Assembly: GCA_958510875.1 (NCBI GenBank)
Contig: OY294069.1
Location: 181,395,112 to 181,459,111 of the forward strand
Length of the DNA stretch: 64,000 nucleotides
From: Endomychus coccineus
Lineage: Eukaryota > Arthropoda > Insecta > Coleoptera > Endomychidae
Reading direction: 5' to 3'
Shown one piece after another: positions 1-64,000 of the stretch; position 1 is the first letter of the stretch; every line of letters starts with the position of its first letter. A program made the position numbers and the translations under genes. Below the pieces are notes generated by a model. The model was not told where the DNA came from, ran no database searches, and worked only from the letters and a program-made list of their open reading frames with translations.

Positions 1-124
1 TAACGTCTTTTTGATGATTAACTATTAGTGTTACAATGTATCCACAGTGTTAACTCTTTTATTGTTTGAAAGATCTCTTGATTAAAATCGCCATGATAAT
101 CTGGGAGTTTTTGAACCAAATCTT

Positions 125-375
125 TTAAATCGGACGCACCCTAGAAGTATCTTTGCCTGCCTTGAACCACTGATGGGATCTTTTATTGATTATTTCTTTC
201 CTGAGTTTTTCAAGTATTGTGGTGGCCCTTATTCGGCAGGAGGGTTCAGGTTCCAGAAATGTTGTATCGGCCCCTTTTTGCAAGTTCGTCTGCTTTTGCG
301 TTACCTTCCTATCCGGTGTGTCCTGGACTCCATAGGGGGGTAATTGCATTTTTCTTGCTTAGTAACCCATATAAT
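125..375 (-). pseudogene. Non-LTR retrotransposon RNase H remnant
   Basis: The minus strand encodes the end of an RNase H domain of Jockey/R1-type retrotransposons. A 'WSPGHTG' motif is followed by 'EGNAKADELAK' and then, after a frame change, by 'KGADTTFLEPEPSC', the usual text after the last catalytic Asp. At least one stop and one frameshift separate the pieces, so it is dead. No RT domain is visible next to it. Confidence 0.6.
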
Positions 376-775
376 TTCCAATGAGAAATCTTTGTTGACA
401 TATTTCATTGGATCTCATCTTTATCTAAGGCCGTAGTCTCCTGTTTTTTTGTATATTTTCGTATTCAATTGAGACATTGACTAGTTTGTATTATGATATT
501 TGTCGGTGTTTTGTCGAGATTGTCGGAAATTAATTTTCTATTTATGCAACAGGAACTCCAGCTATTCCTAGAAGTGTTTACTTATATTGCGTGATGCAGC
601 TTGCCACGTTCCTAGCACGCGCGTTATTTCCCAACTAGATTTTCTTGAATTGGCTGTGAACAACGAAGAAAATAATTATCCTTGTTAAAGTCATTTGCAA
701 TTAGTGATAAATCAACATTCCATGTACATTATATAAAAAATTCTCGGGAATTAGGTCACATTAACACTCTGTTAT
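376..775. other. AT-rich spacer without recognisable gene
   Basis: I see no coding sequence, RNA gene or clear repeat between the RNase H remnant and the first Penelope-like element. Confidence 0.4.
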
Positions 776-1104
776 AAATGTTCGTCTTTACGTACGTTTC
801 GGTCTCACGACCATCATCAGAAGACTTATTTTGTTGAAAAGGGGGTTAACTAAAACTAAATAGCACAAGCGTCCATATCGCACAATCTTCAATCAAAAAG
901 CTCACGCCGTCGAAACGAACAGAACCACGAATAATCGAAAATTGTATCGTTAATATTAAAGTATAGATTTTTTGTAACAAGAAACCACTGTTAAGTAATA
1001 TTCTCATAATGTACAAACGCATATTGCTATGGTCTCAAAGCAACTGAAGTTCGAAGCTATTTGTTTGTAATAACTCGACCCAGATGTAGATTTATGACGT
1101 ACTT
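776..1104. repeat. PLE-1 left inverted terminal repeat
   Basis: It is the reverse complement of 2494-2796, with an extra ~60-bp segment at 909-968. It contains the minus-strand hammerhead-like motif at 784-825. The inner end stops where the RT-coding text begins. Confidence 0.88.
784..825 (-). ncRNA. Hammerhead-ribozyme-like motif, PLE-1 left arm
   Basis: Read on the minus strand, the core is CTGATGA, one extra T, stem II GGTC-GTGA-GACC with a GNRA-type loop, then GAAA. Stem III is the self-complementary ACGTACGT and the cleavage triplet is GTA. A five-pair stem I forms between GTCTT before the core and AAGAC after it. Hammerheads are established in Penelope-like elements. The unpaired base between A9 and stem II departs from the textbook fold, so catalytic activity is not certain. 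Confidence 0.75.
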
Positions 1105-2394
1105 GAAAAGCAACGGAATTGAAATGAAGATAACGTTGAGACCAGACTTCTTTAGTAAATCAAGGAGTTTTTATTTTTCCATCTGCATCATGCCTAATGG
1201 TCATATAAATATACCTGTCGTTTTGGCATTAAATTGCATCAAAAAACGTTGGCCAGAGATTAAAAACCACACACCTCTTGATCAATCGGATTTTATAAAT
1301 GCGGTAAAGTTTTGTTTAGAATGCACTTATTTTCAGTACGGTGAGCAATATTTTGGACAAATTTTCGGCACAGCAATGGGATCTCCTATTTCAGCTACCA
1401 TTGCTAACCTCGTTATGGAATGCCTAGAGGAATCTGTTATGAATTCATTAGATTTTCAGCCTGTATTCTTTAAACGGTATGTAGATGATTGCTTTATGTG
1501 TGTTCCCAACGATAAAATTCAATATGTGATTAATAAATTTAACAATTTCCATTGTAAGCTTCAATTCACTTGTGAAATAGAAATAAACAATAACATTAAT
1601 TTTCTAGATATGACCATTAGGCATGATGCAGATGGAAAAATAAAAACTTCTTGGTTTACTAAAGAAGTCTGGTCTCAACGTTATCTTCATTTCAATTCCG
1701 TTGCACCAGCTTGTTATAAAAAAGTGTCATAAACAGCCTCACAGACCGCGCGGTAAAATTATCCCACGCAGAGGACCATCCCAAAAATTTAAAAATTGTT
1801 CGTAATGCATTGGAAATGAATGGCTACCCAAAAACTTTCTACAATCCTATCATTAAAGAGAGAATAAACAAAATCTATAATGGTTCTTCTTATAAAAATA
1901 ACATAACAGGTAATACAGACAATTATATAACTTTACCATACATTCCGGAGACATCAGAAAAAATTAAGAAATGTTTGAAAAAGTACGATATAAATGTTGC
2001 GCATAAACCTACTAACTGTGTTGGGAAATATTTCTCAAATCTAAAACCTGTAATACCTAAAGATAAACAAACCCACACAGTATATAAATTGAATAGTTTA
2101 GATTGTGATGGAACTTATACTGGAATCTCTAAACAATATTTACAAAAAAGAATGTACGGCCATGAGTATAGCACAAGAAATAATAACTTAGAAAATTCCA
2201 CCGCCCTTGCTAAGCACTGTTTTGATTATAACCATCAATTTGATTACAAAAATGTTAATATTTCAACTAAAGAAACCAATTATTATAAAAGATCTATCCT
2301 GGAGATGATTCACATAAAAAGGGATTCAAATTCTGTAAATCATAGGAATGATATTCAGGGATTGTGTCAGATTTATACTAACTTGATTAATTGA
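1061..2394 (+). pseudogene. Penelope-like RT plus GIY-YIG endonuclease, frameshifted
   Basis: This reverse transcriptase copies element RNA at a nicked target; the GIY-YIG nuclease is thought to make the nick. The first open segment (1061-1732) carries the RT palm: 'GTAMGSPISATIANLVME' followed by the catalytic 'RYVDD' box and 'NFLDMTI'. A one-base slip in a run of six A's near 1717-1723 moves the frame. Reading resumes as 'NSLTDRAVKLSHAE' and continues to 2394. The second part has a GIY-YIG-like module, 'YKLNSLDCDGTYTGISKQ' with 'RMYGHE'. The N-terminal RT motifs are absent and the first ~15 residues come from the inverted repeat, so the apparent start is artificial. Confidence 0.85.
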
Positions 2395-2493
2395 AACTCT
2401 TGCAAATTCCTACATACGTCTTTATAATGTTAAAAATATATTTTAGGAAGAACGCTTAAAGTAAACTAAATTCCAATGCAGGTCTAAAACCTT

Positions 2494-2796
2494 TTCAAGT
2501 ACGTCATAAATCGACATCTGGGTCGAGTTATTACAAACAAATAGCTTCGAACTTCAGTTGCTTTGAGACCATAGCAATATGCGTTTGTACATTATGAGAA
2601 TATTACTTAACAGTGGTTTCTTGTTACAAAAAATCGGCGTGAGCTTTTTGATTGAAGATTGTGCGATATGGACGCTTGTGCTATTTAGTTTTAGTTAACC
2701 CCCTTTTTAACAAAATAAGTCTTCTGATGATGGTCGTGAGACCGAAATGTACGTAAAGACGAACATTTATAACAGATTGTTAATGTGACCTAATTC
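2494..2796. repeat. PLE-1 right inverted terminal repeat
   Basis: It is the inverted copy of 776-1104 lacking the 60-bp block, and it carries the plus-strand hammerhead-like motif at 2719-2760. Confidence 0.88.
2719..2760 (+). ncRNA. Hammerhead-ribozyme-like motif, PLE-1 right arm
   Basis: Same architecture as the left-arm motif: stem I GTCTT/AAGAC, core CTGATGA, extra T, stem II GGTC-GTGA-GACC, GAAA. Stem III differs from the left copy by one C-to-T change, turning a C-G pair into a U-G wobble, so the fold is kept. It lies on the coding strand of the element, as expected for processing its transcript. Confidence 0.72.
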
Positions 2797-3288
2797 CTGA
2801 GAATTTTTTATTTAATTCATACTGGGTCAAGAATCTTATTATATTATTATTCCATGTACATGTTCTTCGAACATTTATAGTAGAAGGGGAATATGATTTG
2901 GCTCATACCTGAGAACCTATTATTATTTTGTTCATTGATGTGATTTTGTTAGTTACCAAAGAGATGCGGGCTGACAGGCCTATTGTGCTACTCTCCATGT
3001 GATAACTGGTTCTCAGTTATCAGTCTTCTTGAAAAAATCAAGTATCTGTATGGTTTCCGCACCGCTGACTCTAATTGGTGACATCTTATTGCCACCAAAG
3101 TGTTTTCATCTGCCTTAATCAACAGTGGGACATTGACACACTACACATTATGACGGGACTAGCTCTTGAAGATGAACGAGTAGAAAAGAAAAAACACCCC
3201 AAAATATTTCAGACCAATATTCTTCCAGAAGGTTACGAATATCATTCAAGGGCAGTCATTATAGTGTCAAAGGCAGTAAGAGAATCAA

Positions 3289-3770
3289 TCAATCAAAACG
3301 GGGGCTAGTGGCGCTGAAGGAAACCCATTTGGTCAATTCATCAACCACTTTGTTTCCCTTCATGCCAGATTTGGCGGGTACCCACACTAGCTGGAGTTTG
3401 TTACTTCTGACTAATTCAGCCATGGTTTCCGTACACTCCAAGATAAGCCTAGAAGTCACTCTATGGGCATGAAGTGCGCCCTCGACCGCTCGACTGTCAG
3501 TGCAGATGTAGATACGCCTACTTCGGTAGTTTATTCTCAGGTTTTCCAGGACAAAGGTCCGTATTGCACAGACCAAATTCTGTAAAACGGTTTTGTGGGT
3601 ACCTAGGGGAACTGAAATCTCCCTTCTGGGCTTACACGAGTCAACTCCGGCTCCGCCAGCCTCGCCAATCTTGGACCAGACCCAGTTTCCGTTTCCTCGT
3701 GAAAAGAACCACTTCAGGATTCACCCTGAGGCCCTGGCCCCAGCGAGCCAGAATAAAGGGGCAATGACAG
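3289..3770 (-). pseudogene. Jockey/R1-like RT tail plus RNase H remnant
   Basis: Minus-strand remnant. At the high-coordinate side 'GLRVNPEVVLFTRKRKL' is the RT thumb region. After a deletion the RNase H domain follows: 'YICTDSRAVEGALHAHRVTS' carries the catalytic Asp and 'LVWVPAKSGMKGNKVVDELT' the His/Asp box (WVPGHSG degraded to WVPAKSG). Frames change between the parts, so it is not functional. Confidence 0.7.
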
Positions 3771-3873
3771 TCTATTTTATGCGACTATTCTGTGGTAAAT
3801 TTTGATAGTTCATGTGACAGCAAGTGTCAGTATAAAACAGAGCTGTGACCATTTGAAAAAAATTTCAATATAA

Positions 3874-6274
3874 TATAGAGTCATTCCACGTCAGAACAGC
3901 AACGCTCAATGGGTCAACATCTCCGATTTCGTTCAAATTTTGGGGATAGGTTCTCATTACCGAAAAAATAAGATCCTGGAAATTTCAGGTCGATAGGAGA
4001 TAAAATTTTGGATATATCGGGCAATAAAAAAATTTGGCTAATTTTAACGTCAAAAAATTCAAAATCAATTTTCTTTGCTATAAATGAGCTTTTAGTACCA
4101 AAAAATATTTGGAAAATCCCAAATTGATAGGAAATTTTCCCAGGAATCCGATTAAGTGAGAATATCTAGCGTATTTAGCAGACGCATGCGCAAAAAACTC
4201 GAAAAACTCGAAAATATCATTTTTTATTTAAAAATTCAGCTGCTGCCACTTCGATTTTCTCAAAATTTTCAGGAAAGGTAGCTGAAACCATGTACTTTCA
4301 TGTAAAATCTGCGGATTCATGCTCTTCATATGAAAATTTTCGTCAAAAGACCGAAAATACGGAAATTTGATATTTTTTATTTTTATCGTTATATTTTGGT
4401 ACGATGAGCATTGTAGAATTCAACCATAATTCAATAGAATTAAAAAAATAGGTTAATAAAATTTGAAATTAATTTTATTTAAATAATTCAATTTAACAGA
4501 ACGTGAAAAAAATATTTAAATCCAAGAAAAGTTGCAGTCACAGGTCTATAGATTTGATGTTTTAAAACTTTTCTAAATAATTTTCATATTTTTTTATTCG
4601 GTTTAATTTCCCACAGGATAATTTATTTAACAATGTTGTGTGATATTATGAATACATTTAAAAATTCAATATCAATTTTTGTAAATAATCAAATGAACAT
4701 TTTTTAAATTAACAATATCCTAATACAAATGAGAAACAGTTGTGAGAGTAGTAATACCCAATCTTAAGTACAGTAAATTATAATAATCATATTGGTCACA
4801 TAATTTATTTTTTGAAAAACTGTTCAAATTTACTTTTTGTTTGTCCGTATAATTTTATTTCAACATAATTCTTCACAGTTTCCACTGTGACATTTGACAG
4901 TATGAAATTGTAACCAATATTTAAATTTCTATCGGACTACATGTATTTATTTTTACCTATTTGGTCCATGATTGATATTTCAGCTTCAAGCATATCATCG
5001 TTCGTTTTGATAACGAAACCAAGGTTCCATGTTTTGTCAACTATGAAACTAACATATGTATTGGATACCCAATTGTAAATGTTTTTATTTAACAAATCAA
5101 ATATCAGTTCATTCTTTTCGTCATTTCCAATAATTTTACAAGCAATTATTCCATCTGACTTTGGAATGAATCTGTGAAAGCTTCAATGATTTCTGAATTC
5201 CGGATGAGGTGGATTTTTGTTCTGTAAATCAAGAACGGTTCTATTGATTTCATATCATTTTTACAAAAATCAAATCTCTTGCTGTGAGGATTTGATTCGT
5301 CTTTGAACGTCGCAAGCTTTCTCTTGCTGCTTGTCTTTTTAAACTGCCACCAATACCATCACAAGCAGATTTAACATGCGATGTGGCAAAAAAATTCCAA
5401 TTTCCTGTCAGACCATGTTTTTTTTTCTGACGAGTTAAACGTAAAAAACTCTTACAGTTTTTATATTGCCCAGCACATCCATCCTTGAAATATTCAAGCA
5501 ATTTTTGGAAAATGATTTTCGATATAATCAATCACGTATTTAATAAAAGTTTGCACCATTGCATTGTAATGCTTCAAATCTTCTGTGAAAAAACAAAGAG
5601 ATTTGTGATTAATAACACCTTCGCTATTTTTTGTATACATCACGACTGGATGTACAATACAAGTATTTCTGGCCCAGTAATGGCTTTGAACTTTGTCCTG
5701 GATAACGAATATATTATTTTCAGCAAAATCCATACCGACTACATTGTTAAATAAATTTTCCTGTGGGAAATCACATCGTACTTAAATATGACGATAAAAA
5801 TAAAAAATTATAAATTTCCGTATTTTCGGTCTGGATCCGCAGATTTTACATGAAAGAACATGGTTTCAGCTACCTTCCCTGAAAATTTTGATAGAATCGA
5901 AGTGGCAGCAGCTGAGTTATGAATTTTTAAATAAAAAATGATATTTTTGAGTTTTTCGAGTTTTTTGCGCATGCGTCAGCTAAATACGCTAGATATGCTC
6001 ACTTAATCGGATTCCTGGGAAAATTTCCTATCGATTTGGGCTTTTCCAAATATTTTTTTGGTCCTAAAAGCTCAGAAATTTGATTTTAAATTTTTTTACA
6101 TTAAAATTGGCCAAATTTTTGTATTGCCCGATATTTCCAAAATTTTATCTCCTATCGACCTGAAATTTTCAGGATCTTATTTTTTCGGTAATGAGAACCT
6201 ATCCCCAAAATTTGAACGAAATCGGAGATGTTGACCCATTGACCTTTGCTGTTCTGACGTGGAACGACTCTATA
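3874..6274. mobile_element. 2.4-kb long-inverted-repeat DNA transposon
   Basis: The outer ~500 bp on each side are inverted copies (about 3874-4395 and 5785-6274). The outermost matching bases are TATAGAGTC then TTCCACGTCAGAACAGC, with a few substitutions between arms. The interior holds a degenerate transposase-like gene on the minus strand (4950-5765). I do not assign a superfamily; target-site duplication cannot be separated from the TATA ends. Confidence 0.78.
4950..5765 (-). pseudogene. Transposase-like protein of unassigned superfamily, frameshifted
   Basis: The minus strand reads 'NNVVGMDFAENNIFVIQD' and then 'SLCFFTEDLKHYNAM'. A frame shift at about 5494-5531 leads into 'YFKDGCAGQYKNCKSFL' and 'FFATSHVKSACDGIGGSLKR'. 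Further degraded text continues to about 4950 ('WVSNTYVSFIVDKTWNLGF'). The acidic residues in D-F-A-E-N, K-D-G-C-A-G-Q and C-D-G-I-G-G are the sort of positions a DDE nuclease would use. I recognise this pattern from repeated uncharacterised arthropod and cnidarian proteins but cannot name the family. It lies wholly inside a long-inverted-repeat element, so transposase is the best inference. Confidence 0.6.
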
Positions 6275-8394
6275 ACGTATTTCATTAGTAATCATTTCCA
6301 ATATATTTTCTGTTCCTACAATCATTTACATTTGACCAGCAGGAGTGTCCGAACTATTTTTGCAACAAAAGTGAGGGATGTCACTCACATTTCAGTAAGA
6401 TTGCACATATAATAATTATATGAAACACACCTAAGCAAATGGTTTTAATAATATTTGAACAACGTATCCTGTTCCACCCAACATCAATTACACCTCATGA
6501 AAATAGGTCCTTCCTAAATATACTCTCAGGCAAGATATTCTAATAATGTACAACTTTCATGAAGATTGGATCGTTTCCATTTGAAACAATTCGCTATTCA
6601 TTTCTATAAGGAATGTGGAAATGCATATTTGAAAATCGTATCGTTCGTATCATCTGTGTCAGTCCTAATAACCATATTTGGTATCTATTGATTCAGTAGT
6701 AATATCAATTTATTGATAAGTCCAAAGTTTATGAAGTTGCGTGCTATGATTCGATCATAATGCATGCCTAAATTAGATGCACGGACCAATGTATTAGCTA
6801 CAAACATTTGCAGAACTTGCATAAAATCGAAAATTCAACGTAAACAACGGCTCCAACCAAACGACGACCTCCGTTCATTATCATAACTGATATTAGTGTA
6901 TATGTTATGACTAATGTACAAATTTGACTAGTTTAAAAACTAGCTGGATAATTTATAAATAAACCAAACCGTTGGCTATTTTGTTAGGAAAGGCAAGAGA
7001 ATGAGAATGCCCCAGTGTGGTGAAACGATTTGTAAGCATTATTTTTAAATTAAATGTTACATATTTTTTGTAAAAGTTTGAGCTTAAGCCAACGTCCGAT
7101 ATATTAACCAACTATAGATATATTACTTTGATACTTAAGAAATTTAAAATAGCTAGATAATTCAGAAGCCATACGCGGCAATCTGGTTAATATGAAAACC
7201 ATAATTTCTAGTAGCACAAATTATCCAGTGCTTTAGCTAGCTTATGAATTAACCAATCAATTACCTGGCTAATTTAATAAGGTATTAATTGAAAGCTTCT
7301 CAGATAGAACAGTTTTCAAAGGAATCGTGCCCTTCATTGAGGTTATGCGATATATGGAAATAGACTTTCCTTTCCAAATTATGGCAGTGCAATAATTATA
7401 TTCAGAATTCAGTCGACAGAACTCTTTCACAGTAATGGATGCTTCCACGAAATTCAATTAATCCATATTCCCCAAACATTCTACTTCAACATCTAGCCAT
7501 TTTGCGTGCTTTATTCGCCATTTCGAGATCACGCACTCTAATTTTTTATGATTTATTATTGATATTGGCAGTAAGTGACTATTCTCGAACGGATTCTATG
7601 AAGAATAATGGTGCTTTTACATGTATCTATCTAAAACTGACCTTAATGTAAAACTATGGTTTTGATAATATATTGAACCTGTATTGGCACTCCCTGATTA
7701 TTTCCTAATTTCTTCGATAACTCATATCGGATGAGAAACACCCACAAAGCTCTTGCATAAATAACCAGTGGCATGACCATTAATAACATTTAGTCATTAT
7801 GACAATCGCAATTTATTAATCACTGCATTTTTAACGTGGGTGCGGTATTATATTGTAGCATAACAATGGAAATTATAAACTGTCTAAGCTCTTTTAAGAA
7901 GTCGTTCTTTTTGTTGAGAATGATCGACGTTTCGATTCCCAAATTGTTCTTCCGGACAGTTCACTGGGAACATTATTCGAACATCGATGTTTTACTCCTT
8001 ACTTCTGTTTCAATCTATATATATCTATACATACTGATTTGAATGAAAAGGCAATACGCATTACTACTTTAGCAATTTGTTCTAAATTCTTACACATGTA
8101 TATATCGAAGGAATGAAAGTTTTTGATTAAAAATATCCAACAGTAAAAAAAAACTATATGAGATATGTAATATAATATGATTTACTTCACACTAGCATTG
8201 AATTAATTGGAAAATCATGTATCCTAAGACCACAAAGAACACCTAGTTGTGTATTTGATGGTTGGACTTTCATAAATCCAATCACACTTTTTCAAATAAA
8301 ACTTATGATGGTTTTGGTATTAACTTGTTGAAAATTGATATCTATAGTTTCAATAAAAAATACAATCGTAATGCATTTTCATAAGCTTCGTTTT
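6275..8394. other. AT-rich spacer with one PLE end fragment
   Basis: No gene recognised. The only identifiable piece is 7006-7090, which matches the terminal sequence of the PLE at 10153-12724 (CAGTGTGGTGAAAC and the following AT-rich tail). Confidence 0.45.
7006..7090 (+). repeat. PLE-2 terminal fragment
   Basis: It matches 12650-12725 around CAGTGTGGTGAAAC, TTTGTNAGCATT and TAAATTAAATGTTA. The 5' half of the hammerhead-like core is degraded here. Confidence 0.6.
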
Positions 8395-8930
8395 TATTAA
8401 ACAAAACTTGAAAAACCCAATGTTAGCACATCTTTTAGAACAAATAATACGGTAGGCAAATATGTTAAAAACAACAAAGATAAGAATAAAAAAGATCAAG
8501 AATCAGCAGTATACAAGGTAGAGTGTGAAGATTGTGATAAATTATATACAGGACAGACAGGAAGATCTTTCAAAACTAGAATTAAAGAACATTTTAATTT
8601 GAACAAAGGATATTCAAAAGTTGTAAACCTTATTGAAGAAGCTGATCATCATTTCAGAGATGATTGCGAGATTCTCCGTAAGTCAGTTGAAGGTAGAATA
8701 TTATAAACTTAGAGAAAATTGAAATTAATAAGTTTAAAAATACAGGAAACCTTTTAAATGATCAGAAAGACTCCATTATTAATAAATTTATTTGTAAGTA
8801 ACTCTTATCCTACTGCACACGTACCTCACTCATCCCCTCTTTTCAATCTTAGTTTTAATATTTAAAGAATAAACCATAGTTTGCAAAATCATTGTTTGAT
8901 AAAGCCACCGTGTGGTGAAATATGTCACCT
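8395..8930 (+). pseudogene. PLE GIY-YIG endonuclease remnant and 3' end
   Basis: The plus strand reads 'SAVYKVECEDCDKLYTGQTG', then 'RSFKTRIKEHFNLN', the GIY-YIG nuclease of Penelope-like elements with its conserved Arg and EH residues. Downstream the frame decays. At 8894-8926 a hammerhead-like end (TTGATAA, stem GCCAC/GTGGT, GAAA, GTC) of the PLE-2 type marks the element end. It lies just upstream of the first visible nompC exon. Confidence 0.75.
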
Positions 8931-9079
8931 TTTGTGTGTGTTTTTTTACTAAAACTATAAATATGATTAATTCCTTCAATAATTTTCAGCATAGATCAAC
9001 TCCCAGTTTGTTTCTCATAAATGCGTCAACAAGTGTTACATTTCATTTCATTGTGTTTTAACTTCTTTTTTTTTTGCAG

Positions 9080-9181
9080 GACAACTACAATGTGCTTCAC
9101 ATATCGGCCATGTATTCCAGGGAAGATGTAGTCAAACTTCTTCTGACGAAACGTGGAGTCGATCCTTACTCTACAGGGGGT
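9080..9181 (+). CDS. nompC: nompC exon (ankyrin), first in window
   Basis: An ankyrin-repeat exon of the TRPN channel NOMPC, 34 codons, phase 0 in and out. The acceptor is a long T tract with TTGCAG; the donor is GT|GTAAGT. Text such as 'DNYNVLHISAMYSREDVV' and 'KRGVDPYSTGG' is nearly unchanged from other insect NOMPC proteins. It starts inside the ankyrin array, so N-terminal exons must lie left of the window; I found none in 1-9079. Confidence 0.93.
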
Positions 9182-9858
9182 GTAAGTACAACCCGTTTCT
9201 CAAAACACCTAGTTACATTTCCATCATTCGAGACGGATGGACAATCATGTCCATCGCAGCGATCTGCAAACGTAAGCAAAATCATGAATTTCATGATGAG
9301 TTTTCACTTTTTGCAATTGTTGACATAGTCATATGAGTTATAATGAGTTACAGAAGCTCGAAACATTTTGTTAATATACTTTAAACATTCATAACAGATT
9401 ATCAGAACATACATCACCTAACTTTGTTTATTGGCTTGCCATAAAACTCCAAACTAGGAATAATAATACAGCTACATTGCATGTTCCAAGCGATGAAAAT
9501 CAACACCAAAACTAGACAATAAATTGTGACTTTCTTTTATTAAAATCTAAATTGTTGAAAGTTACTATGGAAACATACACATTTCAATGTGCAAGTACGC
9601 GAATTTCAAAGGATCAGTTTGAAGCAAACTTGCTCCAATAGCAAAGTCAGTATTTTTATGTAGTTGTTGCTCCTATGTAGTGAGTATTTTCGTTTTTATC
9701 TTTCCATTCGAGTATCATGGTACACTGTGTGAGTTGTTCTATGCACTGTGCAGATATTGTATTTGTAAACAGAGCATATAATAATTACATGGGGCAAAAT
9801 CCTATGAAAGAAGTGGCTTTGTAGTAGTTATCTTATCAATTATTTATTTTTGTTGCAG

Positions 9859-9975
9859 AGTAGGAACCAAACTGCAGTACATTTGGTAGCTTCCAGACAA
9901 ACTGGTACTGCTACAGCAATTTTGAGAGCACTTCTAGTGACTGCTGGTAAAGACATAAGACTGAAACCTGACGGG
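9859..9975 (+). CDS. nompC: nompC exon (ankyrin)
   Basis: 39 codons, phase 0 on both sides, acceptor TTGCAG|AGT and donor GGG|GTGAGT. It encodes 'SRNQTAVHLVASRQTGTATA' through 'GKDIRLKPDG', continuing directly from the preceding exon as in other insects. The next intron, 9976-22593, is 12.6 kb and contains a PLE, two further repeats and an antisense receptor gene. Confidence 0.94.
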
Positions 9976-10152
9976 GTGAGTTTGAAACATTTTATTCGTC
10001 AGATGCCTAATTATTTTATAGATGACAATAATTTTATTTTCTTTCAATGCCAAAATTTTAAATTATACGAAATTAAAATATAATTTAGAACATCCCCACT
10101 AATATTAAAATATAATTAATAAAATGAGTGCCCTACAAACTAATAAAAACCA

Positions 10153-11045
10153 CTCAAATTTTACACAAAACTTTTAACATTTAATTTAAAAATGCTGACA
10201 AATTGTTTCACCACACTGTGGCATTATCAAAGCGAGGAGTTATCAACTAAAGCTAAATCTAAAAATATGACCTTAAATATCAGGGATCAGAATGTGGTGC
10301 AAATTGAGGGATGGGGGTGGATAATGGTGGGAGTGTGTTTACAAAATTGTTAACAAGCGGTGAATTATATGTGTCGATTTGATCATTTAATATTACATTA
10401 TTATTGTTTTTTGCGTGTTTCAAAATTTCTATGGATTCTAATATATTAAGTTTATGTCCTTTTTCCTGAATATGTAGAATATCAGGATTAAGGGTGAAAT
10501 TGTGGTTATGTTCTAACAGGTGATTTGCGTAATTAGAGTCTTCTTTTTTGAGCCTGTAACTTCTCAAATGTTCATTGAACCTTACGCTGAAACTGCGTCC
10601 AGTTTGTCCTATGTACAAAGCACTACAGTCATCACATCTCAGTCTGTAAACTCCAGATTTCTTTAAGTTATCTTTTTTAGATTTCGAGTTATTAATATAC
10701 GAGCATAGGTTATTTGTTGTTTTAAAGGCGACGTTTTTATTCTGTTTTTTAAGGAATTGAGATATTTTTAGTGAATGTTTACCTAAATATGTTAGACATG
10801 TGAAATTTGATTTTGTATTATTATTAATTTGCGGATAAATTATGCTTAAGGCTTTTTTATTGAGTTTATTTTGGAGTATTTTATTGATTATCTTGACATT
10901 ATAACCGTTATTTTTGGCAATATCTACGATTCTGTTTAATTCTAAATGGAAATTATCTTTACTTAATGGGACATTAATTAATCTATGTATCATACAATTA
11001 TATGCTGCTAGCTTATGTGATTGTGGATGTAAAGAAGTGTTGTGT
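10153..11045. repeat. PLE-2 left 893-bp inverted arm
   Basis: Reverse complement of 11832-12724. It contains the GIY-YIG-coding 3' half of the element on the minus strand and the minus-strand hammerhead-like end. Confidence 0.9.
10194..10233 (-). ncRNA. Hammerhead-like motif, PLE-2 left end
   Basis: Minus-strand mirror of 12644-12683: core TTGATAA, extra T, stem II GCCAC/GTGGT, GAAA, stem III ACAA/TTGT, cleavage triplet GTC, short stem I GCT/AGC. Confidence 0.5.
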
Positions 11046-11832
11046 ATTGTGGTATCTGTGTGGGTGGGCTTGTGATAAATAGCGAAAGAAAAGTAATTAT
11101 TTGTGTGTGAAATTGTCAGATCTAAAAAGTTTAAGGACTTGTTGTTTTCCATCTCTAATGTGAATTCTATATTTGGGTGTAAGTTGTTGATATAGGTGAG
11201 AAAAGAATTTATTTGACGGTTACTGCCTGTATAGCAAGCGATTACGTCGTCAACATAGCGATACCAATATACAAACATGTGCTGAAAATTGGAATTTAAA
11301 ATCTTAGTTTCCAAGTAATTCATAAATATTTCTGCTAGCAACGGAGATAATGGCGAACCCATGGGGAGTCCGGTGTTCTGTTTGTAATATTTATCGTTAA
11401 TTGTGAAATAATTTTGGTCTATGCAAAGTGAGATTAAACTTAATATTTCCTGTGTTATTGCCGGTAAAGTATTATTGCGGATTAAAAGATCTTCAATTAG
11501 AGTGATGGTCAATTGTGTGGGAATACTTGGAAAAAGGTTCTTGACATCAAAAGATACAAGTTTGATATTTGTCTTTAGTTCTACATCTTTTATTTTTTCT
11601 ATTAACTGGAAAGAGTTTTTTATACTGTATTTAGGTTTAAAGTTTGTATATGTTGATATTATGTTGACTAACTTTTTCGCTATTTTTTGACAGGGTGCAT
11701 TGATATATGAACAGACGGGTCTTATGGGAGTATCGTCTTTGTGAATTTTTAATAAACCATAAAGAGAAGGTGGTTGAGGATTCATGTTCATTAAACGAGG
11801 CTTTTCATATTCAGTCAAAGACTGAATATGAA
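10280..11832 (-). pseudogene. PLE-2 reverse transcriptase plus GIY-YIG endonuclease, 5'-truncated but open
   Basis: The open frame runs to 11875, but its first ~15 residues come from the inverted arm read backwards; genuine element text begins near 'SLTEYEKPRL'. In order: finger region 'PPSLYGLLKIHKDD' and 'IRPVCS', 'VSFDVKNLFPSIP' with the first catalytic Asp, 'TGLPMGSPLSPLLAEIFM', the 'YRYVDD' catalytic box and 'NFLDLTISH'. A linker follows, then the GIY-YIG nuclease 'SGVYRLRCDDCSALYIGQTG', 'RFNEHLRSY' and 'ANHLLEHNH'. The frame is uninterrupted over ~515 residues. A full Penelope protein is longer at the N-terminus, so this copy is truncated at the fold-back junction. Confidence 0.9.
11804..11832. 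repeat. 13-bp hairpin at the PLE-2 fold-back junction
   Basis: A perfect 13-bp palindrome with a 3-nt AAA loop (TTCATATTCAGTC and its complement). Its right edge coincides with the start of the 893-bp right arm. Confidence 0.85.
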
Positions 11833-12597
11833 CACAACACTTCTTTACATCCACAATCACATAAGCTAGCAGCATATAATTGTATGATACATAGATTAAT
11901 TAATGTCCCATTAAGTAAAGATAATTTCCATTTAGAATTAAACAGAATCGTAGATATTGCCAAAAATAACGGTTATAATGTCAAGATAATCAATAAAATA
12001 CTCCAAAATAAACTCAATAAAAAAGCCTTAAGCATAATTTATCCGCAAATTAATAATAATACAAAATCAAATTTCACATGTCTAACATATTTAGGTAAAC
12101 ATTCACTAAAAATATCTCAATTCCTTAAAAAACAGAATAAAAACGTCGCCTTTAAAACAACAAATAACCTATGCTCGTATATTAATAACTCGAAATCTAA
12201 AAAAGATAACTTAAAGAAATCTGGAGTTTACAGACTGAGATGTGATGACTGTAGTGCTTTGTACATAGGACAAACTGGACGCAGTTTCAGCGTAAGGTTC
12301 AATGAACATTTGAGAAGTTACAGGCTCAAAAAAGAAGACTCTAATTACGCAAATCACCTGTTAGAACATAACCACAATTTCACCCTTAATCCTGATATTC
12401 TACATATTCAGGAAAAAGGACATAAACTTAATATATTAGAATCCATAGAAATTTTGAAACACGCAAAAAACAATAATAATGTAATATTAAATGATCAAAT
12501 CGACACATATAATTCACCGCTTGTTAACAATTTTGTAAACACACTCCCACCATTATCCACCCCCATCCCTCAATTTGCACCACATTCTGATCCCTGA
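11832..12597 (+). pseudogene. PLE-2 inverted partial copy: linker plus GIY-YIG endonuclease
   Basis: This is the plus-strand copy of the C-terminal half of the PLE-2 protein. An open frame from 11707 enters it, but residues before 11832 are antisense RT sequence. From 'HNTSLHPQSHKLAAYN' to the C-terminal 'PQFAPHSDP' it is residue-for-residue the same as the minus-strand copy, including 'YIGQTGRSFSVRFNEHL'. It has no RT domain and is a structural by-product of the fold-back. Confidence 0.88.
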
Positions 12598-12643
12598 TAT
12601 TTAAGGTCATATTTTTAGATTTAGCTTTAGTTGATAACTCCTC

Positions 12644-12683
12644 GCTTTGATAATGCCACAGTGTGGTGAAACAATTTGTCAGC
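12644..12683 (+). ncRNA. Hammerhead-like motif, PLE-2 right end
   Basis: The core reads TTGATAA instead of CTGATGA: the C3-G8 pair is replaced by U3-A8, a compensating double change. Stem II is GCCAC/GTGGT, followed by GAAA; stem III is ACAA/TTGT with a one-base loop; the cleavage triplet is GTC; stem I GCT/AGC has only three pairs. One extra T sits between A9 and stem II, as in PLE-1. Loss of G8 is expected to weaken catalysis. Confidence 0.5.
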
Positions 12684-12724
12684 ATTTTTAAATTAAATGT
12701 TAAAAGTTTTGTGTAAAATTTGAG

Positions 12725-13179
12725 TTTTATTCTCCAACTTCTGAAGTATTATGAATTTACACTACGTAAACGCCGAAACCATAGATATATAATAAAAACC
12801 AATTGAATATATTTAAATTATATCAAAAATATTTAAACTTACTCTATTTAGTTTATTCAAATATATTCAAAATAACGCCTTACCAATTATTGTAGAATAT
12901 TTAAATTAAGTTAGATTTTTCAAAACAGATCCCGATCTAGTCGAATTTCGCAGTGGAGACCAATAATGGGAATAATAATGATAATTCGTTAAGGATTCTA
13001 AATCAAAGAAGGATAATTCAAAGAGTGGAAATTAAAAAAATTTGTTCGTATTTTGAGTATTTTGACAGCACGCAATTTGTGTGATAATTGCTTAATTTTC
13101 TATGTTTGGTTTGCGTAATCAAGAGTGTAATAAGAAATTATAAAATAGTTCACACCGGTGATACACTATAACACTGTTC
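12725..13179. other. Intron sequence, nothing recognised
   Basis: AT-rich nompC intron DNA without recognisable coding or repeat structure. Confidence 0.4.
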
Positions 13180-13500
13180 GATACAAAAATTAAGTCCAGT
13201 AGGAAAAAGTTCTGCAGGAATCTGTCATGGTGGAATAACAGACGAGATTTCTGATGAACACCGACCATAGAAATATCTATAGAAAAGGTAGAGATCGCGC
13301 ACCATCATCAATCAGCCGAACAGCTTTCTTCTGGATAAAATGCAAGAGCTTAAACGTATTTTTGGGAGTCGATACCAATTATGTGGTCAGTATTCCAGGA
13401 TAGGTCGAATCTGTGCTTTGTAGATTATCGATTCCAGGACAGAACCAGACTATAAAGTTAACAAAGGCAGGTCTTGTTTATATTGAGGGTCCAATTTGAT
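13180..13500 (-). pseudogene. Jockey/R1-like RT C-terminal remnant
   Basis: On the minus strand 'QRKAVRLIDDGARSLPF' followed by 'HGRCSSEIS' in a shifted frame is the familiar end of non-LTR RT ORFs ('xQRRAVRLIxD...SLxHRR...FHGRCSSE'). Several frame breaks are present. Confidence 0.55.
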
Positions 13501-14098
13501 TGTGTTGAAGGTATTCGTTGCCAGTTTTTCCATTTTTTCAACCAAGTTTTGAATATTTCCTTATTATGAACAATATTTCAAATTAAATAAAATCTTATTA
13601 ACATTATTTTTTTATTAAGGACATCTGATGTATTTGGTAGTAAAGTTTCATTAATTCATTCGTAAACTTCAACATTCTTTAGAACTCATAAGTTTCAAAG
13701 AGCGGGAATAGGGGAATGATTATCTAGTTTTTTCGAAACTTGAAGTAGATAGTGACTTTCTCTTGATTCAAAAGCCAAGTGTGCCAATTTCCAATAATTA
13801 AATTATGACTGAAACGCAATCAAACATGTCGTCATGACGTCCTTATATCTGGATGTTCATTCATCTTCCTGTTTTCCTGTATACAAAATATCGAAGTTTA
13901 ATCAACAACGAAAACGTAATTTAGCTCGTTTTAGCTGTTATTAAAAGACGTTTCACGTTCAATCGTAATCTGTTATTCGAATTATTCTACAGCCTATCAG
14001 TCACTCAATTAGCTTAAATTCAATAATTTATAGTTGTTGAAGTTGTTCTAGGTGGAGCGGCGGCAAGAATATCTATCCCAGACAGCTATTTTGCTTGT

Positions 14099-16507
14099 CC
14101 CATAATAGTACAGTCATTTGGTGATAAAATAAGAGGTTACCTGGAAAGTTTTCCGGGAGTTTTGAAAATTGGTGATTTCATAGATTTCAACATGCTCTTT
14201 TCGAATTTCTACTTTGCCACCTCGTATTTTCGCCGCTCCCGCCGCCATTTTGGAAAAATGGCACCTAAAAAACGTTTTTCGTTATTATCTCCTTTCCGAC
14301 TCATTTTACGATAAAAATAGTTATGTAATAAATTAAACTAGAGAAAATTTCCTAAAATTTATATGGTAACCTTTTTTTTGTATAATGAACAGTTTTAGCG
14401 TACGAGCGGCGCAAATTCTACTTCAACACGAATTTTGGCCAAAAAAACTCATTTCCACACCACCATGAGGTAGAGTAAGTGGCGCGTTTTTTTTATCGCA
14501 TTCTTCTTCTCTTCGCTATCTTTGATGGACCAGGAGTTGCGAGTTCATCGTCTTCAACACCAAAAGAAACGCCACAGATAGAAATTTCTTCCACATCATC
14601 CGCAATGGGATTATCATCTTCCGTTGTAATCTTCTTCCTCGATTTCATCATATGTTTGCTCGAGAACAGTCTCATTTTCTTCCTCTTCATGAATATCTTG
14701 TGATGGAACTTGCGAATTATTACAGGAACCATTGCAATTCGTGCATATAATGGAGCACTTTAATCCAGCCTTTCTGCATCCACAGGCTCTCTCACATGTC
14801 TTTTTGCATTTGCAAGAAATTAGTTTTAACGAGACTTCTGGAGCTGGGGGCTCTAGTGTGGTGACAGGAAGTAGGCCATTCTTGCTTTTTTTTCATCCCC
14901 ATTGTACTGCATTTTGTTCAACTCCATACCACTGCTGAACCTGGTTATAGGTTCGGAAGGAATGTTGTCGTGCTGCTGCTTCTGTCGGTGGTAGCGATGA
15001 AATATTAAATTTGTTTTCATATGCAGATTTTGTGAAGCATACTATAGTTGTTCAACGGCATACTTTTTACGTCACTGTAACCGTACAATGCAAGAAGGAA
15101 GCGTTCTCTAGCTTTAGCAATGATATCTGGATCAGCATTTGGGTTTTTGAATACCTGGACAACCTCATTTAATTCTGGATTTTTTCGAAGTACATTAACG
15201 CATTTTATTTTTCCTTTATTAAAGAATGCTGATGTTGTATCACAGCCACTAAAGGCGTGCAAGAATAATATGTGATCTTCGGCTGTTTTATCCTTGATAC
15301 TTTTTGTTGAATATATTTGTTTGCAAATTTTCCCTTTTCCTGGTTTGATATATATGTTTGAACGTGTAGATAGAGCCGTCAAAAGAATAAGAAGATCCAC
15401 ATCTTCGCCGACAACTATAACGGTGTCGAATGTGGATGAAACGCTGATTGCTGTATTGATTATTAGCGCATCCGCATCTTCCGTGGCTTGTTCGACCCTG
15501 AAGTTCGCAGCTTCAAATTTTGTCTTCAACATTCCAATGAGGCGTTTCTTGTTTGCATCGTTGCCTAGGAATTTATCTTGTGACATAGTTGGGATCATTG
15601 TCTCCTCAAAAAGTATGTCTACTGAAGCTGTTTTCCGTGATCGTCGGTATCGCTCCGCATATTTGGTACTACGGTTTGCTACATCTTCCGGATATCCGTC
15701 AAATACAACAATGGCATTCGATGTATAATTCGATTGAACAAATGTTACGTAGTTATTGCAAATAGATGAAAATGATTCACCGCGATGCCAAACGAGTCGG
15801 TGCAATAAGTACCACTATCGATCTCAGTCCTTCCAAGAGTTTGCTCTTGTTGTCCTTTCTTCGAACACTTGACTTATGAAAAGTTTCCAATCCTTATTAC
15901 TTCACTTCCTTGCAATGGATTTTCACAAATAAAACAGTTCAATTCCTTAGAATCCATGGCTCTAAAAATGCGAACTACACTGTTTAACGATACAGGTGTA
16001 CTGATGATTCAGCCAGAATACTTGAATTCTGTCGGCAGATGTTTCGTAGAAAAAGAAGTGAGAGAGGGGGGCCCGACACAAAGGCGGATTTTTCTTTTAT
16101 ACACGCGATGGACTCTATAGGCCGTAGTGAGACGGTTTTTCAATGTATAATTTGCGTTAATATACGAAAAACACGTGTAGGTGTAGATGTATGTTGGTTT
16201 GTGACACTGGTACGCTAAAACTATTCATTATACAAAAAAAAAGGTTACTACATAAACTATAGGAAATTTTCTCTAGTTTAATTTATTACATAACTATTTT
16301 TATCGTAAAATGAGTCGGAAAGGAGATATTATCGAAAAACGTTTTTTAGGCGCCATTTTTCCAAAATGGTGGCGGGAGTGGCAAAAATACGAGGTGGCAA
16401 AGTAGAAATTCGAAAAGAGCATGTTAAAATCTATGAAATCACCAATTTTCAAAACTCCCGGAAAACTTTCCAGGTAAAACTACCAAATGACTGGACTATA
16501 AGCTTTA
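14099..16507. mobile_element. 2.4-kb long-inverted-repeat DNA element with PIN-like/CXC gene
   Basis: Inverted arms of roughly 300 bp bound the element: about 14099-14410 and 16200-16507. They share blocks such as CCTGGAAAGTTTTCCGGGAG, the cell-stop-like ATTTTGGAAAAATGGC and ACGATAAAAATAGTTATGT. The interior is one degraded minus-strand gene (14463-15957). The repeats are unrelated to those of the 3874-6274 element. Confidence 0.75.
14463..15957 (-). pseudogene. Transposon protein with PIN/FEN-like and Cys-rich CXC regions
   Basis: It probably begins at 'MDSKELNCFICENPLQGSEV' (15957), a Cys-rich N-terminus. After breaks and an apparent internal deletion, an open stretch (15017-15805) follows with 'VVFDGYPED', 'ATEDADALIINTAI', 'VVGEDVDLLILLTAL' and 'HAFSGCDTTSAFF'. 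The spaced acidic residues resemble a PIN/FEN-type nuclease fold. After a further shift come 'SSLPPTEAAARQHSFRTYNQ' and a CXC-like Cys-rich tail 'CKCKKTCERACGCRKAGLKC'. I know this layout from repeated, uncharacterised arthropod and cnidarian transposon proteins. Its exact biochemical role is not established; this copy is broken. Confidence 0.65.
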
Positions 16508-17599
16508 CGGTGAAACGAGTAGGGCGATGCATTCATTATTCGACATCTATCTTCTGGTAGCAGGCGTTCAGAACCCTTGATACTTTAGCACGTCCCAAAT
16601 GGGATTTTCTATAATTCTGGTGGAAATAATCGAATTGTGTCGTCATCGTTCCACTCGATCCACTTAAGGAAAGCGAAACAACTATCTGGGTCTGATAGAC
16701 TTGTCCGAACTAGAGCAACCACTCTGTCTATTGACTGCTAACACGAAAATATATTTGTTATTTCAATAAGATACTTAAGAAGCAGAAGAATGAATCTTCT
16801 CAAACTCCATTGTTCAACGTAGCGTGAAACTATAATCATTTAATTCACCCTGCTGGCGAAAGTGAACAGGAACGTTTCCTGTACAACATTCTACTTGTGG
16901 AAGATAACAGTCGCTACGCTGATATCAATAAAATCCATAGATGGCATTCACTTGACATTCATTCCTATTTGTGTGATGGTTTTTTTACTGGCAAGTCTAC
17001 AAGTTACAACCCTCCGTACCTGGCACAGGAAGAAAGGCGGCTCACGCGACTTAATATTTACCCCTTTGGACCACCGCTAAAAAGAAATCCTCGTTAATTA
17101 GACTTAATGACATGGATAAATCAATAATTTATTTATTCTGCGTGTTTGTTAACATGGATGATGAATTTTGAAGGGAGTGCAACGTTCTGCGTGATAGTAA
17201 ACACACGACAGGCTCCCGATTTTCTCAATTTCTCACCAAATACCAAATAGTCGGCTATGACTGTGGAAGTGAACGTTTGAGGATGCTATGGGTGTAGGTG
17301 TTCTTGTGACAGCTTGGGTTTCCATAATCAATATTCGCAAAAATCTCCTACTTTGATATATTATCAACATAGCATTTTTAATAGACCAGTTTTCGGAATT
17401 AGGACAATTTACAAAATTTTCCGAAAATTTTAGAGATGTGTTAACATCGATTTCGTCATCAGCTACTTCGAAAACACAATAAAAGACGTGTAACATTATA
17501 TGCTATTTGATCCCAAGACAGCTTTTACACATTTTCCTGCAATTTTGCAAGAAAATTATTCATTAACGGGAGTCACGACAATCACGAAGCTATATTATA
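16508..17599. other. Intron sequence, no recognised gene
   Basis: A short plus-strand open segment at 16897-17097 ('YADINKIHRWHSLDIHSYL') looks mildly protein-like but matches nothing I know. The rest is AT-rich intron sequence. Confidence 0.35.
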
Positions 17600-17604
17600 T
17601 CATC

Positions 17605-18050
17605 ATCTTAACTTACACAAAGTTATAAACACCTTAGTTTAACATGTTTTAGATTGGATCATTCTTGGTCTAACATCAACGGAATTCACATGTATTACAA
17701 TAAGAGAACTGAATAAAATAATTCATTAAAAAAGCATAATTGGCGCAGTCGGTAGGATAGATACCACAGTCATATTAACATAAACTGCATATGTAGAGCT
17801 TATATCCAGGAAGTCATATCATATTGACGTCTTATGTTACACAAATTTGTAAACACATCAGTTTAGCATGTTTTAGAATAAATCATTCTTGTTCTGACAT
17901 CGACAAAATTCACATGTATTAAAATAAGTGAATAAGTTATTTTGAAAAAACCCCACTTAATTGGCACAGTCGGTAGGATAGTTAGGACAGTCAAGTAAAC
18001 AAAAACTGCAAATGTAGAGCTTATATCCAGGAAGTTATATTATATTAATT
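17605..18050 (+). repeat. Tandem duplication (~240 bp) with LTR-retroelement primer-site-like motif
   Basis: Two diverged direct copies (about 17605-17825 and 17845-18050) share TTAACATGTTTTAGA, ATTCACATGTATTA, ATTGGCGCAGTCGGTAGGATA and GAGCTTATATCCAGGAAGT. TGGCGCAGTCGGTAG after an AT-rich end resembles an LTR end plus primer-binding site of Gypsy-like elements. No gag or pol is present. Confidence 0.5.
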
Positions 18051-18429
18051 AAATTAAATAATTCATTCTTTTAAATAAAAGTTGTTGGAAAGAGTTCACG
18101 TAATTTGAGTATTGACAAGCTATTCTTGTGGCTATGACAGTTACAAAAATTCCTTTATGAACTGCATAATATTGTTGACGTAACTAAAAGCGAGAAACAT
18201 TGAGAAACAATTTGTGATTTCATTGAATGGTAATATTACAGCCATACTGAAATGCTGACAATATTATCATACTGCATTATTGATGTTAGATGTAGTAGTC
18301 TATGGCTAAGTTCCCTCATCATAGGATATGACATAGTGTGTGAGCACTTAACTTCCTAACTAGCAAGGTGACAGTTGCCATTAGTACAATATAATATCTT
18401 AGTCTAGGCTATGAACCGGAAAAAAAAAC

Positions 18430-19440
18430 ATGTAAGTTCAAATCGAAATTTTTTTTATTGCATTAGTTCCAGGAGGTTCTCAGGATCATTCATACACCTT
18501 AAAACCTCTTGGGAACCCCAACCACACCCATTGGGGCGAAAATGGCACGAAATCCCCAAGTCTTGAATTGTATTTTCTACAAAAAAGATATTTTGGCATT
18601 TCGAGTGCACCTAGTAGGTTTTTTGGGTCGCTGAACACGAGTCTGTAGCCATATTTACTTGCAATTCATCGTAGGGGTGGTTAAATCGACAAAATTGGCC
18701 AATTTCGCACCCCTAATAGGTTATTTTGCAATTCACGTGTTTTAGGCATTTCGAATGCACCAAGTAGGTTTTTTGGGTCGCCGAATACGATTCCGCAGCC
18801 AGATTCACTCGAATATCATCGTAGGGGTGGGAAATTTACAAAAAATTGCTAATTTGACACGCTTCTAAATTTTTATTATTTTTGCATTTTAAAATTACTT
18901 CGGAGTAAATCTGGCTTCGCAATCGTATTCAGCGACCCAAAAAACCCCCTTGGTGCATTCCAAATGCCAAAAACACGTAAATTGCAAAATAACATATAGG
19001 GGTGCAAAATTGGCCAATTTCGTCGATTTTAACACCCCTACGATGGATTGCAAGTAAATTTGGCTACGGATTCGTGATCAACGACCCAAAAAACCTCCTT
19101 AGAGCATTCGAAATGCCTAAAACACGTGAATTGCAAAATAACATATTAGGGGTGCGAAATTGGTCAATTTTGTCAATTTGACCACCCCTACGATGAATTG
19201 CAAGTAAATCTGGCTACGGATTCGTTTTCAGCGACCCAAAAAACCTCCTAGGTGCACTCGAAATGCCAAAATACTTTTTTTGTAGAAAATACTATTCAAG
19301 ACTTGGAGATTTCGGGCCATTTTCGCCCCCAATGGGTGGGGTTTGGGTTCCCAAGAGGTTTTAAGGTGTATGAATGATCCTGAGAACCTCCTGAAGCTAA
19401 TGCAAAAAATTTTTTATTCGAACTTACATGTATTTTTTTT
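18430..19440. mobile_element. 1-kb fold-back element with internal subrepeats
   Basis: The outer arms are inverted copies: CAGGAGGTTCTCAGGATCAT near 18470-18490 pairs with ATGATCCTGAGAACCTCCTG near 19370-19390, and matching continues inward. Inside the arms a ~120-bp unit recurs with TTTTTTGGGTCG(C)TGAACACG and CATCGTAGGGGTGG. It has no coding capacity, so it is a non-autonomous fold-back or satellite-like MITE. Related text (GGGTCGCTGAACAC) recurs in the smaller element at 34617-34927. Confidence 0.8.
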
Positions 19441-19893
19441 TATTATAGCTAAAATCTCGGTTCACTATCTAATCTATGGTGATAGTTGCAATTAGTACGC
19501 TGAGCCAACAAAATTGAATAAAACTCAATTTATAATCAAAATCTTTTAATAAGAAACCAATTGCATTCCTTAAAAGCAACAAATAAATACATCCAAGTAC
19601 AACATTGATATACAAAATACCGTACCTTCAATAACTGAAGAACTAGCTTTTCCATTCATCAATAGAGCAAGCAAGCAACTACAGAAATACCTACTTACGA
19701 GGGCAGCGCGTAACATTCGCGACCTGACTGAAAAAAAAGGCGTGTAGACTCACAATAACTGTTTTCCACGTCTTTTCTCCTGATTATTTTGTTGTGTTTT
19801 GTGCAGGAGTGCTGCATTTTATTTTGATATATAACTTAATTCATCACTACGTGTGCTGTGACAATGGAAGGAACTACGACTGAAACCAGGCTC

Positions 19894-21663
19894 CTATTTG
19901 AATTCCGGTCTCGGGGAAATTCCCTGTTTCTTACAGGATCCGAGTATACAATGTGAAATTTCAATGAGGAAAATCAAACTTGAAATACACATCCCCATTC
20001 CCAGAATGTAAAAAGCTCCGGTAAGATGCTGCACTTTGATTTCCGTAGCACCGCTGTCAAATGTATCAGCGCTGTACTTCTTGTATTGACTATAAATTTT
20101 CTGCATACCTCCAAATTGATCGAAATATCGTATTATTTTATTGATTGTGCTGCAAAGATGATGGCCTCTCCTGCACATCATCACCTGCTGTATGGGTCCC
20201 ATATCGATCGCTTTGAGATAATCTGGATGTCCACCTTCGTAAACGAAAAGATCACTGGTGATGTAAGAAAAGTCACGAACTTCCCCCAATTCCTTGATCA
20301 TATCAGGCCCAAAGTATTTCACTATTGGCTGCGATCTTGCGATCATTTTCCTATAAATCTCACTGTCCGTACCTTCAAGGTAGTATTTCTGCAACGGCAA
20401 TAGTTTTATTCTCAAATTCGAATTAGCCAAATCCTCTTCGGATTCGATTTTCTCAAACAAAGGTACCGTCATAATATTGGTCAATTTACTTTGATATACC
20501 GTATTCAAGTAGAAGTAGAAGAACAGATTAATCAAGTAAAATGAACGATATAACTTCGTGTTTATTTGGGGATTATCGCTGTGACCCAATAGAATTCTAA
20601 CCATTAAAAACGTCACAAAAGCTAGAGAGTAGGTGTGTCGGTGTTCGATCATGGGTATTACATATATCGTCAAACCTGTTAGCACTAGTAAGAAAAATAT
20701 CAGTGCCCACGTTGATGAAGAGAAAACTATTATAATAAACGTCCAATACGGGATAGTTCTCTTGGGCAACACCCAGATCATTTTAGAAACAAGATATGAA
20801 TCAGTTTCCACAATGTAATGGATCGAATTATCAGTACCTTGACCATGGTAGCTGCCCAAAACCAAATCTACTCTACGATGCTTCATGTCTTCGGCCATGA
20901 TGGTGAAACTGTTATTTCCAATGTATTCTGCTTCATAAATCTGCATAGTATCCATAATATTGATCATAGAGCCAGTGAACTTTCGAAAATCATCCAGCAC
21001 TTGCATCTGGATGCTATCTAATATCATAAAGTCATCATGTTTGAAGGCCACGTTCAATGTACAAGAAGATATAGATGGAGATACACCCGACAACTTATCG
21101 CTTATATCTGATGGTACAATCACCTCACCACATCTACTTTGTTCCTCCAGGGGGAACCATGAACTGAACTTGAATGTCCCTTCTTCCTCCAATTCCTCTC
21201 CAATAACTATTGATTTCATACCGAAGGACCACATTGTTTTGAATAGCTCATCGCTGTCGGTGACATTTGACAGTACCATACAGGTGGCATCAAAATTAAA
21301 ATCGTCGTCGATGAATAATGAATTCATCAATTCTATTAGCTCAGTAGTATTATGTACAATGAACAAGTAATTGGAACCCGTCAATAAACCGAAATTTTCG
21401 TAATCTGTGACGATTATTTTTGGACAAACCGAGTTTTCTATACCGATTTGGCTGTTTGATGATGTAAAAGCAGTGAAATAAGGATCACATAATCCCGTAT
21501 TTGTCAGTACCTCGGCGGGAATATAATATCTTGAGGTGCCGTTGAGGATAAGTTCTAGTGAAAAAAATAAATTCAACATGGCTAGTACGAATCCCCGGTC
21601 AAATACTGAGCGTTGAACTACTAAAATCAAATCAAAGTGAATGTCGTTAGAAGTGTAATTCAA
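19894..21663 (-). CDS. Divergent ionotropic receptor (IR), intronless
   Basis: Ligand-gated cation channel subunit of the insect chemosensory IR family, related to ionotropic glutamate receptors, acting at the plasma membrane of sensory neurons. The frame of 589 codons has no breaks. From the N-terminus: a divergent extracellular domain, S1 about 200-300, M1 about 307-336 ('YWTFIIIVFSSSTWALIFF'), pore helix about 344-360, M2 about 374-392 followed by 'YQSKLTNIMTVP' (the SYTANLTA-like position), S2 about 410-530, and M3 about 548-570. Canonical glutamate-binding residues are not evident, as in most IRs. Met29 (21579) precedes a hydrophobic 'LNLFFSLELIL' stretch like a signal peptide and is the likelier true start. 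The gene lies inside a nompC intron on the opposite strand. Confidence 0.87.
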   Translation of the reverse strand: MNYTSNDIHFDLILVVQRSVFDRGFVLAMLNLFFSLELILNGTSRYYIPAEVLTNTGLCDPYFTAFTSSNSQIGIENSVCPKIIVTDYENFGLLTGSNYLFIVHNTTELIELMNSLFIDDDFNFDATCMVLSNVTDSDELFKTMWSFGMKSIVIGEELEEEGTFKFSSWFPLEEQSRCGEVIVPSDISDKLSGVSPSISSCTLNVAFKHDDFMILDSIQMQVLDDFRKFTGSMINIMDTMQIYEAEYIGNNSFTIMAEDMKHRRVDLVLGSYHGQGTDNSIHYIVETDSYLVSKMIWVLPKRTIPYWTFIIIVFSSSTWALIFFLLVLTGLTIYVIPMIEHRHTYSLAFVTFLMVRILLGHSDNPQINTKLYRSFYLINLFFYFYLNTVYQSKLTNIMTVPLFEKIESEEDLANSNLRIKLLPLQKYYLEGTDSEIYRKMIARSQPIVKYFGPDMIKELGEVRDFSYITSDLFVYEGGHPDYLKAIDMGPIQQVMMCRRGHHLCSTINKIIRYFDQFGGMQKIYSQYKKYSADTFDSGATEIKVQHLTGAFYILGMGMCISSLIFLIEISHCILGSCKKQGISPRPEFK

Positions 21664-22593
21664 ATAATTGGTAAATGTGCTATTATTTTAGTATTAACAT
21701 GGCATACTGCATTATTTATGATAATGCATTATAAGTTGATTTTGGAATGTATTATTAAACCAAATTGGATATAATTCTGTTCGTTGAAAGGTTAGGACTT
21801 CCCGGACCTAATTTAATTAATCGATATACATTGAATCATGTTGCACTTCAGGTTATTTTGAATATAACGCTATAATTTTTATTACAAATTTAGACTGTAC
21901 GTATAATTTAACGTTGATTTTCAGTTGCTTCTTTATCTAAATTTAACTGTTTCTGAGATAACTTAACTTTTGCACTTCACATCAAAAAATCGCCAATTTA
22001 CTCATTGTTCAAATGTCAGATTTCTTTTTGTCTTTTCACAAGCGAGAGAGAGAGACCTCAAGCTCACTCTTGATATATGAACAGTCAACATGTTTTTAAT
22101 ATCCATTTTTTTTACCTCCCTCACTACACGTGGTATATAGTGTAGAGGTGACTGGGTGGTTGTGTGTGTGTGTGTGTGTGTTTTTTTCTAACGACGGCGG
22201 GGGAAATCTTCGAAAGATGCTGAGGAGCCCGTAAAATTTCAGGCGAAGTGTTTTTCTTTATGGTTTTTTGAATGTTACAATGAGAGAAATTATTTGACAG
22301 TAAGACAGATGAAAGATGTTTTATTTCTGATTTTATGGGTGGTGGGTGAGGCCATTGAGGTATCTATCGATGTGAGTGTATAGCGTGAAGGTTTCTTCCC
22401 ACAATAAATAACGCTACATGCACCACAAGAATCAGTCAATCAGGTGACTTCGATCACCTTTGCATATTTCTTGTTAAATGAATACAAAGATATAAAACAT
22501 ACTCACTGTGTAATAAATTCGATGGCTCTGATAGTTGAACAGGTGAATGTCATGATAGAAAATATTACTGATGTTCTCCCTTTTATGTTTTAG
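21664..22593. other. Region upstream of the IR gene; simple repeats only
   Basis: Intron DNA that probably includes the IR gene promoter (transcribed leftward), but no promoter motif is decisive. It has a GAGAGAGA stretch near 22044-22053 and a TG microsatellite at 22161-22180. Confidence 0.4.
22161..22180. repeat. TG dinucleotide microsatellite
   Basis: Ten perfect TG units followed by a T tract. Confidence 0.9.
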
Positions 22594-22749
22594 AGGGGTA
22601 AGATACCCCTTTTATTAGCGGTGGAGGCCGGAAATCAGTCGATGTGCAGAGAACTTCTTGGTGCTCAGACGGCAGAGCAAGTGAAAGCATGTGCAGCCAA
22701 TGGAGATACAGCCTTACATCTGGCAGTCAGAAGAAAAGATATTGACATG
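22594..22749 (+). CDS. nompC: nompC exon (ankyrin)
   Basis: 52 codons, phase 0 both sides. Acceptor TTTTAG|AGG, donor ATG|GTTAGT (a weaker GTTAGT donor). It encodes 'RGKIPLLLAVEAGNQSM' to 'ANGDTALHLAVRRKDIDM', the ankyrin segment that follows 'DIRLKPDG' in insect NOMPC. Confidence 0.95.
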
Positions 22750-22859
22750 GTTAGTATTTTGCGGCGGATTCGAGGAATTTTTTTTTTCATTTTGCTATTT
22801 TATAAGTAAACTTTGTACAATTCAATTTTAAGTTTCCTACCTACTTCGATATTCTGATT

Positions 22860-23600
22860 TTAAACTAAACTCGCTCCAAGTCGTAAAAAATTCAAGACTT
22901 GAAAGGAGGTTTTTTCAACAGTAATCGGCTTAAAACGTCGAAAATATTCACCTGCAAAGCTATGGAAGAGACAGATAGTTACTCCCAGCATATCCTTTAT
23001 ACGGAGCAGGAACGAAGTTGGTGCCAAGACATATCCCTGTGGAATACCAGCGTTAATAGCCATTGTATCAAAAGATACTCCGTCAACCACCACATGGAGT
23101 GATCTATCTGAAAGAAAACGCTAAGGAAACTATATGAAGGAAGTTTCCCAAGAAAGCTTTGGTACCAGACTCGGTCAAATGCTTTGGAGATATCAGATGC
23201 TACAACTAGAAATTCTCCATGTTTTCCAATAGGTTTTTGCCATACATGTGTTACGAAGGCAAGCAGGTCTCCTGTTGATGCCATATTGCCGGTCATTCGC
23301 GATTTTGAAGCTCTCTAGCTATTGGAAGAGCTTGATCTTGATTGCTTCCTTCATCACTTCAGAAATCAGTGCAATGGGTCTATAATTATTAGGAAGGGTC
23401 TTTTTTCCTTCTTTTGGAATTGGTTGGACTCTAGCTGTCTTCCAGCCTGAAGGAGACACACCATATGGTTCTCGATGGCAGCAATATCAGGAGGGTTCTT
23501 CCCTTGAGAATCTAACATTCCAGCGAGAAGTTTGGGTTTTTCTTGAGTTGTAGTAACCAGTGTGCCATCATTTTTGGTTATGATTTAATGGGTGTTTCTA
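22860..23600 (-). pseudogene. Jockey-like non-LTR reverse transcriptase fragment
   Basis: Minus-strand RT core. It reads 'NNYRPIALISEVMKEAIK' near 23390-23340, 'TGDLLAFVTHVW', 'VVASDISKAFDRVW' with the first catalytic Asp, then 'LPSYSF'. After a frameshift near 23090 it continues as 'VVDGVSFDTMAINAGIPQG'. The FADD box is not reached intact. It is inserted in the nompC intron opposite to the gene. Confidence 0.78.
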
Positions 23601-23617
23601 GTGATTAGATCCATCTC

Positions 23618-23860
23618 CTTTAGGATTGTAACTTGTCAAATGTTCGGTAAGTCTTACACTGAAACTGCGTCCAGTTCGTCCTATGTACAATGCATTACAG
23701 TCATCATACGTCAGCCTATAAGCTACAGATTTATTTAAATTTATCTTTTCTAGATTTTGAACTATTAATATATGATTACAGATTATTTATTGTTTTAAAA
23801 GCGTGGTTTTCATCCTGGCTTCTAAGAAATTGTGATATTTCTTATGAGTGTTTACCTATG
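23618..23860 (-). pseudogene. PLE-2-related GIY-YIG fragment
   Basis: It aligns with 10540-10790 of PLE-2 on the same strand: CTGAAACTGCGTCCAGTTCGTCCTATGTACAA is nearly shared (given here by position 23659-23690), as are flanking blocks. It encodes a decayed 'YIGRTGRSFSV' segment. Confidence 0.75.
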
Positions 23861-25501
23861 TTTATCCATACTTTTTGCATCGTTCTGAAGATGACATGCT
23901 AGTTGACGAAACTATAATAGCAACAATAGTGTTCTATAATGTAAGTGATATAAAAGCAAAGTAAAAGTGTTTTATTCTATCGATATGATAAATTATCACA
24001 AAGTAACTGTTTTCCCCGTCCATTCTTCACAAAACTATTTCATAAAGTATCGAGTCACCTTGTTTCAAGTCACACTAAAACGCGAAGATGGAAAATGTTG
24101 GGGTAAAAATAAAGGATTTTCGATTATTTATTCTGTTATTCTGCAATTCTGTATTATACTCGTACATTAGTAAAGCAAGAAACATAACATTTTATAAGAT
24201 CTCATTTTTTTTATGCTCACTCCAATTTACTCCACTTTGTTACTGTTAATAAACAAATTACAAACTGGTTTTTAGTGGATAAAAGTTGATGCACACTTCG
24301 ACGGAAAAACTTGTGAACATTGAAGATCAAATTAAAATGTATTCGTATTTTGTATCTCCATCGTAATTGCTCAATCATAGTTATACAATATGAGAGAAAA
24401 ACAACCACAAATGTATACATTGAAACTATTTCTTCGAAGGAACTCATGCTATTAACTGCTATTTTATTTAGTAGTCATTGGACCTTCACTTACTGCGTTC
24501 TCGAAATTAGTTTAAATAATCTAAAGAGTTATACTTTCTAATATTAGCTTCAAAGTAGAAAAAATATTGATTAATTTCAAATGTGAGGTTCTACTGCTGC
24601 ATAATATGCCCCGCTAATTGATCTATTGCGTTCTTTGAAGTCTATAATAAGGATTCCCTAACAATGCCAAAAGACCGTAGTATAGAAGAATTTCGATTTT
24701 CTCCACTTGATTCTGATGCGTGTTTTCTATGATGAGCAATTCGAATCTAAAGTTATAGTTTAAGGTTGAATCATGAAAATTAATTGATACTAAGGGGCTA
24801 AATATGAAAAATCAGTTTATGTTGAATGCCCTCACGGTTTCGGACGGATATATATAAATTGAATTTCAGACATAAATTTACAATTACTCCTCCTCTGCAT
24901 GAGTCTGATAACTTTAAAGGATGTTTTTCATATCAAATATATAAATGGTATAATGAAGTTCCATTTTTAAACTAAATAAAATATCACCTTTCAAGAAAAA
25001 AATTTATAATATTTTGTTTCAGAAACAAACCGATTAGAATCTAGTGAGATAGTTTATTAAGTACCTATGAATTATCCTTAATAAGCTAGTAATTTCAAAA
25101 TATTAGTGACAGAAACTAGATTGAGTTAGAATGTAGGCCTTTAGTGCATATTACCGGAATTTATTATTTTAGGGCTTAAGTTGTAGATCGAGGGGTGGTT
25201 CACTGTCCTCTTGAACTTTGCCCCAAGATTTCCAATTTAGTTGTTCATATTATAGTAATATTCTGTTATACTGTAATACAGGGAATTATTAACAATACAG
25301 AGTGTCGTGACTATATGAATCATCCCATAGACAGTGATCCTAATACAATCTCCTTTCATAGGGATTCTATACTCATAGCTTGTATCTCTGCCTCCTTCTG
25401 AGATCCAGCTGAGCTGCGTTAATATTCATGGATGATCCTTCCCAGAAACCTCACCTTCGCAAATTTTTGCTGCTAATACTAATCAATTAATATTGTTCCA
25501 G
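23861..25501. other. nompC intron sequence, nothing recognised
   Basis: AT-rich DNA with only short random open frames. Confidence 0.4.
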
Positions 25502-25849
25502 GTCAGGATTCTTGTAGATTATGGTACTAGTGTGGACATCAAAAATGGCGAAGGTCAAACTCCGTTACACATTGCCGCAGCCGAAGGGGACGAGATTCTT
25601 GTCAAGTATTTCTACAGCGTCAGAGCCTGGGCCAGCATTACTGACAATCAAGACCGCACCCCCATGCATCTGGCCGCCGAAAACGGCCATGCCAATATCA
25701 TCGAATTGTTGTGCGATAAATTCAAGGCCAGCATATTGGAGAGAACGAAAGACGGATCGACTTTAATGCACATTGCTTCGTTGAACGGTCACGCTGACTG
25801 TGCCATGATGTTGTTCAAAAAGGGAGTTTACCTTCATATGCCAAATAAG
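25502..25849 (+). CDS. nompC: nompC exon (ankyrin)
   Basis: 116 codons, phase 0 in and out, acceptor TTCCAG|GTC and donor AAG|GTAGGA. It encodes about three and a half ankyrin repeats: 'GEGQTPLHIAAAEGDE', 'DRTPMHLAAENGHANI', 'DGSTLMHIASLNGHAD' and 'GVYLHMPNK'. The TPLH/A motifs of each repeat are intact. Confidence 0.97.
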
Positions 25850-26019
25850 GTAGGATTTTCTGGACAATTTTATTGTTTATCCTCTATTTTGAATATTGGG
25901 ATGTAAGAAGAACATAGATTTGTACATTACAAAACTATGTTTCACCAGAATAAGTTATTAACTGAATATGATGAAGCTTTCATGGCTTCAAGTTCTGCGG
26001 TATTGTTATGTGACTTGGT

Positions 26020-26061
26020 GTCTTTACATACGTTTCGGTCTCACTATTATCATCAGAAGAC
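26020..26061 (-). ncRNA. Decayed hammerhead-like motif of a PLE-1-type end
   Basis: On the minus strand it shares GTCTTCTGATGAT, GTGAGACCGAAACGTATGTAAAGAC with PLE-1 ends (positions 26061 down to 26020). The 5' half of stem II is lost, so it should not fold. It marks an orphan PLE terminus. Confidence 0.6.
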
Positions 26062-26333
26062 GTTTGTGAACTGAAGCCCGGGTTTTCTTGAACTAATTGT
26101 TGATGTAAACAGCGTCCTTATTGCATTAAATTCGATGAAAAATTTCGGATGAAACACGAATAATTGACATTGTATTACATTATAGTGTAAAATATATGAA
26201 TATATATTAGAACACCACTACACTCGAAGACAAGCGGTATGACAACAAAAATCTGATTGCGCCAAGTAGGTAAAATGCTTAAAATTTAACTGATATATTG
26301 AATCAGCTTTACACTTTTTTTCTATATTTTGAC

Positions 26334-28716
26334 GGAGACCGGGTACAAAAGTAACGGCGGGTCGAAAGTAACAAATGCTCTCTAGATTCATCCAATGGGC
26401 GAACACCGCTTCGCCGCGGTCAGGCGATAGCTGGGAGCGCCCCCCTCACTTGCAGTTAATCGCCGCGTACTCCACGCGCTCTTAGGTTGTGTGAGAGGAT
26501 GCTACGTGTTTTTACAAACCAAAAGTAAGTTTTTCGATGTTTTCTTATTTAATGTTTACGTAGTCGTGAAAGGATGGTAGTAATCTGAATGTTTGCATAT
26601 CCATTTTTGATTGGTTTGATTATAGATTGTTTAAATTCGTTTTTGTCTAGCACGTTCCGTTTTAAGGTTATATTTCACGTTTCAACAAAAATGAGGAAGG
26701 GTACAAAAGTTACATAGTCCTATGGGTACACAAGTAACATGCTACTTTCGTCCCCATAATGATTTAATTACCTACATAATTTTTATGTGTGTCTTTACTC
26801 CAACAGAATGCCGCGACAACGCATAAGAACTACTGCACGAGGAACTACCGACACAGAAGTGTTTAGAAAAGATATCTGGAATATGGATGAGACAGGGGTG
26901 ACCACTGTCCAAAAACCCAGCAAGATTGTAGCTCAAAAAGGAACTAAACAAGTAGGTGCAGTAACCTCAGCAGAACGAGGAAGATTAGTAACTGTTGCTG
27001 TTGCGATTAATGCTCAAGGAGGACACATACCTCCTTTTTTATTATTCCCATTGAAACCATTCCAAGACCACATGCTACTTGAGGGTCCTGTTGGTTGTGC
27101 CGGAGCTGGCAATGCTAGTGGATGGATGCAGAATGTAGAATTTTTACTGTTCCTACAACATTTTAAAAGACAAGTCAAGCCAACAGTTGATCAAAAATGC
27201 TTGTTACTGCTCGACAATCATATATCGCATATATCTATCCAAGCTCTAAATTTTTGTAAAGAAAATGGAATAGTAATGCTGTCGTTTCCACCCCATTGCA
27301 CGCACAAACTTCAGCCTCTGGATAGAGCAGTATTTGGGCCATTCAAGAAAATGATAAACACAGCTACAGACAACTGGATGCGAAATCATCCTGGTCGAAC
27401 GATGACTATCCATTAAATTCCTGGGATAGGCAAAGAAGCATTTCCTCTTTCTGTAACTGATAGAAATGCAATTGCCGGATTTACCTGTACCGGCATAAGT
27501 CCATTCAATAGGAATATCTTTACTGCTGCTGACTACGCGCCATCATCTGTGACTGACCGGCCATTACAACTTAACAGTCAAATTTCATCAAATGATCTGT
27601 TGACCAGTTCTGATGCAACGTCCTCCATTCAAGTTAATCCTGGTACTCCAGTTGGTGATCTTCCAACATCAATTGACCAGACTGATCAGCGCACAGACAG
27701 CAATTTATCGGAATCGATCTTTGCGAAGACTGATTCTCTGTTAGCTGTCTCAGTTTTTGATCAAAGATCCAAATCACCAGTGCCAGGACCTAGCGGACTT
27801 CAACGAGCAAATTCTACTCAGCCGTTTAATTTCTTCACACCTAAAGATCTTAGACCTTTACCACAAGCGGGTCCGAGGACTGAAACAAATAAAGGTTCTA
27901 AAAAACGTAAGACTGCAATACTGACGGACACGCCCGAAAAAAACTTAATTGAACAAGAATACCGGGAAAGAAATAAAGATAAGTGAACGTTATTACAAAC
28001 CGATACTGGTAAAGGTAAGAGGAAATTGATATCTACAAAAGGAAAGGGAAAAGGAAAAAAGGCCAAGAAGGCACCTAAAGACAAGGAAAATAAATCTGAC
28101 GACGACGAATGCTTCTGTCTCGTATGCTTAGAAACTTTTAGCAACAGTTGACCAAATGAACAATGGATACAATGTATCGAATGTAGAATGTGGTCCCATG
28201 CGGAATGCGTGGACGATGATAGGAACTATGTGTGCCATAATTGTGAGTCTGAGTAGGAGAATAATACTGAATAGTCTGATTATAAAAGAATGGTTATGAT
28301 TAACATAATATAATAATTGATCTCTTTACTTAAGCTAAGAATAATTTCTATTGATTTGTTTTTTTTAATATATAATTTTTGAGCATTTAAAATGAAGAAG
28401 CTTACTTGTGTTTTTGATTTGTAATAAACAAAGTCTTTAAATGAATAATTGTTGATTTAACATATAATATTGTATTCATTACCAACCTCTTTGTCTTGTT
28501 ACTTTCGACCTGCCTACGTGGTCGAAAGTAACAACTGACGATTTTTTTTAACTCTCTGTTATTCATATAAAACACACCATAATAAAATAAATCGAGCTAC
28601 TAGTGTGAAGAACATAAACTGAATTTATATATGGTTATATTAATTTAATGACAATATTAAAACCTAGCCAGAAATCAAGGTAAAAGTACAAAGTGTTACT
28701 TTTGTACCCGGTCTCC
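26334..28716 (+). mobile_element. pogo/Tigger-like DNA transposon with PHD finger
   Basis: The terminal inverted repeats begin GGAGACCGGGTACAAAAGTAAC (26334-26355) and end in the exact complement before 28716. Sub-terminal copies of GTCGAAAGTAACAA occur near both ends and may be transposase binding sites. The 2.38-kb interior encodes a DDE transposase pseudogene (26807-28256). Confidence 0.88.
26807..28256 (+). pseudogene. pogo-like DDE transposase with C-terminal PHD finger, three nonsense codons
   Basis: It starts 'MPRQRIRTTARGTTD' and jumps straight to 'TEVFRKDIWNMDETGVTT', so the N-terminal helix-turn-helix region has been deleted in frame. The catalytic positions are present: Asp in 'NMDETG', Asp in 'LLLLDNHISH' and Asp in 'HKLQPLDRAVFGPFKK'. 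The frame continues without frameshift to 28256, interrupted by TAA (27414), TGA (27984) and TGA (28149). The tail is lysine-rich, then 'CFCLVCLETF', 'QWIQCIECRMWSHAECV' and 'YVCHNCESE', a PHD-type zinc finger, as seen in a subset of insect pogo transposases. Confidence 0.87.
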
Positions 28717-28739
28717 CCTACATGACAGGAATACCTATA

Positions 28740-29290
28740 ATCTACGAAAAACATAGTATCAGTCAGGGGTGGAATGTTGGGAGTGAAGATAGGCATTCGA
28801 ATACTTCTTGAAGGTTTTGAGAGGATTGGCATAAGGAAATACCTCTCTATATATTGGATATGAACTCCGACCATGGGCATATCTAAATTTCTAGGGAGGT
28901 CAATGAATTAGTAAGTGTGACATCATGAATCAGACGAATAGCTCTCCACTCGATAGAGTCCAAGATCTTCAGTTTAGAAGCCGAACTCCAGGACAGGTCG
29001 AATCTGGGCTTTTGTAAATTATGAGCAGCTGCTGGGATGTTAAGTAGCTCTTGACAAGGAATAGAGAACCATGTTTTTATGAACAGGTTTTCGCAATGGA
29101 CCTCACCCGATCATCCCATGTGAGGGTGCTGTTGGTGGTGATCCCGAGCATCGATCTGGAAGACTTCATAGGAATATCTGTACCTGAAATGGTCATATTA
29201 GGTATTGTGTAATCTCCTTCCTGGAGAAGACGCAAGCTTGTGTTTTGGTTACATTAAACTTTACTAGTTATCAAAAATCGACAGGGAAAC
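28740..29290 (-). pseudogene. Jockey-like RT C-terminal fragment
   Basis: The minus strand reads 'NVTKTQACVFSRKE', then 'LGITTNSTLTWDDRVRSIAK', 'YLTSQQLLIIYKS', 'KLKILDSIEWRAIRLIHDV' and 'MPMVGVHIQYIERYF' in changing frames. This is the thumb and post-RT region of a Jockey-type element. It is distinct from, but homologous in its tail to, 13180-13500. Confidence 0.72.
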
Positions 29291-29704
29291 AATCACTGTC
29301 GGAGATGGTTGATCAGTGAATTTCCGTCTGCCTGATCCTCACTGACGAGCTAGTGAGAAGAGCGAAACAGCTGTGTAAGATTAAAAGACGTGTTGTCACT
29401 GTCCAATCCGGTGAACCAAAACTTTGCCTAGAGATAGTAATATTGCAATTAAGGAATTTAAAATTGGAAAGAACTATAACAGAATAAAAAACAGACGTTA
29501 ACAAGTGAATATGCATAAATGCTCGAATTGAGTTACTGAGTTTACACATTCCTTCTCTCATAATGCAAATAAAAATAAGAAGTGAACGTTTTTTTTATTC
29601 GTTTATATCATCGCTTGCTTTCCTTTCAATATTATATATACATTACTATACAAATAATATAATGTGACATTCCAAAAAATTATTACATATGGTTAATAAT
29701 ATAT

Positions 29705-30200
29705 CTATATAACTATCAGCTGGAAATCGCAGGGAACCTGATCTGGTAGATGAACAACCAATTCGTAGCGCAATTCATGCAATTTTGCCATAGCGGCTGC
29801 GAACCTGTGCGCCGGTGTGTTGTTCTGGTGGAAGAGCACTATTTTCTTTGCCAAATGCGGCCGCTTTCGCTTCAAATCGGCATTCGGTTGAGATTTCCAT
29901 AGACTCAGCAATCTCGTACACTTCAACTTCCCGATTGTCTAATATCATACCATGGATTTTATCGACAATTTCTGGCGTTATAACCTCAATTGGACGACCA
30001 GAACGTTCGGGGACCTTTGTGGTCATACTACAACAACCAAAATCAGTAAACCACTTGTGAATCATTCCAATCGATGGTAAAGAGTCCCCATAATGTCTAA
30101 CAAGCGATGCTTTGGTTTGCATAATGTTTATCCCACTCAAGAAATAATGTTTAATCAAAACGCGAAATTCAGTTCTTTCCATGTTTACAAAAATCTTCAA
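29705..30200 (-). pseudogene. mariner (Mos1-type) transposase with internal deletion
   Basis: The N-terminus 'MERTEFRVLIKHYFLSGINI' with 'LPSIGMIHKWFTDF' and 'ERSGRPIEVITPEIVDKI' is the mariner paired-type DNA-binding region. Around 29900 the sequence jumps, after deletion of most of the catalytic core, to 'HLAKKIVLFHQNNTPAHRF' and 'KLHELRYELVVHLP', the region of the second Asp, here Asn ('HQNN' for HQDN). Two overlapping frames show a frameshift. Non-autonomous remnant. Confidence 0.82.
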
Positions 30201-30865
30201 GGTTGCTTGCTTTCGATGGGTGTCAAAACAGAACTGAATGACATATCAGTCTAAAAAATTTTAATACGTTCTAGTTAAAGATGGTACATCACAAATGTCA
30301 CATGGGATTTTCGATTGTGGGGCCATCTGTTTTATTTTTCAGGGACTTTTCACCTTGTCTCTCGTATTAGACGAATGATATTTCACTTCCTGAGGATGCA
30401 ACTGTCTGGTGGAACAATTATCAATACACTGATATCAACGAGTGAATTTTCTCATTTGAATCCTCAATGATTCACTGTTGAATACAAAAAAGAAGAATAC
30501 TGTAAAGTGTGTCAAGTTTTCCAAATAATTGTCGCAATAGAGTAAAATCGTGTAACGTTTTTTGCCGCCCATCTTTCCGAATTAATATCGATAAAAATAT
30601 ATTTATAAAATCTAGCACGTCTTCGTTCGTTCAAGGAAACATATTCATCAGATCCTTATCTCGAACGAAACGTAAGTATCCCATTAATCAACTTGACCTA
30701 CAGAATAATGCTAATGAATCCAGTTAGTTTCGTTTTATATATTTTTATACGTGACCGAAACAGAACTTGAAGTTATGCCCTGCTACAGTTATACCTTTGA
30801 TATGTAAATCGTAACCTTCCAGGGCATCGTTGCGGGTACTAATTCGAGTCGATTGCTGTTTTCAG

Positions 30866-30964
30866 GACGGTGCCAGAAGCATCCATACGGCTGCAAGATA
30901 TGGACACGTTGGAATAATCAATACGCTGTTGCAAAAAGGGGAAAAAGTCGACGTTACAACTAAT
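30866..30964 (+). CDS. nompC: nompC exon (ankyrin)
   Basis: 33 codons, one ankyrin repeat, phase 0. Acceptor TTTTCAG|GAC, donor AAT|GTAAGT. It encodes 'DGARSIHTAARYGHVG' to 'GEKVDVTTN'. Confidence 0.96.
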
Positions 30965-31503
30965 GTAAGTTGTTCATCACACAAATGGCCATATATATTC
31001 TGTGGGGCTAATGAAAACAACATTAAATGTTGAAACGTAATATATTTATTATTCAAGCAATTAACAAAAAGGAACGAGTGATTGAGACACTCATTAAGAA
31101 CATTAAATGCTTACTGCCCTGGCTTTTTCCCAAAGCGATAAATTTTGAATGATCATTCCTTTTGTTTATGAGTGTCCAGCCCTCACTAGAGTGAATTTAG
31201 TGTAGCGACATCGCCTGGTCGTCGAACATTGCCCTAGCCATGCGTTTGCGTCTTTCAGGGAGTTTCATTTCCTTTCTTCATACCGAACTAGTTTTTTTAT
31301 ATTTGGGAAAATCATCATGAATGCGCCTCCTAGGGTTTGCGCCTTAGGTAGCTGCCCCTGTTGCCACCAGTCCCTGACTACGACACTGGCTGGGTAGTTT
31401 TTTCAAGGGGTATTTTCATCATAGCATACTACCAAATCTTCTAATACTCTACCCTTCAATTACCATTCTCAATAACAAACAATATCTTGAAATTGCATTC
31501 TAG
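30965..31503. other. nompC intron, no recognised element
   Basis: The 31180-31400 stretch is less AT-rich than its surroundings (CGTCGAACATTGCCC, CCTAGGGTTTGCGCC) and may be an old repeat, but I cannot identify it. Confidence 0.35.
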
Positions 31504-31597
31504 GAAAATTATACAGCCCTCCATATAGCCGTGGAGGCCTGCAAACCAGCCGTTGTGGAAACCCTATTGGGTTATGGAGCGGACGTTCATATCAGAG
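31504..31597 (+). CDS. nompC: nompC exon (ankyrin)
   Basis: 94 bp, phase 0 in and phase 1 out. Acceptor TTCTAG|GAA, donor AGAG|GTAAGG. It encodes 'ENYTALHIAVEACKPAVVE' to 'GADVHIR'. The split Gly codon is completed by the next exon. Confidence 0.96.
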
Positions 31598-31813
31598 GTA
31601 AGGAGTAACAATAGATCGTATAATTATTCTATCATAGAGAAACCAGAAATGGTTATGTCTAACTGTAAGCATATCAAATTGATTGAATAATGGGTACTCC
31701 AAAATTTGTTGCCTCCCTGAGATTCGGTAGATCTCATTCACTTCCTTCGGCATTCCGTATACGTTACGTCGTTTCTTTAAGCTTTTATCGTCAGATTTTT
31801 TCTGTTCTAAAAG

Positions 31814-32022
31814 GAGGAAAATTAAAAGAAACGGCGCTACACATAGCAGCCCGCGTAAAAGATGGAGAACGATGTGCTCTCATGCTTTTGAAGTCCGGTG
31901 CTGGACCCAATCTGGTAACAGACGACGGACAGACTCCTGTCCACGTAGCAGCCAAATATGGAAACGTTCAAACACTCCTTCTGCTCTTGGAAGATGGAGG
32001 AGATCCCGAGTTCAAGAATAAG
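31814..32022 (+). CDS. nompC: nompC exon (ankyrin)
   Basis: 209 bp, phase 1 in and phase 0 out; together with the previous exon it makes 101 whole codons. Acceptor CTAAAAG|GA, donor AAG|GTAAGT. It encodes 'GGKLKETALHIAARVKDGE' to 'DGGDPEFKNK', two ankyrin repeats. Confidence 0.96.
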
Positions 32023-32591
32023 GTAAGTTGTGCATCTTACACATTGTAGGTCATACAACGAAAACAAAATGTCATTGTACTTCCCCTTACATCGCAATTG
32101 CGATAGAAAAGTAGTCTTTCCTTCAAGAAGCTGATAAGAAAGTTATCAGTGAGTTGATATTACGCGAGTGATCGCCAGCGCTCTTGGTGCCAGAATTCCA
32201 GCAACATCTATGGTAGGATTACTAAATTTTCCTCGGTTTATCCATTTGTGTTAATAGACGAGGAAATAAAGCATAAATGCAGAAGACCGCATCTCAATCC
32301 GTCCAACTGCGCCAATGATGGAAGGTTGGAGCTATTCTAGTGCTTTATTTTCTCGACTATAAGTCCAATTGAATTGTATTGTCTAATCATTTTCTCAGCG
32401 AGGCTCACCTGAATTCTTCTTCACAATATCAATCAGTTAAAAGATCTAGTTGTTGATCCAGTATGGTAACATACTTCTCCGAAATTGACCCTTCATACAA
32501 GTCTAGTTTTCAATGCATCTCCTTAACGTAATTTAATTAACAATTTTCCTCCAAACTATCACTGTATAAATTATGGATAAATTTTATTTAG

Positions 32592-34016
32592 CATGGAGAA
32601 ACTCCTCTGCATCTCGCTTCCAGATGTTGTCGACCGGACGTGATACGCCATCTGATCGACTACGTCAAAGATAAAAAGGGCGAGGACAAAGCCTCAGCTT
32701 ACATCAACGAAGTGAACGAGAAAGATGAAAGTGCCTTACACTACGTTTGTACCGTGATGATGGGCGAAGTAGAAACGCCAAACGCTGATCGCGAAGTTGT
32801 CAAACTTCTTCTGGACAACGGCGCCGATATCAAATTGCAAACGAAACAACACGAGACCGCCTTCCATTATGTGGCAACGGCTGGTAATAACGAAGTGGTG
32901 ATGGAAATGATAGCACACATGTCCACGACGGATGCCCAGAAGGCGTTGAACCGTCAAAACGCGAACGGTTGGACGCCTTTATTGATCGCGTCCCATAAGG
33001 GTCACATGGATATGGTTAATAATTTACTAGCGAATCACGCTAGGGTGGACGTTTTCGACTTAGAAGGTCGCTCAGCTTTGCATTTGGGAGCAGAACACGG
33101 TTATCTCCAGGTGTGCGATTCTCTCCTGTCCAATAGGGCTTTCATCAATTCTAAATCGAGGAATGGACGAACCGCCTTACATTTAGCTTCTATGAACGGC
33201 TATATCCATTTGGTTAAGTTTCTCATCAAAGATCATAACGCCGTTATCGACATCTTAACGCTGAAAAAACAAACGCCTCTACATTTGGCGGCCGCTGCAG
33301 GTCAAATGGAAGTTTGTAAACTGTTATTGGAACTGGGTGCAGATATCGATGCTACGGACGAGCAAGGCCAAAAACCCATACACGCAGCTTGTCGCAATAA
33401 CTTCTCCGAAGTAGCTAAGCTCTTCCTGCAACAACATCCAAGCTTGGTGATGGCCACCACCAAGGACGGCAATACGTGCGCTCATATTGCCGCAGCCCAA
33501 GGAAGCGTTACAGTCATTGAGGAACTGATGAAATTTGACCGACAAGGCGTCATAAACGCGCGAAATAAATTGACAGACGCGACGCCGCTCCAGATAGCCG
33601 CCGAAGGCGGACACGCCGAAGTGGTAAAAGCTTTGGTTAGAGCCGGGGCTTCCATAACCGACGAGAACAAAGGTGGTTTCACGGCGGTACATTTGGCCGC
33701 CCAAAACGGTCACGGCACCGTGTTGGAAGTATTACGATCGTCCAATACGCTGCGCGTGGTCAGCAAAAAGTTGGGCGTTACGCCGTTACACGTCGCCGCT
33801 TATTTCGGCCAAGCCGATACGGTCAGAGAACTGCTAACGCACGTGCCTGGCACCGTGAAATCGGAAGTCCCCAACGGCGCGTCTCTGGTCCCCCTCTTGG
33901 GCAACGAATCCGGTATGACGCCTTTGCATCTGGCCGCGTTTTCTGGAAACGAGAACGTGGTGAGGTTGCTGTTGAATTCTCCCGGGGTTCAAGTTGATGC
34001 GTCCACGCACGAGAAT
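32592..34016 (+). CDS. nompC: nompC large ankyrin exon
   Basis: 475 codons, phase 0 on both sides, the largest exon. Acceptor TTATTTAG|CAT, donor AAT|GTAAGT. It encodes about 13 ankyrin repeats of the elastic tether that couples NOMPC to microtubules. Typical consensus pieces are 'GETPLHLASRC', 'GWTPLLIASHKGHMDM', 'GRSALHLGAEHGYL', 'KQTPLHLAAAAGQMEV', 'GNTCAHIAAAQGSV', 'GFTAVHLAAQNGHG' and 'GMTPLHLAAFSGNENV'. It is more GC-rich than the introns. No internal break is seen. Confidence 0.98.
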
Positions 34017-34616
34017 GTAAGTATTTTTCATGTTGATCTCTCTTTTAATCTATTTTCCTAAATTAAATTGAATGTCACATTACGACGGCAGTGTCACGTA
34101 ATGTAGTCGGATGGGTATAATAGGTTGAATTTTATCGTCAATTTCATCGAATGTACACCCACAAATTTGCTAATTTGTTATAAACAAATTATATTTATCA
34201 TCAAATATACGAATTTGACCAAAATGCCAAGCTTATAGTTGTTTTCTGATAATTTTGGCCTCATGAGTACGATTTCATTTGCTGTTATGATCTTCAAATG
34301 CATAGATGAATTTGTGTTCAACTCAACCAAATGAGACGTACTTGACTCAAAATGACCGGAAGAGATTGAGCTATTTACTTATCGAGGAAATATAGACGAA
34401 AATTGCCAAAATCTCGAGAAAAAAATTGTTGTCAACGGAATTCAATGATGAGGCGTCAATCGACGTGGAATTATGTCTGAAAAAAGTCTACTAGTAAGCG
34501 TTTGGAAGTGTGGCTTACTTGCATTGCTGCACTCATAAATGCATGTAAAAGATGCATTTTCCTAAAGGTATTTTTACAATTTGTGAAAACTAAACAATAA
34601 TCAGTAAAATCAGCTC
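34017..34616. other. nompC intron, nothing recognised
   Basis: AT-rich intron DNA without coding or repeat signature. Confidence 0.4.
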
Positions 34617-34927
34617 AATTTCTCTTCTCGGGGGTTTTTGGGGTCGCTGAACACAAATTCGATGTCCAAAAAATGCTACGGTACACGTGGTGCGCGGGAC
34701 ACCCGGGTCGTCTACTTCTTCATCCAGGATTAATTTTAAAAATTCCCGCGCTAATTTTGAATATGAAAATTATAAAATTCCTTGCAGTGTTGTCCCAGCT
34801 ATTTTCAAAATTAATCCTCGAAGAAGAGGGTAGACCCCGGGTGTCACGCGCATCAGGTGCACTATAGCATTTTTGGACATCGAATTTATGCTCAGGAACT
34901 CCAAAAACCTCCGAGAAGAGAAATTGG
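34617..34927. mobile_element. ~310-bp palindromic MITE
   Basis: The left arm CAATTTCTCTTCTCGG...TTTTTGGGGTCGCTGAACA and right arm GCTCAGGAACTCCAAAAAC...CCGAGAAGAGAAATTG are inverted copies. Inner blocks also pair (CATCGAATTT / AAATTCGATG; CTTCTTCATCCAGGATTAAT / ATTAATCCTCGAAGAAG). It has no coding capacity. Confidence 0.78.
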
Positions 34928-34959
34928 GACTCTCGAATAGACATTATTTCAGTCAATCA

Positions 34960-35600
34960 ATCAGGAAACTTCTCACAGAGTCGTTGGTAATATCACGGTT
35001 TAACTATGGTGATATTGTGTACAGCAATCTTTTGAGTAATCGCAAACAGAATCTACAGAACTTCTTTTGTAGATTTGTCCACTCTTTAAGAAAATACGAT
35101 CATGTCTCTAGCAAAATCATTAAACTGAACTGGTTGACAATAAATAATCGTACCAATTACAATATTTGCAACTTTGTGTGCAAAGTTTTAAGTTCTAAGA
35201 CTCCTACGTCCCTTTACAATAAACTGTTTCCTAGGTCAATGCTACATTCATTGGATGTAAGATCAAAAAAAACACATTTCATGTCCCTCGTCATAAGACT
35301 TCATTGTTTCAGAGGTCGTTCACTTATCTTTCCGTCAGATTCTATAACTCACTGTTGATCAATTGTATGCAATTTTCGAAACAAAAATAAGAATCATTCT
35401 GAAGAAACTCTTCCTGAACACCGACTTGAGCTTGAATCATCTAGGTACCTATGTTATAAATTATTGTTTTGTTTTACGTTTATACATCTCTTTCCTCCTT
35501 TAGTTGACTGTATATGTACATCTTAGGTTAAGTGTAAGAGTAGCGTTCGGCTAAACTGCGCCTATTTTGTACCTTCACCAATAAAGACGATTCATATTCC
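34960..35600 (+). pseudogene. Non-LTR retrotransposon RT C-terminus and 3' tail
   Basis: The open segment reads 'KLLTESLVISRFNYGDIVYS', 'LQNFFCRFVHSLRKYDHVS' and 'LNWLTINNRTNYNICNFVCK', then 'KTPTSLYNKLFPRSM'. This is the thumb and C-terminal connection region of Jockey/CR1-type non-LTR elements ('SRLxYGDxVY', 'LRKYDHVSxxxxxLxWLxxxxR'). A non-coding tail reaches AATAAAGACGATTCATATTC near 35590. It is 5'-truncated, as is usual for LINE insertions. Confidence 0.68.
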
Positions 35601-38075
35601 GTACAGTGACGTATTTATATTTCACAGGCAGTGCGAAACCAACACAATTAAGACATAGTGTAATTCAGAGAATTGATTTTACAGGGTGCGCGGTTAAAAC
35701 TGAACGAATTACGTTTAACAACGAGTGGAAATGTATTGTTCAAGGCCATGCTCAAGTATTACATAAACAAAAGAATAACTATTGATTGAATTAAGGGTAG
35801 CTTGCCTTTTCCGTTCACGAAATTACCTTTCAGCATGAGTAATGTAAATTTGGCATGATTTATCAGATTTTTCTTCCTAGTATTTGATAAAGGTCGTGAA
35901 TGGAATGAATGACTCATATAATTCGACCTCAAGTACTTACGTTGGACTTCTGATAGATTTGTTGAAGTGATTATGAGACTTTTTATTCATATTTACAAAT
36001 CGATATGTAACGTTGCTCTGTCCGAAGAAAATTTCACAATTCTTTCCAGTGTTCCGTGTTCGTTATAATCTACAGGGTACAGGGTGGAACGCACCTTGAA
36101 GAGGAAAGTGTTGGCTTCGAGTTAATTTGAAATTTGCTAAAGAACAATTAGATAATAGTTTACAAGTATAGTACACTGAAATGGTGCTCGTGAAATCTAA
36201 ATGAATATTCAAGAAGTAACAGAGGTTTTACTCGGAGTCCTCGTAAAGCAGTAAATGAGAATTTCGGCTTTATTTAAGCTCACCCAGATTAATAATTATT
36301 CCATTATCTCACCAAAACCAGTCTATAAAGACATAACCATTACTAATTTATATGAGGAAGGTCAGAAGAAGGTGATACAGAATACCACGACTACGAAGTC
36401 ACGCGGATAAATGCTCTATATACTATTAAGAAAAGTTTTTTTTAGCTTATTATTCATTATGAATTATTTGATTAATTTGATTCTTTCAATGTTTTGAATT
36501 CTACCGGCTAGCTTTCTCATTGTATTTTATTTATTTTGAATCTTATGTTTGTTTTGAATTGAATAATGAACTTTTACCTTTTCATTTTTATATTGAATTA
36601 TATATGGAATTAAACACAATGTTCTTTGAATGTTAAAACTTTTAATATTTAAATTTCTATGACTCTAATTTATCTCGGGTATCAATTTTTACGATGTTAT
36701 GTTCAAATAGATCTATGATCTAACGTAAAAATTATTTACTATTTATCTTTGTTTACAAAGTTATAATCTACAATCTTTCTTTCAGATTTACAGACAGATA
36801 ATAATACAATGGAGAAATAATAAATAAACTTACGTTTAGTTTATATCCAAGAATATGTTTTAAAATGTAGGCAATGTTCACTTGGCTTGATCTTCTTATT
36901 AATTTGATAATTCACTTTAACCGTAGGTACACAATTTCTCTGCTATTCACAATAAACACAGGTAAACTATGGTTACTTCTTTTGAAATCAGGAATTGTTG
37001 AAAATTGTTAACTTAGTTTTATTCTTTTTATTAAAGATACAAAACTCTTTAATGATGTTTGGAACTTTATCGAAGGCTGGCTATCGTTCGATATTACTTA
37101 TGAATTGTAGGTTATTGTAACCTTTAAACTTTGTTCGGAGACTTGGAACAATACTTGACTTGTAGAAATTATTTATTTTCTTCGGTTACTTTCAACATTA
37201 CGAAGCTACTGTAACACTTGGGTTCACCGATGTTTATCCAATAAACTAAGGTTATGGAAGCTTTATGAGTTGCTTGAGTACCTTTACTCTTCAGATGTTG
37301 ATGGCTAACTGACTTGGCTTGTCTTCAGATGCCTTTTATAGGCCTTCAAAACCGATGCTACTTGATGTCATATTCAACATATGAGGTGCTTTCTTTACCT
37401 ATCAAGAATGCTTTGATGATTGTTGCAAACTGACATAAGTATAACATTGTTACTCGTCTGACGTTTATAAAATCGCCTCGACCAATCAGAATTTAGTATT
37501 CTATAAATTTTGAATTATTGGAGATTTTCAACTTATTTTAAATGATGATGATTCCTTCCTTTTAAATTAATATTGCCTACATTTTTCCACACACTTTGGT
37601 ATAAGATAACCTATGATTAGGTTATTATTAATATGATTATTCCAATAATTATTATAAATTTGACAGTTTTCATTCTTAAAAACTAATACATAATATAATA
37701 TATCAACAACATTTCTTTAACATTATATAACTCAAATTTACTAATCCTAACTTATATCTATAACATTTTTCAATAGTTTGTGCTATCTCATGATAGTTTT
37801 TGTAATCATTTTAATTATGATTTCTGCCTTCAACATTGTACGTTTATTCACTTTCACTGAAGTTCTTGTTTTACACTTCTATTCTAATTACATTGTTGTT
37901 TATTATGTTTTACATTGTTTATTATATTATACTAACTATTATTTAACTTTTAATATTGTTTTTTAAGTCTATATAATATCTTTTTATTAATCTTTTCTGA
38001 TTTTCAATGTTCGGTAAGTTCTAATTTTTATCATTTTTATTGTTTAGGAAATGAAATCATAACAATACGTTTCAG
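35601..38075. other. AT-rich nompC intron, nothing recognised
   Basis: Roughly 2.5 kb, strongly AT-rich, especially 36400-38050. Open frames here are short and low-complexity. I see no transposon protein or RNA gene. Confidence 0.45.
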
Positions 38076-38241
38076 GGCTATAATTCGATGCATCTGGCTT
38101 GTTATGGTGGACACGTGACCGTAGTAGGTTTACTCTTGAGTAGATCGGCCGAATTGCTACAAAGTCACGATAAACATGGGAAAACTGGTCTTCACATCGC
38201 TTCTACACACGGCCATTACCAAATGGTTGAAGTTCTGTTAG
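38076..38241 (+). CDS. nompC: nompC exon (ankyrin)
   Basis: 166 bp, phase 0 in and phase 1 out. Acceptor TTTCAG|GGC, donor TTAG|GTGAGA. It encodes 'GYNSMHLACYGGHVTVVG', 'SRSAELLQSHDKHGK' and 'GLHIASTHGHYQMVEVLL'. Confidence 0.96.
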
Positions 38242-38504
38242 GTGAGATCATATATTTATTTTTAACGCCACCATGCATGTATTTTTTAACTAATAATGCA
38301 ACCAGTCTAAATTTTTCTTCGCTCGATATTATGAAACAGTATTGAAACCAAACATGCCGTGACTTCCAAGCGGTAAAAACAACTTATACTGATAAGAGTT
38401 TTTCTAGCATATATTTCATTCTTAATTAGGAAGAACTAAGGTTGAGGGTTAAACAGTTGCATGACCGTTAGGATCAAGATAGATAACGAAATTTATATTT
38501 GTAG

Positions 38505-39082
38505 GTCAAGGTGCCGAAATCAATGCTCCAGATAGGAACGGATGGACACCTTTGCATTGTGCTTCGAAAGCCGGCTGTTTCGACGTTGTCAAATTGCTTT
38601 CTGAATCGGGAGCGTCACCCAAATCCGAAACCAATCAAGGAGCAGTTCCGATCTGGTTCGCGGCTTCGGAAGGTCACCACGGCGTCCTAGAATACCTGAT
38701 GACCAAAGAGCACGACACGTACACGCTGATGGAGGACAGACGGTTCGTCTACAATCTCATGGTGTGCTCGAAGAATCACAACAACAAACCGATCGAAGAA
38801 TTCGTTCTGGTATCGCCGGCACCGGTCGACACCGCGGCCAAATTGTCCAACATACTGATCCAGTTGTCGAACAAGGAGAAAGAGAGGGCGAAGGATTTGA
38901 TAGCGGCGGGGAAGTTTTGCGAGGCGATGGCCACCGAATTGTTGGCGTTGGCAGCTGGGGCCGACTCGGCGGGGAAAGTTCTGACGGCGACCGATAGACG
39001 GAGCGTCGAGTTTCTCGATGTCCTCATAGAAAACGAACAGAAGGAAGTTATAGCACATACTGTGGTCCAACGTTATCTGCAG
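38505..39082 (+). CDS. nompC: nompC exon (last ankyrins and linker helices)
   Basis: 578 bp, phase 1 in and phase 0 out. Acceptor TTTGTAG|GT, donor CAG|GTAAAG. The last ankyrin repeats ('GWTPLHCASKAGCFDV', 'AVPIWFAASEGHHGV') lead into the linker domain that connects the spring to the channel: 'KEHDTYTLMEDRRFVYNL', 'SPAPVDTAAKLSNI', 'DRRSVEFLDVLIENEQKE'. These residues are nearly invariant in insects. Confidence 0.97.
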
Positions 39083-39998
39083 GTAAAGAATAGGTAAACT
39101 TTCTAATTTTCCAAATAGGCAATTTACATGTAACAGTTGGACAATCTTGATTCCGGGTAGAGGTGGATTGTTCGAGACCCATTGAAAAGTGAAGCTGAAC
39201 TGAATGTTGCGAGACCTTTGGAAAGCGTTTTCCCAAGGTAACGAACGTGTCAACAAATGTGACACGTTCCACTGTCTTACTTTTCGAAACAGGTCGCTTA
39301 AAGATACTAACGTCACGATAAGCTGTGTCCATTGAAATACGGATATGGATTGACATACCCGAAGGGTCTTTTAGATGATACCCACTCCAGACTTTCTGGC
39401 CGGAAATTGAATTTTTTGCCAAAATGATCTCAACCAATTTTCCATATCTGGGTTCAATTATACAGTATTTCGAGCTAAAACTTATAAAACACGATTTTAT
39501 TTGTCCATAATGGATGGTCATCCAAGTCCAGGCTGAAAGAAATGGTTTGTTCAAGCCAATCCAATATAAATGCACAAGTTCAAGTCAGATGAACGGGTAG
39601 CATCAATAATATCAATTTGTCGAGGGCCGTTATATTCGGGAAAAATTTAAATCTAATTGAACAAAAATTATTCCTTTTACTTCTTGTGTTCCTTCATGCT
39701 CCTAATAATTATAAATCACGCGGATTAGACTTGAGAGGATTGATAAGAGCTTTTGGCATTAAAACTTCGTAATTATTAGTTGGCAATAAGCAACGGAAGA
39801 GAAATGTTTACGGAGGACAGCAGTGGTTGAACCGCATGGATTGCGAAATTCGAGATTATCTAAGTCTCAGTCTACGGACATCCCCTAGTTCTAAAATATG
39901 TGAGGAAAGTATGGGAAAATTGCAGTTTTCAAAGAGTACAACGACCAACCAAAACTTGATTCTTTACCTGTGATGCCCAAAACTAATTTCTGTTTCAG
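39083..39998. other. nompC intron with a long antisense open frame
   Basis: A 175-codon antisense frame (39575 to 39048) overlaps the 3' end of the previous exon. It resembles no family I know and includes antisense exon text, so I treat it as chance. Confidence 0.35.
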
Positions 39999-40689
39999 GA
40001 ACTTTGGCGAGGACCACTCAACTGGACGGCGTGGCGGACGCTCCTTCTCTTCGTGTTGTTCATAATCTGTCCACCTGTATGGATAGCATTCACTCTCCCA
40101 TTAGGCCATAAGTTCCATAAAGTTCCGATAATTAAGTTCATGTCTTATTTAACATCGCACGTTTATCTCATGCTCTTCCTCCTCATAGTGGGCATAACCC
40201 CTCCTTATCCAGTCGTCAGGTACAGTTTGCTACCGTACTGGTACGAATGGATCCTGTTGGTATGGCTCAGTGGTCTCTTGCTGTTCGAATTGACCAATCC
40301 GAGCGATAAATCCGGTCTGGGCTGGATCAAACTGTCCGTGTTGTTATTCAGCATCTTCGGCGTCGGTACCCATCTGCTGGGCCTGCTGTTCGTCGAGAAA
40401 ATCTACTGGCCAACTCTCATGTACTGTCGGAATCAACTGTTCGCGCTCTCATTCGTTTTGGCGTGCGTTCAGATCTTAGATTTCCTGTCCTTTCATCATC
40501 TGTTCGGACCGTGGGCTATAATCATCGGCAACTTGATGAAGGATTTGGCCAGATTTTTGGCCGTACTCGCCATATTCGTCTTCGGTTTTTCGATGCAGGT
40601 GGTCGCCTTGAATCAACCCTTCAGAAATTATTCGCAAGACGACGTGATGAGGCTTCAGAAGCCGAGAAGAAGAGGATATTTCGAAGACG
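39999..40689 (+). CDS. nompC: nompC exon (pre-S1 to S5)
   Basis: 691 bp, phase 0 in and phase 1 out. Acceptor TTTCAG|GAA, donor GACG|GTAAGT. It holds the transmembrane half of the channel up to S5: S1 in 'LLLFVLFIICPPVWIAF', S2 in 'SHVYLMLFLLIVGI', S3 in 'ILLVWLSGLLLFEL', then 'LFALSFVLACVQILDFL' as S4 and 'DLARFLAVLAIFVFGFSM' as S5. It ends at 'RRRGYFED' plus one base, which any of the four downstream pore exons can complete. Confidence 0.97.
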
Positions 40690-41618
40690 GTAAGTTTGGT
40701 GGTTCCTTATTGATTTCTAGGTTCGTATTGTGAGGTCTTCTGGAGATATGTTCTTGTCCGTAGCATTTGTTCATTATTCAAACTTTGCAACCATTACAAT
40801 CTACATGTTCATATGCCCTTGCAATACCAAAATAATCAGAATTTCGGAAAAGAAAATCAATAGATTGTACCAGATATAATTATACAAATTGTTGTTTTGT
40901 TCTATGGTCGGTTGATGAGAGATTTATTGCTTGCTGGACTCATGTCCAATGAGTCGCGAGCCATTTCAATAAATGGAAACTAGTTAAAACTAGTATAGAA
41001 CATCAGATACTGAATACTATATGAAATGTGATTTAGTTCACACTAACACCCTTTTCCACTCAAATAGTAATGTATCCAAAGCACGAAACTTGGTGAACAT
41101 TACCTGTCGATAAAACTACAACCTGAAATATTTCAGGTTGAAACAATCAACCACTAAGACATCTTTTCTTAAAACTTTTTTTTTGATAAAAATTTTTCCT
41201 CCCAAAATACATGTCTAAAAAGCCCCATTCATTCACTAACTTTTTCGAAAAGTTAAGAATTTACGAAAAAAAAATAAATGCATTGCACGGGAGGTTGTAA
41301 GAAGTGATTAAATAAAGGTGTTGATCGTGGACTATCTTCTTCAAATGTATTGTTTTGAAATTATTTAACATTAGATTTATTACTTGGTTAGGTAAGTTGA
41401 AGTTGGTTTAGTTAATTTCAGTGTAACTTGAAAAGAAATGATTGAGAACAGTTGGGAACATTAGGGTTCATGTTGAATAACATTTTATCAAAAAGTAGTT
41501 AACCAAATAGTTAACCTATGATCCTACTAGGCTAAGAAGCTTAGAACTAAGAATAAAATCAACAAACGATGAATAAATTAACAAAGAACTAAGACATGTC
41601 GAATTTTGACAATACAAT
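40690..41618. other. nompC intron, nothing recognised
   Basis: AT-rich, no recognisable element. Confidence 0.4.
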
Positions 41619-42130
41619 CTACAAAAAATGTTGGAAATGACCGCCTTCAGCTTCAATACAAGCATCTAGTCTTTCTCTAATAGAATTGCGTATGCATTGA
41701 AATATTCCTGGTGGATTTCTAATATCTTCACACTCTGCTACAATGTGGTTTCGCAAATCATCGATATTTTCAACTGGGCTGGAATGAACCAAAGATTTCA
41801 GATATCCCCATATGTAAAAAAAAATGTAAAGGATTAGGGTCCTAGACCTAGCCATCGATTGACATACACCTTATCCGAGTGATTTCTTGCACGTTACTAA
41901 AATTGGGTGGCGCGCCATCGTACATAAGCCATAAATGTCACCTAAGTTGAATGGGAACGTCTTCAAGAAGAACAGGTAATTCTTCAAGAAGATGACAATA
42001 TGAGTCACCATCTAATCTTAGTGTGAGAAAATAGGGACCAGTTAGATGATCGTCAATAATTCCGAGCCACACATTTAATGAAAATTGATACTGATGATTT
42101 TCTTCAAAAAAGCCACAAGGATTTTCTTCA
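41619..42130 (-). pseudogene. mariner-like transposase fragment
   Basis: In changing frames the minus strand reads 'AEENPCGFFEENHQYQFSLN', 'VWLGIIDDHLTGPYFL', 'LMYDGAPPNFSNVQEI' (second catalytic Asp) and then, in a 78-codon segment, 'YIWGYLKSLVHSSPVENIDD' to 'IEAEGGHFQHFL'. This is the same family as the element at 49279-51609 but a different lineage. Frameshifts and the loss of the third Asp motif ('PDLTPLD') make it dead. Confidence 0.75.
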
Positions 42131-42179
42131 GCCCAAATGTGATTGTTGTCAAAATTTCTGGTACAATATCTTGCGACCT

Positions 42180-42830
42180 TTTCGCCTGAACGCCCGCTTA
42201 AATGCCGTGCAGCAAGATCTTATGCTCAAGGGTCATGTGACAAGCCGATACACGGTGTCGAAACGTTCGGCTTGTCAACAAGATAGACCTACGGCAACCT
42301 AAGGTCGGCCAGGCTTACATCCAAGACCGAGATATCCATAACAGCTTGCCAAGATGGCGTAATCAACACTTTGGTCTATCGCCACAACGTGATGGGTATG
42401 TTGGTTCCTGGTTACAGCTGCAGAGACTGTCGAAAGGTGCCTGAGACGCTTTTCCACCTGCTGTCGGTATGTCCGGCAACCGCGATGTACACCCATCGCC
42501 ATAATGGGTCACTACGGGGGCTGTATTACCATCTAAGGGAAACGAAAAATGCCAGTGCTACTGGCATAACCCGTTTCCGACCTTCAGGTCCATACACGTA
42601 AATGGACCTGACATTGTCCTCCTCGATAAATAAACAAAGACTATATATGTCATCGAATTCTCTGCTCCGGTAGAGAAGAACATAGTCTTAAAAGAGGAGG
42701 AAAAATGGACAAAGTATCAAGATCTGCTTTCGAGCACCGCACGTTATATCCAGGCCACAACGTCGTACTAATGGTTCTGATTATCGTTGCATTCGAATTT
42801 GAAGATCAACTCGGCACAGATCTTGATCAA
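42180..42830 (+). pseudogene. R2-like retrotransposon C-terminal endonuclease remnant
   Basis: A degenerate plus-strand coding region carries a Cys/His knuckle 'CRDCRKVPETLFHLLSVCP' followed by 'MYTHRHN'. It then has 'GPDIVLLDK' and 'KTIYVIEFSAPVEKNIVLKE', the PD...E pattern of a restriction-like endonuclease. This order is typical of the C-terminus of R2-type site-specific non-LTR retrotransposons. Stops interrupt it. A sister copy of its last part lies at 47755-48060. Confidence 0.65.
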
Positions 42831-42984
42831 CCGGATGCAGTCAATGAGGCTACTTAAGGAACACGATTTGGGAACCTGAAGCTACCGATCGGTGGGGAGA
42901 AGTAGCTTCTGTTTTTGCGGCCGCGATTGTTGCTGCGAAGCAGTCTCGACCAGGTATTTATGTAAAAAAGGATATACATATCTA

Positions 42985-43215
42985 AGATTTTAATCCATTC
43001 TAATGTATTTGAAACACTCATTGATTCGAATGTTTCGTAAGAGATAACCATATGCCCAGTGGGTCAGTTCTATTGCTTTTTCTTCACTTTTGAAATGCCT
43101 AAAATGTTCTTTGTATCCTCTTTGTTGCGCCGACGTTACATATATTTCAGACTCGTTTTTTTTAACTTGTAAGAGATATTTAAATTTATTGTTAATCCTG
43201 AAGAGACAGGCTAGA
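42985..43215 (-). pseudogene. Possible PLE GIY-YIG fragment
   Basis: The minus strand reads 'ESEIYVTSAQQRGYKEHFRH' then 'FKSEEKAIELTHWAYGYL' across shifts. The 'YKEHxRxFKSE' part resembles the GIY-YIG Arg/Glu-His region of PLEs, but the YIG half is not preserved. Confidence 0.3.
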
Positions 43216-44313
43216 TATTAAATTTGGAAAAGCAATTTAGGATTTCATTTATCCTACTAGAATAATGAGTGAAACTTCTGTATTTGGGATTATTTGTTGA
43301 TCAGACAAACAACGATTACGGTTGTGATACATTTTTAATAGTCAACAATGTAATAGATCAAATTCCAGTTGCACTGTAAATATATACGAATAACACGTTT
43401 ACTGATATAGAAATGGAGAATTTGACAGAAGACGCAGAATGGTTAGACGTTGCGACCGCATCGTGGAATGTACCCAAACACGGGGGGGCACTCCGTAAGA
43501 AACGGCCCCCCATCACTGGGAGTAAGTGATCTGTGCTGATGAAGTGTATCGAAACGTCGTGTCGTGTCTGGTGTTTGTACTTTGTCTTTTTGTAGCTAAC
43601 ATGTCCAGTTTTTTCGCAGGTGTTTTGTGTGTACAAGTCGCGCAGACCGATTAGCTTCTGTTATGTCCCGATGGTGTGTTGTTTGAGCCGACCTGATATA
43701 GGTCTGTGTATGTCTTTTACATGTTTTAGATTTAGTAGAACCAGATATTGTGACGTCTCTATCTGTTTGTTGCGAGATAGTCTGATTATTTGCGCTTTAT
43801 TACTTCTCAAATTCGTTCGACGAGTGCGAGCAGTTTAGTTGACATATCGTCCATACATAATAAAAGACGCTCAACCTCCAAATATTGGTGTCTGGTACTT
43901 TATTTTCTATTTGCTTTCGTTTGATAAAAATGATTTTCATTGAATCATTAGAAATAGTAGAAACACATAGAAATAAACCTGCAATGAGTAAGAACGAATG
44001 TTTTCACAAACTAAACATCCTCTGACCAGAGTTTCCAAAGAGTAATTAACCATGAGATAACTACGAGGGCAGTGCCAAAAATTCATCTCTTCTCTATATA
44101 GTTGAACGTGGTTCTATGAAATCTATGAGAAGAATGTCCTCACAACCACAAAGCATCATAGGCAGTATGTTATTTGTTAACTGAGAGATCCTAAATTTTC
44201 TTGGTGATGCTTCTCCTTCTGTCCTCCATTCCATCGAATCGTATTAGAGAGAAATGGTTTCATCTCTGTGACATTTGTCTTCAACAGGTCCACAGAGTTT
44301 TCTCCTCAGAGCT
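43216..44313. other. nompC intron, no clear gene
   Basis: It includes a GC-richer patch at 43430-43560 with GCTGATGAAGTGTATCGAAACGTCG, superficially like a PLE end. I recognise nothing else. Confidence 0.35.
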
Positions 44314-44640
44314 CCAGAAAAATAATATTGTTGATGAATAATAAGAAAGAATCCAGTTGTCTTGATGCACCTTTGAAGAATAAGATATCATCTACATATC
44401 TGAATCAGAAATGAATATGGTTTTTAGCTGGAGTGAAATTCAAATACTATACTTCAATGAAGGAAATAAAACTATCTGCCGAAAAAGGACTTGATCATTG
44501 AAGTTACAATAATGAATTTCCTTTTGAATGAAACCACATTTATTTCTGGTTCAGATACGTAGATGATTTCTCATCCTTCTTTAAAGGTACATCGAGACAA
44601 CTGGATTTTTTCTTATCATTCATCAATGATATTCATCCTA
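44314..44640. mobile_element. Small fold-back of PLE reverse transcriptase
   Basis: Two head-to-head RT fragments. The minus arm (about 44497-44314) reads 'SPFSADSFISFIE' and 'FRYVDDILFF' then 'GASRQLDSFLLFINNI'. The plus arm (about 44515-44640) reads 'FRYVDDFSSFF', 'GTSRQLDFFLSFINDIHPN'. Both carry the YVDD catalytic box of Penelope-type RTs, and the arms pair with moderate divergence. It is the third fold-back PLE in the window and appears older than PLE-2. Confidence 0.68.
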
Positions 44641-45670
44641 ACAATGATATTTTAATTTTAAGGCAAAAATAAATACGATATTCGTGTTTATCTCGTCGAT
44701 TTTTGTACGTTATCCAGAAGCCGAAATCTTGAAGAATTTGCAAGCACAAGCCACTTTGAACGCACGAAATCAGTTTTCAGTGCTAGCGCGCAATGCCTCA
44801 CGCTCCGGCAGCCACGCACGCTTAGCTTTGTTACTCAATTTCTAATACTATGGATCAATGAAACATATCCCAGTATTTTTTTATTGAAAATGTATCAAAC
44901 ATTAACCTCCATAAAACACACTTCTGTATAACGTGAAATAAAAAAATTATCGCTGGTCCAGAAGATCGTAGGTGAAATTTTTTTTTTCCAATTCGTAAAA
45001 AAATGTTAGAAATCGATTTCCGTCAAAGATATTTTTCTAAAATTAAAATTGTAAAACTAATCTGAAAAAAACATGTTAAAAAAGAAGAAATTTTTTCAAA
45101 GTAATTTTTTCACCCTAAAAATTGGAAGAATCGCTACGTTTCTTCAATAAAATTATAGCACAACTCTTCATGAAGAAAATGAGCCCAAAATCGTTACTCC
45201 AGGACCATTTCCTGAGAAGATCTAGCCAATTTATGAGAGCGTCTTTTTTTCGAAAAATCGATATATTTTGAAAAATAATCAATATTTCGAATCAGGAAAA
45301 AAAGTGCTCTCTTAGCTTGCCATGGGCTATATGTACAGGAAACAATACATATGGAAACGTAATAGTTAACGACTTCTCCCCGATTTTTAACGGTTATTTC
45401 AATATAACTCGAAAAGTATGAATGATATTGATAATTATGAATCGATACCTACAACTTTTTCATTTAACTTTTTCCGATCCGAGCTATAGTTTTTTAATTA
45501 TTTAAGAAAAACCACTTTTTGCAACTTTGCCAATTTTTTAGGTTATGTTCGCCATTTCAGATCGAGTTGCATTTACGAAAACTCACCTTTAAATTCAATT
45601 TCCTATACGCTCATATTTTTTTTTTCCAGGTATTAATTTCTGCACGCATTTCTGTCTATTGCTTGGTCTA
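44641..45670. other. nompC intron, nothing recognised
   Basis: Mostly A/T-rich text. A GC-richer patch at 44790-44830 was not identified. Confidence 0.35.
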
Positions 45671-45870
45671 TTGGAAGATCGAATCGTTATATAGGAACTA
45701 GGTGTAATAAATATTTGAGATCTTTTAAATTTAATAAGACAGATCCTCCTTTTTCTAACCATATTCTGGAAACACAGGACATACCTTCGCAAAATTTGAA
45801 AAAAATCGTATTTTGCATTGTCAGAGCAAAAGTTTAAAATTGAACATCCTAGAATCAGTAATATATCGAC
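45671..45870 (+). pseudogene. PLE GIY-YIG fragment inside unit A
   Basis: It reads 'RYIGTRCNKYLRSFKFNKT' then 'PPFSNHILETQDIPSQN' and 'KIVFCIVRAKV', a decayed GIY-YIG C-terminal half of a Penelope-like element. The same fragment occurs in unit B. Confidence 0.62.
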
Positions 45871-46037
45871 AATAACATTCTTAATGATCTATTATATTTG
45901 TATTACAGCCTGCTTCTCAATGTTCTTGTAACATGATATGTTCATACAAAATTCTATCGTTTCGCCCTTCAAAATGTGATTGTATTGTAAAACTAAAACA
46001 CCACTATGTTGGTGTCACTTTTATTTGTAACTTCCGT

Positions 46038-46071
46038 TACTCGAGTTTCAGCGTTATTACACCATCTTCAG
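46038..46071 (-). ncRNA. Hammerhead-like motif, third PLE family (unit A)
   Basis: The minus strand reads CTGAAGA, extra T, stem II GGTGT-AATA-ACGCT (one G-U pair), GAAA, self-complementary stem III ACTCGAGT, then A. The core residues are intact, but I could not pair a stem I. Confidence 0.42.
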
Positions 46072-46407
46072 CCAGAATATACCTTGATCTATGTCAGGAT
46101 ATAGTTTCCTCATTCTAAAAAACTCACTGAATCGCTTTATTTTATATGGATATTTAATAGTTAAAACAAAAATTGGAAAGGATTATCCTTAAATCAATTG
46201 CAAGCAAAACTTTCATAACATTGTATCAATGGAACATACAATGTGGTGGTAAGAATTGCGCCAAATTCAATTCAATCGCCGTGGCAGATAGCTCTAAATA
46301 CTATTCGAAGACCAATCAATCAGACGATCGATTATCTGTGCTAGCATGTGGTGACGATACCAACCTTAGTTGAACTGTCCTACTTAACAAGTACCTGATG
46401 TTCGTAG

Positions 46408-46637
46408 TGGTCATGAATCCTCTGTTCGCGTTCGAGCTGTTGTTTTTCGCCGTTTTCGGCCAGACCACGTACGAGGAACTGATCATGCGGCCGGCGCAGC
46501 GAAGCAGCCCGCCATTGAGGCCCGAATGGACGTCGAGTCTCTTCAAAATCGTCTTCGGAGTCTACATGCTCGTGTCGGTGGTCGTGCTCATAAACCTCCT
46601 CATTGCCATGATGTCCGATACGTATCAGCGCATTCAG
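46408..46637 (+). CDS. nompC: nompC pore/S6 exon 12a (mutually exclusive candidate)
   Basis: 230 bp, phase 1 in and phase 0 out. Acceptor TTCGTAG|TG with a branch-like CTTAAC 20-25 nt upstream; donor CAG|GTAATC. It encodes the pore helix and filter ('FAFELLFFAVFGQTT'), a pore loop 'YEELIMRPAQRSSPPLRPEW', S6 'KIVFGVYMLVSVVVLINLLI' and the start of the TRP helix ('MMSDTYQRIQ'). By inspection it is identical over all 230 bases to exon 12c. Its length is not a multiple of three, so skipping it or joining it to 12b would break the frame. Confidence 0.93.
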
Positions 46638-46667
46638 GTAATCTGTTCTTCTGCTTTATGATTCCAG
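46638..46667 (+). other. 30-nt gap between alternative pore exons 12a and 12b
   Basis: It begins GTAATC, the 12a donor, and ends TGATTCCAG, the 12b acceptor, with a pyrimidine-rich middle. At 30 nt it is far below the size a spliceosome can remove, so it should force a choice between the two exons. Confidence 0.88.
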
Positions 46668-46897
46668 TCCAAAAGAACCCGATCAGCGCTTTCGAGCTGA
46701 TGTTTTTTGCGGTTTTCGGCCAAACCAATATCGACCAGCTGAAAATCACAGGGTACACTACCGTCAATCATAATAATCAGCCCTATTGGACGGAGGTGTT
46801 GTTTAAGATGGTTTTCGCCGTTTATATGCTGGTGTCTGTCGTAGTGCTGATAAAGCTACTCATTGCTATGATGACCGATACATACCAACGTATTCAG
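46668..46897 (+). CDS. nompC: nompC pore/S6 exon 12b (alternative, probably decaying)
   Basis: 230 bp, phase 1 in and phase 0 out. Acceptor ATTCCAG|TC, donor CAG|GTAAAC. It offers a different pore loop ('QTNIDQLKITGYTTVNH' then 'NNQPYWTEVL') to 12a. Compared with its duplicate 12d there are five base differences and all five change the protein: Met for Leu in the pore helix, Ile for Thr in the loop, Met for Ile and Ala for Gly at the start of S6, and Lys for the conserved Asn in the S6 'LINLLIAMM' motif. The open frame remains. It may be losing function or make a channel with an altered gate. Confidence 0.85.
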
Positions 46898-47754
46898 GTA
46901 AACCCGCCTAAGACCCCCTATTTCGATCCTTGCGGCATCCAATCTAGACCATGTACTCAAGCACGATCAACACGAACCGTTTCATTTTGTTCCATACAAC
47001 AAGATATAATATTACTCATTTGTAACTCGCTTACATTCTCTACTATTTAGGAGACATATTATTATTTATTCTCTTGGATTTGGCTATGTGTATAAGGTGT
47101 TATTCAGACTGGATGATATGAAGTCTTCAGCTGATCCTACCGGTTACGCCAGTACACCCGGATTTCTCGACGCATGTGATTCTTATTCTTTTATTAGGGT
47201 CTCCAATAGGTCGATGTCTCAAGAATTCCAGTGCAAAATTTGAATATACGCTGTCATTTCTTCGGACCATGTGTGATTGTGTTTCTACGTGATCCACGCC
47301 AAAGTTTGGGGTCGCACGTTTCTACATGTCAAAGTAGATTTACTCAATGTGTTAGTCGGAAGATTACAATTCAATGCGTTGAATGTATATTGGACTATTA
47401 TTTTAGATAAGACGTAATGGTTTATATGGTTTATATAGCTGCTTTTTTGACAGGTGAACCACCCAGGAATCACACACGGATACGTTAAATTCGTGATGAA
47501 TACCTCTTCCAGCTATATCTCGTAATGAATTTGATAAAACACAATTTTCCAACTACATATTAACAATATTTTCATTGTTAATAGATTATAGTTATTGTAG
47601 TGTAATATTCTAAACACACTTTACAATTTGATTGGAATGAATCCACTCATATTGATAGCAGGAAATCTCTCAAATTACATAACTTGATCCTACCGGTTCC
47701 GCCGCCAGTATATCCATATCCACTCACTTATATACGGTGCTGCCTTACAGGAAA
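46898..47754. other. nompC intron, rest of unit A
   Basis: Non-coding tail of duplication unit A. It contains two internal short repeats with GATCCTACCGGTT(A/C)CGCC (47135-47155 and 47686-47706). No gene. Confidence 0.5.
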
Positions 47755-48060
47755 TATTGAGTGCGTTGTCGGAAACGAAAAATTACAGATCTACTGGAAT
47801 TACCCAGTTCCGACCGTCAGGTCCGTATAAGCAAATAGGCCTGACGTTGTCCTCCTCGATTAACAAACCAAGACTATGTATATCATCGAATTCTCTGCTC
47901 CGGCAGAGAAGAACATAGTCTTGACAGAAGGGTAAAAATGGAGAAAGTATCAAGATCTTCTGTTTGAGCCATTGCACGATATACCCAGGCAACAAGGTCG
48001 TATTAGTGGTTCTGATTATCGGTGTTTTGAGCGGTCTTCGTGGTCTTCGGGTCCGAATTT
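47755..48060 (+). pseudogene. R2-like endonuclease remnant, second copy
   Basis: It aligns with 42530-42830: shared blocks include CATCGAATTCTCTGCTCCGG and AGAGAAGAACATAGTCTT. It encodes the decayed 'IEFSAPAEKNIV' segment. It lies just past the end of unit A. Confidence 0.62.
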
Positions 48061-48161
48061 AAAGATATTCCATTTTAAAAAAAATACGGGCAGTCACCAA
48101 GCACTGCTGACAGAGTGAACACTGACATTATGAAGTAACCAATTTATCTTGGGAATTTCAT

Positions 48162-48401
48162 TCAAATGAGTATTATTTCACCAGTATCATCTCTTTCTAC
48201 ATGACACAATTTTCCTACAGTGCCATTTGTCAATCCATCCCCAACTTCTATGTTATTAATTATCATGTATGGTCGGTTAAGAACTAAAATTAACTCGTAT
48301 GGTAATCCATCCGTATCAACGGTTCTCATTTTATGCAACTTCTGCCTGACAAAATTTTGTTGCTCAGCATTATGACAACCAACGAAGACATCGGATGCCA
48401 C
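48162..48401 (-). pseudogene. Helitron/PIF1-like helicase C-terminal fragment
   Basis: The open minus-strand frame reads 'DVFVGCHNAEQQNFVRQKLH', 'DGLPYELILVLNRPYMIINN' and 'GDGLTNGTVGKL'. The 'LPYxLxLxxxxPxMxxxNIxxxDGLxNGTxG' pattern is the PIF1-family helicase domain carried by Helitrons. Other helicase motifs (Walker A/B) and the Rep nuclease are absent, so it is an isolated fragment. Confidence 0.72.
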
Positions 48402-49278
48402 AGATACTATTGTCTACGGGGTTTAGTATGGAGCTGTTGTACTCGTTGTAGCATCCGAAATTACAATTTTATTATTTTTAAATGGAAATTGATATAATTA
48501 GGTTTTCTTCAGTTTTCGCAACTGTCAGCATTTCAATCAACAATTTACACATTTTTAGATTTAATAATAAAAAACGTATAATGGGCGGTACAATCTCTGT
48601 AAAGAGTATGAATGTAACGCGATAGTCATTATAATAAATACACATTATTTTATTTCTAAGACATATTATTTATTGATATCTACATCGATGGGAATGAAAA
48701 TAATGTTAAACAGCATTGGTCAGAATTGAATATGTCTACGGATGGTGGTAAAAGAAAACATCTTCAATTTGGACCAAAATGTAAACATATAAACATTTCC
48801 GTCAAATGTCAGTATGATCGTAAATTACACCACAAATAATTATTTGAAATGAAATTTTGTACTTTCGTATTAGTAGTATTAAAAAAAACATCAAGACGAT
48901 ACTCACTATTATATTTGATGCTGTGATCCAACATTCCTACAATGAAAATAATAAACTAGATATAACACAATGTCATCAATGTGTAGTACACATGCAAAGT
49001 TCTCACTTATACACATCACTAATGTTATATTCTTACGAAAAGAATTATATTCACAATTTCTAAAACCTTACACGTAGATACGATACTGAGTACACAATGT
49101 ACAATCAATAAATTCAATAAAAATACAACTTTTGTCTGCACGAGGACCGAGGATTGAGTAAATGAATAACGTCAAGTATCCGACTCAGATATGCACACGT
49201 GTGTAAGCGTATAGAGAGACAGCCTGACGCCTGACTCAAGTTGTTGCGAGGGTGGCAGTATACATAACATCTATTATA
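48402..49278. other. nompC intron, nothing recognised
   Basis: AT-rich, no identifiable repeat or gene. Confidence 0.4.
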
Positions 49279-51609
49279 CAGGCTGTCCTCGAACTGCGTG
49301 GAAAAAATAAAACCGAAGATTCCTTGATAAGAAAAAGAGTTGATGAGCCTTTTTACTTTTGCCTCAAGTGTCTTGTTTACCCGGTAGAGGGCTTCAAAAT
49401 TGCAAAAATAATTTTGTTTTTTCGGTATAACTTGAGAACGTGATGAAGAACTTTTACAATATTTAGCAGGTGAGTTACTGTCAATAATGGCCATTTTTGA
49501 GAGTGGAGCACAGAGCCTTAGAGACCATAGAAATGGCTCAAACTTGAGGATGTAACGGGAAAAGTGTCCAGAACTTTTTTTGTGGTCAATGTAATTCACT
49601 CAATATTTCTTATGTAGATAGCTTATGTAATTTGAAAACTTTTCTTACTCTTAGAAAATTTTGATAAAATCAACGGATTAGCTTTAAAAAATTAATTTTC
49701 GAGTCTCTGCAATTTTGGCTTACTAATTTTACTTGATTAAAATACCTTAGTTGCCTTTGCTTTTCTAATGTCATTTTGGCATTTGAAGAATTTATTCTCA
49801 AAACTGTCAGTTTTTACTTTGCTTTCCGTAAAAATTTTATAAAATTATGGCTCAAAATTTCACTAACACTGAAATGGTTGATATGTTATTGATTTATGGA
49901 CTTTGTCGTTGCAATGACGGGAGAAGGGAAAGATATCCGCATCGCAGAATTCGAAATCGGCAAACCTTCACGAAACTGGCAAATTTGAAGCAAATCGCAG
50001 AGAAACTGGACGCAGACGGATAAGAAGGACGTTAGAGCTCGAAGAAGCGATACTGGAAGCGGTTGAAACTGAACCTGGGATAAGCACACTACGTTTGGGA
50101 CTTCGTATTGGAGCCTCAAAATCATTAGTTCATAATGTACTGAAAGAAGAACTGTTGTATCCCTATCATATTAAAACAGTTCAAGGCTTATTGCCCATGG
50201 ATCCAGGTCATCGGCTAAATTTCTGTCGGCTTATTGTCCAAAGACAAAACGCAAACCCCAATTTTTGTAGAAGAATTCTGTTCACGGACGAAGATACTTT
50301 CACGAGATGTGGTCTTTTTAACCTCCATAATGAACATTTCTATGCTGATGAAAATCCTCATGAAACGGAAGTTACATATTTTCAGAATCAAACTAAAATC
50401 AATGTTTGGGTTGGAATTGTGGATAACTTTATTATTGGCCCTACCGTTATACCCGATCGATTGAACGGGGAGAACTACTTGAACTTTTTGGAACAAAGGC
50501 TACTTGAACTGTTGGAAGACTTGCCCTTACACATTCGTCGTGGCCTGGTTTATCCATGATGGTGCACCTCCTCATTTCACATTAGGTGTGAGGCGACATT
50601 TGAATGCGGAATATCCAGATCGCTGGATAGGTAGAGGACACGATGCACCAGCGAACTGGCCGGCCCGCTCCCCTGATTTGACGCCCTGAGACTTTTTTCT
50701 ATGGGGCGCTTTGAAGTCGAAAGTTTATGCAGCTCCAGTGAACACACGAAAGGAATTGTTGAAACGAATTAATCATGAAGCGGATTTATTGAAGAATGAT
50801 CCTGAAGTACTAGCCAGAGTTCAATCCAATTTCTTGAAACGAATTAATTTGTGTATTCAGGAAAATGAGCAACATTTCGAACAATTGATGCCTTAGCGAT
50901 TTCCCAAAAAGTTTTGTTGTTTCTTTCAATTTAGCATTTGTTTTTCCTAAATAATCACATCGTTTCCCCATTTCTATTGTTTTTATTATTCGTGTTTTAC
51001 CGAGATATTAACCATTTCAGTGTTAGTAAAATTTTGAGCCATAATTTTATAAAATTTTTGCGGAAAGCAAAGTAAAAACTGACAGTTTTGAGAATAAATT
51101 CTCCAAATGCCAAAATGACATTAGAAAAGCAAAGGAAACTAAGGTATTTTAATCAAGTAAAATTAGTAAGCCAAAATTGCAGAGACTCGAAAATTATTTT
51201 TTTCAAGCTAATCCGTTGATTTTATCAAAGTTTTCTAAGAGTAAGAAAAGTTTTCAAATTAGATAAGCTATCTACATAAAAAATATAGAGTGAATTACAT
51301 TGACCACAAAAAAGTTCTGGACACTTTTCCCGTTACATCTTCAAGTTTGAGCCATTTCTATGGTCTCTAAGGCTCTACGCTCCACTCTCAAAAACGGCTT
51401 TTATTGACAGTAATTCACCTGCCAAATATTGTAGAAGTCCTTCATCACGTTCTCAAGTTATACCGAAAAAACAAAATTATTTTTGCAACTTTGAAGCCCT
51501 CTACCGGCTAAACAAGACACTTGAGGCAAAAGTAAAAAGGCTCATCAAATTTTTTTCAAATCAAAGAATCTTTGGTTTTATTTTTGCCACGCAGTTCGAG
51601 GACACCCTG
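49279..51609 (+). mobile_element. mariner-like transposon with ~600-bp inverted repeats
   Basis: The termini CAGG(C)TGTCCTCGAACTGCGTGG on the left and CCACGCAGTTCGAGGACACCCTG on the right are inverted and flanked by TA. The arms run inward about 600 bp (49279-49880 and 51008-51609) and include the first dozen codons of the transposase. The total is 2.33 kb. The single gene (49847-50896) is broken. It sits between duplication units A and B. Confidence 0.88.
49847..50896 (+). pseudogene. mariner-like (IS630/Tc1/mariner) transposase, frameshifted
   Basis: It starts 'MAQNFTNTEMVDMLLIYGLC' and 'RRIRNRQTFTKLANL'. After a break comes the HTH/linker text 'ETEPGISTLRLGLRIG', the first catalytic Asp in 'ILFTDEDTFTRCG', and 'INVWVGIVDNFIIGP'. 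A frameshift at about 50540 precedes the second Asp in 'FIHDGAPPHFTLGVRRHL', then 'RWIGRGHDAPANWPARSPDL' with the third Asp. A TGA replaces the codon after 'LTP' (50688-50690), and the rest is intact to 'NEQHFEQLMP'. It was formerly a complete DDD-type transposase. Confidence 0.85.
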
Positions 51610-51709
51610 TATATAGCTACAGCGTGACGGTACGTGACGGACTCATGGTTTTACCCCTCATCTGAAATAACTCAAAGCGCGTAAAGAAGTTTTCACTCCA
51701 AGAATTCTA

Positions 51710-51935
51710 ATGTGTAAATTAAAATGTTCAAAGTATGTTAACTTTTACATTGGAAGATCATTTCGTTATATAGGAACTAGGTGTAATAAATATTTGAGAT
51801 CTTTTAAATTTAATAAGACAGATCCTCCTTTTTCTAACCATATTCTGGAAACACAGGACATACCTTCGCAAAATTTGAAAAAAATCGTATTTTGCATTGT
51901 CAGAGCAAAAGTTTAAAATTGAACATTCTAGAATC
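51710..51935 (+). pseudogene. PLE GIY-YIG fragment at unit B
   Basis: It starts 40 bp further upstream than the unit-A copy, reading 'CSKYVNFYIGRSFRYIGTRC', so the YIG half of the nuclease is retained. It continues 'NKYLRSFKFNKTDPPFSNH' as in unit A. Confidence 0.66.
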
Positions 51936-52121
51936 AGTAATACATCGACAAAAACATTCTTAATGATCAATTATATTTGTATTACAGCCTACTTCTCAAT
52001 GTTCTTGTAACATGATATATGTTCATACAACAAAATTCTATCGTTCCACCCTTCAAAATGTGATTGTATTGTAAAACTAAAACACCACTATGTTGGTATC
52101 ACTTTTATTTGTAACTTCCGT

Positions 52122-52155
52122 TACTCGAGTTTCAGCGTTATTACACCATCTTCAG
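52122..52155 (-). ncRNA. Hammerhead-like motif, third PLE family (unit B)
   Basis: Same motif as 46038-46071, with CTGAAGA, stem II GGTGT/ACGCT, GAAA and ACTCGAGT all retained. Confidence 0.42.
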
Positions 52156-52513
52156 CCAGTATATACCTCGATCTATGTCAGGATATATTTTTGGCACTGT
52201 CCATGTATTCTCATTCTAAAAAACTCACTGAATCACTTTATTTTATATGGATATTTAATAGTTAAAAAAAAAATTGGAGAGGATTATTCTTAAATCAATT
52301 GCAAGCAAAACTTTCATAACATTGTATCAAAGGAACATACAATGTGGTGGGAAGAATTGCGCCAAATTCAATTAAATCGCCGTGGCAGATAGCGTAGCTC
52401 TAAATATTATTCGAAGACCAAATAATCAGACGATCGATTATCTGTGCTAGCATGTGGTGACGATACCAACCTTAGCTGAACTGTCCTACTTAACAAGTAC
52501 CTGATGTTCGTAG

Positions 52514-52743
52514 TGGTCATGAATCCTCTGTTCGCGTTCGAGCTGTTGTTTTTCGCCGTTTTCGGCCAGACCACGTACGAGGAACTGATCATGCGGCCGG
52601 CGCAGCGAAGCAGCCCGCCATTGAGGCCCGAATGGACGTCGAGTCTCTTCAAAATCGTCTTCGGAGTCTACATGCTCGTGTCGGTGGTCGTGCTCATAAA
52701 CCTCCTCATTGCCATGATGTCCGATACGTATCAGCGCATTCAG
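52514..52743 (+). CDS. nompC: nompC pore/S6 exon 12c (mutually exclusive candidate)
   Basis: 230 bp, same splice sites and phases as 12a, and the same 230-base sequence by inspection. It encodes 'FAFELLFFAVFGQTT', the basic/proline pore loop and the canonical S6 with 'LINLLIAMM'. A 30-nt gap (52744-52773) separates it from 12d. Because it matches 12a, the protein is the same whichever is used. Confidence 0.94.
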
Positions 52744-52773
52744 GTAATCTGTTCTTCTGCTTTATGATTCCAG

Positions 52774-53003
52774 TCCAAAAGAACCCGATCAGCGCTTTCG
52801 AGCTGCTGTTTTTTGCGGTTTTCGGCCAAACCAATACCGACCAGCTGAAAATCACAGGGTACACTACCGTCAATCATAATAATCAGCCCTATTGGACGGA
52901 GGTGTTGTTTAAGATTGTTTTCGGCGTTTATATGCTGGTGTCTGTCGTAGTGCTGATAAACCTACTCATTGCTATGATGACCGATACATACCAACGTATT
53001 CAG
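52774..53003 (+). CDS. nompC: nompC pore/S6 exon 12d (mutually exclusive candidate)
   Basis: 230 bp, phase 1 in and phase 0 out, acceptor ATTCCAG|TC, donor CAG|GTAAAC. It encodes 'ISAFELLFFAVFGQTN', the loop 'DQLKITGYTTVNHNN', and S6 'KIVFGVYMLVSVVVLINLLI' with the conserved Asn. It is the intact version of 12b and a good candidate for the functional second pore isoform. Confidence 0.94.
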
Positions 53004-56000
53004 GTAAACCCGCCTAAGACCCCTATTTCGATCCTTGCGGCATCCAATCTAGACCATGTACTCAAACACGATCAACACGAACCGTTTCATTCCATTCGAT
53101 ACAACAAGATATAATATTACTCATTTGTAACTCGCTGACAATTCTTACATTTTCTACTATTTAGGAGACATATTATTATTTCTTCACTAGGAATTGGCTA
53201 TGTGTATAAGGTGTTACTCAGACTGCATGGTTTGAAGTCTTCAGCTGATCCTACCGGTTACGCCAGTACACCCAGATTTCTCCACCCATGTGATTCGTAT
53301 ACTCCTATTAGGGTCTCCAATAGGTCGATGTCTCAAGAATTCCAGTGCAAAATTTTAATATACGGACCATGTGTGATTGTGTTTCTACGTGATCCACGCC
53401 AAAGTTTACTGTCGCACGTTTCCACATGTCAAAGTAGATTGACTCAATGTGTTAGTCGGAAGATTACAGTTCAATGCGTTGAATGTATATTGGACTATTA
53501 TTTTAGATAAGACATAATGGTTTATATGGTTTATATAGCTGCAACTTTTTTGCCAGGTGAACCACCCAGCAATCACACCACACGGATGCGTTAAATTCGT
53601 GATGAATACTTTTTTCAGCTATATCCCGTAATTAATTGGATAAAACACAATTTTTCCGATTCAATAACTACATATTAACAATATTTTCATTGTTAATACA
53701 TTATAGTTATTGAACTGTAATATTTTAAACACAATTTACAATTCGATTTGGATGAATTCACTCATATTGATAGCAGGAACTATCTCACATTACATGATCC
53801 TACCGGTTCCGCCAGTATACCCATATCCACACACTTATATACGTATCGTTTACTCAATAATTGCGATTTAAAAATAGGTGTAGGTTAAATGCTGTAATTT
53901 ATTCAATGCATTTTTTCAAATGTATCCATATTCGAAATCAGTATCAAAATGTCGAGCATCATTTTTGAATTGTCCAGCAGATCCTGGTGGATTCAAATCA
54001 GTGCGCATATCGCACAAGAATTTGACGGCTAACATCCTTGATGATGCTGAAGTATTTTTGAAAATGCTCCGGAAGTATAACCATGTTTCTAATTTAGCGT
54101 TGATCGCATGTCAAGTGTTCCCGTCTGTAATTTGGTATAGTGGGAGAATCATATCGCGTAACCTGCAAACATCAATTTTGTTATTTTTTTGCTCAAGAAA
54201 CCCTTCTTATAATCGAGTACAGGTCTAGATGTAATGCCCAATGAGTCGATTCATCATATCCGCTAGCACAATCACACGCTAAAGCTCGTTTTTGACGCGC
54301 CGCACCAGTTCTCTTGGGCTGGATCATTGGCCGTTTTCGCAAAATCATAATACCCAGTAGACTATTAGTTGTTAGTGCTTTAGACGTTCATACAGTGTGC
54401 ATCAGAATGGAGCTGCTTCATCCTAGTTTTGTTTTTAGACGTAGATAGATAGATAGGTGCCCATCATCAAGCAGCTTTCAATGTTAGACGATAGTAATGA
54501 AATCGACAGACACTACAACGAAATTATAACGGGAAAAATGGTTCGTTTCGATTTTAGGCTATGCAGATCGGAAAATACAAAAGGTCGTCCCGCTCGTTAT
54601 TCAATTGCCAACAATTCATAATGCTTCAAAATAGGAGCACTAACCTCAAATCATCCAGTTAACAATGAATTGAATCGAAACTATTTAGCTGGAAGACGAT
54701 AAACCCCTAAATATAGCAACGTCATTCAAAATGTTCTATAGAATGATAACTTTCCAATCGGCATAGTAAATGCGAAAATTTTGACTGGATTCTTAAATAA
54801 AATTATACCACCATTTCATTGTCAGGCTCGAAACCTGCCGCACTTCTTTCTACCAGCCTCTATTGTTCTATCGAGCCTAGTGAGGTATATCCTGATGCCT
54901 ATAATCTACTAACTTTCAAGAAAAATTTCATCTACCTCCTCTCCTGTCTCTTCAACTCTGGCTCAAATGACGTTCTAGAAACATTACTCGTATAAGTCAA
55001 CACATGAGGAAAATACTACTCCGGCGCTTCGCCTTAGTTGATTCTCTATTTTTTTATTAGCGATCCTATAATATTCTGTTGAAGAATTTAGTGTATCTAA
55101 ATAAAACACATTTCGCAAATTTGTTCGATTTGTAATTATTAGAAATTGAAATGCAGTATAGGGTACAATCGTGTGAATAAGGCAGAAAATAATTATTTTT
55201 CCGAGGCTAGAAAAAATTTTCGGCTTGATTTAACGATACCTGAGACATTGAAGCAGGGTTCTTGAATTGGAACAATTTTCGATTTTTGCGTCACATCAGC
55301 ACTTTTAGATGTCAAGGTTTCGACAGCAATTATAGGATCCTCAAGAATATCGCGAGAAGATGATTTTGTATTCTCTGTTTTCTATTTTCATATGCGTATA
55401 TTATTTCTCGAGCTGTTGTAAGCCTAAAATTGAACAGATTGTCTAAATTACGGATCACCTGAAATTAAGTATTTAGATGAACCAACCATTTTGTGATGTT
55501 CCTCAGCTCAAGTAAATTTTTCTAAACATATTGATTGGATTGATTAATCCAATTGATTCAATTTTTTGAAAGATAATAGACTATATTTTTGGAAATTACA
55601 AGATAATGTAAATTATTGAACTAATTTTAAATGTTTCTTCCTAAAAACTCAATTTGAATTGTGTTCTAGAGATAATGCAAATAATTCCAGTACTTCACAA
55701 TTTTGAATGGGAATGGAGGTTTTTGAGGCGTTTTTAATTTTTTTACAGCTATTTTTCGATGCATTTTCATGGTGTATTTTTCGATTTTGTTGATTTTGTA
55801 CCAGCACAGTTTTTCACATTTTTACTAAGATTTTTGCCTAATGGACCGACCTGTAGCATGATTTTGAATTTTGTCGTTTTGATATACTTTAATTTCATGG
55901 AAATCGCTCATCCTGATGATATTATACACTGTTGAGCATACTTGATTTCATGTTAGCAGTTTCATTGCATTGGGAACTTGAGTCAAGCTGAACATAATTT

Positions 56001-56194
56001 CTAGAGAGCATTATACAATTGAATCAAAATTTAAATATTTCATCGCAAGCAGATGTAAATTGAAGAGTTCCTTTTAATTATTTGATGAAGCAATGACAAA
56101 TATTCATGTTAAATATTGAATAGTATGTTAAACTATACCTGAAATCGAGTATGTATTCTTCTATTTCAACGTTGGTTGATTTTGTTTCGTGTAG
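53004..56194. other. nompC intron after pore exons
   Basis: 53004-53843 is the tail of duplication unit B. Beyond it I recognise no element. The open frame at 53920-54228 ('YSKSVSKCRASFLNCPADPG') has no family I know. Confidence 0.4.
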
Positions 56195-56330
56195 GCACAA
56201 TCTGATATAGAATGGAAATTTGGTTTGAGTAAACTCATAAGATCCATGCACCGAACAACAACAGCTCCAAGTCCCATCAATTTGATAACAACGTGGTTAT
56301 TCTATCTTGTGGATATTTGCAAGAGAAGAA
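56195..56330 (+). CDS. nompC: nompC exon (TRP helix)
   Basis: 136 bp, phase 0 in and phase 1 out. Acceptor CGTGTAG|GCA, donor AGAA|GTAAGT. It encodes the TRP domain immediately after S6: 'AQSDIEWKFGLSKLIRSMHR' with the conserved Trp, then 'TTTAPSPINLITTW' and 'YLVDICKRR'. It joins in frame to the end ('TYQRIQ') of any of the four pore exons. Confidence 0.96.
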
Positions 56331-57123
56331 GTAAGTATCTTTATTTGAATTATTTTGCAATACATCCATAAAAAGCATATTATCATTCAAACATTACTTT
56401 TTGAATTTTGTCTCAATCTGACGAGTGGAGCATCTAAATCAAATAAAAGTGTTTTGCTAATGCTAGGAGATATTGTAATCTCTTTCAGATTTTTTTAATG
56501 GAGTATAATCATGCTTGGCAAGTTGATTTTTACATAGCGCCGATGACGTTATATCTTGGAGGAGAGCAACTTTTGCTCACGAAACAAAGAATGAAATATA
56601 TACGATGACCGTTATTTTATTATATAGCTATTTCACCATTAGAAATTCCTCAAATTTCACTATGAACTAACTTCTGAACAGATATATTACACATTTGTAT
56701 ACAATCATAGGTCGTCTTCCGATTCAGTGCCAACTTTCCAAACAATTTGCAAATAAGGTGGGGCAAAATGCAGTACCTTATTTGTTCTCGTTATAAAATT
56801 CAGATTTAGCAAACAACACTCATTGTTAAAATCATAAATATTTATTTCAATGTTGGAAATTTAATATGTTAAATACTAAAAATAGTATCTTCCAAATGAC
56901 CACTCTTGGCATTGATGTAATAGTGAATTCTTTTCAAATTATTTCACTTTGTCCAACTTTCAATAAAATTAATAATAATAAATAAAATGTTAATCATTTA
57001 GAAATTAGTAGCACAGTTTCTATGAATTGTTCAGCCTTATGATATGGATTTTGTATATTTTTGATGAATTCGTAGTTTAAATGCGTTGTTCAAAGCCTAA
57101 ATACATATCTGTTTCGTTTAAAG

Positions 57124-57488
57124 TGAAAACAAAAAAGCGTCAAAGCCTAGTTCACCTCATGGGAAGCTTCCAGCGTCCCGTACAGTTGAGCCCGAGATCG
57201 AAAGCGGGCGCTAAATGGCTGTCCAAGGTTAAGAAAGGGGGTGGGCAGGTGGCTCCCAAAGAATCCGTTACACTGTCGGCGCCTCGTCTCAGTCCACTCG
57301 GATCTCAGTTGAGTTTCAGCATTGCGACGACTCGCATCGAGCACGTGACCGATTGGGAGGCCATAGCGAAGAAGTATAGAGCGTTGGTGGGGGAAGTCGA
57401 CGAGGTCAAGGAAAAATCGAACGAAGACGACGAAGACGACAATGAAAGCGGCGTTCAGATTCCGAACAGCGTGGCTGCGGTTTCGTAA
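57124..57488 (+). CDS. nompC: nompC last exon (cytoplasmic C-terminus, stop)
   Basis: 365 bp, phase 1 in, ending in TAA. Acceptor TTTAAAG|TG completes a Met codon. It encodes 'KTKKRQSLVHLMGS', 'SPRSKAGAKWLSKVKK', 'LSPLGSQLSFS' and 'VTDWEAIAKKYRALVGEVDE', the conserved NOMPC tail. It then has an acidic stretch and ends 'GVQIPNSVAAVS'. The tail is shorter than I recall for Drosophila. Confidence 0.96.
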
Positions 57489-57931
57489 TTGGGTCCATTG
57501 TTTGACAGATCATAGATTTGTTATTTGCAATTCTCAAATCTGCCAATTGTTCAATTTTGGAAAAGGAAAAACTCATGGAACTTCCTAAAGTTGGAGTTAT
57601 AATGGCCTTAAATATTACATTTCAAAACGTATGAACTATAAAAGAGTTTACGCTATGAATATATCATAAAACTATAAATTAGAAACAATTATCCTCATCC
57701 ACTAGAATAGTTCCCGTCAGTGGACTTCAAACGATTTATTGAATTAAAAACTAAAAGTAAATTCACGTTTCCGTAAACATTGTTTGTCAAATAACGTTTT
57801 TCTGAAATCGCTCAAAAATGCCTACTTTCTCGGAGCAACTTCAGACCCCAAAATACACTAATCTAGTATTTTTGCCTACCTAGGCCGTCAAAATCGGTTC
57901 CTACCGGTTTTTATATAAATTTTAGACAGTA

Positions 57932-57937
57932 AATAAA
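57932..57937 (+). promoter_or_regulatory. nompC: Candidate nompC polyadenylation signal
   Basis: First AATAAA I see after the stop, about 440 bp downstream. Other signals could be used. Confidence 0.35.
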
Positions 57938-58056
57938 TACACGAAAACAACCAACTCACATTAAGAACATTTATTGGATATATTATTACACATATGGAAC
58001 GTTTATTATAACTATTTTTGTATATTTATAGTTATGTTGCAGTTTGTACAATTTTA

Positions 58057-58515
58057 TTAAACATAGGCTGAGCTCTTACCTGAAAAGTCATTCTCTTTGT
58101 TACTTCCCCCTCTAGATTTATTTGTTATGTTACCTGAATAGTCAGCGACGTTATTGTTGTTTTCTTCTTCGGCAATAATACTAATAGTATTAGCAGACTT
58201 CTCTTTGTCACTTCCCCCTCTAAATATTTTATATGCTATGTCTACTTTATTTGTAAAAGATTCCTCTATATATCCTTCGGCAACGGTTGAGGATTTCCAT
58301 CCCCCAAGCATTGCGATTTTTGAAAAAATATTGTATGTGTACCTTGTAGTAAAAGCACATTCCCAGACTTCAATGCTTGTTTTACAATTTACATTGTCGT
58401 TTACTAGATACACAATGTACTGAAGTGGGAACTCTGAACCAAATCCATAAAATAGATCATTTACATCTTTTAACTTATAATTCATATTTAAAATTGAATT
58501 CTGAAACAACGTCAT
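58057..58515 (-). pseudogene. Possible tyrosine recombinase (Crypton-like) C-terminus
   Basis: A 152-codon minus-strand frame contains 'LGGWKSSTVAEGYIEESFTN' then 'KVDIAYKIF'. In Crypton-type tyrosine recombinases the final conserved box is 'GGWKSxxVAExYI(D/E)xS', where Tyr is the nucleophile. The upstream Arg/His boxes are not recognisable, and the C-terminal part has a diverged internal repeat ('RGGSDKEKSAN' and 'RGGSNKENDFSG'). Likely a fragment; assignment is tentative. Confidence 0.5.
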
Positions 58516-60482
58516 ACGAATTTGTGTCCGTTTATTCTAAATTATTAAATACAATTCGTGCTGAAATCAATAGAATAACTGAATCAATCAAAAATAAATT
58601 TTAACAACAAGACCTCAATATCTCACTATTGGTATCGGGTATATAAGTTCCCATTCATAGCCTGATAATATCCGAAATCTTTGTGGCACATTGCGTTGGG
58701 TCTTCAGATTCAAAAAATACTCAATTTCCGTGACTTTGACATCATGACAAACGAATGACAGGTGTAAAAAAACCTAAATGACGTAAAACCAACTTTTTTT
58801 TTGGCAAGGCTAATAAGACTTCAACTTGTGTTATGTCAGGCGAAATTGCAAATTTGTTATATAATAGAACAATTGAGCTACTACGGATTCCAATAACAAA
58901 TCTATTGACAGAGCTTTCACCATAAATTAAATTATAAATTCAAAATAGATTGTCTTATAGGGAAATTGTTGTTTCAACTTATTATCTCGATCAATTTGAG
59001 AATGAAATGAATATGTTTTAGTGTATATAGAAATGTAACATTTTATACTATCCATTAATTATAGTGAAATAAATGTATAGCTGAACTCAAATCATGAGTA
59101 TGTAATGTCACATTTATATAAATATGCGTTGTCATATTCTGTTTCAATTTTAAAGAGTTTTATATTCATGTGAATGTGACATCACATGCGTTTTATGTAG
59201 ACTGAAAAAACTAGTAGATGTAAATTTATTTTTTAAATAAAATTCGATTTTATGGGTGTTTTTATCTATTTGAATTCTTGAAGAAACTAATAACAATTCG
59301 TAAAAAAATTCATCAACTCTCCTGTATCCTAGTCATTAGTCATAATTTGTTTGCATCGTAAAAATGGTGAAGAAGTTATTCGCTAGATCAGAAACTCACG
59401 AAATATGGTTCTTGGGATCCAGTTTTGGCTAGACATATTCCTTGCATGTCGTCGGTAACATTCTGATGCCTGATGATGATCTTACGACTTGAGCTACATC
59501 TATTCTGCTGCATATGTTCCAAGGACTTACACTGATGACATTCGATATCGACATTGTTTATAGATTGCGTGAAATAAATGTAGCTTCGAGTATGACTGCA
59601 GAATGCTGAAATAAATACTTATTAATAATTTGATTAATCTGCCATTGCCTCTTTTTTTCTAGTAACCTGTTAATATGAGTGATTCGGATAGTGGTAAACT
59701 TACTACTAAATCGCGAATGCCAGAGCTTTCTCCAAATAATGTACTGAATGCAGGACTGTGCGCCAGGTCATTTTTCCCGAGCAAGAAGATTTGGAAAAAG
59801 GTAGATGGGCCGTGGTGGACCTATTGCATAGCCAGCAAGAAGTCTCGACTTCAGTTCTGACAATTTTCCCTTTTCAAGGGATTATAAAAAAATCAAGTTT
59901 ATTACGAATGACTAAATAATGAAAATCATTTATGGGACAGAATTATATAAGCTGTTAGTTCTTGTACTTATTTTTCTCACATTTCTGTTTTTTTTCAATT
60001 GACCATAGTTCATAAATATATTGATTTCCATCATTGTCTTCATTGGTTACTCAAGAGGACATGCATTTTTTTATTGAACCAGATTGACAGAAAATCTTTT
60101 TTTCTTAAAAACTGTGAAAAATATAAGAAAAACCGAATGGAATTTCTTGTAAAAGAAATGCAATCATCTATAAGCTTGTTTGTGTGATTCAAGGTAATAT
60201 AATGTCAGTCACTCGACTATTTGAGAGCTGACATGATTGTTCTCAACCATTCTTAGACCAAACAGGAATACAGGCGAAGGAGCAGATTATGGAACATTAT
60301 TTTCCATACAAAAATGTTAACTATCCTTGGAAAATAGGTTATATTCAACATAGGATTGACACGAAGGCTATAACCGGTTCAATTCCGAGAGCGAATTGAT
60401 TGTGGATTGAAAATCGATAAATTAGAGACCGAAAATATGGCAAAATGTTAAAATGTGGACATAAGTATAGTTTACATTCTCT
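58516..60482. other. Intergenic DNA, nothing recognised
   Basis: AT-rich, with short open frames only (for example 59675-59860) that match no family I know. Confidence 0.4.
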
Positions 60483-62230
60483 CTGTATTAATAACAACAT
60501 CTGTATAATACAATTTGCAGATGACATATGCATATATTTTATGAATGCTGATATTAATGTCTGTTTAACAAATATTCAAGATTTCATTAACATAGTTAGT
60601 GCGGGCCTATTAAAACTGGGGTAATTGATTTCGCCTGAAAAATCAAATATATGTGTGTTTTCAAGAAGACGTAGTAATGTTCAGTTCAATATTTCTCTGA
60701 ATAACATTATTATCCCACTTAAAAATGAAATAACTTTTCTTGGCATTCATTTGGATAGCAAATTATTCTGGAATGTACATATAAGCAGAATTTTAAGGAA
60801 ATGTGAAAAAGGTTTGAACATATTAAAATTCGTTGCTTACACAAATTGGGGAGCAGATCCACGTATTTTATTGATGTTTTACAAGAATTTCATCAGGTCC
60901 TCATTGGACTATGGCTGTTTATTTTATAATGCTGCAGCCAAATCCCATTTATCAAAATTAAATGTTCTACAAAATAAATGCATGAGAATTTGCTCAGGTT
61001 ATCTTAGAAGCACGCCTATGGATGTAATGTTGAACGAAGCCAATGAAAGTCCTCTTCAAATAAGAAGAAACTTAGCTCTCAAGTACATATCAAAAAAATA
61101 TGCATCTCAAGCTAGTTTTTTAAATAAACTTCATAATTTCTATACGTCGTCCTTGACTCATGTATATTGGATTAACAAAAAATTACCAGTTATACTCGAA
61201 TTTTATGAAGAATTTTTATCGTTTAGAGAAATTTCGTTTACTAGCAACTATTCTGGTATGTTTGGCATTGACGTTGATGCTTCTAGACAGATCCCTAACA
61301 TGATAATCCCTAAGTATGACTCAATCTGCAACAGTACTATCAAAGCCCATTTCAATTCTATTATGTCAAATTATGTTACAAGCTACAAAATCTATACAGA
61401 CGCTTCCAAATCCTTATCGGGTACCGGTCTAGCTATATATGATGTTCATAGGAATTTTATATATATGTAAAATAAATAATATGTTCTCTATTTACAATAG
61501 TGAATTATTAGCTATATATGAGGCTCTAATTTATTTCGAAGAAATTCATGTAAATTCTGATTTAATAATTCTATCAGACAGTTTGAGTAGCTTACTTTCA
61601 ATAAAAAACTTGAGATTCAACTTTTTCATTCTTCCTACATTATCTATATGATCCTTCAAAAGGTAAACCAAATTAGGCAATACAATAAAAATGTTACCCT
61701 TCTATGGGTTAAGGCTCATTGTGGTATACGCTATAATGAGGTGGTTGACCAATTAGCCAAAGAAGCTACCAACCTAGTAAATGTACAATCCTTTAAGATT
61801 CCTGTTAACGATATCTTTAGTCACATTAATCGTTTATGTACATTTAAATGGAGCATGTTATACTAAAACTCGAACACTGGCAGCAATTTTAAATCTTTTA
61901 TCCCAAAAGTGATGACTCATTCTTGGTTTTCAAATATCCTAATTGAGAATTCCTTAACCAAAGCCTTTATCAAGACCATATGTCGAATTAGATCTGGACA
62001 TGCAATCTGTCCTCAATATTTATACAAAATTAATATAAATGAAGATTAATTGTGCACTTGCGGCGCTATTGGTTCACTTACTCATGTAATCCTAGACTGC
62101 CCTAATAATGAAGCCCAGAATAATATTTTTTTGAATAAAATTCATTTGAATTCTATCGTCTTTTGTGAACATTCCAATGCACTATTGGAACTATTTGATC
62201 ATATCCGAAATATAAACATAGTAGTATAAT
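60483..62230 (+). pseudogene. I-like non-LTR retrotransposon: RT tail plus RNase H
   Basis: 5'-truncated element. It begins near the RT catalytic box 'IIQFADDICIYF'; after a stop, an open 281-codon segment starts 'SPEKSNICVFSRR'. It covers the RT thumb ('EITFLGIHLDSKLFWNVHI', 'FIRSSLDYGCLFYN', 'LNVLQNKCMRICSG'). An RNase H domain follows across two frameshifts: 'YKIYTDASKSLSGTGLAIYD', 'NSELLAIYEAL', 'LIILSDSLSSLLSI' and 'VTLLWVKAHCGIRYNEVVDQ'. A Cys/His-like 'CTCGAIGSLTHVILDCP' tail ends near 62228. The order RT, RNase H, Cys/His tail is typical of the I and R1 groups. Broken, so inactive. Confidence 0.8.
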
Positions 62231-62390
62231 AGCTGTCTATTGGTATTATTTGAGGTTAGTTGTTGTTATACTCCCATCATCAATCCTTCCGTGGCCCAGT
62301 ATTGGTTGATAGGTTAAATTTGTTCGGTATTATGGTATTTTTATTTCTATCGAAAAATGGCTACATAAACAAGAGGCCAATATATTAAGA

Positions 62391-62407
62391 TACACACACA
62401 CACACAC
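62391..62407. repeat. CA microsatellite
   Basis: Eight to nine CA units downstream of the retrotransposon fragment. Confidence 0.85.
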
Positions 62408-62640
62408 GAACCTTACATACTAAAAGATTTTTTGACCAGCAGCATAAAATTACATCTCATTTCCTGGGATGGCATCTTTCGCTATAGAAAAAGTACTTTG
62501 CAGTGGTTTTTTGAACATATTCATATACTTTGAACATTAATGTGTTATAATTTGAATCACTCTTTTTTTCTGTACGTTTCGGCAACGTAGGCGTCGCTTT
62601 GTGCTTAGTACACTTAGTTTTAGGGACATTTTTTAGATGC

Positions 62641-62685
62641 GTTTTCTGATGATGGTCGTGAGAGCGATACGTACGTAAAAGTGTA
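62641..62685 (+). ncRNA. Decayed hammerhead-like PLE-1-type end
   Basis: CTGATGATGGTCGTGAGAG is retained, but the GAAA box reads GATA and stem II has a mismatch. ACGTACGTAAAA follows. An orphan PLE-1-like terminus about 110 bp from the lipase exon. Confidence 0.6.
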
Positions 62686-62795
62686 TTAGACATATGTTTC
62701 AATGTGACCTATTTTCGAAGAATATACGAAAGAGGATATAGATATCATATCCATATTATTTTTTTCCGTTGGAGAACAGTGTTATTGTTAGATAC

Positions 62796-63177
62796 CTACT
62801 ACTTGCAAACATAACCCCCAGAGCAGCCGGTTCCAGTTCATTGTCAGCACATCCCGGTTGAATTCTTCGTCCCCCATTAACGTAAATATCCAGCGTGCCA
62901 ATTGGCGGATAGTAACCATAAAAACCGCCGTCTGTATGAATTGCGTCAACTATTTTGGCATCTTCGCGATATAATCTAGCGGATGGTGTAACGAAGGGGT
63001 TTGTAAAAAACGGTCCGGCTGGGTCAAGACCAGTGATACGACCGATTCTATCATCTGTCCTTTGGATGATTTCTTTAGCTGCAAAACCTGCTATATGGGC
63101 TCCTAGTGAATGGCCTATCATATGTACATGTTTCAGTCGTAGTTTAGAATCAACGATGAAAGTTCCCAATATGATGC
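62796..63177 (-). CDS. Pancreatic-type lipase exon
   Basis: One exon of an insect neutral lipase (alpha/beta hydrolase), likely a secreted lipase or phospholipase A1-like protein. It contains the nucleophile elbow 'HMIGHSLGAHIAGFA' (Ser in GHSLG), the catalytic Asp in 'RITGLDPAGPFF', and 'DAIHTDGGFYG', 'PIGTLDIYVNGGRRIQPGC'. The acceptor ATTTCAG|GC is clear. The donor is AG|GTATCT at 62796 or an alternative after 'PAALG'. The catalytic His exon and the N-terminal exons are not visible in the window. Confidence 0.87.
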
Positions 63178-63596
63178 CTGAAATAATCATGAATTATCAA
63201 GTTTCTAATATTTATATGGTTATTATGCTTGCAAATCTATCAGTGGAAACCAGTCATTTCAGTCGAAAACCATAGATATAAATTGACAGGTTTCGAGCCT
63301 AACAATGAAGGAGTAACCAGCCTGAGCTTGTCTAGTCATCCTACGTGGAATTGCTCTTGGTGCAACCATAGTAATAGCTGAAGAAAAAGAAGAGATCATT
63401 CACCTTCCTACGTTGTTCTAGATTGGGCAATGAATCATGAGACTGTACGAATGCCTCTCCTCTGAAAAGAATCTCAGAGCTTTGTGGAATAGGGATCATA
63501 TATTCATATACTTAATCAACACTATTTCCATAAATGCATAGTATACCTCATTTTTATTATTAATCACCGTAGCAAAAATGTGCTACATCAACATAG
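63178..63596. other. Lipase intron or flank, nothing recognised
   Basis: No further lipase exon is recognisable to the right of 63177. Confidence 0.4.
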
Positions 63597-64000
63597 CAGT
63601 GGCGGCTCCTCGAAGGAGGCTAAGGAGGCTCAGCCTCTTCAGCAATTTATCATTTATCTTAATGATCATTCTTCATTTTATTTCCTGTTTCTCTGATAAT
63701 TTTTAAAATTTTACAATTAATTCCCCGTTCTCAGTAGTTATTTTTAATCTGGCAACAGTGGCCTGAGGCTAGACTCTCTATATAACTCAAACGCTGAGCA
63801 TGTGTTGTTCAACGCAGTTGCCGTTTTTCCGACCAGTCCGATCGCCAAATAGGCTAAATCAGCGAAAATGGCAACACCCTCTGGAGGCTAGCCTGCGGCA
63901 GCCGCTCGCAATCTATGAAATACGACACGTGCGTTCTGTCGACTGCTGAGTAGGTCAGTCAGTGCCTGTTTATGTGTTATCACGCCACGTGAAGAAAGGT
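63597..64000 (+). mobile_element. Left end of a possible hAT-like element
   Basis: CAGTGGCGGCTCCTC at 63597 resembles the terminal repeat of hAT transposons. The following 400 bp is less AT-rich than the flank and runs off the window. No coding region is visible. Confidence 0.4.

Follow-up and report, generated by a model that had tools for sequence, protein, structure and literature searches.

Tandemly copied pore exons in a beetle nompC gene and a probable choice of one pore exon per transcript

The mechanically gated TRP channel NOMPC has been studied extensively. In the 64,000-nucleotide stretch of the Endomychus coccineus genome that was analyzed (the window), the nompC gene carries four pore exons of equal length, raising the question of how many different pores one gene could offer and how a transcript would be held to one of them. 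Our reading, made from sequence and considered probable, is that the region represents the pore-exon choice of a single nompC (TRPN) gene, in which exons of two types, a and b, lie 30 nt apart, a tandem copy of about 2.07 kb gave the order a-b-a-b, only single-exon joins are in frame, and one pore exon would be used per transcript. The coordinates are collected in Table 1.

Table 1. Features of the nompC pore region, with positions counted from the start of the window
Feature	Position	Strand	Remarks
nompC exon 11 (S1-S5)	39999..40689	+	Start inferred from TTTCAG acceptor; donor ACG/gtaagt
Optional turret cassette exon	43411..43521	+	111 bp, phase 1-1, 37 residues (EMENLTEDAEWLDVATASWNVPKHGGALRKKRPPITG)
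Duplicated unit 1	45670..47736	+	Local alignment with unit 2
Pore exon 12a (a-type)	46408..46637	+	230 bp; AG before, GT after
Spacer between 12a donor and 12b acceptor	46638..46667	+	30 nt; too short for splicing out
Pore exon 12b (b-type)	46668..46897	+	230 bp; AG/GT; five derived amino acid changes, including S6 Asn to Lys
Mariner-like element	49275..51613		About 610-bp inverted terminal repeats; between units, outside the channel; identified by inverted repeats
Duplicated unit 2	51749..53843	+	Local alignment with unit 1
Pore exon 12c (same sequence as 12a)	52514..52743	+	230 bp; AG/GT
Spacer between 12c and 12d	52744..52773	+	30 nt; sequence identical to unit 1 spacer
Pore exon 12d (b-type)	52774..53003	+	230 bp; AG/GT; commonest residue at all five differing sites
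nompC exon 13 (AQSDIEWKFG..., TRP domain)	56195..56330	+	End inferred from gtaagt donor

Judged by sequence comparison, the gene is TRPN/nompC, a touch and hearing channel gene. The best match of its six-helix TRP channel domain was Drosophila NOMPC (5VKQ; E = 2.5e-172), which bears out the name given in the initial annotation, and the next best was TRPC4, at E = 2.7e-19. Upstream of the pore region, a 489-residue ankyrin open frame (32592-34058) also matches 5VKQ (E = 3.2e-291). Pfam recognized no family in the open frame of exon 11, and its Ion_trans hit in that of 12b fell below threshold (21.3 bits versus a cut-off of 25); the gene identity therefore rests on 5VKQ. A genome search for nompC, with 18 best candidates scored, yielded nine matches at E ≤ 0.001, six of them inside the present gene and the other three TRP-like, with identities of 42, 42, and 39%. 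No second nompC locus or further pore exon was found among those candidates at that threshold.

All four pore exons are open, enter in phase 1 and leave in phase 0, and each encodes the pore helix, filter, outer loop, and S6. The donors are CAG/gtaatc in 12a and 12c and CAG/gtaaac in 12b and 12d, and the acceptors end in ttcgtag and attccag, respectively. The initial annotation had described four 230-bp pore-encoding exons with these phases and good splice sites, all at coordinates that proved exact, and had argued that only one exon at a time would preserve the frame. The argument held: when the 16 subsets were joined between exons 11 and 13, the four that kept the frame were exactly the single-exon ones, and a stop was reached on skipping all four pore exons and in all 11 multiple inclusions. 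The exons are homologous, arranged in tandem, and equal in phase, as in a mutually exclusive cluster, for which they are candidates. Nucleotide identity is complete for 12a/12c (230/230) and high for 12b/12d (225/230), versus 148/230 for 12a/12d and 146/230 for 12a/12b. Because 12a and 12c are the same, the four exons encode at most three different proteins, and the four pore choices first proposed would shrink to that number.

Each transcript would, on this architecture, take one pore exon. Within each unit, the intervening intron of 30 nt is below the splicing minimum; the threshold distance from 5' splice site to branch point proposed in PMC7969005 is about 50 nt. An intron of 30 nt is beyond what the spliceosome can remove, and steric hindrance would thus hold neighboring exons to a single choice. 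Such hindrance does not extend to the two units, which are 6.1 kb apart; there, double-inclusion transcripts, with their frameshift and premature stop, might be removed, or further regulation might act. Were both units used, three different proteins would result, from 12a/12c, 12d, and 12b. It seems doubtful that exclusion would instead work mainly by competing long-range RNA pairings between a docking site and selectors, after the manner of Dscam1. In favor of this alternative, pairings of that kind have been predicted for the Dscam1 gene of Coleoptera, in which more than 45% of exon 6 cluster introns are shorter than 50 bp (PMC8042237), and steric hindrance could not separate 12a from 12c or 12d.

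Dscam1 serves cell recognition. Its beetle clusters resemble the present one as insect mutually exclusive exons with some introns shorter than 50 bp, but they hold many exons, and in Dscam1 the RNA pairing is backed by comparison (PMC8042237). OGDH exons 4a and 4b are likewise too close for both to splice, and their exclusion is enforced by branch points near the 5' splice site (PMC7969005). OGDH is a vertebrate enzyme gene; the nompC spacer is 30 nt in all, so that the 12b branch point must sit in the spacer or in 12a. Like the nompC exons, NALCN exons 15a and 15b (EEEE or EKEE) are tandem and mutually exclusive, each covering the pore loop together with the first part of S6; in one of them a Lys enters the ion pathway, and the pair is old and kept or lost by lineage (PMC3557258). 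NALCN differs in being of another channel family, in having two exons rather than four, and in having its Lys in the selectivity filter, whereas that of 12b is in S6 near the lower gate. The literature searched, which covered few subscription journals and was judged mainly by listings and otherwise by excerpts, yielded no description of nompC pore exon choice and no paper on a TRP channel with mutually exclusive pore-helix exons. In the excerpts, the mutually exclusive exons of PMC6137742 belong to TRPL and those of PMC7143563 to PrTRPM and to a gene encoding 928 residues, "mutually exclusive" in PMC3778012 refers to localization, and the splicing passages of PMC10316460 are on para.

As seen from the alignment of the two units, the order a-b-a-b was made by tandem copying of about 2.07 kb that held an existing a/b pair, in agreement with the earlier view that a pre-existing pair had been duplicated. 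The units are spaced 6,106 bp apart and, outside the exon-spacer-exon block, differ at 77 of 1,554 aligned sites, all noncoding. Alleles of an outbred insect could differ by this 5%, and the initial annotation had itself raised the objection that a haplotype duplicate might be wrongly placed in tandem. An assembly artefact of two haplotypes in succession is, however, very improbable: the unit is just about 2.07 kb long, with abrupt ends and different flanking sequence, the 4,012 bp between the units hold an inserted mariner-like element, the contig extends beyond 181 Mb, and the window is without N. In the genome searches (E ≤ 0.001, best candidates scored), neither the a-type nor the b-type exon occurred elsewhere, in addition to the lack of another nompC locus. 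The mariner family name is a reading of the element's ORFs, which are without a Pfam match. A young tandem duplication with one diverging copy would represent a pore-exon change caught as it happens.

Exons 12a, 12c, and 12d look constrained. No amino acid change separates 12a from 12c, where the noncoding rate predicts 8.7 (P = 1.7e-4), and the 12d branch has none versus 4.4 expected (P = 0.012). The identity of 12a and 12c could nevertheless reflect a recent gene conversion instead of selection, given a difference-free tract between the units (46371-46699) and, at the synonymous sites of both exon pairs, 0 changes versus 5.1 expected (P = 0.006).

Five sites distinguish exon 12b from 12d; each alters the amino acid, and at each the commonest residue is in 12d. 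One change places a Lys at the S6 Asn position (5VKQ 1551, before LLIAMM), three residues before I1554. By these comparisons, 12b no longer follows the constraint that held its b-type ancestor, the Lys for S6 Asn near the gate being one of its departures, and it is apparently either decaying or turning into a modified pore. There is a little less than an even chance that only one unit is used, most likely 12c/12d, with unit 1 a duplicate carrying a decaying 12b; that account and our main reading assume the same architecture and the same exclusion logic, so the odds of the two overlap. The uniformly amino-acid-changing differences favor it, their number is consistent with neutral drift along a single branch (4.4 amino acid changes expected), and position 1539, Gly in all 88 distinct other exons, is Ala in 12b. 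Three of the five changes fall in columns at least 98% invariant among Asn-type exons, a count that is not unusual alone, since 2,902 of 20,000 random sets (14.5%) match three or more. Decay is harder to reconcile with the retained frame and both splice sites of 12b, with two of its changes lying on residues that define a non-Asn pore class, and with the unchanged state of 12a in the same unit.

The S6 Asn at 1551 is absent in 8 of the 88 distinct other pore exons (five Thr, three Lys), and a K/T class was defined by Lys or Thr replacing it; 12b has Lys. At position 1510, four residues after the filter Gly, Ile or Leu is found in all eight class rows and none of the 80 Asn rows, and 12b has Ile. 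Position 1540 is Ala or Gly in 8/8 class rows and 1/80 Asn rows, and position 1508 is non-Thr in 7/8 and 1/80, but 12b keeps Val and Thr at these sites and is therefore graded as moving towards the class, not as a member. A broader rule, that any non-Asn residue marks the class, was rejected; 5VKQ itself has Gln 1551 with Thr 1510 and Ile 1540. When 12d was given five random amino acid changes, 13 of 100,000 draws came as close to the non-Asn class as 12b does (P of about 1e-4), and random decay was rejected as the complete account of 12b. The same test without the 1551 column gave 2.5% (P = 0.025), and it is post hoc, the class having been defined after the Lys was seen, so decay was kept as the main rival.

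We suggest, tentatively and as an unlikely rather than a favored idea, that nompC has a hitherto unrecognized second pore class, marked by a substitution of the S6 Asn near the gate. The moth alternative exon has Thr there, and the b exons of ladybirds and of another beetle-like species have Lys; matched changes lie beyond the filter and in upper S6. Such a class would have arisen about three times and could act as a weakly conducting or current-limiting subunit in mixed tetramers. The duplication in Endomychus might have freed 12b to move towards it while 12d kept the ordinary pore, one gene thus offering both. The correlated residues 1508, 1510, 1540, and 1551 are direct targets for recording.

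By sequence comparison the a/b pair is old, and its two loop types, which are not new to this locus, have counterparts in two exon types of flies and moths. Beetles have both types repeatedly, and the a/b pair is present in many beetle gene models. In a tree of 55 chosen rows and 71 columns, a and b fall on opposite sides of a branch with 98/95 support, along with separate fly and moth types; the two types of bees, however, both lie with b, and the tree therefore does not show that all insects have the pair in common. Exon order may differ in other beetles, since Cryptolaemus model P0073 has b, then the cassette, then a. A spacer of similar tightness, 31 nt, may separate a and b in Henosepilachna, judging from a read-through (VIQFYFFLIP) in one predicted protein (P0004). 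Molorchus minor P0001 fuses three pore exons, an incomplete a, then b, then a'. Annotated isoforms of other insects (NCBI/UniRef models) likewise have either of two pore types, with the turret cassette present or absent, in beetles and flies; unlike Endomychus coccineus, none of the 133 proteins compared is a model with four pore exons.

With the old choice of two pore exons and the turret cassette combined, a single gene would supply several pores and could tune conductance in different touch and hearing neurons. The cassette of Endomychus resembles those in predicted proteins of several other beetles. Like the 12a/12c identity, the 30-nt a-b spacer, and the changes on 12b, it was absent from the initial annotation.

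A long section of a TRPN/nompC gene lies in the window on the plus strand, comprising an ankyrin open frame, exons 11 and 13 and, between these, four candidate pore exons (see table). The ankyrin open frame matched 5VKQ, the Drosophila NOMPC structure whose residue numbering is used here, with E = 3.2e-291, and its closest relatives among 131 proteins compared from the best-matches lists were beetle proteins, at about 88%. The 11-12d-13 and 11-12a-13 joins matched 5VKQ with E = 2.5e-172 and 1.6e-169, respectively. The whole genome (906 Mb, 129 contigs) was searched with a 143-residue exon 11-12d-13 query, giving nine matches among the best candidates, which alone were scored. Six fell in this gene (the end of exon 11, each of the four pore exons, and exon 13), and the other three were distant, TRP-like sequences of 39 to 42% identity. 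DNA searches found no copy of the a-type (12a, 12c) or b-type (12b, 12d) exons elsewhere in the genome.

Features of the nompC region and neighboring sequences
Feature	Position	Strand	Remarks
Reverse transcriptase open frame	10283-11899	-	GIY-YIG match weak (21.2 bits, cut-off 22.6)
Partial second copy of reverse transcriptase protein	11704-12594	+	adjoins the former in opposite orientation
597-aa open frame, ionotropic-receptor-like	19897-21687	-	intronless; Pfam Lig_chan, E = 1.1e-8
nompC exon 11	39999-40689	+	S1-S5
nompC turret cassette exon	43411-43521	+	111 bp, in phase, donor GGA/gtaagt; between exons 11 and 12
nompC exon 12a	46408-46637	+	unit 1
nompC exon 12b	46668-46897	+	unit 1
Mariner-like element	49275-51613		two inverted repeats of about 610 bp, complementary at 93-96%
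nompC exon 12c	52514-52743	+	unit 2
nompC exon 12d	52774-53003	+	unit 2
nompC exon 13	56195-56330	+	TRP domain
Open frame with lipase domain	62759-63193	-	near window end; Pfam Lipase, E = 2.1e-29

The initial annotation described four 230-bp pore exons with good splice sites and held that skipping all or including two would break the frame. Indeed, all four are 230 bp with AG/GT borders, and of the 16 subsets joined between exons 11 and 13, the four open ones are the single exons. Aligned with 5VKQ, every pore exon covers the pore helix, filter, outer loop and S6; we take I1554 to be the lower gate of NOMPC. The filter residue is listed as G1506 in a table of PMC5951680. Exons of a-type and b-type share 146 to 148 of 230 positions.

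Only 30 nt separate the 12a donor from the 12b acceptor, and likewise 12c from 12d; a passage in PMC7969005 cites a steric threshold of about 50 nt from 5' splice site to branch point. A predicted Henosepilachna protein (P0004) reads ...TYQRIQ-VIQFYFFLIP-VQKNP..., a segment that, in this one gene model, would fit read-through of a 31-nt spacer starting GTNAT. Joint inclusion of 12a with 12c or 12d would lie beyond steric hindrance and would be stopped by the frameshift or by some form of regulation.

The turret cassette exon, missing from the initial annotation, encodes a 37-residue insert; gene models from several other beetles contain similar ones. With it, nompC could yield up to six turret-pore pairings.

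The proposed tandem duplication of the pair is supported by local alignment, which pairs 45670-47736 with 51749-53843. Differences number 25/738 in the left flank, 0/230 between 12a and 12c, 0/30 in the spacer, 5/230 between 12b and 12d, and 52/816 in the right flank, so that noncoding differences outside the exon block total 77/1554 (38 transitions and 39 transversions); the tract without differences runs over 46371-46699. At the noncoding rate, 8.7 amino-acid changes were expected between 12a and 12c and none was seen (P = 1.7e-4), and the 12d branch likewise showed none against 4.4 expected (P = 0.012). Synonymous sites of both exon pairs also carried no change against 5.1 expected (P = 0.006), which suggests gene conversion or constraint on the exon sequence itself. 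The number of changes in 12b is compatible with neutral change. The mariner-like element lies within the 4012 bp separating the units, and its inverted repeats could form a large hairpin between them in the pre-mRNA.

All five differences of 12b from 12d change the protein (L1500M, T1510I, I1536M, G1539A and N1551K). The 133 proteins compared came from the best 120 of 443, the best 120 of 331 and all 117 matches; 132 of them held 145 S6 segments, of which 142 were alignable at filter and S6 (three were dropped), giving 88 distinct rows. The residue before LLIAMM is Asn in 80 rows, Thr in five (a moth alternative exon) and Lys in three, all b-type, from Henosepilachna (P0004), Cryptolaemus (P0073) and a beetle-like protein (P0070). 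The eight non-Asn rows differ from the 80 Asn rows in having Ile/Leu at 1510 (8/8 versus 0/80), Ala/Gly at 1540 (8/8 versus 1/80) and a residue other than Thr at 1508 (7/8 versus 1/80). Fisher tests gave 1.6e-11 for 1510 and 1.4e-10 for 1540, ignoring kinship, the eight rows representing about three origins. At all five differing sites 12d matches the most frequent residue among Asn-type rows. Exon 12b has acquired the residues of this non-Asn class at 1510 and 1551, and a Met at 1500 seen otherwise in one distinct row, itself non-Asn; its Ala lies beside 1540, a position that is still Val, and 1508 is still Thr. Five random amino-acid changes were simulated in 12d, using the transition share observed and giving the class rows the weight of three origins. 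A likeness to the class equal to that of 12b arose in 13 of 100,000 sets, or in 2.5% with 1551 left out, figures that are guides, not proof, because the idea arose after the Lys of 12b was seen. Three near-invariant columns are changed in 12b, a number equalled or exceeded by 14.5% of random sets.

In TRPV1, the Asn matching 1551 is N676, which precedes the gate residue I679 by three positions (PMC11144267), and the spacing from 1551 to 1554 in NOMPC is equal. The Asn is described as fully conserved across practically every TRP sequence compared (PMC10193913) and as helping the hydrophobic gate to be passed by water and ions (PMC11144267). Four Lys at 1551 should hinder cations, and a mixed tetramer with one or two of them might carry less current. 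Counting against this, the solved 5VKQ carries Gln at 1551, compared with Asn in 80/88 distinct insect pore exons, and the position therefore tolerates change.

The initial observation was right and its interpretation mostly so. The a/b pair is of old origin, and existing gene models already contain it without comment. Beetle rows among the 133 proteins carry both a-type (TTYDEL...RPLWTDNLF) and b-type (VQKNP...QPYWTEVLF) exons, and two pore exons are fused in several models, including Dendroctonus, Popillia, Henosepilachna, Papilio and Choristoneura. In a tree of 55 hand-chosen rows and 71 columns, with many forks unresolved, a branch with support 98/95 separates beetle a-type exons, grouped with one type from flies, fleas and moths, from beetle b-type exons, which group with the second type from flies and moths; both bee types, bugs and the mayfly fall on the b side. 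On this tree we read the pair as having existed before beetles diverged from flies and moths. Expansion past two pore exons has probably occurred outside E. coccineus as well, since one Molorchus minor model (P0001) holds an incomplete a, a b, and then a further a-like exon. Paper searches, assessed mainly from listed records and in a collection with few subscription journals, found no published description of nompC pore-exon choice. What is new here is the tandem copy of the pore-exon pair and the patterned change in one copy.

The ladybirds Henosepilachna (P0004/P0007), Harmonia (P0009/P0010) and Cryptolaemus (P0073/P0012) are each represented by a pair of nompC-like proteins, of which one carries a WEDVI-type pore; this suggests that the family has a second nompC gene. 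Elsewhere in the window, the ionotropic-receptor-like frame lies between nompC ankyrin exons on the opposite strand, a lipase-domain frame lies close to the window's end, and the reverse transcriptase frame is, by our reading, Penelope-like.
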